Position numbers and translations under genes: made by a program | Notes under the pieces: model-generated | The model's input: only the letters and a program-made list of their open reading frames with translations | What the model was told of the DNA's origin: nothing | Databases searched by the model: none | Source of the DNA: a virus | IMG/VR virus record: IMGVR_UViG_3300033153_005209 | Location: 1-51,518 of that record | DNA: 51,518 bases | Reading direction: 5' to 3' (one strand) | Shown: one piece after another, positions 1-51,518 of the stretch | Position numbering within the stretch: position 1 is the first letter of the stretch | How the letters are laid out: every line of letters starts with the position of its first letter

Positions 1-849
1 GTAATGATAGCGATGATGCTACGTCAAAAAGTTACTAATTCGAAGACTGGTGAGACTTTATCTTTATGGGAAGCTATATCTGACCAAGGAGTACTTACAG
101 AAGATTGGGGTATAGGAAATAGAAAAGGTAAAGAAGCCGTAGTAGATGTGGTATCAAGAATCAAATCTCAGGTAGAGGAGATATTTGGAGATTACTCTAA
201 CCCATTATTATTAAAAAAATCTCTAGCTGGTAAATCTTTAGGTATGTATAAAATGTGGGTATTTGAAGCTATACAAGACAGAGTAGCAAAAGAAAGATTT
301 GATTATATTAGAGGTATGACAACTAAAGGTAGATATAGAACTGTGGTTGAATTATTTAAGAAGTATAAATTAAATTTTAGAAAAGGTTATTCTGACTACA
401 AGAATAATAAACTAAGTGAAGTAGATGCTGCTAATATGAGAGTTAACTTATTAGAACTTGCCGGTGTTGCTGCATTATATGTAGCATATAATCTTATTAA
501 ATTTGCAATATGTGGAGATGATAAGTCTTGCAAGAAAGCAAATGCAGCTCAATATTATGCTATGAATATGAGTAAGAGATTATTTAACGAGGTTTCTTTT
601 TATCTAAATCCAAAAGAGTGGAAGCAATTTATATCTAATCCAACTGCAGCAGCTAATTTACTTACAGATTTTGTGAAGTTGGTAGACTATATTGGAGTAA
701 GATTAGACGATGATCCTAATAATCATTTATATATGAGAGGTAGAAATGTTGATAGAGATAAAGGGGCAGTATTATTTGAATCACAATTACCTCTGTATAA
801 TCAAATAAAAAGATTGAAAACTTATGGTGACGAAGTTCTCAATCTCTAA
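1..849 (+). CDS. C-terminal part of a large phage protein (5' end outside window)
   Basis: The reading frame is open from the first base, with a valine codon directly before the first ATG, so the true start lies upstream. About 282 residues are visible. A hydrophobic segment (around residues 148-166, LLELAGVAALYVAYNLIKF) may touch or cross a membrane, and is followed by a small region with two cysteines (CGDDKSC). The rest is lysine-rich and helical. No catalytic motif is visible. In crAss-like phages very large virion proteins, including virion RNA polymerase-type polyproteins, lie next to the tail genes, so this could be the tail end of one; that is inference from position. It ends in TAA just before a + strand terminator and converges on the - strand late genes. 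Confidence 0.7.
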   Translation, partial: VMIAMMLRQKVTNSKTGETLSLWEAISDQGVLTEDWGIGNRKGKEAVVDVVSRIKSQVEEIFGDYSNPLLLKKSLAGKSLGMYKMWVFEAIQDRVAKERFDYIRGMTTKGRYRTVVELFKKYKLNFRKGYSDYKNNKLSEVDAANMRVNLLELAGVAALYVAYNLIKFAICGDDKSCKKANAAQYYAMNMSKRLFNEVSFYLNPKEWKQFISNPTAAANLLTDFVKLVDYIGVRLDDDPNNHLYMRGRNVDRDKGAVLFESQLPLYNQIKRLKTYGDEVLNL

Positions 850-858
850 ATAATTCAA

Positions 859-893
859 GAAGAGTAGGCTCACACCTCTCTTCGCTTTTTTTT
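859..893 (+). terminator. Intrinsic terminator after the left-edge gene
   Basis: GAAGAG (859-864) and AGG (866-868) pair with CCT (875-877) and CTCTTC (878-883), with one bulged T and a six-base loop. GC and eight T follow. It sits 10 bases after the stop of the + strand gene. Only the + strand has the T run, so it serves that gene. Confidence 0.8.
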
Positions 894-977
894 ATCACTT
901 CTGTATTAGCATTTGGATTTAATAAATTGCTATGTAATCCATAAGCTAATTCTTCCCAATTTCTAGGATTTAAAGTT

Positions 978-1253
978 TTATATCTTCTTGAGTGAAGATT
1001 TAGATTTTGCCACTTCAACTGTTTCTGCTTCAACACTCTCAAAAGATTTTAACTGCAGTTGGTGCTTTTTTACTTGTTCTTCTAATCCTGCCATTTTTAT
1101 CAGAGCATTATTTAAAGAATACATTGCTGAATGAAACATTTTAAATGCTTTACCAGTTAAGGTAATATCATCCGACTCAATAAATAATCCTAAAAATTGT
1201 AACGCATGTTGAGGATTATTAATGTCTAAAGTTTTCTGTTCTTTTCCTGCCAT
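978..1253 (-). CDS. Small hypothetical protein, last gene of the late block
   Basis: A 91-residue protein, hydrophilic and predicted mostly helical, with a central segment rich in L, M and K and a C-terminal stretch of charged residues (VEAETVEVAKSKSSLKKI). No recognised domain. It is the most downstream well-supported gene of the - strand virion block, 37 bases after the secreted protein gene. A TATATTTG box on the - strand at 1289-1282 could give it its own transcript. Its start MAGKEQK resembles the start of the scaffold-like protein (MAGKDDL), but the similarity does not extend. Coding status is likely from length and placement; function unknown. Confidence 0.65.
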   Translation of the reverse strand: MAGKEQKTLDINNPQHALQFLGLFIESDDITLTGKAFKMFHSAMYSLNNALIKMAGLEEQVKKHQLQLKSFESVEAETVEVAKSKSSLKKI

Positions 1254-1281
1254 TTTGTTTTTATTTTAAATTAATTATTTA

Positions 1282-1289
1282 CAAATATA
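1282..1289 (-). promoter_or_regulatory. Candidate -7 box (TATATTTG) for the 978-1253 gene
   Basis: CAAATATA on the + strand reads TATATTTG on the - strand, an exact match to the Bacteroidota TAnnTTTG -7 element, 29 bases before the start codon. No clear TTG lies at -33, so this is weaker than the other boxes reported. Confidence 0.35.
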
Positions 1290-1290
1290 G

Positions 1291-1737
1291 TTATTTTTTC
1301 ATTAAAGGTAAATGATATGCTTGATAAATATCTTCCTCTTCTAATTTTTTCAACTTCCATTCTTGATTAGGCTCATGAGATCTTATCCCTAAAGAGAAAC
1401 CAGCAACTCCAGTAGTACTTCCAACTATTGTGTAGGCCATATCATCAGGATTAAATCTACCTCCATTTATTTTATCAAAAATTTCTTTTAGAATTGCTGC
1501 TAAAATTCCTCCTACGAAACCAGTTCCGGCAGCAAGCATTTTACGTTTTCGTAATGACATACCATCTGCAAATCTATTAAGAACTATATAAGTTACACAA
1601 TTACCGGTAGCAGATATAACTACTCCAGCACCGAAATGTTTATATTGGTCTGCTGTAAATACAAGTTCAAATTTCTTTTGTGCATTTACATAAGCCATAA
1701 ACAAACTTAATATTATTAATACACTTAATTTTTTCAT
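1291..1737 (-). CDS. Secreted YfiM-like (DUF2279-type) protein
   Basis: About 148 residues from the chosen ATG at 1737. The N-terminus MKKLSVLIILSLFMAYVNA is a signal peptide with an Ala-X-Ala-like cleavage site; a start further upstream would bury it, so that longer frame is rejected. The mature part has DQYKHFGAG near its start, two glycine-rich hydrophobic stretches, a KEIFDKINGGRF segment and a DMAYTIVGSTTG segment. This order (D-x-x-x-H-F, KE..D...GG.F, D...T..G) resembles YfiM/DUF2279 periplasmic proteins. The gene follows the largest fibre gene. A role in the host envelope, such as lysis or exclusion, is inferred from export and position only. Confidence 0.6.
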   Translation of the reverse strand: MKKLSVLIILSLFMAYVNAQKKFELVFTADQYKHFGAGVVISATGNCVTYIVLNRFADGMSLRKRKMLAAGTGFVGGILAAILKEIFDKINGGRFNPDDMAYTIVGSTTGVAGFSLGIRSHEPNQEWKLKKLEEEDIYQAYHLPLMKK

Positions 1738-1747
1738 ATAATTTATA

Positions 1748-4700
1748 TTAAACAACACATACAACTTTAGTAGTTCCAGAACCACCTAGTTCAGTGGCTG
1801 TTTGAGTAAAGAAATCTCCAGTACTTAAACTCCCATTTGAAGTTGGTAATCCTACTACAGACAATTTACTTCCTGGAGAATTGTTATTAATTCCAACATT
1901 TCCATCCCCTTTTAAAATCATTACTTCAGCTTGTGAGCTATCTGTAACCCCATCATGTATATTAAATTTAATATACGAGTTTGTGGAAGTTGTACTAAGA
2001 TTCATAATCGAGTTAAATCTAAACCCGTCTGTATTTCTATTAAGTCTAATGGCCTCCCCCTCAACACTAGCTGCGGGTGCAAGACTTAATAAAGCATCAG
2101 GAGAAATAATTCCAATTCCAACCTTTGCATTAAATGCTAATATTTGATTTGCGGTAGCTGTATCATTAACTCCATAAATCAATGCTTTAGTCCTTGCAGT
2201 AGCTTCATCTACTTGTTCAATACTAGTTAAAGAAGAAATAAGTAATTTATCACTTCCAGTTTCAAACCAGCCAGCATTATGACCTATAAATATATCGCCA
2301 GAATGACCAGTAGATAAACTATTTCCTGTTCCAGTACCTATCAAGACTGTTTCAGATATGTCTGTAGCATTTGACGCAATCCAAGTACCTAATCCAACTA
2401 CACTTGTACCAGTAACTAGTTTACTAAGTGTATTTGTACCAATGGCAATTGTTTGTGTTACAGACGCTGTAACTGTAGGATCTAAAGCAAGATTACCTAT
2501 ACCTATATTATAACTACCAGTGAAATTATCATTTTGACCCGCATTACCAAAAAACCAATTTTCTGTACCTACACTAGATTTAAATACATAAGTGGAATCT
2601 ATAGCTATTTCTAAAGATTCATTTGCAGCAGGGTTTAAAACAGTTCCTTTGATACCAACACCTTCAGCTATAGACCCAGCTAAATATGAACTATTAGTAT
2701 CATCTACAGTTACCTTTACTTTATTTGCATCTGTAATTAAAGCAACTGTACCATCAATATCTTGAATAGCTAAAGTTCTTGTAGTTGCAGTAGTGAGCCC
2801 ACTAACGTCAAAAGCTAATTCTTTTGTATTATCTAGAACATTAAATACTCTAAATAAATTATCCGGATGTTCCACATCAGCTATAGCACTACCTCCTCCA
2901 CCACCAAGAGAGTCTAATAAATTTTCTGTTAATATTTCTGTAAAGGTTCCTGATGCGCCTGTTTGATACCTTAATACTATTCTTGCTATAGGAAATCCTA
3001 CGCCTCTATATTCTCTGGGGATAGTTTGATCCGTGTAGTCAGAAATATCTGATATAGCACTTGTCTCATTAGTATAAAATCCTGAAGGTGCATTACAAAA
3101 ATATTTACAATCTGTGGCATCTTCATTCACAGCACCCCATACAAATATAGAGTAATATGTATTATTAGATCTTAAAGTCGCTCCTGTAGAATCAGTATCT
3201 ATTATACTTAAATCTGTTATTCTATCATATTTTGTTGTAAAATCATTTACAACCCAAATAGGTGTTCCTGTTTGCATATCTAATGCAGGAAAAGCATGGT
3301 TGTGTAATTGATAAGCACTACCAGAAGTAGTAGCAAAATATACATTATCTATAGCTCCCCCATTAATTACTATGGTTGTAGTTTGTGCTACACCGCTATC
3401 CCATGATACAGGTCTATTTCGTATCCATTTATTTAAATGAGCTAAATGCCCCCCATTACTCGAATCAGCTAAGTGATCTGTCCATGCATGTACTTTATAC
3501 GCACCATCATTTTGTACTCCTGTAGCACTTTGTACTACTACAGTGGCTACTGCGACATATTGACCTCCTGGCCAACCCACTGTGCTTACAGTTAATACCC
3601 TTGTACTTTCAGGTATATATATATAATTTTCTGTTGGAGCACTGTCACTACCAGCAGTCAATATTATACTAGCTGGAGCAGTAAATACATAAAACACCCC
3701 ATTAAAAAATAGGGATAAATCATTTACTGCGTCAGCATTATCCAAAGTTAAAGTTACATCAGCACTATCAGAAGTTACAGTTACAGCATGATCTTCTAAT
3801 ATAGCACCATTAAATATTTTTATAACATCTTGTGTATTAGTACCAGTTTGCAATAATACTTCTCCGGTACCCTCAGTTGCATGTGAATGAGAAACCTGCC
3901 CAACTTTTATAACATAGTTGGGGGAAGGTGGTGGTGTATCTTGATAGAACCCAGGAATAGTTGCCGATAAATAAGCAGTTGTTCCTGCTACCATGCCAGA
4001 AGTATCAAAATCTCTAACTTTACCTGAAGTAGTTATTATACAAGGATTGTTGTTTAAGACATTATGAGTAACTGAACCTATTATTCCAAGAGCTTTTGTA
4101 GCATCATTAGCTATAGCATATGCTACAGTTGGAACCCATTCTAAACCATAGCCTAAATCTATTTCTATTTCCCCACTAATATATATAAAACTACCATTAT
4201 CTAGTTGACCGCCACTATTATTATAAGCTCTAAACCATTGCTCGTGTCCTACTTGTAAAGAAGTATCTGAAATATCACTATAAATAGTCATAGCATGATT
4301 CATCTTATCATAGAAATATCTACCTTCGGAGTGACTAGGTATAGGATCTAATAATGCGAGATCGATATATCCTGTATTGGATATTCTAAATAAACTAGTT
4401 CCTCCAACAGCTAAATTTAATAAATTATTTCCATCCCCAGAACTCCCATCTCCCAATGCTGTTTCAGTAACATCAATCTTTAACCCATTATATGCGGCTA
4501 TTCCACTTTGATTAATTCCTGCTTCAACTGAAATCCATGATTGTTCCGCAGTAGTGCTTGTTAATTTACCGCCACTTGAGGAATAAAATTGATACGGTGC
4601 TTTTCTATTAGCACCGGAATTAGGAAATGATGCTGCACTTACATTAAAAGTAATGCCATTATTACTTGTCGAACGTAATGATGGATAGGCACCAGCAAAT

Positions 4701-5803
4701 GCTTCTATATACATTCCTCCAGCTATCATTCTAACATCGCCATCTTCATCAACTTGAAAAGCTGTTGCTTTTAAATTACTTCCTACATTTAATAAAACAG
4801 AATTTGATATAGCTGCTGGTACATAAATATTAACTGATCCAACTCCTTTACTCTTAATGTCTAAATCTATATCAGTATCAGTACCTTCTGCTGCTATAAT
4901 TACAGCATCTGTTGTAGCACTACCCGTAATATCTAAATAATTAACATTACTGGTTACTATATTTGTATGTAATGGCGTACTTGTAATTGCCCCTGTATTA
5001 GCAATAGTAAATATTTGATTATCCGAAATATCCAGAAACTCTGCAATTAAATTGCTATCTGTACCTTTAACAGTTAAATATTCATTAGTACCATCCGGTT
5101 CAAATGAAGCAAAAGAATTTCCTGATGTAGAATTTATTTTATAGGCTTCAATGGCAGCTACAGAATCATCTATATATTTCTTTGTCCCTACATGATAGTC
5201 AGCAGTAGGAGTAAAGATAGTAGTGTTTGTAGTTCCAGCTAATGTACTCGTATAATTACTTATCTGGGAAGCAGTTATATTTATATTACTCATCACATTA
5301 CTAGGTAAAACACTTAATTCTTCAACAGTTCCAGCACTAGTAAAAGTACCAAGTAACCCTTGAATAGTCATATCTTGTATTTTATCATATGTTACAACAT
5401 CAGGTTGTATTGTAAGTAAGGAGGAACCTGTTACATCACCAGTATGTATAGCATTAGTAATCTTAGCAGTATTTAAAACTACAGCAGAATTAGCAGCTAC
5501 AGCAGAATCAAAATCTGTTATATTAGAAGCTATGTGAGTATGTCCAAGTAAAGAATATAAATCAACATGGTCTCCCCATCCATAGGCAGTGTTCCAATTA
5601 ATTATTTCTACTAATGTAATATTAAAAGCAGGACTAGCTATAAATATTGGATCTGATTCATGCATAGCTGCTGTTACAAATTCATCTATAGTAGCTATAT
5701 AAACCAAACCGTCATCGTCTTGAAAGGTAACTTCTTCATAACCTTCTATACCACCTATTTTCTTCTTACCTTTTATTATTTTACCGTATTCTTGAGTAGC
5801 CAT
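1748..5803 (-). CDS. Large tail fibre/spike protein (1351 aa)
   Basis: A 1351-residue protein rich in S, T, G, N and A with repetitive beta-type sequence, as in trimeric phage fibres. The N-terminal block (about residues 1-45) holds GGIEGYEEVTFQDDDG followed by YIAT, and closely parallels the start of the next fibre upstream (5820-6614), so it probably docks onto the same virion partner. Around residues 60-100 comes the fibre motif NWNTAYGWGDH followed by LLGHTH. A GGGGGS linker lies near residue 970. The C-terminal third has VGIG..SP and VGINNNSPGSKLSVVG repeats typical of distal fibre shafts. No S74 chaperone catalytic pair is visible; the protein ends TTKVVCVV. It probably contacts the host surface. 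Confidence 0.8.
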   Translation of the reverse strand: MATQEYGKIIKGKKKIGGIEGYEEVTFQDDDGLVYIATIDEFVTAAMHESDPIFIASPAFNITLVEIINWNTAYGWGDHVDLYSLLGHTHIASNITDFDSAVAANSAVVLNTAKITNAIHTGDVTGSSLLTIQPDVVTYDKIQDMTIQGLLGTFTSAGTVEELSVLPSNVMSNINITASQISNYTSTLAGTTNTTIFTPTADYHVGTKKYIDDSVAAIEAYKINSTSGNSFASFEPDGTNEYLTVKGTDSNLIAEFLDISDNQIFTIANTGAITSTPLHTNIVTSNVNYLDITGSATTDAVIIAAEGTDTDIDLDIKSKGVGSVNIYVPAAISNSVLLNVGSNLKATAFQVDEDGDVRMIAGGMYIEAFAGAYPSLRSTSNNGITFNVSAASFPNSGANRKAPYQFYSSSGGKLTSTTAEQSWISVEAGINQSGIAAYNGLKIDVTETALGDGSSGDGNNLLNLAVGGTSLFRISNTGYIDLALLDPIPSHSEGRYFYDKMNHAMTIYSDISDTSLQVGHEQWFRAYNNSGGQLDNGSFIYISGEIEIDLGYGLEWVPTVAYAIANDATKALGIIGSVTHNVLNNNPCIITTSGKVRDFDTSGMVAGTTAYLSATIPGFYQDTPPPSPNYVIKVGQVSHSHATEGTGEVLLQTGTNTQDVIKIFNGAILEDHAVTVTSDSADVTLTLDNADAVNDLSLFFNGVFYVFTAPASIILTAGSDSAPTENYIYIPESTRVLTVSTVGWPGGQYVAVATVVVQSATGVQNDGAYKVHAWTDHLADSSNGGHLAHLNKWIRNRPVSWDSGVAQTTTIVINGGAIDNVYFATTSGSAYQLHNHAFPALDMQTGTPIWVVNDFTTKYDRITDLSIIDTDSTGATLRSNNTYYSIFVWGAVNEDATDCKYFCNAPSGFYTNETSAISDISDYTDQTIPREYRGVGFPIARIVLRYQTGASGTFTEILTENLLDSLGGGGGSAIADVEHPDNLFRVFNVLDNTKELAFDVSGLTTATTRTLAIQDIDGTVALITDANKVKVTVDDTNSSYLAGSIAEGVGIKGTVLNPAANESLEIAIDSTYVFKSSVGTENWFFGNAGQNDNFTGSYNIGIGNLALDPTVTASVTQTIAIGTNTLSKLVTGTSVVGLGTWIASNATDISETVLIGTGTGNSLSTGHSGDIFIGHNAGWFETGSDKLLISSLTSIEQVDEATARTKALIYGVNDTATANQILAFNAKVGIGIISPDALLSLAPAASVEGEAIRLNRNTDGFRFNSIMNLSTTSTNSYIKFNIHDGVTDSSQAEVMILKGDGNVGINNNSPGSKLSVVGLPTSNGSLSTGDFFTQTATELGGSGTTKVVCVV

Positions 5804-5819
5804 CTGTTAGTTTTTATAG

Positions 5820-6614
5820 TTATGCTGCTTGAATGCTTATTGTATAGTAGTAATTAGTTCCATCACATGTTATATGGTAAGTTAATCCTGTTCCATCAGA
5901 ATCTTTTATTACAGCTTTATATCCAGCACCTCTTGAAGCAGCAGTACCTAATATAGCTATTATTTCAGCATTAGTAGGTGTACCATCTGTTAATGCTCCT
6001 GTGAAGTAAGAATCAGAATAAGCTTTGTTTACAATTGAGAGAGCTACAAAATCTGTAGAATAATCAGCATTATATTGTAAACCAGCAAAATTAGTAGCAT
6101 CACATGTAATTCTTACTACTCCAGTACTAGGTCTGGATATATAAAATTCTGAACCATCATTTGTATCGATCAAATTTAAACTTCCAGAATTTAGTCCTAT
6201 AAGAATGTCATTCGCACTATTATCAATAACTATCCCACTATTACTGATAGTAGTACCATTAGCTTGACCCCCACTTGTATTAAAAATAAAGTCATTCGTT
6301 CCCAATGCTAAAGTTACATCTGATGTTGCTGTTCCTCCTAAATCAACAGCACTTCCATTAGCAGTAGTACCCTCTCCATTAGTTAATACTATACCAACAT
6401 CTACTCCAAATACTAATCCTCCAGCTCCATCAGGTTTTAATACTAAATCAGTATTTGTTTCAGTTGTAGGTATTGTTAGTATATCAGATACTCCTGGCGC
6501 TAAATTAGCTATCTTTTGAGCTGTAGCTATATAAGTTATTCCATCTATGTCAGTAATTGTAAATTCTTCCCTACCTTCTAAACCTCCTGGTTTTATTTTT
6601 CCTTGTTGTCCCAT
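5820..6614 (-). CDS. Short tail fibre protein sharing the N-terminal anchor
   Basis: A 264-residue protein. Its first 35 residues (GKIKPGGLEGREEFTITDID, then GITYIAT) match the start of the 1351-residue fibre at most positions; the rest is repetitive G/T/N/D-rich sequence. The final third changes to a compact domain (ALTDGTPTNAEIIAILGTAA, then DSDGTGLTYHITCDG and YYTISI) that looks like a globular tip with a conserved aromatic end. It lies between two other fibre genes with 16-17 base gaps. Likely an alternative or companion fibre on the same attachment site; this is inferred from the shared anchor. Confidence 0.75.
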   Translation of the reverse strand: MGQQGKIKPGGLEGREEFTITDIDGITYIATAQKIANLAPGVSDILTIPTTETNTDLVLKPDGAGGLVFGVDVGIVLTNGEGTTANGSAVDLGGTATSDVTLALGTNDFIFNTSGGQANGTTISNSGIVIDNSANDILIGLNSGSLNLIDTNDGSEFYISRPSTGVVRITCDATNFAGLQYNADYSTDFVALSIVNKAYSDSYFTGALTDGTPTNAEIIAILGTAASRGAGYKAVIKDSDGTGLTYHITCDGTNYYYTISIQAA

Positions 6615-6630
6615 TTTATTATATATTATA

Positions 6631-7692
6631 TTATGATTTATAGTATACTGCTAACCCAGCAATAATTCCATTAGCTCCAGCATTTGGGCTATTTGCAGCA
6701 ATAATATAGATTCTTCCATCAGTAGCTATACGAAATCTCCACGGGGCAGGTGCCCCTGAAAACTGAAATGTACCACTAGCTATTACTTCTATAGAGGGGA
6801 TAAATCCTCCTACTACACTGCCTATCTGCATTCCATTAGTTAATGCAAATGTAGTACCACTAGAGAAATTAAATCTTAAAACAACTAGTTCGTTATCAGT
6901 AACAGGATTCCCAAAATTCATCCTTTCTACTATGGAATTATTTGTAACTGTACCTGGTACATTAACTAGAGTAATTGCACTAGAAAAATAATTATTTATA
7001 TACTCAGTATGAACATGATCTCCTCGTGCAACATCTGTAGTCCCACTACCAAAATCTTTATTAAAAGCTGAATTTTTAGGTGAAATAACCGGCTCCGAAT
7101 TAACATCTCCAGAATCTAAATTATGTGGATTACCAGTAGTTACTTGAGAATGCGTATAAGCAGTTCCCCAATCAGTTATATTACCGGTTGTAATAGATTT
7201 TACATGACTTGGTACTGTAGGATCTGTTTCTGTAGTTAGATAACCTTTAGATGCATGATTACCCCAGCCAAACGCTATATCCCAATTAACTATATCCCCA
7301 GATGTTATACCGTTCGCAGGAGAAGTTACAAATATAGGATCAGACTCGGTAAAAGAAGTAAGATATCCTGCATCGTTAGTAAATACGCTAATATTAGCTC
7401 CTTCAACTGTGTAATTTAAATCATTAACAAAGTTACTGATATTAGTAACTCCAGGAATAAGAGTAACATTTACCCAGTTTAAATTATTAGCTAAATCACT
7501 ATCTACAGTACCTAATATTAATTTATAAGTTTCTTTAGTGCTTTCTATATATACTGGATAGCCATCATATCTTTGTACTAGTGGAGAAGCATCTCTAGCA
7601 GTTATGTCAGCCTTAAGATATTTAGCTTCTGAAGGTCTCTGACTATCTAATTCAAAATTCGAGGATATATTTATGTCACCTACGCCAGCCAT
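6631..7692 (-). CDS. Tail fibre protein with AYGWG/HxH repeats
   Basis: A 353-residue protein. After an N-terminal adaptor (about residues 1-75, with SEAKYLKADITARDAS) it has fibre repeats: SNFVNDLNYTV, then TESDPIFVTSPANGI, then a WDIAFGWGNHASKGYLTTET motif, a second WGTAYTHSQVTTGNPHN, and a GDHVHTEY segment with alternating histidines. Such histidines commonly coordinate metal in phage fibres. The C-terminal 120 residues form a probable beta tip ending in GLAVYYKS. The WN.A.GWG.H repeat is shared with the 1351-residue fibre, so the two are related in the shaft as well as in function. Adjacent fibre genes suggest a compound receptor-binding apparatus. Confidence 0.8.
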   Translation of the reverse strand: MAGVGDINISSNFELDSQRPSEAKYLKADITARDASPLVQRYDGYPVYIESTKETYKLILGTVDSDLANNLNWVNVTLIPGVTNISNFVNDLNYTVEGANISVFTNDAGYLTSFTESDPIFVTSPANGITSGDIVNWDIAFGWGNHASKGYLTTETDPTVPSHVKSITTGNITDWGTAYTHSQVTTGNPHNLDSGDVNSEPVISPKNSAFNKDFGSGTTDVARGDHVHTEYINNYFSSAITLVNVPGTVTNNSIVERMNFGNPVTDNELVVLRFNFSSGTTFALTNGMQIGSVVGGFIPSIEVIASGTFQFSGAPAPWRFRIATDGRIYIIAANSPNAGANGIIAGLAVYYKS

Positions 7693-7695
7693 AAT

Positions 7696-8280
7696 TTATA
7701 ATTTAAAAGTATTAGTAAAACTAGTTTGTGTAGTGATGTTATTAAACTCATATACATTATAACTAACATTAGATAACCCTGCAAATACAAATGACTCAGT
7801 TCTTTTAGTCCATCCTGGAAGAGTCTCAAATTGGTTATTATCTAAAATAGAACTTAAATCGCCTTTATCCGCAGGGTAGCAGAAGTAATAAACTTGTTCT
7901 GTTAATGTATATGTAAAAGCTATCTCTGTAAGAAATTCGCTTTGATCTGTAGTAAGTCCTTGTAACTGAGCTACATTTAATCCAGCGTCTCCTGCTCCCC
8001 AATATAAAACAGGGTTAGTACTAGCAGTTACCGGATCTGGTATTCTAAATATCAAGTCAAAAAATCTAAGAAGATGCAGTAACTTTTTATATAACTCTAA
8101 TTTTAAATTATAAGTTAATATATCGGCAGTTAATAATTGCATTATAGCTTTAATAATAACTATATACGATATTTCAGCATCTCCATCTATACTTAATTTT
8201 TTAGACAACTTGGAGTGTATCAAATTATTTATAACACTTTCTTTTGATAATATATAAGATATTTTATAGTCTAGTAACAT
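7696..8280 (-). CDS. Hypothetical virion-block protein
   Basis: About 194 residues from the ATG at 8280, chosen because it begins two bases after the stop of the preceding gene; a longer frame would overlap that gene and adds an implausible N-terminus. The N-terminal half is leucine/lysine-rich and probably helical (LLDYKISYILSKESVINNLI); the C-terminal half is beta-rich (QVYYFCYPADKGDLSSILD and YNVYEFNNITTQTSFTNTF). No known domain. Its position between the connector/Ig-like genes and the fibres suggests a minor tail or fibre-adaptor component; this is inference. Confidence 0.6.
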   Translation of the reverse strand: MLLDYKISYILSKESVINNLIHSKLSKKLSIDGDAEISYIVIIKAIMQLLTADILTYNLKLELYKKLLHLLRFFDLIFRIPDPVTASTNPVLYWGAGDAGLNVAQLQGLTTDQSEFLTEIAFTYTLTEQVYYFCYPADKGDLSSILDNNQFETLPGWTKRTESFVFAGLSNVSYNVYEFNNITTQTSFTNTFKL

Positions 8281-8282
8281 AT

Positions 8283-8834
8283 TTAATGTATTACATATTT
8301 TCCATTTATAATCCAACAGCCAGAACCTACAGAACATTCTGGTAAGTCAGTTACTACCATGTAATCTTTATAATTCTCGCACATAGCTTGCACTCTTTCA
8401 AAAGTATTCAGAGCTTGCTCTGTAAATCCCGAACTTATATAAGTTTTTGTAGCTTCCAATAAGAAGAATAAAACTTCTATCTCCTTAAAGCTCCCTTGAG
8501 TATCTTCTGTAGCTATTTTTCTGGCTATACATAAACTAGTATAATAAGAATTTAATAAACTGATTTCTACTGTTGTAGTATCAGATGCAGTTGTATTAGC
8601 TGTTATAATACCGTCAATAACATCATCAGTTATTCCTAATTCTCCTTTAGTTATAGTAAGGTCTTCAACTTGAATTCCAGATAATCTACTAGATAAGTCT
8701 ATGGAAGTACTGCTAAGATAGGCAGAACCTACATAAAACAATAATTCAGTTACTGTTTCTCCAACACCAGCATCAATTACTATACTCATAGTTTGAAAAT
8801 CACTGGATAGTGTAAATGTAGTTATTTGTATCAT
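8283..8834 (-). CDS. Hypothetical virion-block protein
   Basis: A 183-residue protein. It opens with beta-type sequence (ITTFTLSSDFQTMSIVID) and continues with a helical stretch (LLNSYYTSLCIARKIATE, then EVLFFLLEATKTYISSGF). It ends in a short region with three cysteines (MCENYKDY...LPECSVGSGCWIINGKYV) that could form a small metal or disulphide site. It is the first gene after the terminator at 8849-8879, so its expression depends on read-through or an unseen promoter. No family recognised; a tail component is the likeliest reading from context. Confidence 0.6.
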   Translation of the reverse strand: MIQITTFTLSSDFQTMSIVIDAGVGETVTELLFYVGSAYLSSTSIDLSSRLSGIQVEDLTITKGELGITDDVIDGIITANTTASDTTTVEISLLNSYYTSLCIARKIATEDTQGSFKEIEVLFFLLEATKTYISSGFTEQALNTFERVQAMCENYKDYMVVTDLPECSVGSGCWIINGKYVIH

Positions 8835-8848
8835 AGTGTAAAATTAAT

Positions 8849-8879
8849 AAAAAAAGGGTTAGGAATCAAATCCTAACCC
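8849..8879 (-). terminator. Intrinsic terminator inside the late operon
   Basis: On the - strand, GGGTTAGGA (8879-8871) pairs with TCCTAACCC (8864-8856) as a perfect 9 bp stem with a six-base loop, followed by seven T. It lies 32 bases after the stop of the Ig-like virion protein and before the distal tail genes. It would raise head-gene relative to tail-gene expression, with read-through supplying the fibres. Confidence 0.85.
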
Positions 8880-8910
8880 CTTCGTTTTTGAGCTTATGTA
8901 TTTTTATTTA

Positions 8911-9999
8911 TTACGTAGCAGTTACAGTAACAGCATTTGAAGTAATACTTGGTGCTAATCCTGTAGCAGTCGCTACTGCTGTTAGAACTTCATCTGTAGC
9001 TACAGTTACAGTTACAGTATATACACCAGTAGTTCCATGAGCTGATACACCAGTTTCAGGAGAACCATCTACAGACAAAACCACAGTAGAACCTGGAAAT
9101 GCGATACCTGTAACAGTAGTATCACCATTAACTGCCGCATCTATAATAGGTGCATTAGTAGCTCCAATTGTATTAAATGCTATAATATGCTCCTGTGGAG
9201 CATCTACTCTAGCATTAGCTGTCTTTTGTTGATTTGCGTGTAAAATTACTGCAACATCATATTGACCAGCTACCAAAGTATTACCTGTCCATTCAAAGTT
9301 ATTTCTCCAATCAACTTCTCTATGATGATCTGAATCTCCTTGTGCAAGGTATTCCTTCTCCGCAATATAAGGCCCATAACCAATTCCGTCATTAGCTACC
9401 ACAGTAACAGTTTCTAAAAGAGCTTCATCAACTGGAGAAGTTAACCTAGAATTAAATTCTGCTGGTCTGCCTTGTAATTTTCCTTGTACATAACTTCTCA
9501 ATTTACTTGAAATAGTTATAACAGCAGAAGCATTAGATACAGTTAAATAATCAGTCTTTTTTTCTCTAACTAATTGTGCATTTAAATTAGCTACTAAAGC
9601 AGCTGCAACATCTGTTGTACTATCAGAAGTAACAGCAGTATAAGAAGCAGTTAAAAAGAATTCACCGCTCATACCTACTAATTTAATTTCTACATTAAGT
9701 ACATATGTAGCTCCAACAGTAGCTGAAGGTATAGTAATAGTAGAACTTTTTAAAGTAGGAGCTGAGTAAGATTTCAATGCTGCAGCATAGCCTGCAAATG
9801 TAAGAATATCACTACGTAATACCTCACTATTTTTCATTAGGGCAAAAAACCCTTCACCTATTCCATCAGAAATCAGATCTCCAGTATCCTTTTCAAAAAA
9901 CCCTAGCTCACCTTCCTGTAGCAACGAGACATTTGTTATGTTCGTAGGCTCCAATAGTGTACTGATAAATGTTTTTAATGAATTTTTTGTTGTATACAT
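8911..9999 (-). CDS. Virion protein with C-terminal Ig-like domain
   Basis: A 362-residue protein. The N-terminal 250 residues carry FISTLLEPTNITNVSLLQEG, an EGFFALMKNSEVLRS segment and long beta-rich stretches. The last 80-90 residues (starting near IDAAVNGDTTVTGIAFPGST and ending APSITSNAVTVTAT) have the alternating valine/threonine pattern of bacterial Ig-like (Big/invasin-type) domains, including a GVYTVTVTVATDEV strand pair. Ig-like domains are frequent on head or tail surface proteins and bind carbohydrate weakly. A terminator follows directly, fitting a high-copy product such as a major head-surface or tail protein. Exact role not established. Confidence 0.75.
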   Translation of the reverse strand: MYTTKNSLKTFISTLLEPTNITNVSLLQEGELGFFEKDTGDLISDGIGEGFFALMKNSEVLRSDILTFAGYAAALKSYSAPTLKSSTITIPSATVGATYVLNVEIKLVGMSGEFFLTASYTAVTSDSTTDVAAALVANLNAQLVREKKTDYLTVSNASAVITISSKLRSYVQGKLQGRPAEFNSRLTSPVDEALLETVTVVANDGIGYGPYIAEKEYLAQGDSDHHREVDWRNNFEWTGNTLVAGQYDVAVILHANQQKTANARVDAPQEHIIAFNTIGATNAPIIDAAVNGDTTVTGIAFPGSTVVLSVDGSPETGVSAHGTTGVYTVTVTVATDEVLTAVATATGLAPSITSNAVTVTAT

Positions 10000-10016
10000 G
10001 TTGTATTTTTTAAAAA

Positions 10017-10691
10017 TTAAACTTCTGATTTAGGTACAACTCTATCTCTAAGAATTAGACCTATAGCTAAATCAATTATTTTGTCCAGCTTTTCTGTATT
10101 GAATTTAGAATTGGTAGCTGTACTTACCCCTTCTATTTCTAAGTTATCTGGCAAAGCTTCTAATACGATAGGAGTTAATTTTTCAATGTACTTCAGTTTG
10201 TAACTACTAATTGTTGTTGCCTCACTAGGCATAATTAATTCTGCTACAGAATTAGAAGCTTCATCATAAGTTACAACACGTAGAATTTCTTCATAATTAG
10301 GTAATCTAAAAGAATTACTTAATTTGTGACTCAATTCTGCTAGTTTAGTTTTAATAACTTTAACTTCTTTATTATTAAATAACTCATCACTAGAACTTAG
10401 TACCGCTGCTTCGTAAACTGGCTTTCGCAAATCTGCTGGCATTGGAAATGATATAGAGTTAGCGATTATACTTGTTCTTGATATGGCACTACTTGTTGTG
10501 TAATCTTTAATAAACGGTTCTAAGTCTTTACTTAAATCCCCATCTATCTCAAATAATCTTATTAATTCATCAAATACTTTTGTTTGAGCTGAAGTTAGAT
10601 ATAAAGACTTCTCATATTCATCTACTGATACTCCTTTATCAAAAGTATTTAATTTTTGATCAATTATGTCACTGATCTCCGTTAGTACCAT
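10017..10691 (-). CDS. Connector (ring/collar) protein, paralogue B
   Basis: A 224-residue protein. SVDEYEKSLYLTSAQTKVF near the N-terminus and SSYKLKYIEKLTPIVL in the C-terminal third match DPYEKSVILSHAQEALI and TSYKVRYIKKPTPIIL in the upstream gene at similar positions, so the two are tandem paralogues. Start and stop overlap the upstream gene by 23 bases, implying translational coupling. Crassvirales virions have several ring proteins between portal and tail, and this placement (after portal, scaffold, capsid) fits one of them. The specific ring number cannot be read from sequence. Confidence 0.7.
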   Translation of the reverse strand: MVLTEISDIIDQKLNTFDKGVSVDEYEKSLYLTSAQTKVFDELIRLFEIDGDLSKDLEPFIKDYTTSSAISRTSIIANSISFPMPADLRKPVYEAAVLSSSDELFNNKEVKVIKTKLAELSHKLSNSFRLPNYEEILRVVTYDEASNSVAELIMPSEATTISSYKLKYIEKLTPIVLEALPDNLEIEGVSTATNSKFNTEKLDKIIDLAIGLILRDRVVPKSEV

Positions 10692-11322
10692 ATTTATCCA
10701 TATAATATTGTTCAGCCAATGTTGTGGCTATTCTTAAAATATCTCTATGTGTACCTGCATCCAATTCACATTGAGTTATTGCTGTTAAACCATCAATGCT
10801 AGCTGCAGGTGTTAAAGCAGCTAAATTTGCTAAAATTATAGGCGTAGGTTTTTTAATATATCTTACTTTATAGGAAGTTAAAACTACACCACTTCTAGAA
10901 AATATTTCCGAAGATTCATCTCCACCTTCTTCTAATACTAATCTCCACGCTCTACGTCTTGGGGGATATCTATACGCTTTAGCCCGCTTTTGTTGAAACT
11001 GTGTACTACTAATAGGTAGTACTATATAAGTATTTGTTCCATCATTAACAGATTCATTTAGAATCTTAAGTTCACTCGTAGGTCTATCAAATACGTAACC
11101 TCCATCAAAGCCATTAGTTGTAGGCGTAGTAAATGTAGCTACTTTTATTAAAGCTGGAAATTTATCTTCAGATTCTTCTACAGCTATAACAGCTTTAATT
11201 AAAGCTTCCTGAGCGTGACTTAAAATAACAGACTTTTCATAAGGATCCAATCCAGGGGCACCATTCTTATTTATGTTTTCATAAATAATATCTAGTTCTG
11301 TATCGAATTCTGTAGTTGTCAT
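10669..11322 (-). CDS. Connector (ring/collar) protein, paralogue A
   Basis: A 217-residue protein with the shared block DPYEKSVILSHAQEALIKAV (about residues 26-45), a beta-rich middle with GFDGGYVFDRP, a basic cluster (KAYRYPPRRRAWRL) and the shared TSYKVRYIKKPTPIIL. It ends with an alpha-helical segment (ILRIATTLAEQYYMDKYG). Overlaps the preceding gene by an ATGA and the following gene by 23 bases. The basic patch could face DNA in the channel or the portal clip; that is inference. Paralogy with the next gene is visible directly. Confidence 0.7.
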   Translation of the reverse strand: MTTTEFDTELDIIYENINKNGAPGLDPYEKSVILSHAQEALIKAVIAVEESEDKFPALIKVATFTTPTTNGFDGGYVFDRPTSELKILNESVNDGTNTYIVLPISSTQFQQKRAKAYRYPPRRRAWRLVLEEGGDESSEIFSRSGVVLTSYKVRYIKKPTPIILANLAALTPAASIDGLTAITQCELDAGTHRDILRIATTLAEQYYMDKYGTNGDQ

Positions 11323-12167
11323 TCTTCCAATTTAGATTCTATTAACATTCTAATATCTTGTCCATCACTTGAATTTAAAAATTTAATAACATTAACAAGT
11401 GTAGGTTTCTGATTCTTATGTGCTATATTTTCTCCCTCAGAAGTTTGATATAAACCTCCAGATACTCTTATTACTTTAGCATTTACTGCTTTTTTAATAA
11501 CTATTTTAATTGCATAATCTCTATCATTCAAAATGGCTAAAAAATCTTTAGGTTTTTCTTCCAAGTATTTACCCACCTGGCTCTTTAACCAGTCTTTAGA
11601 AGATTCTGCAGCTACTTTAATTTTTACCATAGATAAAAAATCTTCCATACTTTTCTGACTATCTTCTATTTTTCCAAATAGTATATAGGCTTGCTTTTTA
11701 ATATCTATCTCTTTGTTAAATGTAACATCTTCTTCATTAGCTCTTACTATTATAAATTTATAAGTAGCTTTCTTTTTTTCATTGTATTGAGCTAGACTAT
11801 CTGCAATGAAGTCTGTGTAAGAACCTAGAACCTTTACTTTTATAAACTCTTCCGGATCAGATAAATTAAAATAAGCTCCCTCTTTAGTAAGTCTAATTTT
11901 AATGTCACTCCAATAGTTATCTGCTTTTTTATATACAGATAAAGCATTTTTTTCCATCTGCATTAGAACTTCAAGTTCTAATTTCTCATTGTCTGAAAGT
12001 ACATTAGCAAATTGCCCATTATTTAGCTTTTTAGCCGGCAATTCGATAACACTATTCTCTAACAAACCTCCATAAGCTACATGTCGCTTATTTGTAATAT
12101 TACCAGAAGGGTTTTTGATAAACTTAACGAAAACTTTTTCGTCTGGTAATGTAAATTTTCCTACCAT
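11319..12167 (-). CDS. Hypothetical protein following the capsid gene
   Basis: A 282-residue protein, first gene after the major capsid gene. Near the N-terminus is KFIKNPSGNITNKRHVAYGG; the middle is lysine/aspartate-rich with helical character (ELEVLMQMEKNALSVYKK; KESSKDWLKSQVGKYLEE-like stretch); the C-terminal quarter (RVSGGLYQTSEGENIA, then LVNVIKFLNSSDGQDI) reads like a short winged or tail-contact domain. No family recognised. The gene ends in an ATGA overlap with connector paralogue A. A head-completion or internal head role is suggested only by gene order. Confidence 0.65.
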   Translation of the reverse strand: MVGKFTLPDEKVFVKFIKNPSGNITNKRHVAYGGLLENSVIELPAKKLNNGQFANVLSDNEKLELEVLMQMEKNALSVYKKADNYWSDIKIRLTKEGAYFNLSDPEEFIKVKVLGSYTDFIADSLAQYNEKKKATYKFIIVRANEEDVTFNKEIDIKKQAYILFGKIEDSQKSMEDFLSMVKIKVAAESSKDWLKSQVGKYLEEKPKDFLAILNDRDYAIKIVIKKAVNAKVIRVSGGLYQTSEGENIAHKNQKPTLVNVIKFLNSSDGQDIRMLIESKLEE

Positions 12168-12192
12168 TTTGATTAAATTTAGTTATAATGGA

Positions 12193-12210
12193 GGAGCAGT
12201 TTCCTGCTCC
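12193..12210 (-). promoter_or_regulatory. Stable hairpin between capsid gene and next gene
   Basis: GGAGCAG and CTGCTCC form a perfect GC-rich 7 bp stem with a TTTC loop (GAAA when read on the - strand, a GNRA-type tetraloop). No T run follows in the - direction, so it is more likely a 3' stabiliser or processing site for the capsid mRNA than a full terminator. Confidence 0.6.
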
Positions 12211-12234
12211 GAGCATTATGATAATAAGACAAAA

Positions 12235-13722
12235 CTAAGCTGCTAAACTGTGTAGCAACGTTGCTGTTCTAGAAGGATCCAGTACAGTTACTGCTTGACA
12301 CGCATAACGTGTGTAAGTAGCTGAATCTTCCATAGTATTCATTGTAGAATTAACTTCTCCTGTAAAAGGATTCCTAAATCCACTCATATAACCTCTGAGT
12401 TCTCCAGTACCTGTCTCTACTTTTTGAATATTAGGTTCTTCTTCTGATCCCATATATAAAATGTCGTAACGATAAGACTCGACTACACCACCTTTGGGAT
12501 GTAATTGTTTATTACGTACTTTATCATCATATAAAGCATCTACTTCTAGTTTAACTCTAATATTGTTAGGTGCAATCCACTCAGTGAATTGATATCCAGC
12601 CGACATAGCATTTGGATGAAGTTCAGAACTTGTTTGTTTAATTAAAGATGGATGATTTCCACCACGTAAACTAACCCAGCCTGATGCTTCTGCAGTTACA
12701 GCTCTATTAAAAGCAATAGCACCTCTAGTACCTGTGCGAACCATAAATTCACGATCTTTGAAGTCTATTTTACCTTCTACCATATCAGATAGAATAGATT
12801 CTAATAAATCTAAACTAAATTCATTGTAGAAGATAGTATTAGATACTTCCATCTGTTCACGAACACCTGCACCTTGTTTAATAAAGAATCCAGATTTCCC
12901 TATGTCATGATAGGTTCCATCTGCACTTCTATTAGAACGAGAATACATGCAAGCTCTTGACTTTTCTTGAGACCATTGTCTCTCAAAACTCCACTCAGCA
13001 TATTGCATCCATACTGTAAATGTTTTCTTTTCTCCTTTATCTGTTACACCTACAGCATCTGTAGACATACGTCTATTAAGAAGATTACCAGGTACTTTAT
13101 GTTCCATACGAAGAGTAGTGAAACTCTGTCGCATATCAATAGGAGCAGCAAAATGTATTTCACCACCTTTTACTGACATTGTATCTTCTACCGGACTAAA
13201 GTCCTTAGAGAATAATTTACCTCCTACTAATTCAGCTCCTGGTACACCTAAAGTATTGGCACCCATTAATTGAGTTTCATACACCCAGCCTTTGGCTGAC
13301 CTTATAGGTTCAGAGATAACTCTGAATTGATAAATCTCGTTTTTCTCTCCTACTAATACATTAACATCTGAAAAATAATTTTCTGGAAATACTAGGTTGA
13401 TAATCGTTCCATTAGCACCAACATTATTGTCACTGCTTGTAATTGGAGTACCTGCTTCCTGATAAGCTGAAAGTAAGGCTACATTTTTATCATCACTGCC
13501 TACTAGTTTCCATGTGAAATCATCATCAGTGTCTAAACGCTTCATAGGAAGTCTTGACAATACTGTATCTAAATTATTAAGATTTGACGCCGATAAGATT
13601 TTTATCATCGTCTTAGAAAACAGTTGTTGATTCTGACCGAACATAGCTCCTAAATGGTTTTTGGTTGTAAGACCATTCCAATTAAACGCCTCAGTCATTT
13701 GAAAATTTCCGAATTGTGGCAT
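12235..13722 (-). CDS. Major capsid protein (crAss-like)
   Basis: A 495-residue protein in the capsid position, directly after the scaffold-like gene; its length agrees with crAss-like capsid proteins (about 490 residues). The N-terminus (MPQFGNFQMTEAFNWNGL, then GQNQQLFSKTMIKILSASNL) is followed by a mixed alpha/beta body with EHKVPGNLLNRRMSTDAVGV, WMQYAEWSFERQWSQEKSRA and a region rich in aromatic residues, consistent with an HK97-type fold, though the fold itself cannot be proven by eye. The C-terminal part has TGELRGYMSGFRNPFTGEV. The gene ends in TAG, unlike most genes here, and is followed by a hairpin. Confidence 0.85.
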   Translation of the reverse strand: MPQFGNFQMTEAFNWNGLTTKNHLGAMFGQNQQLFSKTMIKILSASNLNNLDTVLSRLPMKRLDTDDDFTWKLVGSDDKNVALLSAYQEAGTPITSSDNNVGANGTIINLVFPENYFSDVNVLVGEKNEIYQFRVISEPIRSAKGWVYETQLMGANTLGVPGAELVGGKLFSKDFSPVEDTMSVKGGEIHFAAPIDMRQSFTTLRMEHKVPGNLLNRRMSTDAVGVTDKGEKKTFTVWMQYAEWSFERQWSQEKSRACMYSRSNRSADGTYHDIGKSGFFIKQGAGVREQMEVSNTIFYNEFSLDLLESILSDMVEGKIDFKDREFMVRTGTRGAIAFNRAVTAEASGWVSLRGGNHPSLIKQTSSELHPNAMSAGYQFTEWIAPNNIRVKLEVDALYDDKVRNKQLHPKGGVVESYRYDILYMGSEEEPNIQKVETGTGELRGYMSGFRNPFTGEVNSTMNTMEDSATYTRYACQAVTVLDPSRTATLLHSLAA

Positions 13723-13737
13723 GTTTCTTTGTTTTTA

Positions 13738-14829
13738 TTAATCACTAATATCTATTATATTAGGCATATCATCTGGTACTTGAGAACTAAGATTATTAGA
13801 ACTTGTATTAATAAAATTAGACTTTTCTAATTTAGATTTGAATGTATTAACTGCTTGCGTTCCAGCTTTAGCAACTAACTTTTTTAAATCTTTAAAACCA
13901 TTAGTTAGTTCGTATAAATAATACAAACTAGTTTGAAATTCTACAGGATTATCTATTTGATTCTTTAATAAAGCATTAATTGGATATCCTTCATTTGTAT
14001 AAGCTACAGGTTTAGTCATTAAACTATATACTTTATCCTGTACACCTTTACTAACTGGTAAAACATCAAACAAGGTTTTTTGAGCATAAACAGAAGTTTT
14101 CAGACTTTCTATCTCTTTATTTTTTTCTTCCTTCTGTACTCGTTCTTTCTCTTTTGTATCTTCAACTACTTGTTGATAAACCTCGTCACGAGATTGCTTT
14201 AATTTGTTACGCATTAAGATAGCCTCATCTATTTCTTCTGCAACATCGCCTGAACCGCTAACTCTTTGATATTGCTTAAGTGCATAAGTTTTGTCAAATC
14301 CTTGTGCCATAACTCCTTCTACAATCAAGTCTCTTCTAACTTCAGGATTATTTTGAATAATCTCATCAGTTAATTGTTCGAATGCATTTGCCGCTTGTAA
14401 ATGTTCATGAAATACTTGTTCAGGTATTCCATCATGCATAGCTTCTAAATACTTTTTCTGATTATCATTTAAATCAGAGTATTCATTAGCTTTAATTTGT
14501 TTTTTCATCAACTCTGCAAACGCATCATCATCTTTAATATTCTCTAATTCCTCTGGTTGTACTGAGAGAAGTCCTTTGTCAGTTAGAAAGCTGGCCAAAG
14601 ATTTAAAAACATTATCGTCAGAGTTGGCAGGAGACTTTTCTTCGCCAGTACTCTCTCCCTTTAGGGATTCCTCAGTACCGTCACCTACGATCTCTTGACT
14701 TTCGTCATCAGCAACATTAGTTGTTGTAATTTCTTCTTTCTTTTCTTCTTCAACTTTTTCTACCTCTTTAGGTAGTTCAAAATCTCCAAGTTGAAGCATT
14801 TCCATTGATAAATCGTCTTTTCCTGCCAT
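13738..14829 (-). CDS. Acidic scaffold-like protein
   Basis: A 363-residue protein placed between portal and capsid genes, the usual scaffold position. The first 75 residues are extremely acidic (VEKVEEEKKEEITTT; DDESQEIVGDGTEES), the middle is helical with a strong heptad-like charged coiled-coil stretch around residues 200-240 (NKLKQSRDEVYQQVVEDTKE), and the C-terminus is a Ser/Asn-rich tail ending NIIDISD. Acidic, coiled-coil proteins next to the capsid gene normally chaperone procapsid assembly. No protease catalytic residues are apparent. A promoter-like TATATTTG lies just upstream, so scaffold and capsid may share a strong transcript. Confidence 0.7.
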   Translation of the reverse strand: MAGKDDLSMEMLQLGDFELPKEVEKVEEEKKEEITTTNVADDESQEIVGDGTEESLKGESTGEEKSPANSDDNVFKSLASFLTDKGLLSVQPEELENIKDDDAFAELMKKQIKANEYSDLNDNQKKYLEAMHDGIPEQVFHEHLQAANAFEQLTDEIIQNNPEVRRDLIVEGVMAQGFDKTYALKQYQRVSGSGDVAEEIDEAILMRNKLKQSRDEVYQQVVEDTKEKERVQKEEKNKEIESLKTSVYAQKTLFDVLPVSKGVQDKVYSLMTKPVAYTNEGYPINALLKNQIDNPVEFQTSLYYLYELTNGFKDLKKLVAKAGTQAVNTFKSKLEKSNFINTSSNNLSSQVPDDMPNIIDISD

Positions 14830-14850
14830 GTTTTAATACAATTAATATAA

Positions 14851-14882
14851 CAAATATAATAAATAATCTATGAGAATTGCAA
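14851..14882 (-). promoter_or_regulatory. Candidate promoter for scaffold and capsid genes
   Basis: On the - strand, TTG (14882-14880), a 21-base spacer and TATATTTG (14858-14851) match the Bacteroidota -33/-7 arrangement. The box ends 21 bases before the scaffold start codon, inside the only sizeable gap of this part of the block. Confidence 0.6.
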
Positions 14883-14901
14883 GTAATACTGAATATATAT
14901 T

Positions 14902-17193
14902 TTACTTGCTATTGCTACTTCGCACTTTTTCTCTATTCATTTCTATCTCTGCTTGTAATTTTTTAATAGCTAATAATCTTTCTGAATTATTTGAAACAGT
15001 TTCAGCACTTAGTTTCTCCGTCTCACCTTGTTGTTGCATCTGTTCTATTAATACTTTAGTAGCATTATTACTATCAATTTCATACTGCTTGAGGTCTCTT
15101 TCTGCTTGTTTATCAGCAGCTTCTGCCTGTAATTGTTTATCCTGCATTTGTACAGCTTGTTGTTGTGCTGCCTGTTCTTGCTCAGATATTTCTTGTTCTG
15201 CTAGTTCTATCTTACGCATCTTTTCGGTAATAGAATCAGAAAACATAATATCCATTACTACCCCAAGTTTACCACTGTTTTGCATAAATGCATGAGCTGC
15301 TTGGTTAAGTAATTGTTCTCTTTCTTTAGTTTTATTATCTGAAACTATAAAGATATCGTAATCATTTTCTGATAATTCATCACCATCTATTTCAAATAAT
15401 TCTGTAGAGAAATCGTCAAGAATATTCTGTAATTTCTTTTTATTACCTCTTAAGGCTACTTTAGCTGTTTCAAGAAATATAGATAAGGCTCTAATTTTAC
15501 AGTTTTCATGTTTGTTAAATAACCAAGCTGTAGTATTAGAAGATTGCATTACTGATCTCTCTACTCCTCCTACAGTGTCGTGAGTAGAGATAGCTCCTTG
15601 TCTTTGAGCTGTAATACCAGTTATCTCAGACATTTCAGCTTTTACATATTCTAGTAAGTTGATTGTTTGCTGGATGTAATTTCCTGTATCTGTATCTAGT
15701 ACTTTTCCTGTGGTATTGAAATTACCAGCTAGTTTTCCCTGAGCGTGACCTGAAGTTCCCTCATTGAAAGAATCAATAAACATTATACCAAACTTAGTAG
15801 CATAATTTAACCATTGATGAACACTCCAACCTTTAGGTTTTTTAGACATATCCATCTCTACAATTTTACCGAGATTCTTAGTTATAGCTTTATTTAATCT
15901 ATCCCATAGAATATCATACATATATTGATAGGATTTCATTCTATCCATCATAGAAGTGGAGGTACCTTGATTCGTATTATAAATTTCTCCTACAATTCCT
16001 GGATGAGCTCTGGAAGGATTAGACATTCTATGATATTGTACCGGCATAGGTTCTATTACTGGATAAATATCTGAACCAATCTTGCAACCATGCCACCACT
16101 CTCTTACCCACAATCTTTCTATAGTCTCTCCTCTAGAAGGATCTGCTATATATTCTTCAGCTTCCAGTTTAAATTGGACATCTCCATTATCATCATAATA
16201 CTTTACTCTATATATTAACTTTAAAGAACTCCAATACACTCTTAAAACTCTAACGTTACCACTATTATCAGTAAAGTTATCATTAAAATGATGACCCTCA
16301 GTTTCTGCTACTTGTAAATAGCCTTCTGTAATAGTACCATTTTCTCCTATAATAAAACTATCTCTAAAACCTTCTTGGTTGAAATGACTTTCATTAGAAG
16401 TATATCCATCAGATATTCTGTCTATTTCATCTTTTTTAAGTTTATCATAGTAGTTATCTAATATTCGACCTGGGGCCCAGTGATCTTCTATAACAATAAT
16501 ATCAGCATCCTCTATTCTACTGGTATATCCACTTCTTATTGTGTGTACTTTAATAGGATTTAATTTTTCAAAAACCGGTTCCGAATCTAAAATTGAGCAT
16601 TGATATATTTCTTCCCCATGAATTAAAGCATCTTTAAAACCTTCAGTGAATTTAGCTTTCATATCTTGTTCTAACCAATAGTGTTCTAGTAATTTAGTGG
16701 CTCTAACTTCTCTTATATCTTTCCACTCATACTGTAAATAGATTTGAAATTTCTTAAGTCGTGCATTAGATTCTTCCTCAGACATTTCCGCATCTAGTAA
16801 CTCACTAATTTTCTTATTAACAGTTTCTTTTCTATATTCTTGCTTTTGCGATATACCATCACTATCCCCTACAATTACTGACCATTTGAAAGGACTCTTT
16901 AGTTCTTCACCTACTAGTAAGTCTATTTTAGGGACTGCTATCGGATGGTGGACAATATTATTAGGGATAGTTTCTGCAACTGTATTATAAGGATTAATCA
17001 TCTGCATCATGTCAGCGATATTTAAATGCCCTTCATAAAGCTCTTGATTAATTATTTTAGTATGGATCCTTCTTCTAGTACTGCTGTTATTATATAAAGA
17101 AGTAGAATTATCTATAGAATCTACGCATTCTTTTCTCCACGTTTTAGTTTTCTTTCTGTAGGATTTTCTCTGTGCCGGTAAATTTATGTCCAT
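14902..17193 (-). CDS. Portal protein
   Basis: A 763-residue protein following TerL. It begins with a basic segment (QRKSYRKKTKTWRKE) and has the portal pattern of mixed alpha/beta wing (LLVGEELKSPFKWSVIV; ATKLLEHYWLEQDMKAKF), a region of beta strands with WEDHWAPGR-type aromatics, and a crown/stem region after about residue 440 (MDRMKSYQYMYDILWDRLNK; GISTHDTVGGVERSVMQSSN-like stretch). The C-terminal 120 residues are a long glutamine-rich coiled coil (AEQEISEQEQAAQQQAVQMQ). Such length and the Q-rich barrel fit crAss-like portals. The gene lies 27 bases after TerL, with a promoter-like element embedded in the TerL 3' end. Confidence 0.85.
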   Translation of the reverse strand: MDINLPAQRKSYRKKTKTWRKECVDSIDNSTSLYNNSSTRRRIHTKIINQELYEGHLNIADMMQMINPYNTVAETIPNNIVHHPIAVPKIDLLVGEELKSPFKWSVIVGDSDGISQKQEYRKETVNKKISELLDAEMSEEESNARLKKFQIYLQYEWKDIREVRATKLLEHYWLEQDMKAKFTEGFKDALIHGEEIYQCSILDSEPVFEKLNPIKVHTIRSGYTSRIEDADIIVIEDHWAPGRILDNYYDKLKKDEIDRISDGYTSNESHFNQEGFRDSFIIGENGTITEGYLQVAETEGHHFNDNFTDNSGNVRVLRVYWSSLKLIYRVKYYDDNGDVQFKLEAEEYIADPSRGETIERLWVREWWHGCKIGSDIYPVIEPMPVQYHRMSNPSRAHPGIVGEIYNTNQGTSTSMMDRMKSYQYMYDILWDRLNKAITKNLGKIVEMDMSKKPKGWSVHQWLNYATKFGIMFIDSFNEGTSGHAQGKLAGNFNTTGKVLDTDTGNYIQQTINLLEYVKAEMSEITGITAQRQGAISTHDTVGGVERSVMQSSNTTAWLFNKHENCKIRALSIFLETAKVALRGNKKKLQNILDDFSTELFEIDGDELSENDYDIFIVSDNKTKEREQLLNQAAHAFMQNSGKLGVVMDIMFSDSITEKMRKIELAEQEISEQEQAAQQQAVQMQDKQLQAEAADKQAERDLKQYEIDSNNATKVLIEQMQQQGETEKLSAETVSNNSERLLAIKKLQAEIEMNREKVRSSNSK

Positions 17194-17207
17194 AACATTT
17201 TTTTTTA

Positions 17208-17239
17208 CAAATCTACTGAATTATTGATACATATCAAAA
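17208..17239 (-). promoter_or_regulatory. Candidate promoter for the portal gene
   Basis: On the - strand TTTTG (17239-17235), exactly 19 bases, then TAGATTTG (17215-17208). This is the textbook spacing of a Bacteroidota promoter, overlaps the last codons of TerL, and would start transcription only a few bases before the portal start codon, giving a very short leader. Confidence 0.6.
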
Positions 17240-20200
17240 CTAGTAGTATAAGGGTTATCTTGAAAGAATGGATCAGAACTGTAAGCCATTTTATCTTTGT
17301 TTTTTGCATTTTCCTTATTTAGCTCTACGTATTTAATTTTACTAGCTCTTAGAATAAAAAGCATTATACCCCCAGATACTCTGTCAAAGTTACCATCCGG
17401 ATTCCACTGAGCACATTCTTTTAAATACCCTATAGATCTAATCCTGTGTAAATTTAGCTTATCATTAGGATCAAAAATATTTTTTGTCATCATCCAATCT
17501 GCTTGCATCCTTCTCCCCCAAGAATTTATAGCTGGTGTAGGTGGTGTACCTTTGGATTTATTTCCTGTAGCATATTTTTGCTTAATGTATTCCATATCCT
17601 TAAGAACTTCAGGAGTATCAGCCAAATAACTCAAAGCATTCATTCGTTCGAAGTAAGAGAACATACCTTTTAATTTATTCTCATAGTTTATTTCCGCATT
17701 GTAATATATAGCTAACTTTAATGCTATCTCATAATTACTATCAGCTTTTGGCATTCTGCCTGTATATTCTGCTACTATAGAATCAGTAAATAAATCCATT
17801 ATCCAAACATTAAATAAAGAAGTACCTTCATCATCATCCACTGGATCACAGCCACCTATGTACCTCCCCCATGGCGGCTTTATTTCTCCCGAATTGCATT
17901 TGGCTAATTCAAATAATTCTATAGCTCCAGTTCTATCTTTACCCTTAAAAGGCCAATCTCTAATAGGTATATCTGTAAAATTTGGTTTAAATTCTACATG
18001 TCCTGAAGGAGACCAATTTAATTTACCCACATAATGTTGTCCAACAAAATGTTCTCTGGTAGGTTCTATAGAAGTAAGATATTCTTTAATATCTGCAGAA
18101 GGGAATATGGTACCTTCAGTTCTCATTACAGCTTCTTGAGGTGTAATAGGGCCTTCAGCTTTTACTTGTGCAAAATCTGTAGCGTCAGAAGAATTATATT
18201 TTACTTCTAGTCTTCTCTCTATAATTTGCACTAATGCTTTTACTACATCTGAATTCCCATTTTTATCGTAGCAATCTGCTATATCCATATAATCAGGCAC
18301 AAAGAATGCGCAAACACCATTTTCTGCATTTTTATCCCAGCAATTATTTACATGATATACTTGATAAGCTTTTGAAGAATAAAAGAGAGATTCTAATCCT
18401 ATAAAGTCTACACCTTCTTCACCGCCCGTATTGTGTGTAACAATACCATTAGCTATATATGTATGACTTCCTGCAGTCTGTAAATTATACACATCCTGAG
18501 AACCTATGTCTTTTACACTAAGCACTCGTTCAACCCTCAATCTCTTTAAATGAGAGCTCCTTCGAGAAACACTAGAAGAATGAAAAACTAAATCTAATCT
18601 ACGCTGTTTTTCAGTTACTTTAAATTTTATGTTTTTGTTAAAAGTTATCACACTATCTACATCAGAAATAGTAAGTCTATAGTACCCACTTTTATCTTTA
18701 GGATTTTTAAGATTGGGTTTTACATAAGATACTATTCCGTGAATGCCGAATCTATTAAGCAATACCATAGTTTCTAACATTAAATTCTTACATGCAGAAG
18801 TTAGTATTATTTTTACAGTTCCTGTAGTTGTCACATATACATAACCATCTGCATCAAAGAATCCCCCCAGCATTTCTCTTATAGACGCTATATTAAAAGA
18901 ATCTATATTAGTAGGAAGAGTTTTATTACATTTTGTTTGTGTATAAATTCCTAAGTTACGTAACTCACAAGTTATACCTCTAATTCTAAGTTCTTTATAA
19001 AGTCTACCATCCTTTGTAGTATAACTTTTTTCTACAACAGTATCAAAATTAGATTCTACATACTTGTTAATATCTGCATCAGCATTAGATAATACGGGAG
19101 TTTTATTCTTACCATAACTACCATCACCAATTAATAAACCTATTAATCTAGGATTCCACATTTCTTTTGTACCTGTGATAGGAACTGTATCTATAACAGC
19201 AAGTTGCTCTCCTACTTTTATATCTCCTGCTGGTTTAAATAAAACTTTCTTTTTTAAATCTCTTTTATCTAAAGTTTTACTGTTTCCATCTCGTAATCTT
19301 TTCGAAGAATGTAAATGTTGTGTACTCCACAGAATAGGGTGATCAGTACTACACTCAATAGTTCTCCCTGTATTAGTAACGAGTTTAACACATTTTTTCT
19401 TAAAGGGTGCTTTGAACCCTTCGATATGTTCTAAACTTATTCCCTCAGAAGTGTATCCTAAAATACCATCGGATTGGTTTAAATTTTCTATGTTACAGCT
19501 AGTACCATCAGCTTTATATACCTTAGTACCTTTACATACACAACCAAAAGCCAACATAAAACCAAATACACGAGAGCCTTCTTCTAAAGATCTTTGAGCT
19601 AACCTCCAGGATTTCAATATATAAGGAAATGAATTATGAGTTATAGTAAAATCTTCAGTTAAAAATAAATGGTCTTTATTTAAAGTAAAACCGTAGTAAT
19701 CTGACACACCGTAATAACTTACATCAAATCTGGTAGAGAGAGAGTCTTTTAAAAATCCTTTTCTATCTTCAGATTTTTTTCTCTCTATTAAACAAGGAAT
19801 TCTAGAATGCCCATATAAAATAGTGACTCTATATTGAATTTGCCCTCCTCTTATAAGTTTACCTTTATAAAATCTAGGTCTGGAAATTCTTCTGTCTCTA
19901 GACACTTTCATACCTAAACTTCTGGCTATAAAAGTTATTTTATCGATTATTTGTTTTCTATTACCATGTTGTGTAATTTGCATAGCCTTTTTTCGGTGAC
20001 TATAAGATCCGTCAGAATCTATAAGCCCTGCCAAAAGTTCTAGTCTTGACTGCTCATCTGTATAAATATAACCATCCGGTATATGTTTATTGTTTAAAAC
20101 ATTTAATTCTTTTAACTGCTGTCTTAACTTTGAGGATTTAAGGTATATTCTTTTACAATCAGTACCTTTTATGTCTGTTATCTGACATTCAACATTAATT

Positions 20201-21558
20201 TCTTCAGCATATTTTTGAAGATAGTTTATTACTTCAATGTCTGTGTTACCGATTCTAGTTCTATCTGAGTCTCCATCTCCAAGCCAAAGACCTAATAAAT
20301 ATGGGGGAATAGATACTTCTTTTTTATTGAAGTGAACTATACCCGGTCTTACTAAAGAATAATTACTTTTTCTTTTTGGGTATTTTTTAATTTCATCAAT
20401 GTACTCTATAGGAGTAATTGTTTTATAGTTTGGGTTACTTCCTTTATATTGTTTTAGATGTTTTACGTGAATCTTATGTCTACTATTAACTACCTGTTCT
20501 ATACCATTTTTAGGTGTAACTCTATACATATCATCACAGCCTTTATGAGTTTCTAAAACAGTCCTAGATTCACTATCAGGACCAAGTAATTTATCCCCTA
20601 TTATTATATCCTCTACATTTTTTAAAAATCCATCAGCCATTATGATTTTGGTACCTTTAATATGACATCCTGCCTCCTCCCACACTATTAATTTACCTCG
20701 TTTACCTCTAGCTTTATCGGGATCATTCTTTAAAGTAACTCCTATAATCTCAGATTTGAATCCATATTCTCCAGCATTACCTTGTTTCTTATAGCCGGCT
20801 TTTTTATGCATTAATTGATCGATAAGAGTTAATTTCTTAGCAAATCCTACATTATTAATAACAAAAGAAAATATATCCCAAGTTTTATTTAATACACCAT
20901 CTGTAGTTAAGTACTCTGTATCAGAAGCTAAAGCAAAAGATCTACTATCTTTAAATAAGAAATAATTTCTAGCTAACATAGAGGCCGCTTTAAAAGAATA
21001 ACCTTTACCTCTGGCCTTTAGAACAGTACCGTATTTTCCAGCTTTTTCAGCTTGGTCTACATAGTGATAGAATAGATAATCCCCATCCCAGAAGTCAGGG
21101 AATCCTGCCACACGTTCTGCCCTAACTGTACCGTCTTCATTTCTTATACCGACTATCTCTGTTTTTAGAATTGGAGAATAGTTAAGATAAAAATAGTGAT
21201 ACCCTGTAATCCATTCTCCATCAGACTTTCTAACTAAACCTTCTTTACACCTTCTAATTTCTTCGTCCCAAAACTTTTTATAAGGAGAAGAAGGAGATCT
21301 AGAAGGGTAATAATTTGTATATTTACCAGTTTTCTTAAAAGTAATAGCTGCTTTTCTAAAATAATCTACATCCTCTAATATATGAGGTTTTGTAATATCT
21401 ACAATTATTTTACCTTGATTATCTCTATCTAAATCTTTAGCATAAGGTCTTTCTTTAGATACCATCCAATGTAAAAGGGGAATCACATCAAGCAATTCCC
21501 TTATCTCATTGTACAATTCTGTACTTGGCTTAGCTATTTTATCTAAATCACTAATCAT
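17221..21558 (-). CDS. terL: Terminase large subunit with two inteins
   Basis: A 1445-residue precursor. Removing residues 298-642 (intein 1) and 673-1043 (intein 2) leaves a 729-residue terminase, a normal size for this phage group. N-terminal ATPase: a Walker A-like ARGKGYSFKAAS near residues 185-195 and a Walker B strand KLIVWEEAG ending at residue 297, exactly where intein 1 is inserted. The 30-residue middle piece ends MLAFG, where intein 2 splits the coupling motif before TGGEEG. C-terminal RNase H-like nuclease: GGCDPVDDDEG, then INYENKLKGMF and a later conserved region. The packaging motor threads DNA through the portal encoded next. Start codon overlaps the end of the preceding gene. 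Confidence 0.93.
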   Translation of the reverse strand: MISDLDKIAKPSTELYNEIRELLDVIPLLHWMVSKERPYAKDLDRDNQGKIIVDITKPHILEDVDYFRKAAITFKKTGKYTNYYPSRSPSSPYKKFWDEEIRRCKEGLVRKSDGEWITGYHYFYLNYSPILKTEIVGIRNEDGTVRAERVAGFPDFWDGDYLFYHYVDQAEKAGKYGTVLKARGKGYSFKAASMLARNYFLFKDSRSFALASDTEYLTTDGVLNKTWDIFSFVINNVGFAKKLTLIDQLMHKKAGYKKQGNAGEYGFKSEIIGVTLKNDPDKARGKRGKLIVWEEAGCHIKGTKIIMADGFLKNVEDIIIGDKLLGPDSESRTVLETHKGCDDMYRVTPKNGIEQVVNSRHKIHVKHLKQYKGSNPNYKTITPIEYIDEIKKYPKRKSNYSLVRPGIVHFNKKEVSIPPYLLGLWLGDGDSDRTRIGNTDIEVINYLQKYAEEINVECQITDIKGTDCKRIYLKSSKLRQQLKELNVLNNKHIPDGYIYTDEQSRLELLAGLIDSDGSYSHRKKAMQITQHGNRKQIIDKITFIARSLGMKVSRDRRISRPRFYKGKLIRGGQIQYRVTILYGHSRIPCLIERKKSEDRKGFLKDSLSTRFDVSYYGVSDYYGFTLNKDHLFLTEDFTITHNSFPYILKSWRLAQRSLEEGSRVFGFMLAFGCVCKGTKVYKADGTSCNIENLNQSDGILGYTSEGISLEHIEGFKAPFKKKCVKLVTNTGRTIECSTDHPILWSTQHLHSSKRLRDGNSKTLDKRDLKKKVLFKPAGDIKVGEQLAVIDTVPITGTKEMWNPRLIGLLIGDGSYGKNKTPVLSNADADINKYVESNFDTVVEKSYTTKDGRLYKELRIRGITCELRNLGIYTQTKCNKTLPTNIDSFNIASIREMLGGFFDADGYVYVTTTGTVKIILTSACKNLMLETMVLLNRFGIHGIVSYVKPNLKNPKDKSGYYRLTISDVDSVITFNKNIKFKVTEKQRRLDLVFHSSSVSRRSSHLKRLRVERVLSVKDIGSQDVYNLQTAGSHTYIANGIVTHNTGGEEGVDFIGLESLFYSSKAYQVYHVNNCWDKNAENGVCAFFVPDYMDIADCYDKNGNSDVVKALVQIIERRLEVKYNSSDATDFAQVKAEGPITPQEAVMRTEGTIFPSADIKEYLTSIEPTREHFVGQHYVGKLNWSPSGHVEFKPNFTDIPIRDWPFKGKDRTGAIELFELAKCNSGEIKPPWGRYIGGCDPVDDDEGTSLFNVWIMDLFTDSIVAEYTGRMPKADSNYEIALKLAIYYNAEINYENKLKGMFSYFERMNALSYLADTPEVLKDMEYIKQKYATGNKSKGTPPTPAINSWGRRMQADWMMTKNIFDPNDKLNLHRIRSIGYLKECAQWNPDGNFDRVSGGIMLFILRASKIKYVELNKENAKNKDKMAYSSDPFFQDNPYTTSFDMYQ
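18430..19542 (-). other. Intein 2 in TerL (371 aa, LAGLIDADG endonuclease)
   Basis: Begins with Cys (CVCKGTKVYKADG), has block B ECSTDHPILWS with the T-x-x-H signature, two endonuclease motifs (RLIGLLIGDGSYG and MLGGFFDADGYV), block F VYNLQTAGSHTYIANGI and ends VTHN with Thr as first C-extein residue. All splicing residues (Cys1, block B His, penultimate His, terminal Asn, Thr+1) are present, so splicing should be active. Inserted between MLAFG and TGGEEG in the TerL coupling motif. Confidence 0.92.
19633..20667 (-). other. Intein 1 in TerL (345 aa, LAGLIDADG endonuclease)
   Basis: Begins with Cys (CHIKGTKIIMADGFLKN), followed by DIIIGDKLLGPDS, a block B with NSRHKIHV, LAGLIDADG motifs YLLGLWLGDGDS and LLAGLIDSDGSY, and ends DHLFLTEDFTITHN with Ser as first C-extein residue. 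Cys1, His-Asn and Ser+1 are intact. Block B lacks the usual Thr three residues before His (S-R-H), a mild deviation. Inserted directly after the Walker B motif WEEAG. The two inteins share little sequence outside motifs, so they look like independent insertions. Confidence 0.92.
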
Positions 21559-21967
21559 AGATATTTAGTTGTTTTAATAATTTTTTAAATTCTGATTTAT
21601 TTCTTATAAAACCATGAAATAATTGAAAGTCTACTTCATCTATTACAGTACAGTTCCATTTAGTTGAAAAATTAGAGTCAAATGTAATTAAATATCTAGA
21701 CTCTTTACTTTGAAATTCGTCTGTAGTAGTTCCAGCATGTCTTTTGTAATGCTCAAATCCTAAACTTTCAATATCTTCTTTATCTAAGTATTTAACTCTA
21801 AATTCATTACTAAAATCTTGGTGTTCATAAGAGTCATAAACAATACCTAATAAATCTATGTCACTTACTACATGTCTCCAAGTATTGTCTTGTTGGTCAT
21901 TTTTAAACTCGCACTCAAATCCAGTATAAAATTCTGTTATTTCTGGTGTGTAGTATTTATCACTCAT
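21551..21967 (-). CDS. Hypothetical protein upstream of TerL
   Basis: A 138-residue protein, acidic and aromatic-rich (FYTGFECEFKNDQQDNTWRH; IDEVDFQLFHGFIRNKSEF). It overlaps the TerL start by 8 bases and ends with TAG immediately followed by TGA, a tandem stop. It overlaps the preceding gene by 8 bases. In crAss-like genomes a similarly sized unknown protein often precedes the terminase; a small-terminase role cannot be supported because no DNA-binding helix-turn-helix is evident. Confidence 0.65.
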   Translation of the reverse strand: MSDKYYTPEITEFYTGFECEFKNDQQDNTWRHVVSDIDLLGIVYDSYEHQDFSNEFRVKYLDKEDIESLGFEHYKRHAGTTTDEFQSKESRYLITFDSNFSTKWNCTVIDEVDFQLFHGFIRNKSEFKKLLKQLNIYD

Positions 21968-22145
21968 AATTAACTATTCTTATTTTATTACGTTCAATTA
22001 ATCCTAGTAAATCATTTTTAGTAGACCAACATAACCTAGCTACAACTCTAGTAGAACTCCAGATACCATCTATATATAATACTTGATATTCTGTACCTAC
22101 TGGTAAATCACTCAATGTCTGGGGAATTGTGTAATTCTCTTCCAT
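21960..22145 (-). CDS. Small hypothetical protein (61 aa)
   Basis: Start chosen at the ATG at 22145 (MEENYTIPQTLSDLPVGTEY); the longer possible frame lies wholly over the zinc-ribbon gene next to it and is a shadow there. The protein reads as a small beta barrel (YQVLYIDGIWSSTRVVARL, then LLGLIERNKIRIVNYE), possibly SH3-like. It overlaps both neighbours, as is general in this stretch of short coupled genes. No function recognised. Confidence 0.6.
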   Translation of the reverse strand: MEENYTIPQTLSDLPVGTEYQVLYIDGIWSSTRVVARLCWSTKNDLLGLIERNKIRIVNYE

Positions 22146-22281
22146 TTTTCCAATGCTTAGATTTCTTTTTACGCCTTCTCTTAGGATTTTCACCACACTC
22201 ACAAAGATACTCACCAGTTTGTAAGTCCTCCATAGAAACTCCAACTACTCCAGCACATTTACGACATATTCCTACTATCAT
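22108..22281 (-). CDS. Small zinc-ribbon protein (57 aa)
   Basis: Read directly from the - strand: MIVGICRKCAGVVGVS, then LCECGENPKRRRKKKSKH. Two cysteine pairs, C-R-K-C and C-E-C, are about 18 residues apart and could bind one zinc; a very basic segment (KRRRKKK) follows, suggesting nucleic-acid binding. Its start overlaps the stop of the preceding gene (ATGA) and its end overlaps the next gene by 38 bases, all consistent with coupled translation. A larger overlapping frame on the same strand lacks these features. Confidence 0.6.
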   Translation of the reverse strand: MIVGICRKCAGVVGVSMEDLQTGEYLCECGENPKRRRKKKSKHWKNGRELHNSPDIE

Positions 22282-22460
22282 AAGGCCTTATCTTTAAGTT
22301 TTAACTCTCCATATGCAATCTCTACTATCTCGCCTAATTCTACAGAACTTGGAATAGTAGTTACACCACCCTCTACAAGAGGATCCAAATAAATTTTATC
22401 GCCAACTTTAAGTCCTTCAGTATTGACTCCTGATATCACATTACTTTTAACAGTTTTCAT
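22278..22460 (-). CDS. Small hypothetical protein (60 aa)
   Basis: Sixty residues beginning MKTVKSNVISGVNTEGLKVGD. The KVGDKIYLDPLVEGG segment and the later ELGEIVEIAYGELKLK are spaced like strands of a small beta barrel. It overlaps its neighbours by 4 bases at each end. No family recognised. Confidence 0.6.
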   Translation of the reverse strand: MKTVKSNVISGVNTEGLKVGDKIYLDPLVEGGVTTIPSSVELGEIVEIAYGELKLKDKAL

Positions 22461-22768
22461 TTCTTACGAATTTTAGATTTATTATTCTTCCTACCCCAAA
22501 CTCTTAAAAGAGTTATAGATTGTTTAATTTTATCAATCTTTCTCTTAACTTGATTAAGAGTAGGTTTAGTTTTTATAAATTCTATAATCTCATCTAATTT
22601 AGGATTTATATAATCCGGTTCCTGAATTAGTTTAGAATCTGTAAACTCTGTACAATTCTTAACCAACTCTATAATAGGTATATCCAATACTAGACAATAT
22701 TCTTTATTGCCACTTTCACATTTTACAATAGCTTGATGATAGCATTTATTACATTTATGATTGTTCAT
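22457..22768 (-). CDS. Small Cys-containing hypothetical protein (103 aa)
   Basis: Four or five cysteines lie in the first 40 residues (NNHKCNKCYHQAIVKCESGN, then YCLVLDIP and VKNCTEF), giving a possible zinc-binding knuckle. The C-terminal half is lysine-rich and helical, ending GRKNNKSKIRKK. This layout (N-terminal zinc site, basic tail) suggests nucleic-acid binding. A 119-base gap separates it from the gene before; no clear promoter box was found there. Confidence 0.6.
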   Translation of the reverse strand: MNNHKCNKCYHQAIVKCESGNKEYCLVLDIPIIELVKNCTEFTDSKLIQEPDYINPKLDEIIEFIKTKPTLNQVKRKIDKIKQSITLLRVWGRKNNKSKIRKK

Positions 22769-22887
22769 GTAATTTATCGAAATTAATTTTAATCAATTTT
22801 TTTAACTGTATTTCCCATGCTATATATAACATATTATATAGTACCCACTTATTTAAATTAGAATACCTGTAAATCTTTGCTGGTAAT

Positions 22888-23457
22888 TTACTCATCTTCG
22901 TATATACTTTTTTCTCCAGAACCTCTGTGAGAAGTATTTTCCTGTAATTCAGCTTTGACTTGCTTCTCCATATCTTTAATAGCTGCTATGATTTTAGGAG
23001 AATCTTTGATAACATTATTAATCCTACTTAAGGCCATGGTGTCATATACATCCTCTAAACCACCAGTTATAGCATTAGTTACTTTTATTGATAAATCAAT
23101 TTTATCTAATGCGTCCTGTAAACTGACTAAAGCTTTTTTCATAGACTTTAAATGCCTGAAAGAAATAGAAGGCTGTCTTTCTGTATAAAAATCTATAGCT
23201 TCTTGTGTAATAAAATCTAATTTAATCTTGTCAGAATTATGTAAAGTCTCCAATATCTTTTCACTCTTTTCACTTTCCTTTACTAAATCATCAAAATCAG
23301 AACGAAAATCAGCCATGAAATATACATATGCCAATTCTATTAAACCATATTCTTTCTTTCTGTGCTTAGCCATTACATTCTTAAATGGTGTAAGTGTCAG
23401 AGTTTCTGGTCTAATTATTACATTATGATCTGTGTCTAATGTAAATAAATTAAGCAT
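22888..23457 (-). CDS. Hypothetical helical protein near the terminase genes
   Basis: A 189-residue protein starting MLNLFTLDTDHNVIIRPETL. Middle and C-terminal parts are strongly helical with charged heptad-like stretches (FDDLVKESEKSEKILETLHN; HLKSMKKALVSLQDALDKID) and an acidic end. It overlaps the exonuclease gene stop by one codon (ATG inside the stop region). Proteins of this kind occur beside terminase genes in phages of Bacteroidota, but no function is known to me. An internal or head-associated protein is possible. Confidence 0.6.
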   Translation of the reverse strand: MLNLFTLDTDHNVIIRPETLTLTPFKNVMAKHRKKEYGLIELAYVYFMADFRSDFDDLVKESEKSEKILETLHNSDKIKLDFITQEAIDFYTERQPSISFRHLKSMKKALVSLQDALDKIDLSIKVTNAITGGLEDVYDTMALSRINNVIKDSPKIIAAIKDMEKQVKAELQENTSHRGSGEKSIYEDE

Positions 23458-24299
23458 TATAAAGTGTTTAAGAATTCATATAACTTTTTATTCCATTTAG
23501 CATCATCTAATGCATTATGTTCATTTTCTTGTTTAGGGTAATTAGGATGATTTTCTATATTTCCTATATAATCATTCTTTGGAAACTTCTCATGTTGAGT
23601 ATTAAAATTACCCTGTTTTCTATCCAATTCCTGTTTTAAATTATTACAATAATAAGGAAATCCTTTTGGTAAATCCATCATAGTTCCATATAACTGTGCA
23701 AAAACTACCCAATCATAATCTGCATAGTAGGCATAGAATTTAATGCTTTTATTAATTGCTTCTTTTATTTTATGATGATATACTGGAGGATCTACTTGCC
23801 ATCCTTCGGCATTATAAACAAATTCTTTTATTTCATTAGCAATTTGTTTATTAGATTTTCCATATTTATTAATAAGTTTAGTTAATGTTTTTAAATGCCT
23901 ATCAGAATATTGTCCATTTTCTTTCTCTGTAATAATATTTCTCCACATATCAAAAGATGGTACCGAAACTTCTTTACTAGCTAATTCATAATGTATAGGT
24001 AGTAAAACATTTTCTCTTAACCAATAGTTAGACTTTTCTTTTGTACCTTGATTAGAATACCAAGCATCTTTAAGATTAAAATCTTTACATATAGTATAAT
24101 AACTACTACTATGAGATTTCGCTATTAATACTCCAGGAGTTTCAGGATCTAAATATAAATCGTTCGTTACTGACGAATCTTCGCTAGTAATCCCAATACT
24201 AATCAAATTAATTGTAGGAATAGATTTACCTACTTTAATACCACAAACTTTAGGTTGTTTATGGTATTCATGAAATTCTGTGTCTAAGAAATATTTCAT
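23457..24299 (-). CDS. DEDD-family 3'-5' exonuclease
   Basis: A 280-residue protein. Exo I motif KYFLDTEFHEY with D6 and E8; Exo II region YAYYADYDWVVFAQLYG around residue 195, where the aspartate in YADYDW is the expected metal ligand; Exo III region EHNALDDAKWN near residue 265 with the H-x-A-x-x-D arrangement of DEDDh enzymes. This layout matches the phage exoribonuclease family related to Rv2179c (a PF16473-type protein). It would trim RNA or DNA 3' ends in the cytoplasm, perhaps turning over nucleic acid late in infection. An insertion-rich middle makes it longer than a minimal domain. Confidence 0.8.
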   Translation of the reverse strand: MKYFLDTEFHEYHKQPKVCGIKVGKSIPTINLISIGITSEDSSVTNDLYLDPETPGVLIAKSHSSSYYTICKDFNLKDAWYSNQGTKEKSNYWLRENVLLPIHYELASKEVSVPSFDMWRNIITEKENGQYSDRHLKTLTKLINKYGKSNKQIANEIKEFVYNAEGWQVDPPVYHHKIKEAINKSIKFYAYYADYDWVVFAQLYGTMMDLPKGFPYYCNNLKQELDRKQGNFNTQHEKFPKNDYIGNIENHPNYPKQENEHNALDDAKWNKKLYEFLNTL

Positions 24300-24300
24300 A

Positions 24301-24630
24301 TTAATCCTTTCTATATTTTACCAAGTCTTTTGGAGAAATTATATTAATAATACCTGATTGCTTAGTCTCTGATAAAGCTAAATAACCTACAAAAGAAACA
24401 AAACTAGTTTTCAATAATCCGCTTAGATTTCTTTTATATTGTATTTTAAATATAACTATGTCAGGATTTTCATGATTCATAGCCACTTGATACCTATTAT
24501 GGATTTTATCATAAGTAATACTCACTTTATAATTTGTGCCATATCTGTAATTAAATTCTGATACTAATTTAACTAGTGCTTTACTATAGAAGTAAAAATA
24601 CAATTTGATATTTAAAATAAATCTCCCCAT
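24301..24630 (-). CDS. Hypothetical protein (109 aa)
   Basis: A 109-residue protein with aromatic N-terminus (LNIKLYFYFYSKALVKLV), a central beta-rich stretch (YKVSITYDKIHNRYQVAM) and a hydrophobic segment FVSFVGYLAL. Only one base separates it from the exonuclease start. It follows the GroES-like gene by 6 bases. No function recognised. Confidence 0.55.
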   Translation of the reverse strand: MGRFILNIKLYFYFYSKALVKLVSEFNYRYGTNYKVSITYDKIHNRYQVAMNHENPDIVIFKIQYKRNLSGLLKTSFVSFVGYLALSETKQSGIINIISPKDLVKYRKD

Positions 24631-24636
24631 AATTTT

Positions 24637-25002
24637 TTATTTAGAACCTCCTTCATAAATCCAGTTAATCTCACGAGAAGAAATAAAGAAATAATCTTCC
24701 TCATCAATGTTTACTATAGGTAAAACTATAGCTTCTTTATCACCACCAATACCATGTGTAGGCCTAGTTTTATGTGTAGGAAAAGTTGCGAAATTAATTT
24801 CAATTTCTTCACCTATAGTTACACTAGCATTAGGCCCTACAGCTACAACTGTTTGTTTTGTATAAGGAATTCCTTTATCACCATCTCCAAGAAGTATACC
24901 TCCTTTAGTCTCTTTCTTGTATTTAACTGTTGTAAGAATTCTATCAAACATTAGTCTTACTTTGGGTAATTTAATACCGTCTTTCTTTTTAGTCTCTGCC
25001 AT
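24637..25002 (-). CDS. GroES-like co-chaperonin
   Basis: A 121-residue protein with the Cpn10 layout: RLMFDRILTTVKY (first strand), the mobile-loop equivalent with KETKGGILLGDGDKG, then TVVAVGPNASVTIGEEIEIN (the VVAVGPG..VK.GD strand pair), and a later PIVNIDEEDYFFI. Cellular GroES is about 95-100 residues; the extra length is a loop around residues 75-90. It would cap the host GroEL and help fold capsid protein, as T4 gp31 does; that role is inferred. The gene overlaps the HU-like gene end by 14 bases, in the operon leading toward TerL and the capsid genes. Confidence 0.75.
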   Translation of the reverse strand: MAETKKKDGIKLPKVRLMFDRILTTVKYKKETKGGILLGDGDKGIPYTKQTVVAVGPNASVTIGEEIEINFATFPTHKTRPTHGIGGDKEAIVLPIVNIDEEDYFFISSREINWIYEGGSK

Positions 25003-25228
25003 TTTTATTGTTTTTATTAAAGTAATTCTTTTTACCTTTAGTTACTATAAATCTACCTAGTCCAGGTATAACCAAATTAGTTTTTATATTAGTAAAAGAT
25101 TCTAATTCATTATATTTAATTCTAGTAATAATTTTATAAAATGCTTTAAAGAAGGAATCAACCACTGCATTAATTATAGACGCATCTATGTCAAGCTTTT
25201 CAGCCACTTGTTTTATTATTCTCTGCAT
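24989..25228 (-). CDS. HU/IHF-like DNA-binding protein
   Basis: Seventy-nine residues, close to the 90 of HU. MQRIIKQVAEKLDIDASIINA gives the two N-terminal helices, FFKAFYKIITRIKYNEL the third, and NLVIPGLGRFIVTKGKKNYF the strand that in HU reads I.G.G.F. The beta arm is short and basic (KGKKNYFNKNNKNGRD). HU/IHF-like proteins are a known element of crAss-like genomes near the terminase. It could bend DNA for packaging, replication or transcription. Start overlaps the end of the preceding gene by 29 bases. Confidence 0.75.
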   Translation of the reverse strand: MQRIIKQVAEKLDIDASIINAVVDSFFKAFYKIITRIKYNELESFTNIKTNLVIPGLGRFIVTKGKKNYFNKNNKNGRD

Positions 25229-25586
25229 AAAAACTTATTACTAAATTAAAATTAGTTACTGGAGGTATGAATACTTTAGCTACCTTACCTTCAATAATAA
25301 CCTTTTTCCTTCTAAGATTAGATAAATAATTTTGAAATATAGGATCTGACATATCATTCATCTTAGCTCTAATTATTTTACGGGTATCTGCATTAAGATA
25401 TAATGTGTCAGCTACAGACTCATCATACTTTTTCTTATACATAGAATGAAAGAAAATAATTTCTGTAAGTAACTCCATTTCTTTATCGGTAAGCTTGTGG
25501 AATTGATACAATACCTTTAAGTATTTAAGTATCATATCTCTAGCATCATTTGTAGGTACAGGAATGCTTATTGTTTTTACTGCCAT
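25200..25586 (-). CDS. Conserved-looking hypothetical protein, first gene of the late operon
   Basis: A 128-residue protein. It begins MAVKTISIPVPTNDARDMIL and has an N-terminal helix bundle with HKLTDKEMELLTEIIFFHS, followed by ADTRKIIRAKMNDMSDPIFQ and NYLSNLRRKKVIIEGKVAKV, which reads like a winged helix (LSNLRRKKVI as recognition helix and wing). It could be a transcription regulator or structural adaptor. A GGAG ribosome site sits three bases before ATG, one of the few strong ones here, and a promoter match lies at 25639-25609. This is the first gene of the - strand block. Confidence 0.65.
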   Translation of the reverse strand: MAVKTISIPVPTNDARDMILKYLKVLYQFHKLTDKEMELLTEIIFFHSMYKKKYDESVADTLYLNADTRKIIRAKMNDMSDPIFQNYLSNLRRKKVIIEGKVAKVFIPPVTNFNLVISFYAENNKTSG

Positions 25587-25608
25587 AGTCTCCTTTTTAA
25601 ATCTAGTA

Positions 25609-25639
25609 CAAACTTAGGTAATTTATCATTAAAAAACAA
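25609..25639 (-). promoter_or_regulatory. Candidate promoter for the leftward late block
   Basis: On the - strand TTG (25639-25637), 20 bases and TAAGTTTG (25616-25609), an exact TAnnTTTG, 23 bases before the first - strand start codon. Together with a + strand box at 25663-25670 it forms a divergent promoter pair. Confidence 0.65.
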
Positions 25640-25662
25640 TAGATAACATATATTATTTTTAT

Positions 25663-25670
25663 TAACTTTG
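25663..25670 (+). promoter_or_regulatory. Candidate promoter -7 box (TAACTTTG) for the rightward accessory genes
   Basis: Exact match to TAnnTTTG, 15 bases before the first + strand start codon at 25686, implying a very short leader. No good TTG at -33 was found, so regulation may need an activator. Confidence 0.5.
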
Positions 25671-25685
25671 TAAAAAACTAAAATT

Positions 25686-25934
25686 ATGATAACAAAAGTA
25701 AAAAACACAACAGGAATCACTATTAAACTAGGAACCTTAGTTTATGGAAAATACAAAGACTCCTGGTTTCAACATTTACTATTTTGGCTTAAGTTAAAGA
25801 AACGAAAAACTTTTACTATAACAGGAATTGTAAAAGCTATAGACATCTCCAAATGGGAAAATGGAGATGTTTTATATTTATATAATGAAGAAATATTAAA
25901 ATTAGATAAGAATGTCCAGTTAAACATTAAATAA
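25686..25934 (+). CDS. Small hypothetical protein (82 aa)
   Basis: First gene of the rightward block. MITKVKNTTGITIKLGTLVY and the later TITGIVKAIDISKWENGDVL read as beta strands of a small barrel, with a basic aromatic loop between (LFWLKLKKRKTF). KPG-like DNA- or RNA-binding barrels look like this, but no family is recognised. Expressed from the divergent promoter; likely early. Confidence 0.6.
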   Translation: MITKVKNTTGITIKLGTLVYGKYKDSWFQHLLFWLKLKKRKTFTITGIVKAIDISKWENGDVLYLYNEEILKLDKNVQLNIK

Positions 25935-26009
25935 ACTGGACTTTTAAGTATTGTTACTCTTAGTAGTAGTAAGTATAACTAAATGTCACCTATATAAATT
26001 TTAAAAATT

Positions 26010-26225
26010 ATGTATGATATAAATAATAAACTTAAAGATGTGCTTGCAGATTATAGTCACATAAATAGTGAGATGTCTACAAAAGAATGTATTAGTAAAA
26101 TACTAGTAATTACATCTCGTACAATACCATATCAAACAGATGGACAGTGGTCTTCAGCTATCCGTAACTCTGAACAATGTAGACGTTACAATGAAACTAA
26201 TATTGAGTATACTAAAATTAAATAA
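26010..26225 (+). CDS. Small hypothetical protein (71 aa)
   Basis: Seventy-one residues: MYDINNKLKDVLADYSHINS, a helical middle, and a polar end (QWSSAIRNSEQCRRYNETNI). It ends one base before the next small membrane protein gene, forming a compact cluster. No function recognised. Confidence 0.5.
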   Translation: MYDINNKLKDVLADYSHINSEMSTKECISKILVITSRTIPYQTDGQWSSAIRNSEQCRRYNETNIEYTKIK

Positions 26226-26226
26226 C

Positions 26227-26436
26227 ATGATAGAAAAAATATTAGACATCGCATTTTCAGGATTTTGGCAATTTGTAGGTATGATAATAATATTAGGCGG
26301 AATAATCAGTGTATTGATTAATTTATGGACTAGATTTATGCGCATGTTGATGGTCAGAAAACATGGATGGCCGCCTGAACATTTGGATGTAGATGGTGAT
26401 TGGAAAGAATACTTCAAAAAGAAGAAATATGAATAA
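26227..26436 (+). CDS. Small membrane protein (69 aa)
   Basis: Start set at ATG 26227 because the longer frame overlaps the preceding gene and lacks the usual A-rich leader. MIEKILDIAFSGFWQFVGMI leads into one transmembrane helix (VGMIIILGGIISVLINLW), then a cytoplasmic tail with RKHGWPPEHLDVDGDWKEYF. The HG-x-PP-x-x-x-D-x-DGD motif is one I associate with small membrane proteins shared by Bacteroidota and their phages; function unknown. The next gene starts inside its final codons. Confidence 0.65.
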   Translation: MIEKILDIAFSGFWQFVGMIIILGGIISVLINLWTRFMRMLMVRKHGWPPEHLDVDGDWKEYFKKKKYE

Positions 26437-26755
26437 AGAGCAAACAATTGCAAGTATAAAACAAAGAATACTTGATGAAAAGAAGAAACATTCTATATTA
26501 GATTAGGCTGAAATTGCGGCTAGAAAGATTTATAGTTCTCATATATTTCCTATATATGATTTAGATTATATAGCAGATTCAGATAAGATAGTAGATTTGA
26601 TAACAGAACTAAGAGATGTATTTCACTTTCCTCCGGAAGATGAATTTACTTCCAATAACTTAGAAAGTTTGTGGGATTTAGAAGAACTAACTGCTAATCC
26701 AGAATATGTATTAAGATCTATTATAGATACTTATAAAAAGTATAAAAAGAAATAA
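26429..26755 (+). pseudogene. ORF interrupted by one in-frame TAG (codon 26 of 108)
   Basis: ATG at 26429 overlaps the end of the previous gene. The frame reads MNKEQTIASIKQRILDEKKK, then HSILD, TAG at 26504-26506, AEIAARKIYSSHIFPIYDL and on for 82 sense codons to TAA at 26753-26755, three bases before the next gene. The region after TAG keeps coding character (FHFPPEDEFTSNNLESLWDL). Without TAG it would be a 108-residue protein. It is either a gene with a nonsense mutation, a read-through gene, or a sequencing error; genome-wide recoding is unlikely because other genes, including the capsid gene, end with TAG. Confidence 0.6.
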
Positions 26756-26757
26756 TT

Positions 26758-27045
26758 ATGAGAATATTAAAAATAAATAGCTTGCCAACAGCTAAAACTT
26801 GGCTAGATAGAGATGAGCTAATGTTACATGCTTGTTTTCAACTTCTGGAAGATTGTATGGAGAAAGAACATGTAGATACTCATTGTAGCTATGATGTACA
26901 TAATAAATTTGTAGAAGAAGTTAGATTTTTATACAAATGGTGGCAGATTAGGAAAAATAAAGAGACTTATACTAATAAAGAATATGAAGAAGATGATAAG
27001 ATGCTTATACGTTTAATGAAAATTCGACGAATGTTATGGACTTAA
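26758..27045 (+). CDS. Conserved phage hypothetical protein (95 aa)
   Basis: The block WLDRDELMLHACFQLLEDCM followed by EKEHVDTHC and FLYKWWQIRKN belongs to a protein type I have seen widely in phages (WxDRDxLMLHACFQLL). Function is unknown; the pattern is mostly helical with a tryptophan pair. It begins two bases after the interrupted ORF. Not membrane-associated. Confidence 0.65.
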   Translation: MRILKINSLPTAKTWLDRDELMLHACFQLLEDCMEKEHVDTHCSYDVHNKFVEEVRFLYKWWQIRKNKETYTNKEYEEDDKMLIRLMKIRRMLWT

Positions 27046-27069
27046 AAATAAACCTAAAACTAAACAACT

Positions 27070-27684
27070 ATGATAGACAATTTTAAATTAATAGAATCAC
27101 TTTTAAAGTTCGATTCAAAAGACATATTTTATTTTTTACAGTTATTACAAAGGAAAAAAGAAAATCCAGATTTACCGAAGTCTGTACGTGTAATTGATAT
27201 TTTCTATATTGATAGTATAGAAAAGTTACAACAACATAAGGAAAGAATTATATCCAAGTGCACTACATTTAAAGCTAGAGCATATATAAACCTGAATAAA
27301 AGGAGCTATAAAAAAGTAGCCTTAGAAGTATTAAAAGAAACTGCAAGATTAATTTCAGAGGAGACTTATAAACCTATAAAGAATGTATGGGATACAGCTT
27401 GTGGTAAAACTTCTGCAGAAACATCTGAAACTAAAACTTGGATTATAGATGTAGATAATAGTGATGTAATGTTTAAGGTAAAACTACTTAAAAAATTAAG
27501 AGATTTACAACCTGTTAATAATAGGTATAGTAAAGTTATAGCAGAAATACCTACACCTAATGGTTATCATTTTATAACAAAGCCATTTAATAAAGCAGAA
27601 TTCAATGAGTTATTCAGTAGGTGGCATACTATACCTAGGCCTGATGTACACACTAACAATCCTACAATACTTTACGCAACGTAA
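27070..27684 (+). CDS. Conserved phage protein, possibly primase-like fold
   Basis: A 204-residue protein. It contains KARAYINLNKRSYKKVALEV, a central strand KTWIIDVDNSD with acidic residues, and IPTPNGYHFITKPFN near the C-terminus, followed by HTNNPTILYAT. The D-x-D strand and the P-N-G-Y-H segment remind one of archaeo-eukaryotic primase-type or related nucleotidyl folds, but the family is generally annotated hypothetical in phages, and I rate the fold idea as weak. Fairly certain coding; start follows an A-rich leader. Confidence 0.65.
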   Translation: MIDNFKLIESLLKFDSKDIFYFLQLLQRKKENPDLPKSVRVIDIFYIDSIEKLQQHKERIISKCTTFKARAYINLNKRSYKKVALEVLKETARLISEETYKPIKNVWDTACGKTSAETSETKTWIIDVDNSDVMFKVKLLKKLRDLQPVNNRYSKVIAEIPTPNGYHFITKPFNKAEFNELFSRWHTIPRPDVHTNNPTILYAT

Positions 27685-27767
27685 AAAATTTTTATATAAT
27701 TTTAAAACTTTATGTATATTAGTTTTCCACTTCTATCCAAGGTAAGTACCCCTACTAATGTAGAGCA

Positions 27768-27782
27768 AGGGGTATATCCCCT
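27768..27782. promoter_or_regulatory. Short GC-rich hairpin in the leader of the 27831 gene
   Basis: AGGGG-TATAT-CCCCT is a perfect 5 bp stem in an otherwise AT-rich 146-base gap. A run TACCCCTA shortly before (27748-27755) could pair with the GGGG as an alternative, so the leader may switch. This lies 49 bases before the start codon. Confidence 0.4.
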
Positions 27783-27807
27783 GGCAAATTTGTAAATAAC
27801 ATAATTC

Positions 27808-27820
27808 TTTAATCTTTAAA
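27808..27820 (+). repeat. TTTAATCTTTAAA leader motif, copy 1
   Basis: Exact 13-base copy (with three further matching bases 5', TTC) ending 10 bases before the ATG at 27831. Other copies lie before the starts at 34683, 34824 and 37122. Probably a translation or early-transcription signal. Confidence 0.55.
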
Positions 27821-27830
27821 ACAAAATTAG

Positions 27831-28307
27831 ATGAAAAAGTTAAGTATTGCTAAAGTTTCTATCTTTGATAGGAATGGAACTGAAATGGCTGCTATCACTA
27901 TAGCTAGTGGCGGCGTATTATTTGTTCGTAAGGACTATTTAGTTAAGAAATGTCGGAACCTTGGTTTGGCATTGAGTGATTTTCTTGGAAATGCTCCTGG
28001 ATTTGTTATCAACAGTGAAGAAGTTCAACTTCGTAAAGAAGGTGAAGTATATTCTTATACTACTGCTGCTGGTGAAGACAGAAAGACCAATCCAATGAAC
28101 CAAGACACTTGGCAAATTGGTAGCTTTGATTTAGCACAAACTGCTGAAGCTACTATATTCTCTAATGCTGCTAGTAAGTTAGCTGAAAGGCTAGAGAGTA
28201 AATTCAGTGCTGTTCTTAATGTAGAACTTGAAGAAGAGTCTACTGAAGAGTCAAAGCCTGAGGTAATCCAAGAGCAAATTATTGTTGATGATGAAGCTGC
28301 TATATAA
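27831..28307 (+). CDS. Abundant-looking hypothetical protein with acidic tail (158 aa)
   Basis: MKKLSIAKVSIFDRNGTEMA starts a beta-rich N-terminal domain (MAAITIASGGVLFVRKDYL; GFVINSEEVQLRKEGEVYSY), then a helical part (AQTAEATIFSNAASKLAERL) and a very acidic end (ELEEESTEESKPEVIQEQ). Acidic-tailed, beta-barrel-like small proteins in phages are often ssDNA-binding; this is only a possibility. The gene has its own leader hairpin, TTTAATCTTTAAA motif and strong terminator, so it is a single-gene transcription unit and its codon use is enriched in GCT/GGT, both suggesting strong expression. Confidence 0.65.
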   Translation: MKKLSIAKVSIFDRNGTEMAAITIASGGVLFVRKDYLVKKCRNLGLALSDFLGNAPGFVINSEEVQLRKEGEVYSYTTAAGEDRKTNPMNQDTWQIGSFDLAQTAEATIFSNAASKLAERLESKFSAVLNVELEEESTEESKPEVIQEQIIVDDEAAI

Positions 28308-28322
28308 TAGTCCTTCATAACT

Positions 28323-28353
28323 ATCCGGAGAGAGTAATCTCTCTGGATTTTTT
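28323..28353 (+). terminator. Intrinsic terminator after the 27831 gene
   Basis: ATCCGGAGAGA (28323-28333) and TCTCTCTGGAT (28338-28348) form an 11 bp stem with one G-T pair and a GTAA tetraloop, followed by TTTTTT. It begins 15 bases after the stop codon. Confidence 0.9.
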
Positions 28354-28394
28354 ATTCTGAAATCAATGACATCCAACATTTAAATTAAAAAGAT

Positions 28395-28547
28395 ATGAAG
28401 AAGAATGAATATGGTGTAATTCTAAAAACTAGCCCATTAGAAAATCCTTGTGAATATTGTAAATATAGAGATTCTGAAACTACTGAAAAACCATGTGTTG
28501 ATTGTCCTGATTTTATAGAATTGGATGAATACTATAAGAAAGATTAA
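28395..28547 (+). CDS. Small Cys4 zinc-knuckle protein (50 aa)
   Basis: Too short to be obvious, but the frame MKKNEYGVILKTSPLENPCE, then YCKYRDSETTEKPCVDCPDF, ends in TAA. Two C-x-x-C pairs (CEYC and CVDC) 13 residues apart make a classical four-cysteine zinc site. Behind an A-rich leader (TTAAAAAGAT) typical here. No function recognised. Confidence 0.55.
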   Translation: MKKNEYGVILKTSPLENPCEYCKYRDSETTEKPCVDCPDFIELDEYYKKD

Positions 28548-28587
28548 TTTGGTCTAATATATAAGGTATAACTTAATTCTTAAAACT

Positions 28588-28770
28588 ATGAGAAATTGTA
28601 TAATACATTGGAAGTCTAAATTTAATGATAATGTTAATGGAGTTAGTTCTAGTAAATTTGCAGAGAAGAAAGCTAAAGAGATAGTCGAAGAATTTAATAA
28701 ACTTTGGCCTGAACTAACTCACTGGTATGAGATGGATTCTAATTCTCTTAATTCTAAAAAACCCGATTAA
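28588..28770 (+). CDS. Small hypothetical protein (60 aa)
   Basis: MRNCIIHWKSKFNDNVNGVS, then KFAEKKAKEIVEEFNKLWPE and LTHWYEMD: a strand followed by a long helix with conserved tryptophans. The stop codon lies within a 10 bp hairpin (28763-28785) that may end the transcript. No family recognised. Confidence 0.55.
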   Translation: MRNCIIHWKSKFNDNVNGVSSSKFAEKKAKEIVEEFNKLWPELTHWYEMDSNSLNSKKPD

Positions 28771-28785
28771 ACAAAGTTTAGTCGG
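28763..28785 (+). terminator. Hairpin over the stop codon of the 28588 gene, possible terminator
   Basis: CCGATTAAAC (28763-28772), loop AAA, GTTTAGTCGG (28776-28785): 10 bp with one T-G pair. The following sequence TTATAACTTTC is only weakly T-rich, so termination may be partial. Confidence 0.45.
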
Positions 28786-28871
28786 TTATAACTTTCAGTA
28801 TCATTACTGTTCAGATTAGAGTGTTCTTAGCCTAAGTGATTTCCTTGATTTCTCTAACTGTTATGAAGTAA

Positions 28872-28948
28872 AACTAGTTGTAATTATTCATAACTGTTTA
28901 AGTGTGCGACCTATTGTAACTAGTTGATTATGAGTAATAACATAATCA
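28872..28948. ncRNA. Possible structured RNA element
   Basis: AACTAGTT occurs at 28872-28879 and 28918-28925 and can pair with itself as an 8 bp closing helix. Partly overlapping it, TGATTATG (28925-28932) and CATAATCA (28941-28948) form a perfect 8 bp hairpin with loop AGTAATAA. No ORF covers this 246-base gap (28771-29017). Confidence 0.35.
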
Positions 28949-29017
28949 TATATCCAAATTCTAAGCAACTGTAAAACGAGCTAATACATAATAATATTGC
29001 TATTTAAAACATTAACT

Positions 29018-29173
29018 ATGGAAACAGATAAAGAGAAAGTATTTGCTTTATTTAATTTGAATGAAAAAGATAAACCTAGAATTTGGAGCTTATATACCAA
29101 TAAAGAAGAAGATATTAATATAGTAACAATTATGTATAGTACTAATACAGTAACTAAACTTGTTACAAACTAA
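29018..29173 (+). CDS. Small hypothetical protein (51 aa)
   Basis: METDKEKVFALFNLNEKDKP, RIWSLYTNKEEDINIVTIMY and a polar end. It has two aromatic strands and normal base composition for this zone, behind the typical leader TTAAAACATTAACT. Too short for firm assignment; function unknown. Confidence 0.45.
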   Translation: METDKEKVFALFNLNEKDKPRIWSLYTNKEEDINIVTIMYSTNTVTKLVTN

Positions 29174-29246
29174 TTATTATATCTAGTATTACAATATATT
29201 GAATGGGTTTAAAACAAATAATATAAAATTTAAAGAAACTTGAATC

Positions 29247-29444
29247 ATGAATAAACAAGAAGTAATAGATTTGATGAAAACAAGTAAGAACGGAAATGAA
29301 TGGGATCAAAATTGTGCCAAAATAAAAGCTGCTTTTGGGAATGCATATCCCGATTATTGGTATTCGGAATTTATTTCATCCGGATTAATGAATAAAATAC
29401 TTAATAACCCGGATGCTGATAAAATTACTCTTAGGACTTTTTAA
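29247..29444 (+). CDS. Small hypothetical protein (65 aa)
   Basis: MNKQEVIDLMKTSKNGNEWD, QNCAKIKAAFGNAYPDYWYS and EFISSGLMNKIL. Helical, with a tryptophan/tyrosine cluster; I recognise this type (short, N-EW-x-x-N-C motif) as recurrent among Bacteroidota and their phages, function unknown. The next small membrane ORF starts two bases after its stop. Confidence 0.55.
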   Translation: MNKQEVIDLMKTSKNGNEWDQNCAKIKAAFGNAYPDYWYSEFISSGLMNKILNNPDADKITLRTF

Positions 29445-29446
29445 TT

Positions 29447-29545
29447 ATGAAAAAGAAATACATTTGGGAATTAAGCTGGTATGTTTTAATAGCTGCTATT
29501 GTAGCAATATCTGCTTATTATTTCAACACTTGGCTATTTAATTAA
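29447..29545 (+). CDS. Single-helix membrane peptide (32 aa)
   Basis: MKKKYIWELSWYVLIAAIVA then ISAYYFNTWLFN: a basic start and one hydrophobic helix, positively charged side inside. Two bases after the previous gene, so co-translated. Tiny phage membrane peptides are common, so this is plausible though short. Confidence 0.45.
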   Translation: MKKKYIWELSWYVLIAAIVAISAYYFNTWLFN

Positions 29546-29570
29546 TAAACAATTAATAATAAGACTCTTG

Positions 29571-29620
29571 CTTGCCATTCGCTCACTGAAAGTGTCGTGA
29601 GCTCTTGCCGAGCTGGCGAG
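29571..29620. ncRNA. GC-rich branched hairpin element
   Basis: In an AT-rich zone these 50 bases are about 58% GC. CTTGCC (29571-29576) pairs with GGCGAG (29615-29620). Inside, GCTCAC (29581-29586) pairs with GTGAGC (29597-29602), and an alternative AGCTC/GAGCT helix (29600-29604 with 29610-29614) competes for the same bases. No ORF covers it. It may be an RNA switch, a small RNA or a remnant of a foreign element. Confidence 0.45.
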
Positions 29621-29726
29621 GTTTCGAAGTTAGTCATTTTTAATTAAATATATTGTAACAGTGAGTAACTATTTTTAGTGTTATAACCAGAAAGTATAAG
29701 TATTAACTAACTAATAACTTAAAATT

Positions 29727-29932
29727 ATGACAAGAAAAGAACATTTAGATTGGTGCAAAGAAAGAGCACTAAAATATGTAGATGATGGAAATTTACAACA
29801 AGCATACACTTCTATGACATCTGATTTAAGTAAACATCCTGAACAACTATTCAATTGGATATGATGTTATTAATGAGTAATCAACTGCATACAGATGCTA
29901 AAATGAGAGATTTTATTAATGGTTTTAATTAA
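29727..29932 (+). pseudogene. Conserved small phage protein split by a frameshift
   Basis: Frame one: MTRKEHLDWCKERALKYVDD, then GNLQQAYTSMTSDLSKHPEQ, ending at TGA 29862-29864. The -1 frame continues with LDMMLLMSNQLHTDAKMRDF and INGFN to TAA at 29930-29932. Together they equal a widespread phage family I recognise by the pattern M-x-R-x-EHL-x-W-x-K-x-RALEYVD...SDL-x-KHP...LGMMLLM...MR-x-FI-x-GFN, about 70 residues. So one base was lost or gained near 29845-29862, or a -1 frameshift joins the halves. No classic slippery heptamer is visible. Confidence 0.7.
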
Positions 29933-29987
29933 AACTCTGTTAGCAATTTATTGCTATTTCAGACATATTTACTAATTTTACAAAACT

Positions 29988-30461
29988 ATGAAAGAACAAT
30001 TAATTTCATTCAAGACAGCTATATTAGCTAGAGAAAAAGGGTTTGACATTCATTGTGATTGGCGATATAATGAATCTGAAAATATACCAACTTATTTTAA
30101 CTGGAGAGATTACAGAGTTGCTGAATGCACATCATGTGATAGAAGTTATGCTTATAAAGCTGTTGAGTATTTATCAGAAAATTATTATGATGTATTTAAT
30201 AATGATGATGAAGGTTTTTATCTTTCAGCTCCAACTCAGTCCCTACTTAAAAAATGGTTAAGAGATAAACATAATATTCAAATAGAGATTGAATTGAATA
30301 CAAAATATATTAAAGACATTTTAACCAATTTATATTCTTATCAAATGTATAAACCTTCTGAACAACTTAAGTTAAGTTGGAAATTTTCTGGTTGTAAGTA
30401 TTTAATTTATGAAGAAGCTTTAGAAAAAGGATTATATGAGGCACTAAAACTAATAAAATAA
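29988..30461 (+). CDS. Conserved Bacteroidota/phage hypothetical protein (157 aa)
   Basis: Begins MKEQLISFKTAILAREKGFD and contains FYLSAPTQSLLKKWLRDKHN followed by IQIEIELN, and ends with YEEALEKGLYEALKLIK. The combination ISF-x-TA-x-LA-x-EKGF, APTQSLLQ/KKWLR and EEALE-x-GL is one I know from many Bacteroidota genomes and their phages, annotated hypothetical. Likely cytoplasmic; role unknown. Confidence 0.7.
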   Translation: MKEQLISFKTAILAREKGFDIHCDWRYNESENIPTYFNWRDYRVAECTSCDRSYAYKAVEYLSENYYDVFNNDDEGFYLSAPTQSLLKKWLRDKHNIQIEIELNTKYIKDILTNLYSYQMYKPSEQLKLSWKFSGCKYLIYEEALEKGLYEALKLIK

Positions 30462-30475
30462 CTAAAACAAATATA

Positions 30476-30555
30476 GCTATTTAGAATAATATAGACAGAA
30501 TAAGTTATCGTATTATTTGAAAGGTTTATTTAAGGTTCGATTCCTTTTAATAGCA
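30476..30555 (+). ncRNA. tRNA-like element with acceptor and T arm, no normal cloverleaf
   Basis: Acceptor-type helix GCTATTT (30476-30482) with TAATAGC (30548-30554), six of seven pairs, followed by A and C. A T arm TAAGG-TTCGATT-CCTTT (30531-30547) has the conserved TTCGA loop. The middle does not make D and anticodon arms; instead AATAATA (30485-30491) pairs with TATTATT (30511-30517). It may be a decayed tRNA or a tRNA mimic, lying in the gap after the 29988 gene. Confidence 0.4.
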
Positions 30556-30560
30556 CAATG

Positions 30561-30703
30561 ATAAACTCTCATCCAATTTGCTGGTGATTAATGTTGAGTC
30601 TTTGTAACACTTAATATTATTTAGAAACATTTAGAAGAACTGTGGTTAGAATCAGTCGAATGCAATGTTTTGTTAACTTCTAGCAGGAGTTATGAGAGTT
30701 TAT
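30561..30703. ncRNA. Possible structured RNA closed by a 12 bp helix
   Basis: ATAAACTCTCAT (30561-30572) is perfectly complementary to ATGAGAGTTTAT (30692-30703). Inside, TAATGTTGAGT pairs with ACTTAATATTA (11 bp with two G-T pairs) and AACTTC pairs with GGAGTT around a TAGCA loop (30675-30691). No ORF of note lies inside. Directly follows the tRNA-like element and precedes the 30733 gene. Confidence 0.5.
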
Positions 30704-30732
30704 TTTAAAATATTAACTAAAAAGATATTATT

Positions 30733-31242
30733 ATGAAAATGAAAGAATTTGATTTAAAATTAGCTATTGCTGGACACCCTCTATGTACTAGAGAAGGTGA
30801 TATTATAGAAGATTTTTATTACTTTAAAAATATTAGGGATGCTTATCCAATATATGCTATAGTAAATAAACTTACTAATACTCACACAACTTTAGGGCAT
30901 TTTTATATAAGTAGAAAAAAAAATAGTAAAGATTTAATGCTAGATGTATCCAAACCTTGGATAAGAGAGCCTAAAATGGGTGATGTTATTGAAGTTAGTA
31001 TTGATGACAGAATTTGGTGTGAAAGAATTTTTATAAAAAAGAGATGCAAAAAAGGTGTAATATGTGTAGATTATAATTTTTCGAAATACTATCAAGAAGA
31101 TAATTCTTTTGATACTAGTTTTTGGACTAATTGGAGATGGCCAATTGAAGATAAATTAGAGATAACTGTAACAATAAATGGCAAATCTGTTAATCCTTCA
31201 GATATTTCTGAAGAAACTTGGAATAATCTGAAAAATAAATAA
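30733..31242 (+). CDS. Hypothetical protein (169 aa), Bacteroidota phage type
   Basis: MKMKEFDLKLAIAGHPLCTR opens with the FDL-x-x-A-x-AG-x-x-x-x-TR pattern that I know from many small proteins in Bacteroidota and their phages. The middle has beta-rich MGDVIEVSIDDRIWCERIFI and CKKGVICVDYNFSKYYQ with aromatic content; the end is WRWPIEDKLEITVTINGK. Function unknown. Flanked by RNA-like elements on both sides. Confidence 0.65.
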   Translation: MKMKEFDLKLAIAGHPLCTREGDIIEDFYYFKNIRDAYPIYAIVNKLTNTHTTLGHFYISRKKNSKDLMLDVSKPWIREPKMGDVIEVSIDDRIWCERIFIKKRCKKGVICVDYNFSKYYQEDNSFDTSFWTNWRWPIEDKLEITVTINGKSVNPSDISEETWNNLKNK

Positions 31243-31251
31243 TAATATCTC

Positions 31252-31339
31252 AAATCACTGAAAGTAAGGACTTGAAACTCTTATTTCTATATAAAGCTTT
31301 ATGAAATAGAAGCTCATATACGTTATAGACAGGTGATTT
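31252..31339. ncRNA. Possible structured RNA closed by a 9 bp helix
   Basis: AAATCACTG (31252-31260) pairs with CAGGTGATTT (31330-31339) with one bulged G. Inside, TATTTC and GAAATA flank the self-complementary ATAAAGCTTTAT, making a long hairpin. The element starts 10 bases after the stop of the 30733 gene. Confidence 0.45.
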
Positions 31340-31356
31340 TATTTAATTTAATAATG

Positions 31357-31513
31357 TAAAAGTATAAATGGCGAAAAATAGACGCTTAAGGAGAAGTAAA
31401 ATTCAAATATTGCACATCGATAGTAAGATAGTGCTGCCTTAGATTAGTTGTTAATTAAGTGGCCATAAATTAACGATCTAAATGTTGTAATGGAACTCAA
31501 CTTTATACTTTTA
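31357..31513. ncRNA. Possible multibranch structured RNA closed by a 12 bp helix
   Basis: TAAAAGTATAAA (31357-31368) is perfectly complementary to TTTATACTTTTA (31502-31513). Inside are GCG/CGC near 31371-31385, TAAGG/CCTTA enclosing GCAC/GTGC, and a 9 bp helix TTGTTAATT/AATTAACGA flanked by AGAT/ATCT. The nested, non-crossing arrangement is what a branched RNA would give. The only ORF inside is a 24-codon one starting at 31369. Confidence 0.5.
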
Positions 31514-31595
31514 TTAATAATCTATGCCTATTCGCTGATACTACAAAGGACTATAGGTCCAGGATAAAGAGAGAGTTAAAACTGGATAGACTTAA
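31514..31595. ncRNA. Possible small structured RNA
   Basis: TCTATGCC (31521-31528) pairs with GGATAGA (31584-31590) with one bulged G, extended by TTAA (31514-31517) with TTAA (31592-31595). Inside, GGAC-TATAG-GTCC (31548-31560) forms a hairpin. It abuts the previous element, so the two may belong to one transcript. Confidence 0.4.
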
Positions 31596-31892
31596 TTTAT
31601 TTTAATACAATGTGTTTTTTCAATTTGACCGAACGAAATTGACTCCACAGGATAGGGATGAAAGCCTGATTAATATTACTTCTTGAAGAATACACGAGAT
31701 ACAATCTGTGCAAGTCAGATGAGTAATTGATATGGATGATATAAATCATATTCTAGTAATTTAAATAATATGCTTGCGGCTTAGTTGCGAGCGATTAGTT
31801 AAAGCTACGATGGTAACGTTACAACCAATTACATTTTAGTGCAAAATAGTAATCTATTTGGTCTACATTAGTAGGTTTAGGTCTATAAATAT
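31596..31892. other. Non-coding stretch with several strong hairpins
   Basis: No ORF. Visible helices: TCAATTT/AAATTGA (31620-31642, 9-base loop); GCTTGC/GCGAGC (31772-31792); ATTACATTTT paired with AAAAT-A-GTAAT (31828-31853, 10 bp with one bulge, AGTGC loop). ATTACT/AGTAAT and ATGAT-ATAA-ATCAT lie between. It probably continues the structured RNA zone and supplies the upstream region of the 31929 gene. Confidence 0.45.
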
Positions 31893-31900
31893 TATATTTG
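31893..31900 (+). promoter_or_regulatory. Candidate -7 box (TATATTTG) for the 31929 gene
   Basis: Exact TAnnTTTG match 29 bases before the ATG at 31929. It argues that this ATG, not the one at 31905, is the start, because transcription would begin about 31907. The -33 position is weak (TTTAG). Confidence 0.45.
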
Positions 31901-31928
31901 TAAGATGCTCAAACTAAAATTATATAAA

Positions 31929-32096
31929 ATGAAAGAATTTAAAAAAGGAGATAAAGTACTTATTATGGGAGGCCCTGCAGAGGAAGTAACGATTACTGAA
32001 GTATTCGAGACTTCAGTCTTAACTACATTTGGTGGTATACGTATATCAAAAAAATCTTTAAGAACAAAAGATGGTAATGATTGGACTATTAAATAG
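31929..32096 (+). CDS. Small hypothetical protein (55 aa)
   Basis: MKEFKKGDKVLIMGGPAEEV, then TITEVFETSVLTTFGGIRIS: a compact KOW/SH3-like beta barrel pattern (KKGDKVLI..G...E..I). Stop is TAG, with the next in-frame TAA 13 codons later. Start selected by promoter position. Function unknown; KOW-like barrels often bind RNA or ribosome. Confidence 0.55.
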   Translation: MKEFKKGDKVLIMGGPAEEVTITEVFETSVLTTFGGIRISKKSLRTKDGNDWTIK

Positions 32097-32171
32097 ATAA
32101 TTTTAGTTTCCCTGAAGATAGCATCAAAGGGGTAAATATTAAAAAGAAACATAACTAATAAACTATACATT

Positions 32172-32777
32172 ATGAAAAAGAAATTTAAACTAGTTATGCT
32201 TTCTAGTGAAAAAGCAGATTTATGGTCATATAAAGGTAGAAGATTATATTATAATCAAGCTAATTTTAATGATGAAGATAGTACTATTTATTATCATCTT
32301 TACATCACATCAAATGAAAAGATAAAAGAAGATGATTGGCACATTAATGCTTTGGGGGAAATAGCTCAATTTATTAAAGGTACTACTATAAGAAGTGATT
32401 ATCCTAAAATTATAGCATCAACAGACAAAGCTCTTAACTTACCAACTATTCCTAAATCTTATATTGAATATTTTATTGAAGAATGGAATAAGAGTAATAA
32501 AATAGAAGAAATTGAGTTAGAAATGGAAGAAGATTTTGATTTAATTGGTAATGAAGCAATAAGTTTAGGGGTAGAGTTAAAACTTCAAAATAACGAAGTT
32601 GTCCCTGTATATAAATTAGACAGTCCAATTTGGAATATGAATATTTCTAATAGTAATAATCAAATAATGTACTCTGAAAAAGAGATTAGAAAATTATTAT
32701 TAAAATTAAGCCAAGATATATGCAATTATGGCCAGTATTTAACTTTAGACCAATGGTTTGAACAAAATAAAAAGTAA
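32172..32777 (+). CDS. Conserved phage hypothetical protein (201 aa)
   Basis: N-terminal beta-rich domain (FKLVMLSSEKADLWSYKGRR), then KEDDWHINALGEIAQFIKGT and YPKIIASTDKALNLPTIPKS, a pattern (KIIASTDKAL...LP.IP.S-x-I) I recognise from numerous hypothetical proteins in Bacteroidota and their phages. The C-terminal 30 residues are helical with EKEIRKLLLKLSQDICNYGQ and a final TLDQWFEQN. No catalytic site visible. Function unknown. Confidence 0.65.
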   Translation: MKKKFKLVMLSSEKADLWSYKGRRLYYNQANFNDEDSTIYYHLYITSNEKIKEDDWHINALGEIAQFIKGTTIRSDYPKIIASTDKALNLPTIPKSYIEYFIEEWNKSNKIEEIELEMEEDFDLIGNEAISLGVELKLQNNEVVPVYKLDSPIWNMNISNSNNQIMYSEKEIRKLLLKLSQDICNYGQYLTLDQWFEQNKK

Positions 32778-33273
32778 TTATAACGTAATTTATACATCCA
32801 GACCAATGATGTAAAACTTATCTTATATAATTTAAGTAACTATGGCTAGAGTAAATATCGAAGTAGGAAAGATTAGCTACCTACCTTAAGGAAATTAAGA
32901 GATAGATACAACCTAGATGGTATAGGGTTGTCACACACTATTCGGAGTTACCAGCACAAAGTATAGAGGTACATCCTTATCCGATTGATTTACAAAGACG
33001 GATAGCTTTGCAATAGAGATAGTAAGGTAATGACTACCTTTGTATTTAACTACATAAAACAGTCCTATCATATTGTGACCCTAAGTAATTAGGGTGCTAA
33101 AATATAATTCAGATATAGTAACTACTTTTACTACTAGAAATTGATATCAATAGTTGTAGCTATTTAACATCAATTGTTTGAATTTTTAACCTCACCATCG
33201 CTTATTAAGGCATGGTCACAGTTGAAAACGAGGTGTGTAAGTTAGCTGTTGAGACTTACAATTTTAAATAACT
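32778..33273. other. Non-coding stretch with many hairpins
   Basis: No convincing ORF (a 15-codon one starts at 32842). Helices seen: ACAACC/GGTTGT (32908-32931), TATCCG/CGGATA (32978-33004), AAGGTA/TACCTT (33024-33040), ACCCTAA-GTAA-TTAGGGT (33078-33095, 7 bp with a GNRA loop), ACCTC/GAGGT (33189-33234) enclosing ACCAT/ATGGT, and TGTAAGT/ACTTACA (33236-33260, 7 bp). These lie one after another like domains of a large RNA leading into the Leu-like tRNA. Confidence 0.45.
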
Positions 33274-33373
33274 GAATAGATGGCGGAATGGTAGACGCTA
33301 ACGTCTGAGAGATAGAAAAAGAAAGTTATAATAGTTACGCTTTTTCATGTGGGTTCGAATCCTACTCTGTTCA
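33274..33373 (+). tRNA. Leu-like tRNA with long variable arm and abnormal anticodon stem
   Basis: Acceptor GAATAGA pairs with TCTGTTC (33366-33372) at all seven positions (one T-G), discriminator A. D arm TGGCGGAATGGTAGACGC is typical of tRNA-Leu. T arm GTGGG-TTCGAAT-CCTAC is good. The variable region has a 7 bp helix GAAAAAG/CTTTTTC with an 18-base loop, longer than usual. The anticodon loop position reads CTGAGAG, which would give GAG (Leu), but its stem (AACGT against ATAGA) pairs at only two positions. It may be decayed, or folded differently. Confidence 0.55.
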
Positions 33374-33590
33374 CAATTAAATAAATAGTAAGAATATTTA
33401 GCTTTTTACTATTTATAAAGTCTTAGTAACATGTAATCTTACTAAGCATGGGCATAGCACTTGTGTCTTGGAAACTATAGAGGGGTATTAATAAGTTAGT
33501 CACCTATTGAGGAGTACAAATATAGCCCGTTTAAGTGTTGTATTCTTTAGGGTGCATTTTAATAATTATTAATTAAATTACTATTGAGCT
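33374..33590. other. Non-coding stretch with an 8 bp hairpin
   Basis: No ORF. CTTAGTAA (33422-33429) and TTACTAAG (33439-33446) form a perfect 8 bp stem with a nine-base loop. The remainder up to 33590 shows no strong structure and leads to the A/T-rich leader of the next gene. Confidence 0.4.
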
Positions 33591-33806
33591 ATGGCGATAA
33601 ATAGAAAGACCACTAGGGGTCGTAAAAAACAAGTTATTTATTCAGAACCACGTAAGATATTCGTGAAGAAGTATTTAAGTCCTAAAGGATTGAAATTACT
33701 TGCAACAAATCAATTTTCTAAAGAAGAAATTTGGGAGAGGTACGGTAAGAATAAATATGTTATTAATACTGAAGCTGTACCAGTAAGAATTATTTATCAT
33801 AATTAA
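33591..33806 (+). CDS. Small basic protein (71 aa)
   Basis: MAINRKTTRGRKKQVIYSEP, RKIFVKKYLSPKGLKLLATN and later FSKEEIWERYGKNKYVI. Highly basic at the start, then a predicted short helical domain (SKEEIWERYGKN). It could bind nucleic acid or the ribosome; nothing specific is recognised. It is followed by a 11-base gap to the next zinc-knuckle gene. Confidence 0.55.
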   Translation: MAINRKTTRGRKKQVIYSEPRKIFVKKYLSPKGLKLLATNQFSKEEIWERYGKNKYVINTEAVPVRIIYHN

Positions 33807-33817
33807 AAGAAATTGAT

Positions 33818-33994
33818 ATGTCTAAAGTAGCTACAACACCTACAAAAAAAGGAAAGGAAGCTGAATGTAAGATATGCATACATTTCTGGAAAAGAGACGA
33901 AATATTTGCAATATGTACTCATCCTGTATACAAAAAATCGCATAAACGAAAAATAGTTAATTTTGATATATGTGATTTATACGAAAAACAATGA
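33818..33994 (+). CDS. Small Cys-containing protein (58 aa)
   Basis: MSKVATTPTKKGKEAECKIC, IHFWKRDEIFAICTHPVYKK, then FDICDLYEKQ. Four cysteines with one or two histidines (C-x-x-C-x-H and C-x-H, then C) suggest a zinc site. Basic at both sides of the knuckle. Stop TGA. Not recognised further. Confidence 0.5.
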   Translation: MSKVATTPTKKGKEAECKICIHFWKRDEIFAICTHPVYKKSHKRKIVNFDICDLYEKQ

Positions 33995-34191
33995 TAAAAG
34001 AAACTAGTCCTAATTAGACTGAAGCAGTGGGTAGCCTATGTGTGAAGCGGTCAGTAAAAGAAGAAGTTCCCTAATTAGGTAATAGAGATTCCATAAAACA
34101 ACCGAGTCTTTGGGTGCGTAAGACGTTAAAAATCTCCATTGGGGTCTTTATTTTTAAGCTACTAATTAAGCTAGTTTATTATGAACAGCCA
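33995..34191. other. Non-coding stretch
   Basis: No ORF. ACTGA and TCAGT near 34020-34060 and GAGATT/AATCTC around 34085-34140 could pair, but these are short. Little else is evident. Confidence 0.3.
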
Positions 34192-34256
34192 CACTAGTTG
34201 AATTACTGTATAAATATAAATCCGTACAGTGTAAGAGGATTAATATTCAATTAGTG
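34192..34256. ncRNA. Possible pseudoknotted RNA closed by a 12 bp helix
   Basis: CACTAGTTGAAT (34192-34203) pairs with ATTCAATTAGTG (34245-34256), 12 bp with one G-T. Inside, ACTGTA (34205-34210) pairs with TACAGT (34225-34230), and AATCC in its loop (34219-34223) is complementary to GGATT after it (34237-34241): the layout of an H-type pseudoknot. No ORF covers it. Confidence 0.5.
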
Positions 34257-34496
34257 CAAAGAGCAGAGCAATAGAAGTTAGTGAGACCATAAATCTCTGA
34301 TGGCTTAGAAGAAGCTAATTTCAGTTTAAATTAAAAACTTATGAAGAAATAAGATTTTAATTATTTTTTAAAAGGGTGAATAAGAAACGAGAATTATTCT
34401 TTACATAAAATGAACAAGACTGCTGGCAAAGCCGATAAATACCTTCTCAGGTGGTGCAGAATTATGATCCACAATGTTTTATGACCTTTTTTATAT
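34257..34496. other. Non-coding stretch with degraded coding-like starts
   Basis: No ORF longer than 24 codons (one starts at 34409). ATGAAGAAATAA at 34341-34352 looks like a gene start that stops at once. GTGG/CCAC around 34452-34473 can pair. It leads into the tRNA-like element at 34497. Confidence 0.3.
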
Positions 34497-34579
34497 ACCT
34501 CAATGAAGGAACTTGATGTGAAATACATCCTAGAGATAGTCTAATAAGGAAAGTCCAAGTTCGATTCTTGGTGGAGGTA
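34497..34579 (+). ncRNA. tRNA-like element with acceptor and T arm
   Basis: ACCTCAA (34497-34503) pairs with TGGAGGT (34572-34578) at six of seven positions, discriminator A. A strong T arm CCAAG-TTCGATT-CTTGG (34555-34571) precedes it. The 51 bases between hold a hairpin GATGT-GAAAT-ACATC and a TAGA/TCTA hairpin rather than D and anticodon arms of normal size. It could be a decayed tRNA or a mimic; compare the element at 30476. Confidence 0.4.
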
Positions 34580-34659
34580 CTAGCACTATTTAATTAGTAA
34601 TTAATTTGTTAATAACAGTTTACTAGGAGTGAATATAGTTAAATAGTGCTTTTTTATTC

Positions 34660-34672
34660 TTTAATCTTTAAA
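34660..34672 (+). repeat. TTTAATCTTTAAA leader motif, copy 2
   Basis: Exact copy, with TTC in front as in copy 1 (16 identical bases), 10 bases before the ATG at 34683. Confidence 0.55.
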
Positions 34673-34682
34673 ATTTAATAGT

Positions 34683-34805
34683 ATGAAAGCGATTAAACAA
34701 AAATTGGAAATGTATACTTTTATAAGTATACCATTTATTGTAGTAGGTAGTGTATTAATTTATAATGCTCTACAATATGGTAGTATAGCTTATATTGGTT
34801 TTTAA
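34683..34805 (+). CDS. Single-helix membrane peptide (40 aa)
   Basis: MKAIKQKLEMYTFISIPFIV then VGSVLIYNALQYGSIAYIGF. A basic amphipathic start followed by one membrane helix. It carries the TTTAATCTTTAAA leader, supporting expression. The stop TAA lies inside the next copy of the motif, 16 bases before the next ATG. Function unknown. Confidence 0.5.
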   Translation: MKAIKQKLEMYTFISIPFIVVGSVLIYNALQYGSIAYIGF

Positions 34806-34813
34806 TCTTTAAA
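34801..34813 (+). repeat. TTTAATCTTTAAA leader motif, copy 3
   Basis: Exact copy overlapping the stop of the preceding small gene and 10 bases before the ATG at 34824. Confidence 0.55.
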
Positions 34814-34823
34814 TCTTTATTTT

Positions 34824-34964
34824 ATGAAAACATTTGTAATATCTTACATTCTAAAATCAGGTGCGATAATATTAAATGATGTTATTGAAGCCAAGTCCAG
34901 ACTAGAAGCTATTAATTCTATAGATAATAGATTAATAGTACTTTCATGTGCTGAGGCTAAATAA
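34824..34964 (+). CDS. Small hypothetical protein (46 aa)
   Basis: MKTFVISYILKSGAIILNDV, then IEAKSRLEAINSIDNRLIVL. The strand-helix-strand pattern (SYILKSG..I...VIEAKSRLEAINS) is one I associate with short proteins common in Bacteroidota phages. Preceded by the conserved leader motif. Function unknown. Confidence 0.5.
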   Translation: MKTFVISYILKSGAIILNDVIEAKSRLEAINSIDNRLIVLSCAEAK

Positions 34965-35007
34965 GTTGAGCTGTGCTGTAATCACCCTCAACAATTTACT
35001 TATTTAA

Positions 35008-35054
35008 AAATGTAGCCAATATACATTGCTAATTTGCAATTTTTGGCTACATTT
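35008..35054. ncRNA. Perfect 12 bp hairpin in the 34824-35080 gap
   Basis: AAATGTAGCCAA (35008-35019) is perfectly complementary to TTGGCTACATTT (35043-35054), with an inner ATTGC/GCAAT stem (35024-35028, 35036-35040). A preceding GTTGAG/CTCAAC hairpin lies at 34965-34992. The 3' arm contains TACATTTG, a promoter match. It may act as a terminator for the gene before or a regulatory RNA. Confidence 0.55.
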
Positions 35055-35055
35055 G
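35026..35055 (+). promoter_or_regulatory. Candidate promoter (TTG-N19-TACATTTG) for the 35080 gene
   Basis: TTG (35026-35028), 19 bases, TACATTTG (35048-35055). Expected start point about 35062, 18 bases before the ATG. It overlaps the 3' arm of the strong hairpin, so formation of the hairpin in upstream transcripts would not interfere but a DNA cruciform might. Confidence 0.5.
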
Positions 35056-35079
35056 TCTAAACTTTAAACTTATAAACTT

Positions 35080-35373
35080 ATGGAATGGTATGTGATTATA
35101 ATAATAGTTTTAGTTATATTGACTGTAATAACTGTTCTTTTATTTAATATACTAAAAGATGTAACAAGAAATCTTAAAATATATAGGACAATTGCTACTG
35201 GTAATAAAATTAGAACTCTATCTATTGAATTAAAAGCATATTCAGCATTAAAAAGTAATACTAAGAATGTTGATACTCAAGCTGAAATTCAAGTTGAAAT
35301 AGACTATACAATAAACCAGATTAAAACTTTAGAAAATAGATACAGAAAACAGTTTCCAATAAAACCTCTCTGA
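35080..35373 (+). CDS. Membrane-anchored coiled-coil protein (97 aa)
   Basis: MEWYVIIIIVLVILTVITVL is a single membrane helix at the N-terminus with the charged tail inside. The rest is a helical, charged stretch (LKIYRTIATGNKIRTLSIEL; QVEIDYTINQIKTLENRYRK). Length and layout fit small phage inner-membrane proteins, for example superinfection exclusion factors, but no family is recognised. Ends in TGA inside a 6 bp hairpin (35366-35384). Confidence 0.6.
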   Translation: MEWYVIIIIVLVILTVITVLLFNILKDVTRNLKIYRTIATGNKIRTLSIELKAYSALKSNTKNVDTQAEIQVEIDYTINQIKTLENRYRKQFPIKPL

Positions 35374-35397
35374 TGTCTAGAGAGTGGAGGAATAAAT

Positions 35398-35469
35398 GGA
35401 GAGATAGCTGAGTTGGCTTAGCATCAGAGTGAAGTTCTGGGGACGAAGGTTCGAATCCTTCTTTCTCCA
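35398..35469 (+). tRNA. tRNA-Phe (GAA)
   Basis: Acceptor GGAGAGA/TTTCTCC (7 pairs, one G-T), D arm GCTG...TAGC, anticodon stem TCAGA/TCTGG with loop GTGAAGT giving anticodon GAA, T arm GAAGG-TTCGAAT-CCTTC, discriminator A. No encoded CCA (A then CGAA). The first tRNA with a completely normal cloverleaf in the window. Confidence 0.95.
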
Positions 35470-35724
35470 CGAAACGGCCTTAGTCATGATAATGACACGT
35501 ATTCTAGTAATGTAGGCATACATTCCAGCAGCAAGAGGCAGTAGGGCTGGTACTTTAAGTCTGATAGGAGTAACTATAATGAGGTTTGTCAAATCTCATC
35601 AAAAACTCAGACATGATAAAAAGATGTACAAAGCTCGGTACAGTAGGGATAGCCTAAACCTAATTAATTGATGTTTCAGCCTTGGGTTAAGTCTTTTAAT
35701 TAGGTAGGTTAGAGCTGCATTTAT
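35470..35724. other. Non-coding spacer with several hairpins between the two tRNAs
   Basis: GTCAT-GATA-ATGAC (35483-35496), AATGTA-GGCA-TACATT (35509-35524, 6 bp), CCAGC/GCTGG (35525-35550), ATGAGGTTT-GTC-AAATCTCAT (35579-35599, 9 bp with one G-T), and AGCTC/GAGCT (35632-35716) enclosing CCTAATTAA/TTAATTAGG (35659-35704). No ORF on the + strand. tRNA processing or an additional structured RNA are both possible. Confidence 0.45.
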
Positions 35725-35799
35725 GGGTCAGTAGCTCAATTGGCTAGAGCACTTGATTTGCATTCAAGGGGTTGTGGGTTCGATACCCACCTGTATCCA
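35725..35799 (+). tRNA. tRNA-Ala (TGC)
   Basis: Acceptor GGGTCAG against CTG-T-ATCC with one bulged T; the third pair is G-T, the alanine identity element. D arm GCTC/GAGC, anticodon stem CTTGA/TCAAG with loop TTTGCAT giving TGC, T arm GTGGG-TTCGATA-CCCAC, discriminator A. The bulge in the 3' acceptor strand is unusual. CCA is not encoded. Confidence 0.88.
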
Positions 35800-36020
35800 C
35801 TTAATCTACTATTAATGAGTTCTTGTAATAAATGTTTAGCAAGATAGAAACATACCTGTTAGCCAGGGAATAGTAGATTTTAATACAACATAAAGCTTAT
35901 AAAGCAATCTGATGAAGTTTAAACATATATGAGTGTTGAAAAAAACAACTGTAAAATCCTTTAGGAATTCAGTAAGTATAATCATATGTTAAGTGATAGT
36001 TTAATACTTCATTATAAATT

Positions 36021-36131
36021 ATTGAATTTTTATAATGGGAAAGTTGCCCAAGTCCAGGAGCTTTGATGTATCAGACACCTACCCAGTGCATAGCTGATAA
36101 TCGAGAGAGACATTTGCGATGAAAATTCAAT
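36021..36131. ncRNA. Possible structured RNA closed by a 10 bp helix
   Basis: ATTGAATTTT (36021-36030) is complementary to AAAATTCAAT (36122-36131). Inside, GGG/CCC (36037-36049) and TATCAG/CTGATA (36069-36099) with an inner CAC/GTG stem. No ORF; the element lies between tRNA-Ala and the next small gene. Confidence 0.45.
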
Positions 36132-36179
36132 TTATTTATGCCTTGACAAGGCAGATTGTTTTATTTTAAACTATAAATT

Positions 36180-36278
36180 ATGAATGACAAACAAGTAGGA
36201 AGATTAATACGCTGGATTATAAATGGTATAATAATTTGTTGTATTGTTATAATTCTGGCTTGGTTAAATAAATTTTAA
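36180..36278 (+). CDS. Single-helix membrane peptide (32 aa)
   Basis: MNDKQVGRLIRWIINGIIIC then CIVIILAWLNKF: a positively charged N-terminus and one hydrophobic helix. Reasonable leader TTTTAAACTATAAATT before the ATG. As with the other tiny membrane peptides in this zone, coding status is likely but unproven. Confidence 0.4.
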   Translation: MNDKQVGRLIRWIINGIIICCIVIILAWLNKF

Positions 36279-36606
36279 ATAGTCACACCGTTTTAGACTT
36301 TAGGTCAGTGGTGATAATATTGTAATAACAGGGTGAAAGGAAAGAGTATGTGAATCACATAACCACCTCCATTTGTTATTATAGGCAGCGGAAGTACAAT
36401 TGTATGGGCTAGGCTTGTTAGAAATTCTAGATTCCTTAAAAATCAAGATGTGCCCTAAGAGTCCCCGTCTTCAAATATGAAAGTATTTGTCGTATAGTTA
36501 TATTAACAAATTTCCTGCTCACGGGTATTTTTTTTTACGAAAAGTGAGATATAGCTAATTGTGCGTCCCATTTTATTAATACGAATGGGTAATATTAAAT
36601 TTAAAT
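36279..36606. other. Non-coding stretch with structured RNA character
   Basis: TAATAACA (36323-36330) pairs with TGTTATTA (36374-36381), enclosing ATGTG-AAT-CACAT (36348-36360). CAAATA/TATTTG (36472-36489) forms another hairpin. No ORF. It separates the peptide gene from the DnaA-like gene. Confidence 0.4.
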
Positions 36607-37110
36607 ATGGAAAAAACATATATTACAACAGGAAAACACCCATTTATGTTACCTCAAAAGACTTTATGGGCTATTAACGATCCTATACCGGGTTATAGAA
36701 TTTGGTATACTGTACACAATATAGTATTATATTATGATTTTAGCTTAAATATGATTAAAATGTGGCTTAAACATAATTTTATATTAGCTACTAACGACAC
36801 TGTTGCTATTAAGGATTCTCCAATATCAGATATTATAGCTGCTGTATGTTCCATAACTGGATTATCAATATCTAAAATAATGGAGAATACTGCTAAACGA
36901 AAGGCTGTTCAAGCTAGGCAACTGATAATGTATTATTCTAAAATTATCACTTCTTTATCTTCAGCAAGAATAGGAATAGCAATACGACCATCCAATCCAC
37001 TTAATTCATCTACTGTGGTACATGGTAAAAAGACTATTAATAATTTAAAAACTAATAATAAGGAAATAGCTGCTTATGTAGCTAAATTAGATAAAATCTT
37101 TAATCTTTAA
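36607..37110 (+). CDS. DnaA domain IV-like protein (DnaA C-terminal domain homologue)
   Basis: A 167-residue protein. The C-terminal half aligns with the DnaA DNA-binding domain: SDIIAAVCSITGLSISKIME, then AKRKAVQARQLIMYYSKIIT (the RR-x-x-VAxxRQ-x-x-MYL helix), SSARIGIAIRPSNPLNSSTV and VHGKKTINNLKTN (matching GxxFGGRDHTTVLHAxxKI). So it has the helix-turn-helix and basic loop but no ATPase domain. It could bind DnaA-box-like sites in phage or host DNA, as an initiator helper or host-initiation antagonist. The N-terminal 70 residues are unrelated. Ends within the fourth leader repeat. Confidence 0.75.
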   Translation: MEKTYITTGKHPFMLPQKTLWAINDPIPGYRIWYTVHNIVLYYDFSLNMIKMWLKHNFILATNDTVAIKDSPISDIIAAVCSITGLSISKIMENTAKRKAVQARQLIMYYSKIITSLSSARIGIAIRPSNPLNSSTVVHGKKTINNLKTNNKEIAAYVAKLDKIFNL

Positions 37111-37111
37111 A
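37099..37111 (+). repeat. TTTAATCTTTAAA leader motif, copy 4
   Basis: Exact copy that overlaps the stop of the DnaA-like gene, 10 bases before the lipoprotein start at 37122; the downstream TTTAATA is shared with copy 2. Confidence 0.55.
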
Positions 37112-37121
37112 TTTAATAATC

Positions 37122-37565
37122 ATGGAAAAATTAACTATTATTTTATTAATGTTTTTGATGTTTTCATGTCAAAAAGCATCACAATTAACACCGGAAGAGG
37201 TTAAACCTCTGGAAATGAATATTATAGTGCAACTATATTCAAACTATGACCAGACAATAGATACATACATAGAGTATTTCTATGCTGACAAATCTGGTAT
37301 ATTAGAATTACGAAACAGTCGAATAAAATACTTTAATACTATGATAGATTTTCATAGTGATGATGTAGAGTTAATAACTTTAAGAATAAAGGAGCTTGAA
37401 TCCAAATATTTGGATACTGAATTTTCTATTTTAGTCAAAGTTAGAAATACTGAAGCAGAATTGTACTATAATGTCACTGTACCGGTAAATATGGTAACTA
37501 GAGACGCTAAAGAGGATATAACTTTAAATTTTACAGTTTCCGAAAAAGGTATTGTAAGATTATAA
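37122..37565 (+). CDS. Predicted lipoprotein (147 aa)
   Basis: MEKLTIILLMFLMFSC is a lipoprotein signal peptide with a lipobox-like LMFSC ending in cysteine 16; the following residues (QKASQLTPEEVKPLEMNIIV) are beta-rich. The mature domain has RNSRIKYFNTMIDFHSDDVE and ends in a Ig/fibronectin-like beta pattern (SILVKVRNTEAELYYNVTVP). Membrane lipoproteins of phages commonly block superinfection; this is inference. It carries the conserved leader motif. Confidence 0.65.
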   Translation: MEKLTIILLMFLMFSCQKASQLTPEEVKPLEMNIIVQLYSNYDQTIDTYIEYFYADKSGILELRNSRIKYFNTMIDFHSDDVELITLRIKELESKYLDTEFSILVKVRNTEAELYYNVTVPVNMVTRDAKEDITLNFTVSEKGIVRL

Positions 37566-37628
37566 ATTATTAAAAATAAAAGGCTAAGTTGAATTACTTA
37601 ACGCAATTGAACGTAAAGGTTGGTACCT

Positions 37629-37656
37629 GGGGAGTTTTGGCCTCTCCCTAATTTTT
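37629..37656 (+). terminator. Possible intrinsic terminator after the lipoprotein
   Basis: GGGGAG (37629-37634) against CTC-T-CCC (37642-37648), short loop, then TAATTTTTAATTT. A stem of six pairs with a bulge; moderate strength. Located 64 bases after the lipoprotein stop. Confidence 0.5.
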
Positions 37657-37674
37657 AATTTAAATATTAATATT

Positions 37675-37869
37675 ATGATTGAAATACTAATTATTTTAAT
37701 ACTAGTACTAACTTTAATTTCATTAGCTGTACTTATATTATTTTATATTCAATGGCTTAATAAAGGTAAGAAATTATATAAAGAATCTTTAAATGATTTA
37801 TTTCTACCTGAAGCTATGGAAGATGCTAAAGAGCAAGTTGCTAAACACTATAAAACTAGGGAGAAATAA
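37675..37869 (+). CDS. Small membrane protein (64 aa)
   Basis: MIEILIILILVLTLISLAVL followed by ILFYIQWLNKGKKLYKESLN: one or two close membrane helices and a charged, helical C-terminus (LPEAMEDAKEQVAKHYKTRE). Followed at once by another tiny membrane ORF. Function unknown. Confidence 0.5.
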   Translation: MIEILIILILVLTLISLAVLILFYIQWLNKGKKLYKESLNDLFLPEAMEDAKEQVAKHYKTREK

Positions 37870-37871
37870 TT

Positions 37872-37970
37872 ATGTATATGATAATATTTGTTATAGCCAT
37901 AATAATTCTATATTATGGCTTTGGAATATCTGGTAAAGATACTTCACCTAAATGGGAGGATTTAAAATGA
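37872..37970 (+). CDS. Single-helix membrane peptide (32 aa)
   Basis: MYMIIFVIAIIILYYGFGIS then GKDTSPKWEDLK. Two bases after the previous gene and overlapping the next start by ATGA, so it looks translated within a coupled trio. The last codons include the GGGAGGA ribosome site of the next gene. Confidence 0.45.
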   Translation: MYMIIFVIAIIILYYGFGISGKDTSPKWEDLK

Positions 37971-39502
37971 GTGGAGATTTAGATTTAATAGTTGGAAAAG
38001 TTTATTACACAAATGATGCTTATCCTTGGATTATTAGAATTAAATATATAGAGCCTTATAATAGACTAGCTTTATTTAGCTATATAAAATTACCTAGCAG
38101 TACTAGCGCTCCAAGATTTTCTTCTAAAGCATGTGTAATAAATTACGTAGATACATTTATAGAAGCTACAAAAGAGCAAATACAATGGTTAGAGACTTGT
38201 GAGAAAGCTGATGAATTTGTTTCAAAAGAAGAAGTCTGTAAACAACAAGAGTTTGTATTGCCTGAAAAATGGTGCATATTTCCTAAAGAGGAAGAGTTTA
38301 AAGTAGTAATTAAATGGTCGCAAGAAAAACAACCTGGGTATTATGTGGGTAAGTATAATTGGCATAATAAAGTAAGTTTTGATTATAATGGAATGTATAG
38401 AGAATATGAGGATATTCAAATAACTTTTGAACAATTTAAAAAATATGTTTTAAAAGAAGTTTATACAAGTCCTATTAACCAAGAAGATTTATGTGTATTT
38501 TGCGGTAAAAATATAGAAAAAACTTTAAATCCTCAAAATCCTGTATGTGAAGGGTCTTATTGTGAAGAAGCAAAAGCATTGTTTAATGATTCTAAAGAAT
38601 GGTGGGAAGATTTAAAGAAAGGTGATTATGCTGTTTGTATACTTGAGGAGTCTTATTCTTTCTCTAAAAATTATATATTTAAGCTTAGAGAATCTACTGA
38701 TAATCGTAGTTATAATAATTATGCTGCAATTAGACCTGAATTAGATTGTAAAGGTTCTGTTACTAATGGATATTCTGCTAAAAATTTTAGATTGGCAACT
38801 CCAGAAGAAATTAAACTTTACGAACATGCTGGTAAGCCGGTTGATGTAACTACTTATAAAATAACTGTAAAAGACATGGAATATGTAAAAGTTAAGTTTG
38901 AAAAGGAGGGAGCTAATTATAATAATTTTAAAGGTGAAACATTACCTTATTACTTTAGAAAGTTAAAAGAACCTGTTATTAAAGTAATTTCAACAAATTC
39001 TGATGTAGTATATGGTTTTATTGGAAATGAGAAAGTATGCTTTCACAAAAATGCTGTATCTCCTTCTACTAAAGAAGCTTATGAAGTTCAATTTAATACT
39101 ATTGAAGCAATTTCTAAACTTGACAAAGATGGTAATCCTATGGTTATAGGTGCATTATACACTATTCATGCCCAAATATGTTATTATTGTGGAATTAATG
39201 AGTATGGATCTGATACATTCGAATTTACAAATTATAAAGCTGCAGTAGATGTAGAATTGCCTAAAAACTGGGTATCGAAAGGTAATAATACTTATTGGTT
39301 TTTAGATACTAAAGAAGTAGTAAAATCTGAATGTATAATTACTGTTATAGGAGGAGGTATTACTGTTTTAAAAGAAGAAGCTGTAATAGAATCTCCAGAT
39401 ACTTTAAAACCTATTAGCATTTTAGAACCCACAAACAAAATCAATATACAAATAAATAAACCTTCCGATGCCATAGAATTTTCTAAAATTAAACTTTTAT
39501 AA
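37967..39502 (+). CDS. Large modular hypothetical protein with zinc knuckle (511 aa)
   Basis: Start at 37967 (MSGDLDLIVGKVYYTNDAYP), six bases after a GGGAGGA ribosome site; an upstream in-frame start is less likely because it sits in the preceding peptide. Module repeats have the form SxxFRLATPEEIKLYEHAGK plus ATKEQIQWLE, suggesting fused domains. Near residue 180 LCVFCGKNIEKTL and NPVCEGSYCEEAK hold four cysteines, a zinc knuckle. The C-terminal part (YCGINEYGSDTFEF) has one more cysteine pair. I do not recognise the whole. It probably gathers several copies of small domains found as separate hypothetical proteins in relatives. Confidence 0.6.
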   Translation: MSGDLDLIVGKVYYTNDAYPWIIRIKYIEPYNRLALFSYIKLPSSTSAPRFSSKACVINYVDTFIEATKEQIQWLETCEKADEFVSKEEVCKQQEFVLPEKWCIFPKEEEFKVVIKWSQEKQPGYYVGKYNWHNKVSFDYNGMYREYEDIQITFEQFKKYVLKEVYTSPINQEDLCVFCGKNIEKTLNPQNPVCEGSYCEEAKALFNDSKEWWEDLKKGDYAVCILEESYSFSKNYIFKLRESTDNRSYNNYAAIRPELDCKGSVTNGYSAKNFRLATPEEIKLYEHAGKPVDVTTYKITVKDMEYVKVKFEKEGANYNNFKGETLPYYFRKLKEPVIKVISTNSDVVYGFIGNEKVCFHKNAVSPSTKEAYEVQFNTIEAISKLDKDGNPMVIGALYTIHAQICYYCGINEYGSDTFEFTNYKAAVDVELPKNWVSKGNNTYWFLDTKEVVKSECIITVIGGGITVLKEEAVIESPDTLKPISILEPTNKINIQINKPSDAIEFSKIKLL

Positions 39503-39567
39503 CTTAACGGGGTTGGTAGCCGAGGGGTGATAGTAAATGTAGGGTAAGCCTACCTTTCCCCGTTAAG
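39503..39567. ncRNA. Structured hairpin element between two genes
   Basis: CTTAACGGGG (39503-39512) is perfectly complementary to CCCCGTTAAG (39558-39567), 10 bp. Inside, GTAGG-GTAAG-CCTAC (39539-39553). It starts one base after the preceding stop. A few T-rich bases follow but no clean terminator T run, so it could be a processing or RNA element. Confidence 0.5.
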
Positions 39568-39585
39568 TTTCTAATTTTGATTATC

Positions 39586-40005
39586 ATGGGTACAAAAATT
39601 TATTTAGCAAAAAGTAATATGGCTAATCCTAATATAATTATAAAGTTTAAGAAATTTATTCGAGATTACGCTGTAGAAGTAAGAGAATTTAAAGGAGGTG
39701 TATACAATCATTCACAACAATTTGAAAATGTGGAAGTTGTGTTTGTAATAGCTCCTGGAGAAAGACCAACTGATAAAGTTGGTAAAGGTCTTTATGGCCA
39801 AATACAATATGTATTAAATAATAATATACCTATATTTATGGTAGATTCCTTAATTAGATTCAATAAGATATTATCTGTAAAAATATATAATAATCACGAT
39901 TGGTATGCTACTTATGGTGTTTGCGAAGTAGATCAATATTCTTACAATTTAATTGATTATTTACCTGTAAATACTATTAAAGATGATTTGATCTTATTAA
40001 TATAA
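39586..40005 (+). CDS. Hypothetical protein, deoxyribosyltransferase-like pattern
   Basis: Start set at ATG 39586 rather than the upstream TTG. MGTKIYLAKSNMANPNIIIK fits the N-terminal strand-loop (KIYLAKSN...N), then VEVVFVIAPGERPTDKVGKG and YGQIQYVLNNNIPIFMVDSL, a Rossmann-like strand followed by a loop and helix as in nucleoside 2-deoxyribosyltransferase/DUF1937-type proteins. Catalytic residues are not clearly identified. Alternatives include a TIR-like fold, so this is a weak assignment. Promoter of the following genes overlaps its end. Confidence 0.5.
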   Translation: MGTKIYLAKSNMANPNIIIKFKKFIRDYAVEVREFKGGVYNHSQQFENVEVVFVIAPGERPTDKVGKGLYGQIQYVLNNNIPIFMVDSLIRFNKILSVKIYNNHDWYATYGVCEVDQYSYNLIDYLPVNTIKDDLILLI

Positions 40006-40017
40006 ATAGTATATTTG
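39987..40017 (+). promoter_or_regulatory. Strong Bacteroidota-type promoter before the replication side genes
   Basis: TTTG (39987-39990), exactly 19 bases, TATATTTG (40010-40017): the best promoter match in the window. Start point near 40024, leader about 40 bases before 40064. It drives the three small genes that end at the terminator 40912-40969. Confidence 0.7.
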
Positions 40018-40063
40018 TTGTGTAAAATAGGACTAGAAATACTAACTTTTAAATAAAATTGTT

Positions 40064-40249
40064 ATGGCTAAACTTAAAGATATAAGTATTGTAAAAAGAT
40101 CTAAAGGTGGTAAAAGACTTAGAAAGAATATATTAACTATCAGACTTGCCAAAGAACAAGCTACAGAAGACATAGGTACTAAAGATACTTTAGTAACTCT
40201 TAATACTATGGGTAAAGAATTATTAAGTAAAATAGATTATATAATATGA
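40064..40249 (+). CDS. Small basic hypothetical protein (61 aa)
   Basis: MAKLKDISIVKRSKGGKRLR, then KNILTIRLAKEQATEDIGTK and LVTLNTMGKELLSKIDYII. Basic start, then helix-strand pattern. Ends in an ATGA overlap with the next gene, so both are coupled. First gene of the promoter 39987 transcript. No family recognised. Confidence 0.55.
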   Translation: MAKLKDISIVKRSKGGKRLRKNILTIRLAKEQATEDIGTKDTLVTLNTMGKELLSKIDYII

Positions 40250-40458
40250 TTACACAAAAAACTACAGCTAGGACAGGTTTAGGTAGACTCACAGTTTATT
40301 TGAAATATTCTATCAATACACCTAATAGAAAGCATCTTCCTAGTACAATTACTGCTACAATAAGCAGATACTATGAAAATGAAACTAGTATTGCTATAGC
40401 TCATGTTACAGGAGCTACAATAGTTAAGAAAACATTTAATGGTAAAATTTTAAACTAA
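40246..40458 (+). CDS. Small hypothetical protein (70 aa)
   Basis: MITQKTTARTGLGRLTVYLK, then YSINTPNRKHLPSTITATIS and RYYENETSIAIAHVTGATIV. Beta-rich, basic. Coupled to the previous gene by ATGA. Function unknown; a nucleic-acid-binding barrel is possible but not shown. Confidence 0.55.
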   Translation: MITQKTTARTGLGRLTVYLKYSINTPNRKHLPSTITATISRYYENETSIAIAHVTGATIVKKTFNGKILN

Positions 40459-40465
40459 ATAAATA

Positions 40466-40900
40466 ATGAGTAATCTGACAAAAAATGCTGCACAAGCTTT
40501 TAAGGCTTGGAGAAATACCGGCTCTATCGGTAAAAGTGAAAAATTCTTTGCCGAGGTAGAAGATGTTATAGATGAGCAAATAGCTACTCGTAAGAGAAAC
40601 ATTACGTCACTAAGGAAGAGACTTGAACAAGCCTTGGGTATCTATAAGATTGAATTCGCTTTAAATATAGATGAAACTAGAATCAAAGATGCGGCTGACC
40701 GAGAGGATTATGCTAAATCTTACGTAGCCAGTTTAATTAACTATGACTCTACTGGGGTAGGATCTAGAAACAGCTCTGTAACAAATCTAAACAGAGAAAT
40801 AAATAAACTTAAAATGGAGCTTAAAGCTTGTAATGATGTTAAGAAATTTCTTACCGAACTACAAGCACCTATTGAAGATACTGAAGATATTATTGAATAA
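40466..40900 (+). CDS. Helical hypothetical protein (144 aa)
   Basis: MSNLTKNAAQAFKAWRNTGS, then VIDEQIATRKRNITSLRKRL and INKLKMELKACNDVKKFLTE: mostly long charged helices, acidic C-terminus (IEDTEDIIE). Last gene before a strong terminator. It could be a structural or regulatory helper; no family recognised. Confidence 0.6.
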   Translation: MSNLTKNAAQAFKAWRNTGSIGKSEKFFAEVEDVIDEQIATRKRNITSLRKRLEQALGIYKIEFALNIDETRIKDAADREDYAKSYVASLINYDSTGVGSRNSSVTNLNREINKLKMELKACNDVKKFLTELQAPIEDTEDIIE

Positions 40901-40911
40901 TACATAAACCT

Positions 40912-40969
40912 AAACCCTCTAACATAAACAAATTAAGAAATTAAATTGTTTGGTTAGAGGGTTTTTTTT
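40912..40969 (+). terminator. Strong intrinsic terminator
   Basis: AAACCCTCTAAC (40912-40923) is perfectly complementary to GTTAGAGGGTTT (40953-40964), with inner AAACAA/TTGTTT stem, followed by T to 40969. It ends the promoter 39987 unit. The next gene begins 20 bases later without a promoter match, so some read-through or another signal must express the replication genes. Confidence 0.9.
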
Positions 40970-40988
40970 ACCACTAATATACAAAATT

Positions 40989-41780
40989 ATGATTTATGAG
41001 ACATTACTAAAAGATTTAAAAAGAGCTAATTCAAAACGTAAACTTGTGTTAGCTAAAAAGTACGGATTTAATACAATTAAGGATTATGAAAAGGATTTAA
41101 TATCCAATATTGGTGCTACAGTTGCTATTAAACCGAAAAAAGCTACGAAGAAACCCAGATTAGTTATTCATAATGTAACACTATTAGATGCTACAGGTTC
41201 TATGAGAGGCTGGGGAGGGGATTCAAAATATACTAAATCCAAAGAGGGTATAAATAAAGAGATAGCTGAATTTGTGTCTCAAAAAGACTATAAAGTATTA
41301 CATTCTATATTTGAATTTATAGATTTATCCAGAGGAATAGTAAATTCTGTAGATAGGAAAGAAAACCCAAAAGATGTAAAATTTTTTGGTGCTCAGGGTT
41401 CCGATACTCCTTTATGGAAATCTATTATAGAAGTTATAGACACTGTAAAATTACGAATTTCCTCCAGGGATAAAGTATTGATTAAAATATATACTGATGG
41501 GGGTAATAATACAGCCGGTAGTTATCTATCAAAATGCAAGGATTTAATCCAACAAGTACAAAAAGATAATTTTACAGTTACTTTTGTAGGTACTTGTGGT
41601 GATTTAAAGGGTATTGTTAGGGATTTAAAATTAGATGAATCTAATACTTTAGAGATAGACAATACAAGTAAAGGATTTGAACAAGCTTTTAGATCTTCTC
41701 TTGGAGCTACCCAAACTTATGCTACAGATGCTGCTGCTGGAAAAGACGTAAGTAGAGGTTTTTATAAAAAATTAAATTAA
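40989..41780 (+). CDS. VWA-domain (von Willebrand factor A) protein
   Basis: Start chosen at ATG 40989 because the earlier frame runs through the terminator. About 263 residues. MIDAS ligands: DATGSM (D-x-T-G-S) near residue 67 (Thr replaces the usual first Ser), a threonine in QGSDTPLW near residue 145, and an aspartate in IYTDGG near residue 175. The rest follows the VWA alternating helix/strand pattern (NFTVTFVGTCGDLKGIVRDL). VWA proteins bind partner proteins through metal; phage examples are rare in replication operons. The N-terminal 55 residues are lysine-rich. Its partner is unknown. Confidence 0.75.
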   Translation: MIYETLLKDLKRANSKRKLVLAKKYGFNTIKDYEKDLISNIGATVAIKPKKATKKPRLVIHNVTLLDATGSMRGWGGDSKYTKSKEGINKEIAEFVSQKDYKVLHSIFEFIDLSRGIVNSVDRKENPKDVKFFGAQGSDTPLWKSIIEVIDTVKLRISSRDKVLIKIYTDGGNNTAGSYLSKCKDLIQQVQKDNFTVTFVGTCGDLKGIVRDLKLDESNTLEIDNTSKGFEQAFRSSLGATQTYATDAAAGKDVSRGFYKKLN

Positions 41781-41784
41781 ATAT

Positions 41785-42351
41785 ATGTTAGATTTTGACA
41801 AATTACAATTAGGAGAAGTTCTTAGTGAAGCTTCATTTTTTACTGTTGATAGAATAAAAACAGACTTTGGTGAAGCAATTCTTACAGATGCTCACGGTAA
41901 TTCTGTAACATTAAGTCGTAAATATCTAGAACAGATATTAGGTTCAGCAAATCAGTATGTGGCTGAGGAGAAGATATCTCAAACAGATATTATTACTAAA
42001 TTAATGGAAAATCCTAGAACAGCTTGTTCTATTTACTTTCGTAAGAAAGACGATAAGAAACTGGTAAAAGATTTTAAGGCTGAAAAAGCAGCCAAGATTA
42101 AAGAGGTTCAAAATGCATCTTTATCTAAAGCTGAAGACTTATTGCATAACCTTATCGACAATCCTATTTCTAAAGTTATTCCTGGGGAAATGCGTCTTAT
42201 CAAGGGGTATCATTTAGGAACTCGTGATGATAGAGGTAGGATTAACTTTGTAGATATGGAAGTTAAAGATCCAACAAGGAGATTTAAAGGTGTGGATACT
42301 CGCACTATTGCGTATGCAATTATAAACAATGTTAAATATATAAAAAAATAA
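41785..42351 (+). CDS. Hypothetical protein of the replication operon (188 aa)
   Basis: MLDFDKLQLGEVLSEASFFT and DRIKTDFGEAILTDAHGNSV open a beta-rich N-terminal domain; the middle is helical (SQTDIITKLMENPRTACSIY; KDFKAEKAAKIKEVQNASLS) and the end has GEMRLIKGYHLGTRDDRGRI and TRRFKGVDTRTIAYAIINNV. The C-terminal part is strand-rich and could bind DNA. Four-base spacing to neighbours. Unknown; found in the same operon as the polymerase. Confidence 0.6.
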   Translation: MLDFDKLQLGEVLSEASFFTVDRIKTDFGEAILTDAHGNSVTLSRKYLEQILGSANQYVAEEKISQTDIITKLMENPRTACSIYFRKKDDKKLVKDFKAEKAAKIKEVQNASLSKAEDLLHNLIDNPISKVIPGEMRLIKGYHLGTRDDRGRINFVDMEVKDPTRRFKGVDTRTIAYAIINNVKYIKK

Positions 42352-42354
42352 AAT

Positions 42355-42999
42355 ATGAAATTAAATTTAGAATTTTTACATGATGTTAATTTAAAAAATG
42401 TAGAAAAGACAGCTACAAGAGTTGTAGGTATTAATCAATTTCCTACTACTGGAGATATTAAAGTATTTCGTAACGGTAAAATTTTCTTTTCAGAAGATTT
42501 TAGAATTAAAGTTGGTGATGGTGGTTTGGATTTTGTGGATTCCCGTAAATGGAATGAGTATCCAACAGATGTACCACAGCAATTAGTTTTCTTGTGTATT
42601 GTATCTGATTTAAGTAACCTTAAATTAGCTGCTAAAGTAGATGTTAGAGAAGAGAGTACCAATGCCCCCAAGGCAGCGGTAAAAAAGGTTCTAATACCTT
42701 TGCTAACAGAATTATATAATCTAGATCCTAATTTCTCTTCTGTAGAACTTAAGGTGAATTATGATACAGCTTTGATCAATGATAAAGGTATTTATCATAT
42801 TCCTAAAGTTGTTAGTAGTGGTAAAGATAAAGGTGAAGATACATACACTCGCAGAGAGAATGTAACTTTCTGGCCTTTAACCATTATAGAAAATGAAGCT
42901 ACTGTGGAAGAAGCTATAATTACTGAGGATATTGAAGAAGTAGTTGATTTAGAAATGCCGCCTCTTCCAGATGAGGACGCTACAACTGTAGAAGATTAA
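42355..42999 (+). CDS. Acidic-tailed hypothetical protein, possibly SSB-like (214 aa)
   Basis: A 214-residue protein with a beta-rich body (TTGDIKVFRNGKIFFSEDFR; FVDSRKWNEYPTDVPQQLVF) and an extremely acidic C-terminus (VVDLEMPPLPDEDATTVED). Such an arrangement, a beta barrel followed by an acidic tail, is typical of single-stranded DNA-binding proteins that recruit partners by the tail. It ends in a TAATG overlap with the polymerase gene. The SSB reading is inference from architecture and neighbours; a second acidic-tailed candidate lies at 49657. Confidence 0.55.
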   Translation: MKLNLEFLHDVNLKNVEKTATRVVGINQFPTTGDIKVFRNGKIFFSEDFRIKVGDGGLDFVDSRKWNEYPTDVPQQLVFLCIVSDLSNLKLAAKVDVREESTNAPKAAVKKVLIPLLTELYNLDPNFSSVELKVNYDTALINDKGIYHIPKVVSSGKDKGEDTYTRRENVTFWPLTIIENEATVEEAIITEDIEEVVDLEMPPLPDEDATTVED

Positions 43000-45326
43000 T
43001 GACTTCTATATACTACATAGGAAGCACTGCTCATACTGTTAAGTATAAGCAGATTGCTTCTTTTAGTAATTTTGTTAAATGGTTTAAAAAGCAAAAAGTA
43101 TTATCACATGATATAGAAACTAATAAAGTAGAATCTATTATTGATAGAGAATTACGGACTGTACAATTTGCAGATATTAAAGGTGAAAATATTTGGGTAA
43201 TACAATGGTCTTATTTGACACTAGAGCAACAAATTGAATTAATTCAGCTTGTAAATGATACTAGATCTTTAATTCTTATATTTACTAAATTCGAGTATAA
43301 GATGTGGAAGAAATATGGAGCCATTCTACGTAATTTGTGGGATGTTTATACTGTAGAAAAAGTTTTAAATGCTGGATTAACAGTCGAAAAAGGTTATTAT
43401 AGCTTAGCTGGCCTTTATAAAAGAAGATTTGATATGGATATTAGTAAATCTCAACAAGGAGAATTTACTGATGATATCATGACAGATGAAAAGATAGTTT
43501 ATGCTGCTATTGATACTTTAAAACTAGGAAAAGCTTATGAATTACAAATACTGGAAGCTGAAGACTTAGATAGAAACTTACTTAATTACAAATTAAGAAC
43601 TCCAAGTGTTAAAGTCACAAAACCTACTTATCATAAAGGTATTATGAAAACTATATGGTGGGAAAACGAATTTGTTAAAGTTCTTGGTGATATGGAGTAT
43701 TATGGAGTGAATTTTAGTACTTCTCAATGGACAGACAATTATTATAAAGCTTTGCCTATAGTAGAAAAAGCTACTATAGATTTAAATACTTTAGTTCTTT
43801 CTTCCTTAAATAATGACTATCTAATAGCTAATAATTTATACACTGATATAGATATAATAGTTCCTATCTGGAATAGCTCACAAAAGAAACAATTAGTTTT
43901 ATCCTGGGCTTTTTCTGATATAGAAGGAACTTCTAAAGTAGCTTTAAAAGAATATTTAAGAGATAATGACCCAGCATTTCCGGAGGGATTAAAGATATCT
44001 GGTAAATCCTGGGAGAATAGTGATTATTATAGATACCCTCCTCAAACTAAGTATTCTATCCTTCTTTTTTTAGTAAGAAGAAATAAAGAAAATCAAGAAG
44101 AAGTAGATACAATGCTGAACAAGACTTTTGAAGTTAATTTCAGAGATAAACTTGTAGAAGAGGGTCTACTTACACCTGCCGGCACGATGTTGGTTAATTG
44201 GAATAGTCCCCCACAAAAACTACTTATATTTCAACAAATTGACAGTAATATTGAAAATACTGCTGCTCAAACTGTTGAAGATAATTTAAATACGCATCAA
44301 ATGTTTAGAGTTTATAAAAAACATGCTGAAGCAAATGCTTTAATTACTAAATTTGGATTAAATTATTTGAATAATGTAGATGTAGATGGTAGAATCAGAA
44401 CAAGATATGATACACCTTTATCTACCGGCAGAATTTCTAGTATTGGCCCTAATTTATTACAACTACCTAGAAATCAAGATTATAGAGATGCTTTTATAGC
44501 TTCTCCAGGCTGGAAAATCATTGGTGCAGATTATTCAAGTGAAGAAATATTAATCCTTGCAATTCTATCAATGGATCCTGTCTGGTTAAAATCTTTCAAA
44601 GATGGTGATGACGTACATAGTGTCAATGCTGCTCTAATATTCGGACAAGACTGGGTAAATGGAGCCGAAAAAGATTGTCAATTTGCAATTAACAAACAAA
44701 AATGCAAATGTAAAATACATAAGGAAATGAGAACTGATTCTAAAACTATTTCATTCGGAGTAATTTTTGGTTTGTCTGCTCATGGATTAAGTATTCAACT
44801 ACAGATTACAAAAAAGAAAGCGCAAGTATTGATTGATAAATTCTTTATAACTTTTCCAAAAATCAAAGCTAAATTACAGATGTTTGGAAATTTTGGAGTA
44901 ACTAAGGGATATATTATTACTTCTGTATTGGGTAGAGTTAGATTCTTTGACAAGTGGAAAATGTCTTTAATTAAGAAATTATCATATGCTAATAGCGGAT
45001 TAACATTTTCTGAAAGATATGAAGCTGAAAAATATAAAGGAGCTTTTGAAAGGGAATCAAAAAATCATCCTATGCAGGGATCCGGAGCCGATGTATTAAA
45101 AATAGCTGGAGTACTTCTTCGTAGATTTATTTATAATAATAACTATGAAGACAGAATACGATTGCTAATACCTCCGCATGATGAGTACATGACTGAGTGT
45201 GAGGAAGATATAGCAGAAATGTGGAAAGAAAAACTACAGCATTATATGGAATTGGCTGGTAAATTAGCGTTACATACTGATTTACTAAAAGCTGAGGCAT
45301 ATATTGCTGACAACTGGGTAAAATAA
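42999..45326 (+). CDS. Family A DNA polymerase with 3'-5' exonuclease domain
   Basis: A 775-residue enzyme. Exonuclease: LSHDIETNK with D38 and E40, Exo III VYAAIDTLKLGK. Polymerase: motif A IIGADYSSEEILILA (about residues 507-521, D511), motif B KTISFGVIFG near residue 580, motif C PPHDEYMTE near residue 727. There is no 5' nuclease domain, as in T7-type phage polymerases. A Cys-rich insertion (CQFAINKQKCKCKIHKEMR) between motifs A and B is unusual and could bind metal. The Exo II region (FTKFEYKMW) has glutamate where aspartate is expected. Immediately follows the acidic-tailed protein. Confidence 0.92.
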   Translation: MTSIYYIGSTAHTVKYKQIASFSNFVKWFKKQKVLSHDIETNKVESIIDRELRTVQFADIKGENIWVIQWSYLTLEQQIELIQLVNDTRSLILIFTKFEYKMWKKYGAILRNLWDVYTVEKVLNAGLTVEKGYYSLAGLYKRRFDMDISKSQQGEFTDDIMTDEKIVYAAIDTLKLGKAYELQILEAEDLDRNLLNYKLRTPSVKVTKPTYHKGIMKTIWWENEFVKVLGDMEYYGVNFSTSQWTDNYYKALPIVEKATIDLNTLVLSSLNNDYLIANNLYTDIDIIVPIWNSSQKKQLVLSWAFSDIEGTSKVALKEYLRDNDPAFPEGLKISGKSWENSDYYRYPPQTKYSILLFLVRRNKENQEEVDTMLNKTFEVNFRDKLVEEGLLTPAGTMLVNWNSPPQKLLIFQQIDSNIENTAAQTVEDNLNTHQMFRVYKKHAEANALITKFGLNYLNNVDVDGRIRTRYDTPLSTGRISSIGPNLLQLPRNQDYRDAFIASPGWKIIGADYSSEEILILAILSMDPVWLKSFKDGDDVHSVNAALIFGQDWVNGAEKDCQFAINKQKCKCKIHKEMRTDSKTISFGVIFGLSAHGLSIQLQITKKKAQVLIDKFFITFPKIKAKLQMFGNFGVTKGYIITSVLGRVRFFDKWKMSLIKKLSYANSGLTFSERYEAEKYKGAFERESKNHPMQGSGADVLKIAGVLLRRFIYNNNYEDRIRLLIPPHDEYMTECEEDIAEMWKEKLQHYMELAGKLALHTDLLKAEAYIADNWVK

Positions 45327-45330
45327 TATT

Positions 45331-45687
45331 ATGGAAGAAATACTAGAAAAAATTAAAAAATCTAAAAGCAATGTTAAAGATTGTATAGAATTAGCTAAAA
45401 AATATATTCAAAATACAACTTTTCTTATAGAAAATAGATGGTTGTTGCTTCTAGAGATAGGTGAGTTTATTCCCAATAAGGGATATTACTTTGAACCGGA
45501 AGGTATCAATTGGAAGGCAGTAGATTTACATGATGATTTTTATATTGGCAAAAATCAGACGTATAATGTGGAACAACTACTAAATACAGCCATAGAAGAT
45601 AATTTATTTGAGTCTAAAGAGAGCATTATTAAGTTTAAAGAGTCTTGTTGCGATAAATTTATTTATTCTGCTATATTTGACTGGTAA
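45331..45687 (+). CDS. Hypothetical protein between polymerase and helicase (118 aa)
   Basis: MEEILEKIKKSKSNVKDCIE then LAKKYIQNTTFLIENRWLLL: helical N-terminal half with conserved tryptophans; the second half contains YYFEPEGINWKAVDLHDDFY and several acidic residues. It overlaps the helicase start by one base (TAATG). No function recognised. Confidence 0.55.
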   Translation: MEEILEKIKKSKSNVKDCIELAKKYIQNTTFLIENRWLLLLEIGEFIPNKGYYFEPEGINWKAVDLHDDFYIGKNQTYNVEQLLNTAIEDNLFESKESIIKFKESCCDKFIYSAIFDW

Positions 45688-46964
45688 TGACAAAAAGAGA
45701 CGAAAAACAAAAAGAAATTGTCAATTTAATTATATCTAAAGCAAAAAAGAATGATTTTTTACATCATTCTTTTATTGCCTCTACTGGTTTAGGTAAGAGT
45801 AAAATTGTAATGGATCTTATAGAACCCCTACAAGAAATACTTAAATTTAAAAAGATTCTTATTATTGTAGATAATACCAGACTTAGAGATCATAATTGGA
45901 AGGAAGATTTTATTAAATGGGGATTAGAAGGTATTTATAATAATATGGTTGAGATGAATACTTATCAAACTGTTTATAAATGGACTAAATCCTTAGACGA
46001 TTACCTAGTTATCTGTGATGAAATGGATTTTGCTTTTACACCTGAGTATGGTAAATTCTTTAAAAATTATCTTGATATTAATATGTTGGGAATGACAGGT
46101 TATGTAACTGAAGCTAAGAAATCATTTATGGCTAAATACTTACCATGTCTTATTGAATATACTCAGAAACAAGCTCAAGATGATGGAATACTAAATACTA
46201 CTCCTATTACTTTTGTCAAGTATGATATCAGTAGGAAGAAAGATATCAAAGTAGAGTATAAGGATAAGAAAACTGGGATGAGTAAAGTGTTTTATGAGTC
46301 AGAAAATGGTTCCTACAACTATTGGGATAAAGAACTGCGAAAGGCTTTAGGTGAGTTAGCTAAGTTAAAAGCAAGTGCTTTAATTACAGGTAATTATGCT
46401 GAGATAAAAAGGTACGAGCAAAGAATCCAAGCTAGAGAGTCTGCTCAATTGACGAAACTAATGCTGAACTTAGAAAGTAGCGCAAAGTTAACCAGAACTA
46501 TTATTGATAAGATTCATAAAAAGAGTAACACTGATAAAGTTGTAATATTCTCTAAGAGAAGAGAGCAATCTAGTCAAATTACTAATTTTACTTATCATGG
46601 TGGTAACTCTAATATAGTTAATGACAGTAATTTTGATAAATTCAATGCTGGAGATATAAGAGAATTAGGATTAGTAGATAAAATTAATAGAGGTGTTAAT
46701 ATGAGACACTTAAGATTCGCTATAATGGAATCTTTCTTTGGTTCTGATACTATGTTCACACAAAAATCTGGTAGAATGATGCGATTAGATCCTACCGATT
46801 TTGCTACTATTTATATTCTTATGCCTTATTTTATGAGAAAGACTAAAGCTGGTTATAATCAAGCTCCAACTCTAGCTGTTAAATGGGCATATAAGATGTT
46901 ATTAAATAAAAACACTAGTAAAGCCAGGATTGTAGATTTACGAACGATTAAAAGTGATTTATAA
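45687..46964 (+). CDS. SF2 helicase/ATPase
   Basis: A 425-residue protein. Walker A ASTGLGKSK near residues 31-39, Walker B VICDEMDFAF around residues 109-118 (DEMD in place of DEAD), a motif III-like MTGYV, and motif VI-like FTQKSGRMMRLDP near residue 360. The DRVVIFSKRREQSSQI-type segment marks the C-terminal RecA-like domain. Small phage SF2 helicases of this kind act on branched DNA or displace proteins at forks. Overlaps both neighbours by single bases, in the polymerase operon. Confidence 0.85.
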   Translation: MTKRDEKQKEIVNLIISKAKKNDFLHHSFIASTGLGKSKIVMDLIEPLQEILKFKKILIIVDNTRLRDHNWKEDFIKWGLEGIYNNMVEMNTYQTVYKWTKSLDDYLVICDEMDFAFTPEYGKFFKNYLDINMLGMTGYVTEAKKSFMAKYLPCLIEYTQKQAQDDGILNTTPITFVKYDISRKKDIKVEYKDKKTGMSKVFYESENGSYNYWDKELRKALGELAKLKASALITGNYAEIKRYEQRIQARESAQLTKLMLNLESSAKLTRTIIDKIHKKSNTDKVVIFSKRREQSSQITNFTYHGGNSNIVNDSNFDKFNAGDIRELGLVDKINRGVNMRHLRFAIMESFFGSDTMFTQKSGRMMRLDPTDFATIYILMPYFMRKTKAGYNQAPTLAVKWAYKMLLNKNTSKARIVDLRTIKSDL

Positions 46965-47281
46965 TGTGCGATAAAATAAGGTTGGGTAAAGGATGGTATG
47001 TAAAGAAATATTTAATTCCTGACCCAAAATATATAAATGAGAGAAGAGTAGGCAACACCACTAGACTTATAGATGAAACAATTCAAATATTATTTACATA
47101 TAATAAAGTTATCATTCCAACAAATAATTTATCTGAAGATAGACATTTTTTAAGTAAATTATTTAATAGATTACTGATTGAGCATAGATTACAACTTACA
47201 TTTAAAGGTAAACCTACCAACAATTTAGCGTACTTAAAGATTGAATCTAATAATAGAATATTGAAAATTATTAAAGTATGA
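46964..47281 (+). CDS. Small protein with degenerate P-loop-like motif (105 aa)
   Basis: MCDKIRLGKGWYVKKYLIPD, then NERRVGNTTRLIDETIQILF. The GNTTRLID stretch resembles the degenerate Walker A (G-x-TT-R-x-ID) I know from small phage proteins that look like remnants of NTPases. The later part is short and beta/alpha. Overlaps neighbours by ATGAC-type joins. Function unknown; probably not an active ATPase. Confidence 0.55.
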   Translation: MCDKIRLGKGWYVKKYLIPDPKYINERRVGNTTRLIDETIQILFTYNKVIIPTNNLSEDRHFLSKLFNRLLIEHRLQLTFKGKPTNNLAYLKIESNNRILKIIKV

Positions 47282-47706
47282 CAGGAGATGAAATGTTAAA
47301 ATATCTTGTGAAGAAAGGTATTATAAAAGAAAAGAATGGTAATTACACTTTACCAAAAGTTAAGACTACTGGTAGATGTAAAAATTTACCTGAGAAGTAT
47401 GTGAATATATCAGCTAGAGAAGCTATGAAATTATTCTTTGGAGATATTGAAGTTTCTTTTACTACTGGTGACTTACAGTACGATTTAAGATCCATAACTA
47501 AAGAATCTTTGAAAATATTTACTACTATTCTTAGGAATAATGAGATAGATTTTAGTATCTTAGTAGCTAAAACCCGTAGCTATTACGGGGCAAAAAAAAC
47601 TGTGAAACCTAAGCTTAGCAACTTCTTCATTGAAGGTACATGGGAAAATGTATATGAAGCTTATGAGGCAACACCGTCAGAGTTAGAGAATAATACCTGG
47701 TTATGA
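47278..47706 (+). CDS. Hypothetical protein (142 aa)
   Basis: MTGDEMLKYLVKKGIIKEKN, then GNYTLPKVKTTGRCKNLPEK: helix followed by a possible beta hairpin; later SFTTGDLQYDLRSITKESLK and LVAKTRSYYGAKKTVKPKLS. Basic throughout. Could be a loader or DNA-binding partner of the DnaB-like helicase that overlaps its stop by 4 bases, but no family is recognised. Confidence 0.55.
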   Translation: MTGDEMLKYLVKKGIIKEKNGNYTLPKVKTTGRCKNLPEKYVNISAREAMKLFFGDIEVSFTTGDLQYDLRSITKESLKIFTTILRNNEIDFSILVAKTRSYYGAKKTVKPKLSNFFIEGTWENVYEAYEATPSELENNTWL

Positions 47707-48896
47707 GTTTATATCAAGAAAAACTATTAAATGAAATATATGGGAGAGCTATCCCCTTTATTCCCAACCAATTAGAGAGGGTTGGTAATATTTATAATAC
47801 AGTTCAGGGGAGATATACTTTAATTGGTTCTAATTCTGGAACCGGTAAGACAGCTTTTGTAGATGATACTTTAATATTAAAACCTTACAATTGGTTATTA
47901 AAAACTAAATCTAAATTACATTTTGAAGCTTTATATTTTTCAATGGAAAGACAGGCTAGATTTAAACTTGCAAAATTTGCCAGTTGGAAACTCTATAATG
48001 ACAAAGGAATACGCATCTCTGCAGATACTATCCTTGGATACACTCCTTATAGAAAACTTTCAACTAATGAGAATAAGCTGGTTGAATCTTTTAAACCCTG
48101 GATGGATAATTTGCTTGAATTAGTAGATATAAAAGATGGAGCCAAGTCAGTAGCAGAAGTTTCTTTAGATATTGATAATCTTAGAAAGAGATTAGGAGTA
48201 CTTATCACAGCGGATAATGATACTGTTTATTTCAACGGTAAAGCTAGATTAAAGTTTGGCGATCAATTCAAAGATACTAAGAGAGGTAAAATTAAAGTTG
48301 TAAGATTCAAATATAAAGATAAGTCTTACGAACTTGTACAAAATGATAAAAGATTCGTAGCACATAATCCCAATAGCATTGTTTATATAGTGATAGATCA
48401 TATTGGTAAAGTTAAATTAGATGGTTATAACACTAAAAAACAAGCAATAGATGCTTTAGATGAATTACTATCTGAAGCTAGGGATGTATATAATTTTAAT
48501 CCTGTAGTTATATCGCAGTTTAATAGATCTATTAGTGATATTACACGAATGAAGTATGCTAAAGGAAATCTGGAACCCATGGTAGAAGATTTTAAAGAAA
48601 CTGGTAATACAGTTGAATCTGCTGACCTAGTTCTAAGCATGTTTGACCCTTTTAAGTATAATTCCTTTGATGATAAAGGTAATTATAAAGGGTATAATAT
48701 AGCAAGTGGTACTCTAGCTCCTGATGGAAGTCAGAGATTCAGGTCTTTACATGTATTAAAAAATAGTTTTGGTATAGCCAATGTAAGTTTTGGTATGAAG
48801 TTTATCGGCGAAGCTATGTATTTTAATATGTTACCAAAAGCTTCAGAATATTCTAAAATACAAAAAGTTTACGAATCGATTGCAAAAGGACACTAA
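47703..48896 (+). CDS. DnaB-like replicative helicase (SF4)
   Basis: A 397-residue protein. Walker A TLIGSNSGTGKT near residues 39-50, followed by an alpha/beta RecA core; Walker B VYIVIDHIGKVKLDGY near residue 225; then VISQFNRSISDITR, the Q-N-R motif of DnaB-type helicases near residue 265. The N-terminal domain of full-length DnaB is absent (only about 35 residues precede the P-loop), so it is a compact phage replicative helicase. It likely unwinds ahead of the polymerase, with the primase gene three genes downstream. Confidence 0.85.
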   Translation: MSLYQEKLLNEIYGRAIPFIPNQLERVGNIYNTVQGRYTLIGSNSGTGKTAFVDDTLILKPYNWLLKTKSKLHFEALYFSMERQARFKLAKFASWKLYNDKGIRISADTILGYTPYRKLSTNENKLVESFKPWMDNLLELVDIKDGAKSVAEVSLDIDNLRKRLGVLITADNDTVYFNGKARLKFGDQFKDTKRGKIKVVRFKYKDKSYELVQNDKRFVAHNPNSIVYIVIDHIGKVKLDGYNTKKQAIDALDELLSEARDVYNFNPVVISQFNRSISDITRMKYAKGNLEPMVEDFKETGNTVESADLVLSMFDPFKYNSFDDKGNYKGYNIASGTLAPDGSQRFRSLHVLKNSFGIANVSFGMKFIGEAMYFNMLPKASEYSKIQKVYESIAKGH

Positions 48897-48911
48897 TTTA
48901 AATAATTTAAA

Positions 48912-49613
48912 ATGGGAGCAAATTTATATTTAATTGTAGGGAGAAGTGGGTCTGGAAAAAGTTCTTCTCTGAGGTATTTAAATCCCTCAGAATGTGCTTT
49001 AGTCACTCCAAATAGTAAAAGTTTACCAATTCCAAATATGGATTCAAAATTTGTAGAGAAAAAAAACAGGTTCACTACAAGTGAAATTAATAAAATTGGA
49101 CCTATACTGGAAAAAATATCTAAAGATAAACCAGAAATAAAGATAGCTATAGTGGAGGATTTAAATCACTATTTTAATGCCAGAGTAACATCTATAGCTT
49201 TTAGAAGTCGCAATAGTGGTAATGAAGCATTTGCAAGATGGAATGACTTTGGAGCTGATGTAGCAAATAACATAGCTAAGATAACTGAGAATTTAAGAGA
49301 TGATTTAAGTGTAATTATATTTGCACATACAGATGTGAAAGATGATGGTAAAATAGGTATGAAAACGTCAGGTAAATTACTAGATAATACTATTGATATA
49401 CCTAGTTATGTTACATGTTTATTACATGCTATTATTATCGAAGAGAATGGAGAATCAAAATACAAATTTTTAACAAATTCAGATGGTGTACATTTAGCTA
49501 AAACTCCTACCGGAATGTTTAAAACTAGGTATATACCTAATGATTTAAAACTAGTATTAAATGCCTTTATAAAATATAACACTGGGGAAGTTACACCAGA
49601 TTGGATAGATTAG
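48912..49613 (+). CDS. Sak4-like RecA-fold ATPase
   Basis: A 233-residue protein. Walker A YLIVGRSGSGKSS (residues 7-19), Walker B-like IKIAIVEDLNHYFN near residue 80-93, then LRDDLSVIIFAHTDVKDDG with the conserved H-T-D and a substrate loop. Size and motifs fit the AAA_24/Sak4 family, single-strand annealing or RecA-like enzymes found beside SSB genes in phages. Stop is TAG, with in-frame TAA after seven more codons. It is followed after 43 bases by the SSB-like gene, the usual partner. Confidence 0.75.
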   Translation: MGANLYLIVGRSGSGKSSSLRYLNPSECALVTPNSKSLPIPNMDSKFVEKKNRFTTSEINKIGPILEKISKDKPEIKIAIVEDLNHYFNARVTSIAFRSRNSGNEAFARWNDFGADVANNIAKITENLRDDLSVIIFAHTDVKDDGKIGMKTSGKLLDNTIDIPSYVTCLLHAIIIEENGESKYKFLTNSDGVHLAKTPTGMFKTRYIPNDLKLVLNAFIKYNTGEVTPDWID

Positions 49614-49656
49614 ATAATAAATAAATTAAAATAAGTAAATTAATAAATAGAATAAT

Positions 49657-50400
49657 ATGATAACAGTAGGAATACATGAAGACATCAGTCTTGGAACTGA
49701 CATGGAAGTAGACGAAAGAGGTTCGTTAGGTTTACATTTGGTAAGATCTCAAGGTGATGCTTACGAAGCATTAATGGCAGATGATTATGAAGCTGCAGAT
49801 GACTGTACTTTAAAGATTTATTCTGGAAGTCTTCTTAAATGGGGAACTACAGATCCTAAAGAAATAAAGACATTAGTTGATGAAATTAAACGTACAGAGA
49901 GTCTTTTAAAGAGTTTTCTAAACATTTATCTAACTGCTGATAAATTGAAGGGTAGAATAGGTGGCGAATCCAGCTTTAAAGGTCTAGGCGTTACTAAAGA
50001 TACTGTTGGAGGTTTTCTACAAAATGAGGATAACTTGCAAAAAGTCTATTTAAATTTATTCAATGATTTTGTAGCAGTCTGTAAAGACAATGGTTTAGCA
50101 ACTAAGGAAGAAAAGTTTAGAATTAAACTTGTAAGACAGTCAGAAGCTAAGCATTGGCCTACACTACCTAAGTTCGGAGATTTTATCGAATCTATGAATA
50201 TTCCAAAAGAGAAATCTAAAATAGCTTTTACTAAATGGGAGATAGATAATGATAGAAATAGTGCTATGGAAGTGATATCAGACACTACAGATGTAAAAGA
50301 AGTAGAAAATGCTGATGAAATGTTTGATGAAGATGGTGGAAAAGAAGATGTCACTGTAACAAAAGAGGATGATATATTTCCAGATGATTCAATGAATTAA
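49657..50400 (+). CDS. SSB-like protein with acidic tail
   Basis: A 247-residue protein. The first 200 residues are a mixed alpha/beta domain (MITVGIHEDISLGTDMEVDE; LKRTESLLKSFLNIYLTAD-type stretch; FRIKLVRQSEAKHWPTLPKF). The C-terminal 45 residues are very acidic, ending KEDDIFPDDSMN. Proteins of this type, next to a Sak4-like ATPase, are typical phage single-stranded DNA-binding partners. The polar aromatic core (HWPTLP) is in keeping. Coupled with the primase: three bases separate the genes. Confidence 0.6.
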   Translation: MITVGIHEDISLGTDMEVDERGSLGLHLVRSQGDAYEALMADDYEAADDCTLKIYSGSLLKWGTTDPKEIKTLVDEIKRTESLLKSFLNIYLTADKLKGRIGGESSFKGLGVTKDTVGGFLQNEDNLQKVYLNLFNDFVAVCKDNGLATKEEKFRIKLVRQSEAKHWPTLPKFGDFIESMNIPKEKSKIAFTKWEIDNDRNSAMEVISDTTDVKEVENADEMFDEDGGKEDVTVTKEDDIFPDDSMN

Positions 50401-50402
50401 TT

Positions 50403-51449
50403 ATGTGTCCACTAGATGAGTTGCTAGATAGCTTATTATCTGTGGATTCGGTTAAAAAGTATGTAGATGATTACAGTATCTACACACATTATATAGGGAA
50501 AGAGTTAGAACTTGGAAGAGTTTACTCTTCTCCTTTACGAACCTCAGATAAACATCCGAGTTTTAGTATATTTGAAACTAAGAGTGGAGATATAATATTT
50601 AAAGACCATGGAACCGGTCTAAAAGGAAACGTATTTAAGTTTCTTAGATATATTTTATCTGAAAATAAAAATAGTTTAATACCTTTCAAAGATGTTTTAA
50701 ATCAAATCAACCTTGATTTTGACTTAGGTTTAGAAGGAACACCTAAAACATTTAAACCCAGAGCTAAAATATTAGCTTACATACCTAAAAAAGAACGCCC
50801 TAAAATAGAAACTACGTCTAAAAAATATTCAAAAGAATTTTTAACTTACTTTGATGGTAGATATGGTATATCTAAAAAAACTTTGCAAACTTATAATGTG
50901 TTTGATGTAAGATATGTCAAATATGTATATTCTTATGGTACCAAAATATTCACTCCTCAAACTTTATGTATATCTTATCGTATAGGTAAATACCATAAAA
51001 TTTATATGCCCTTCAATTTTAAAGAAGATAGATTTAGAACTGACTTCTTACCAAATTATGTCGAAGGATTTTTACAGCTACAGTATAAAAAACCTTTTGT
51101 TATTATTACAAAAGCAATGAAAGAGGTAATGTTCTTAAGAGAACATTTCAATGTAGATTCTATTGCTGGAAAGAGTGAAAATACAATGATACCAGATTTT
51201 TTAATGCAAAAGTTATTTAGATACTATAAATATGTTCTTATATGGTTGGATAGGGATCAAGGTGGCGTAAAAGCTACTGAGGCGTATTTAAGTAAGTATC
51301 CAGAATTAATACCTGTGAATTATACAGAATATATTAACGATAAAGATATTACAGATAGGTATTTTACATTAAAGAGTTTGAATAGAGAAAAAGAAGCATT
51401 ACAAGAAATTTTATTAATTATTAAAGAGCATACAGATGAGAAAAATTAA
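50403..51449 (+). CDS. DNA primase with TOPRIM domain
   Basis: A 348-residue protein. The N-terminal region (VYSSPLRTSDKHPSFSIFET; GDIIFKDHGTGLKGNVFKFL) keeps the CHC2 primase pattern of a Pro-Leu-R-x-DKxPSF motif but has lost the zinc cysteines. TOPRIM: FVIITKAMKEVMFLREHF (E about residue 245) and YVLIWLDRDQGGVKATEAYL (D-x-D about residues 290-292). It probably makes primers for the PolA polymerase. The following gene starts inside its last codons. Confidence 0.8.
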   Translation: MCPLDELLDSLLSVDSVKKYVDDYSIYTHYIGKELELGRVYSSPLRTSDKHPSFSIFETKSGDIIFKDHGTGLKGNVFKFLRYILSENKNSLIPFKDVLNQINLDFDLGLEGTPKTFKPRAKILAYIPKKERPKIETTSKKYSKEFLTYFDGRYGISKKTLQTYNVFDVRYVKYVYSYGTKIFTPQTLCISYRIGKYHKIYMPFNFKEDRFRTDFLPNYVEGFLQLQYKKPFVIITKAMKEVMFLREHFNVDSIAGKSENTMIPDFLMQKLFRYYKYVLIWLDRDQGGVKATEAYLSKYPELIPVNYTEYINDKDITDRYFTLKSLNREKEALQEILLIIKEHTDEKN

Positions 51450-51518
51450 ATTAAAGTTGCTTACACAGCAAGAATTAGTAGTAATAAACACAGATGCAGT
51501 TGATTTCAAAGCATTTAA
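51436..51518 (+). CDS. Start of a further gene, runs off the right edge
   Basis: ATG at 51436 overlaps the end of the primase gene and the frame stays open to the last base: MRKIKLKLLTQQELVVINTD then AVDFKAF. Too little is visible to name it. The overlap is the usual style of this operon. Confidence 0.55.
   Translation, partial: MRKIKLKLLTQQELVVINTDAVDFKAF

Follow-up and report, generated by a model that had tools for sequence, protein, structure and literature searches.

Two inteins of different families, probably acquired separately, in the large terminase subunit of a crAss-like phage

The window, i.e. the whole 51,518-nt stretch of DNA analysed here (IMG/VR virus record IMGVR_UViG_3300033153_005209, positions 1 to 51,518), was recognised as a fragment of a crAss-like phage (Crassvirales) by its genes for the terminase large subunit (TerL), portal and major head protein, which lay in crAss-like order (PHROGs 6681, 6547 and 11589); its other arm carried a family A DNA polymerase and a DnaB-like helicase. 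The TerL precursor was encoded by a single open frame comprising three exteins and two inteins, as follows.

17221..21558, minus strand: TerL precursor ORF, 1445 aa, single open frame, PHROG 6681 (terminase large subunit, 1.3e-91)
20668..21558, minus strand: N-extein of 297 aa with LIVWEEAG at its end; identity to intein-free contig L211 reaches 68%
20995..21012, minus strand: RGKGYS, residues 183-188, which we take to be a P-loop-like motif; uninterrupted in the window
20668..20691, minus strand: Walker B stretch LIVWEEAG, residues 290-297
19633..20667, minus strand: intein 1, 345 aa, CHIKGTK to ITHN (C1 ... HN, then S), with Hom_end_hint and Hom_end
19870..20043, minus strand: LAGLIDADG_3 match in intein 1 (24.1 bits, above cut-off), covering the second motif, DSDG
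19543..19632, minus strand: middle extein, 30 aa, ending in the coupling-motif strand FMLAFG
18430..19542, minus strand: intein 2, 371 aa, CVCKGTK to VTHN (THN, then T), with Intein_splicing and LAGLIDADG_3
18628..18882, minus strand: LAGLIDADG_3 match in intein 2 (54.2 bits, above cut-off)
17221..18429, minus strand: C-extein, 402 aa (18429-17224) and stop codon; TGG of the coupling motif (TGGEEG), then the nuclease half
14902..17193, minus strand: portal gene, PHROG 6547 (8.8e-144), adjoining the TerL ORF downstream, without an intein
12235-13722: major head protein gene, PHROG 11589

The exteins amounted to 729 aa (297 + 30 + 402), the middle one reading SFPYILKSWRLAQRSLEEGSRVFGFMLAFG, and GC content was alike in the five parts (29.9-35.6%). 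A sequence-only reading had reported two full inteins in a crAss-like TerL at 18430-20667; on the minus strand this proved to be the exact span that opens with the first base of intein 1, at 20667, and closes with the last base of intein 2, at 18430. Its 30-residue gap between the inteins and 729-residue extein agreed with our reading of the junctions, and the presence of the two inteins with the Pfam, PI-SceI, structure and PHROG 6681 matches. The tailed-phage large terminase fold (ATPase and nuclease) was recognised through a model of intein-free L211, which matched T4 gp17 (9.4e-13, the best match) and other terminases; full-length TM-scores of this model against terminases were low (0.26-0.30), perhaps owing to domain arrangement.

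The C-extein gave 136 matches among 50,697 phage records, all below 60% identity, the best being crAss-like at ~40% (e.g. 40% to the cr111_1 TerL), and megablast of the locus against the phage records gave no match, i.e. no close named relative was found. Insertions of both introns and inteins are described in other gut phages (PMC12363816). Across the window there was no intron or intein infestation: Rfam detected three tRNAs but no intron, and LAGLIDADG_3 matched nowhere but in the two TerL inteins. A tRNA-like Rfam match at 33274-33373 (plus strand, 36.7 bits, 100 bases) had no ARAGORN call, and an ARAGORN tRNA-Ser at 2819-2911 (minus strand), within a 1351-aa ORF (1748-5803), had no Rfam call and was probably false.

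Intein 1 matched Hom_end_hint (Pfam, 3.5e-20; 73.4 bits against a cut-off of 32.1) and Hom_end (6.3e-13; 49.3 bits against 21.1), and PI-SceI matched its sequence at 3.6e-21; on these matches it is a PI-SceI/VMA-type element with a predicted HINT fold. Its LAGLIDADG motifs read GDGD (the first, upstream of the LAGLIDADG_3 match) and DSDG, with the acidic residues kept. In 28 aligned members of the family C1, H64, D131, D217, D219 and N345 were invariant, and N61 and H344 were found in 27 of the 28. Block B of intein 1 is N61-x-x-H64; that of PI-SceI also has Asn at the position of N61.

In a maximum-likelihood tree of 28 intein 1 relatives, the window and contig L091 joined at 100/100, and their sister pair (100/99) was formed by the inteins in the portal genes of cr118_1 (L006) and L092. 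The remaining 24 members lay at P-loop-like sites, read by eye as xK/(S or T) or G/(S or C)xKS (a slash marks the junction). The two crAss-like portal inteins (L006:3501-4562 and L092:5001-6065) were 44-47% identical to intein 1 and were inserted not in TerL but at GREGGK/S of the portal, a P-loop look-alike. PHROGs 36964, 19299 and 15, annotated as “terminase large subunit”, matched the intein part of such genes (e.g. residues 301-587 of the window's precursor, and the inteins of the portal genes) and can therefore mislabel intein-bearing portal genes as terminase.

The LAGLIDADG_3 domain, found on the precursor at 2.6e-23, was present in both inteins. Intein 2 matched Intein_splicing at 1.5e-7 (31.7 bits, below the 35.8-bit curated cut-off), and its sequence match to the gp41-1 intein, the only one obtained, was confined to the C-end of the latter (6.1e-5). 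Its AlphaFold model (pLDDT 90.2) matched whole homing-endonuclease inteins in the PDB, i.e. TliVMA (6.9e-18, TMq 0.67) and PI-SceI (1.3e-16), and the HINT fold was present in this predicted structure. The LAGLIDADG motifs were GDGS and DADG, again with the acidic residues kept. Nine residues (C1, S65, H68, D140, D230, D232, T369, H370 and N371) were invariant in 30/30 family members. In agreement with the earlier statement, splicing residues and LAGLIDADG motifs were intact in both inteins. Non-catalytic cysteines were also kept in the intein 2 family (C51 in 30/30, C64 in 29/30 and C3 in 19/30 members), a possible redox lead.

With few exceptions, members of the intein 2 family were inserted at the coupling motif of a terminase. 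One of them, in MT835482.1 (L004:3501-4568), occupied the same junction in a TerL that the crAss-like model missed, which suggests transfer between distant terminases. In L155, L159-L164, L167, L168 and L171 the same lineage was shifted by a few residues (GTGG/C...HN/T instead of G/C...HN/TGG), and the shifted inteins present in the intein 2 tree formed one supported clade. Another relative (L174:3276-4406) had seemingly lost its terminal HN and may be decaying. A scheme in which mixed intein halves splice so as to skip the 30-residue middle extein was set aside because the two inteins come from different families.

To place the junctions in the ATPase, the model of L211 (mean pLDDT 86.6) was used, its residue numbering near both sites being common to that of the window extein. 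A predicted strand at 290-293 was followed by E295 and G297, both present in 141/141 intein-free relatives, and junction 1 fell at 297/298. Intein 1 had been described as sitting directly after Walker B; the junction does follow WEEAG, but it lies two residues beyond the invariant E295, at the end of the stretch and not inside it. A second strand (322-327) ended at junction 2 (327/328), in agreement with the claim that intein 2 splits the coupling motif (MLAFG/TGGEEG). S188 of the P-loop-like motif was likewise present in all 141 relatives.

G327 and T328 were invariant in the 141 intein-free relatives, so that splicing at site 2 would be chemically possible in any of them. Residue 298, the +1 residue of site 1, was Ser in 40 and Thr in two (42/141) and mostly Lys or Leu in the others, and splicing there would be chemically possible in about three in ten. 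Intein-free homologues matching at neither junction, named earlier as a finding that would speak against the inteins, were thus not what the relatives presented. Once both inteins are removed, the spliced protein should regain an intact ATPase core.

To see how widespread such inteins are, viral contigs were searched. The C-extein alone found no relative in them; relatives came from alignment queries, four scans of which yielded at least 280 loci. A TerL match was present in 218 loci; four of them repeated a contig represented by another locus, and at least 214 contigs remained; 10 phage-record loci and the window's own locus were excluded or counted separately. After omission of 26 contigs with fewer than 580 of the 729 model positions, 188 were surveyed. 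Their TerLs contained no intein in 144 cases, one in 36 and two or more in eight, the last figure overstating the independent cases since near-identical contigs (e.g. L142, L143 and L144, which look like the same phage) were counted apart. These proportions also depended on the query: the 145 contigs found with the extein had none (141), one (4) or two (0) inteins, and the 34 found with intein 2 had one (27) or two or more (7).

Inteins in the surveyed TerLs were located at 187/188, 283 and 297/298, at or a few residues beyond 327/328, and at the nuclease motif near 518. The P-loop-like site (187/188) was occupied in cr111_1, L142, L160, L168, L177 and L178. Among the matches listed, the Walker B site was used only by the window and L091, and it was paired with the coupling motif only in the window; none of the eight multi-intein TerLs among the 188 surveyed had this pair of sites. 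Two terminases each had three inteins in one ORF, i.e. L129:1359-6863 (1835 aa, same contig as L134; coupling motif, nuclease motif and NFDR/C) and L178:2934-8543 (1870 aa; P-loop, coupling motif and NFDR/C). The third intein of each, after NFDR near the C-end, was read by eye, and Hint domains were found there.

Homologues with empty sites were L211, lacking both inteins, and L091, lacking intein 2. The exteins of L211 were 65% identical to those of the window, and its two empty sites had Ser and Thr at +1. Those of L091 were 76% identical; its intein 1 occupied exactly the junction used in the window and was 60-61% identical to the window's, and its coupling motif (MLSFG/TGGEED) was uninterrupted. 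Between the window and L091, dN/dS was ~0.17 (0.292/1.67) for intein 1 and ~0.16 for the N-extein (0.144/0.89) and C-extein (0.186/1.13), all imprecise since dS was near or above 1. Intein 1 thus resembled the exteins, which, on these large and rough dS values, points to lasting constraint on the intein.

In the TerL tree, the window fell inside a group with seven relatives that lack intein 2; these had been hand-picked as its nearest relatives retrieved from a single collection. The window's own intein 2 had no supported place in the intein 2 tree, where its branch was long, and its identity to other members did not exceed 51%. Broad groups recurred in both trees by inspection. The TerL tree left out ten duplicate loci and loci with a C-extein below 250 or above 520 aa; the intein 2 tree was built from that set after removal of the rows lacking intein 2 and manual addition of eight others, and the long-branch rows L138, L179, L159 and L174 were kept in. 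The simplest reading of these trees is a recent gain of intein 2 from an unsampled source.

Alternatively, both inteins might be ancestral in this terminase clade, with one or both lost from L091, L211 and others. The relatives are a small hand-picked sample in which parsimony cannot separate gain from loss, and intein 2 is widespread at the coupling-motif site of other crAss-like TerLs; against this, several precise losses would be needed in the clade, and the window's intein 2 stood apart (with weak support) from that of the next TerL clade. We consider such an origin unlikely.

For intein 1, the tree suggests a move between the portal and terL genes of crAss-like phages. When the DNA of the occupied portal and TerL sites was compared, 2 to 31 of ~832 codon positions scored equally well; with the empty L211 site 29 to 300 positions did so, i.e. 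that site did not stand out. Ectopic homing through similarity of site DNA is therefore only suggestive.

Taken together, we give a probability of roughly 0.85 to the reading that this crAss-like TerL contains two separately acquired inteins of different families, each with a splicing domain and a LAGLIDADG homing endonuclease. Intein 1 would have arrived before L091 split off, from a lineage also present in crAss-like portal genes, and intein 2, which stems from the terminase coupling-motif lineage, later and solely on the branch leading to the window. After translation each intein would be removed autocatalytically along the class 1 route (Cys1, +1 Ser/Thr and terminal Asn), neither depending on the other and without a fixed sequence of events. 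The 729-residue protein would work as a packaging ATPase only once both inteins are out, at a price of two excisions per subunit, and it is plausible that the precursor is inactive until both inteins have spliced. In the DNA, each endonuclease would cleave alleles that lack its intein, at its own site, and the intein would be copied into them, which would explain its persistence. Conserved motifs would serve as sites because they offer the most dependable target DNA and +1 residue and because any loss there must be exact.

A different view is that the inteins were recruited as a packaging checkpoint, with timed or ordered splicing (e.g. gated by redox or DNA) setting the activation of the motor. 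Both inteins do interrupt the ATPase core, cysteines are kept in the intein 2 family as given above, and conditional splicing is documented for the two inteins of Mycobacterium smegmatis DnaB (PMC6195587). However, the intein described there as slow and redox-sensitive is the one without an endonuclease, whereas the endonuclease-bearing one is fast and unresponsive; close relatives make the same terminase with one or no intein; and intact endonucleases suggest selfish upkeep. We find such a checkpoint improbable. The earlier suggestion that splice order may regulate packaging likewise gained no support, since the patchy distribution of none, one or two inteins and the intact endonuclease motifs point to mobile elements. 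A two-lock version, in which neither excision would free the ATPase by itself, the inteins would differ in their chemistry and rate, and oxidation would restrain intein 2 (C51 and C64) until the time is right for packaging, appears a little less credible again, and a move of intein 1 between the neighbouring terL and portal genes seems much likelier than it.

It is very improbable that one or both inteins are splicing-dead, the gene being dead or its protein used in pieces: decay does happen, as L174 without its HN end seems to illustrate, but all known splicing residues were intact here and the exteins of the window-L091 pair were under purifying selection. An artefact joining different phages, conceivable in a virus record that comes from an assembly, can practically be dismissed, given one frame through five parts of like composition (GC range as above) and the independent occurrence of intein 1 at the identical junction in L091.

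On the reading of two separately acquired mobile inteins, the window can be set beside known systems. Two inteins at once at these sites had been called noteworthy, but terminases with two inteins are already in print (PMC7886860 and PMC7156551), and the multi-intein TerLs of our survey (8/188) add to them. The TerL of the delta-group crAss-like phage OBYQ01000140 is described as three in-frame fragments with two inteins (Yutin et al. 2021, PMC7886860), and an intein is said to be typical of delta-group TerLs (PMC7886860; repeated in the review PMC10136315). This phage and the window are alike in the number of inteins of a crAss-like TerL, and OBYQ01000140 differs in its TAG recoding and in inteins described as of Hint-Hop type (PMC7886860). 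The TerL of cyanophage Mic1 also has two different inteins, for which the same idea of packaging control was proposed, but one lies in the ATPase and the other in the nuclease domain, and in the part of that paper drawn on here an endonuclease is described for the large intein only (PMC7156551).

The mycobacteriophage inteins TerL1-e (Walker B) and TerL6-f (coupling motif) lie at the same two motifs as those of the window, but are described in separate proteins and belong to other phage and terminase families (PMC5050341). TerL inteins of Dulem virus 41/42 and MT835482 belong to the intein 2 family (41-46% identical; junction G (or A)/C...HN/TGG) and, unlike in the window, are single. In haloarchaeal MCM, neighbouring inteins are described as able to hinder each other's homing (PMC10643990). 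In open-licence PMC papers no report was found of the Walker B end and coupling-motif pair, of a crAss-like portal intein or of a three-intein TerL; the three inteins described in PMC7344957 lie in three different genes.

The window thus adds an apparently unreported pair of sites to a known pattern, TerL as an intein magnet. L211, L091 and the window form a natural series of one terminase with none, one and two inteins, which lends itself to tests of splicing order, of cost and of the interference of neighbouring inteins in homing, and the sister relation of TerL and portal inteins suggests that inteins may relocate between adjacent packaging genes.

Follow-up and report, generated by a model that had tools for sequence, protein, structure and literature searches.

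What fills the long gaps between the small genes in the middle of this viral genome? The window analysed here, an IMG/VR virus record of 51.5 kb (51,518 nt), has a zone at 28771-36606 in which such gaps repeatedly carry closing helices around nested hairpins. The capsid protein matches PHROG 11589 (E 1e-117), marking the window as a Crassvirales fragment; its best match among phage records is Cellulophaga phage phi14:2 (46%, Steigviridae), and identity to cr111_1 and cr108_1 is 43-44%. Judged from this related major capsid protein and the position of the hub, the phage is a Steigviridae-like member of the Crassvirales, related to crAssphage of the gut. The Crassvirales rank among the gut's most abundant phages.

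The structural gene block runs leftward and the replication block rightward, and the zone lies between them as a tRNA-bearing hub, as in Steigviridae-like phages. The hubs of crAss001 (NC_049977) and cr111_1 (NC_055880) occupy the same site between gene blocks, with tRNAs in one direction and small genes interspersed. Unlike those arrays, which hold 23-26 annotated tRNAs, the window hub contains two canonical tRNAs and mostly unnamed closed elements (Table 1). ORF 36607-37110, directly after element M, carries a DnaA C-terminal domain, and an origin may be nearby; protein searches with 36607-37110 and 37952-39502 found zero relatives among viral contigs. Elsewhere in the window, a terminase large subunit ORF at 17221-21558 (minus strand, 1445 aa) has two stretches (about 298-556 and 673-1044) of intein and homing-endonuclease domains, which probably represent two inteins, and a tRNA-Ser that ARAGORN reports at 2819-2911 (minus strand), within a 1351-aa ORF, is probably a false positive.

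Table 1. Features of the hub zone, in window coordinates.
Feature	Position	Strand	Evidence
Hub zone	28771-36606	+	gene orientation; same place as crAss001/cr111_1 tRNA arrays; helix excess
T1, tRNA-like	30474-30556	+	6-7 bp acceptor, TTCGATT T-arm, non-canonical core; T-arm scan
Element A, 12-bp closing helix, nested hairpins	30561-30703	+	both arms in G025 (L145 8042-8157)
Closed element, 8-bp helix	31252-31338	+	fold; no homologue found
Element B, 12-bp closing helix	31357-31513	+	inverted repeat, fold; no homologue found
Element K, hairpin GACCCU..AGGGUGCUAAAA	33057-33104	+	80% to G003, one compensatory pair
Element L, two hairpins and outer ACCUC/GAGGU helix	33178-33263	+	79% to G025 (L145 8620-8689)
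T2, tRNA-Leu(GAG)-like	33274-33374	+	25-nt insertion after position 38; Rfam tRNA 36.7 bits; ARAGORN intron mode
Hairpin, 11 bp, terminator-like	33381-33416	+	7 nt after T2
Closed element J, 9 bp	34009-34079	+	inverted repeat, fold; no homologue found
Conserved stretch just upstream of C	34155-34194	+	90% to G011 (L146 6751-6787)
Closed element C	34191-34257	+	fold z -4.7; homologue of helix not found
T3, aberrant tRNA	34497-34580	+	3' half resembles tRNA-Lys; T-arm scan
Element D, 12-bp helix	34582-34650	+	directly after T3, then T-run
Hairpin E, 12 bp, terminator-like	35008-35054	+	z -5.4; symmetric on both strands
tRNA-Phe(GAA)	35398-35470	+	ARAGORN and Rfam
tRNA-Ala(UGC)	35725-35799	+	ARAGORN and Rfam
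Element G, 11-bp closing helix, two inner arms	35803-35879	+	homologue in G004 (L021 13985-13910, minus)
Closed element I, 10 bp	36021-36131	+	inverted repeat; no homologue found
Element M, about 300 nt, several hairpins	36275-36606	+	conserved in G025 (L145 8700-9006)

The earlier note had proposed that these gaps hold more long helices than chance allows, and the excess stands. All four closing helices that it named are present on inspection: those of A and B are perfect over 12 bp, that of I has 10 bp, and the fold at 34192-34256 gives a long helix containing one G-U pair. Its count of three 12-bp pairs, two of them perfect, was low, as D and hairpin E raise the number of perfect 12-bp pairs to four. 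Across the 4,356 nt of zone gaps, perfect inverted repeats of at least 10, 11 and 12 bp number 9, 7 and 4, against 1.05, 0.28 and 0.05 expected from 200 dinucleotide shuffles of these gaps. None of the 200 shuffles reached the observed counts, and the helix density thus survives the control that the note itself had suggested. The non-coding gaps in the left 28 kb of the window contain no such inverted repeats.

The helix excess is found again in the hubs of several relatives, not all of them. Counting long-range repeats only (span of at least 45), the window zone has 9 against 1.56 expected, G025 8 against 1.84, G011 13 against 1.88 and G003 3 against 0.48; further hubs give 13 against 4.2 (L147), 8 against 2.3 (L151) and 13 against 3.8 (L152). 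The excess is weak in L150, L153 and L154, and L148, L149 and L156 show no such repeats or no clear excess. It resides in the closing helices, because fixed-window folding energies across the zone are mostly shuffle-like, with uninformative z-scores, and A, B and I, once reduced to their interiors, show ordinary stability (z -0.2 to +0.2). The elements fold better on the plus strand, which is the strand of the tRNAs and genes, and base composition may contribute to this preference. Some other helices look like terminators, those at 33381, 34582 and 35008 having T-rich sequence behind them or short loops; the remaining helices are unproven or terminator-like.

Comparison with related phages identifies the elements that recur. 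A capsid-alignment search gave 80 IMG/VR records, and hub matches came from G025 (71% capsid identity) and G011 (67%); a capsid search of bacterial genome contigs yielded three relatives, more distant. Alignments of A, L and M to G025 score 44-65 against a shuffled maximum of 37; G has a homologue in G004 and K one in G003 (score 46, with shuffles reaching 34 at most). In G025 the interior of A has diverged; its closing helix, being identical in both aligned genomes, shows conservation and no covariation. A longer form of K occurs in phi14:2, and one about 75% identical in phi4:1, a phage of another group. Among the four closing helices that the earlier note named, only that of A has a homologue, and none was found for those at 31357, 34192 and 36021. 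In the relatives searched, the helices of B, C, I and J have no homologue, which may reflect the scarcity of close relatives.

Other searches returned little. When the zone was compared with phage records at the nucleotide level, every match listed was to tRNA-Ala; nucleotide searches with L and M gave no match, and G gave short weak matches only. A pattern search for L found G025 only, and a model of the G core run on 44 records found G004 only. One pattern-search match for G, in L035, was rejected as chance in a GC-rich coding region, leaving G004 as the only true match. The TTTAAAATAT linker, considered as a promoter, has one site in the window.

Pairing in the homologues argues for conserved RNA folds. 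With two genomes per family and registers set by hand, every one of the 54 helix positions counted across G, L and M pairs in the relative, 20 of them with substitutions at both bases; such two-sided changes with pairing kept account for 9 of 21 counted pairs in G, 7 of 15 in L and 4 of 18 in M, and K adds one. The closing helix of G is AATCTACTATT in the window and a different, 10-bp helix, ACCTCACTGT, in G004; both are perfect and stand in the same place, with the G-P1 register shifted by one base. Two G-P2 positions are unpaired in the window. When the 3' letters of the relative were permuted, a mean of 6.0-9.2 pairs formed, and none of the 20,000 trials run for each family reached the observed pairing; the number of both-changed pairs has a P of 0.00025 for G, 0.0013 for L and 0.018 for M. 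A two-sequence shuffle test of the G core is weak (60/500), and structures slid out of register lose their pairing. Covariation in homologues was the check that the earlier note had set for itself, and compensatory changes appear in G, L, M and K. By these comparisons, the four elements probably are structured non-coding RNAs with a conserved fold, each in two genomes.

The tRNAs and tRNA-like elements reported earlier in the zone were confirmed by ARAGORN, Rfam and a T-arm scan as two canonical tRNAs and three aberrant tRNA-like genes. The scan for a T-arm plus acceptor finds five TTCGA T-arms, all on the plus strand, and adds T1 and T3. An acceptor stem and T-arm are present in T1, T2 and T3; canonical D and anticodon arms are not found in them, and ARAGORN in default mode misses all three. 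No D-stem is apparent in the fold of T1, T2 is read by ARAGORN solely with a 25-nt intron, and T3 matches a crAss001 tRNA-Lys at its 3' end, with 87% identity over 39 columns. An inverted repeat of at least 11 bp lies within 10 nt of the 3' end in four of the five T-arm genes, compared with 1.9% of gap positions; an inverted repeat right after the tRNA 3' end is not general in other phages. Two readings of these genes were rejected: T1 as a tmRNA remnant, since shuffles cover its alignment score of 33 and Rfam gives it no tmRNA match, and a likeness between the T2 insertion and the beginning of ORF 32172, since a 19-mer of this likeness also occurs in two other contigs and chance in AT-rich DNA is likely.

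Named RNA families do not account for the zone. Among Rfam 15 covariance models, including GOLLD, ROOL, Pistol and tmRNA, only tRNA reaches the gathering score, and at E<=10 the zone gives tRNAs and chance matches, nothing convincing. Neither Rfam nor ARAGORN finds a tmRNA or Pistol ribozyme in the window, whereas both occur in relatives' hubs. The G025 hub holds a permuted tmRNA (RF04321, L145 6546-6935, 52 bits) and a Pistol ribozyme (L145 11425-11479, 55 bits), the G004 hub a Pistol ribozyme (L021 14397-14456, minus strand) and a DUF805b RNA, and ARAGORN reports tmRNAs in the hubs of two further relatives. Additionally, phi14:2 has a tmRNA unannotated in its record (L031 4031-4502; 46 bits, gathering score 47, E 6e-16). 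Over 5.8 kb, the G011 hub matches no Rfam family at E<=0.5; it contains many closed elements, several in tandem with 10-14 bp closing helices (L146 7092-7829). An unnamed structured element of 171-191 nt, absent from the window, is common to G025 (L145 9450-9636), G011 (L146 8098-8268) and G003 (L019 14489-14679). In another relative, ARAGORN reports a tRNA with anticodon TTA (ochre suppressor) at L148 4438-4509 (minus strand).

The nearest likenesses lie in other phages. GOLLD and ROOL are phage non-coding RNAs of unknown function often found near tRNA islands (PMC12286853); they share that setting with the window elements but have no Rfam link to them, and GOLLD members can exceed 800 nt, whereas the window elements span about 50-300 nt. 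Staphylococcal phage K expresses two abundant lncRNAs, likened to GOLLD and ROOL (PMC9241854). They too are non-tRNA RNAs placed relative to phage tRNA genes, but phage K has two RNAs of measured transcription and the window many predicted elements, likened to them by placement. No description of the window elements was found in the open-access literature.

The zone is thus a real non-coding RNA island, in which no fewer than five structured elements, unnamed and of several families, recur in relatives. The earlier note was right to suspect structured RNAs without a name: in a hub with a helix excess, five elements recur, four of them with compensatory pairing, and no Rfam family fits. Its notion of a single family gives way to several unrelated ones, which stand among tRNAs, tRNA-like genes of aberrant form and hairpins that resemble terminators. 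At a probability of roughly 60%, we read the zone as a tRNA and non-coding RNA hub whose independently folding RNAs, of several unnamed families, would be excised and act in trans. Transcription would run rightward through the hub, and processing would free the elements as small, stable RNAs whose 10-12 bp closing helices mark the boundaries for nucleases. Leader-trailer helices bound rRNA precursors for nucleases and serve as the model for these proposed boundaries. Once released, the elements would work in trans while the phage takes over its host. Translation is the most plausible field for this action, since the members known from such hubs are tRNAs and tmRNAs. Excision and trans action are favoured by the differing neighbours of the homologues, the one shared strand and the known stable RNAs alongside (tRNAs, tmRNA, permuted tmRNA and Pistol). 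Most likely, the majority of the elements are excised from a rightward transcript, persist as stable RNAs and work in trans, where transcription and function are what we infer. Covariation drawn from two genomes per family (and, for G-P1, from a hand-set, shifted register), ordinary interiors, terminator-like helices, the position of K and the want of homologues for B, C and I speak against this reading.

Alternatively, the closed structures may act in cis, as terminators, attenuators, processing sites or leaders for the interleaved small genes; this is unlikely, though several features suit it. Element D is followed by a T-run and E is a short-loop 12-bp hairpin, K sits shortly before start codons in both G003 and phi4:1, as suits a leader, and M ends at the start codon of ORF 36607. 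However, homologues precede different genes, or none, depending on the genome: L and M are adjacent in G025 and 3 kb apart in the window, with different neighbouring genes and order, an arrangement more easily squared with independent modules than with leaders tied to one gene. Many elements also enclose 60-150 nt, unlike terminators.

It is improbable that the elements and aberrant tRNAs are functionless remnants of a decaying tRNA array. T1-T3 do retain acceptor and T-arm without the canonical core, and the gaps between tRNAs in crAss001 and in further hubs, which fall either below about 15 nt or beyond about 50 nt, often measure some 70-90 nt, the size of a tRNA. Gaps in annotated arrays hide tRNA-like genes that ARAGORN misses (L032 4132-4301, L154 9975-10087, L154 9560-9740, L033 35990-36137), some with odd cores or long inserts, but a plausible anticodon arm survives in some of the hub tRNAs that look aberrant. 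Moreover, G, K, L and M lack a T-arm and keep their pairing by compensatory change, which is not expected of decay; for G, L and M, covariation as aligned here already contradicts this explanation.

An explanation at the level of DNA, for instance a replication origin or inverted-repeat sites of recombination, is very improbable: the zone divides two gene blocks, a common origin site, beside the ORF with the DnaA domain, but the repeats differ in sequence among elements and are scattered over 8 kb among tRNAs, and the three one-sided helix changes all give G-U pairs on the plus strand, few but RNA-like. Chance helices in AT-rich DNA, which the near-shuffled folding energies might suggest, are the least credible account given the shuffle counts, the replicated excess and the compensatory changes, and are contradicted for A, G, K, L and M, while lone helices without such support, I or J for example, may yet be due to chance.

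Crassvirales hubs might be modular cassettes of many unnamed trans-acting RNAs, gained and lost like tRNA genes, that reprogram the host in translation or defence, and in which the closed elements and the aberrant tRNAs would be functional components, not relics; we offer this tentatively, at less than even odds. In the examined records, the annotation of these hubs consists of tRNAs and small genes, with unannotated gaps between. Should the gaps hold conserved structured RNAs, they would represent an overlooked layer of phage biology, one directly testable in isolates, namely crAss001 on Bacteroides intestinalis and phi14:2 on Cellulophaga baltica.
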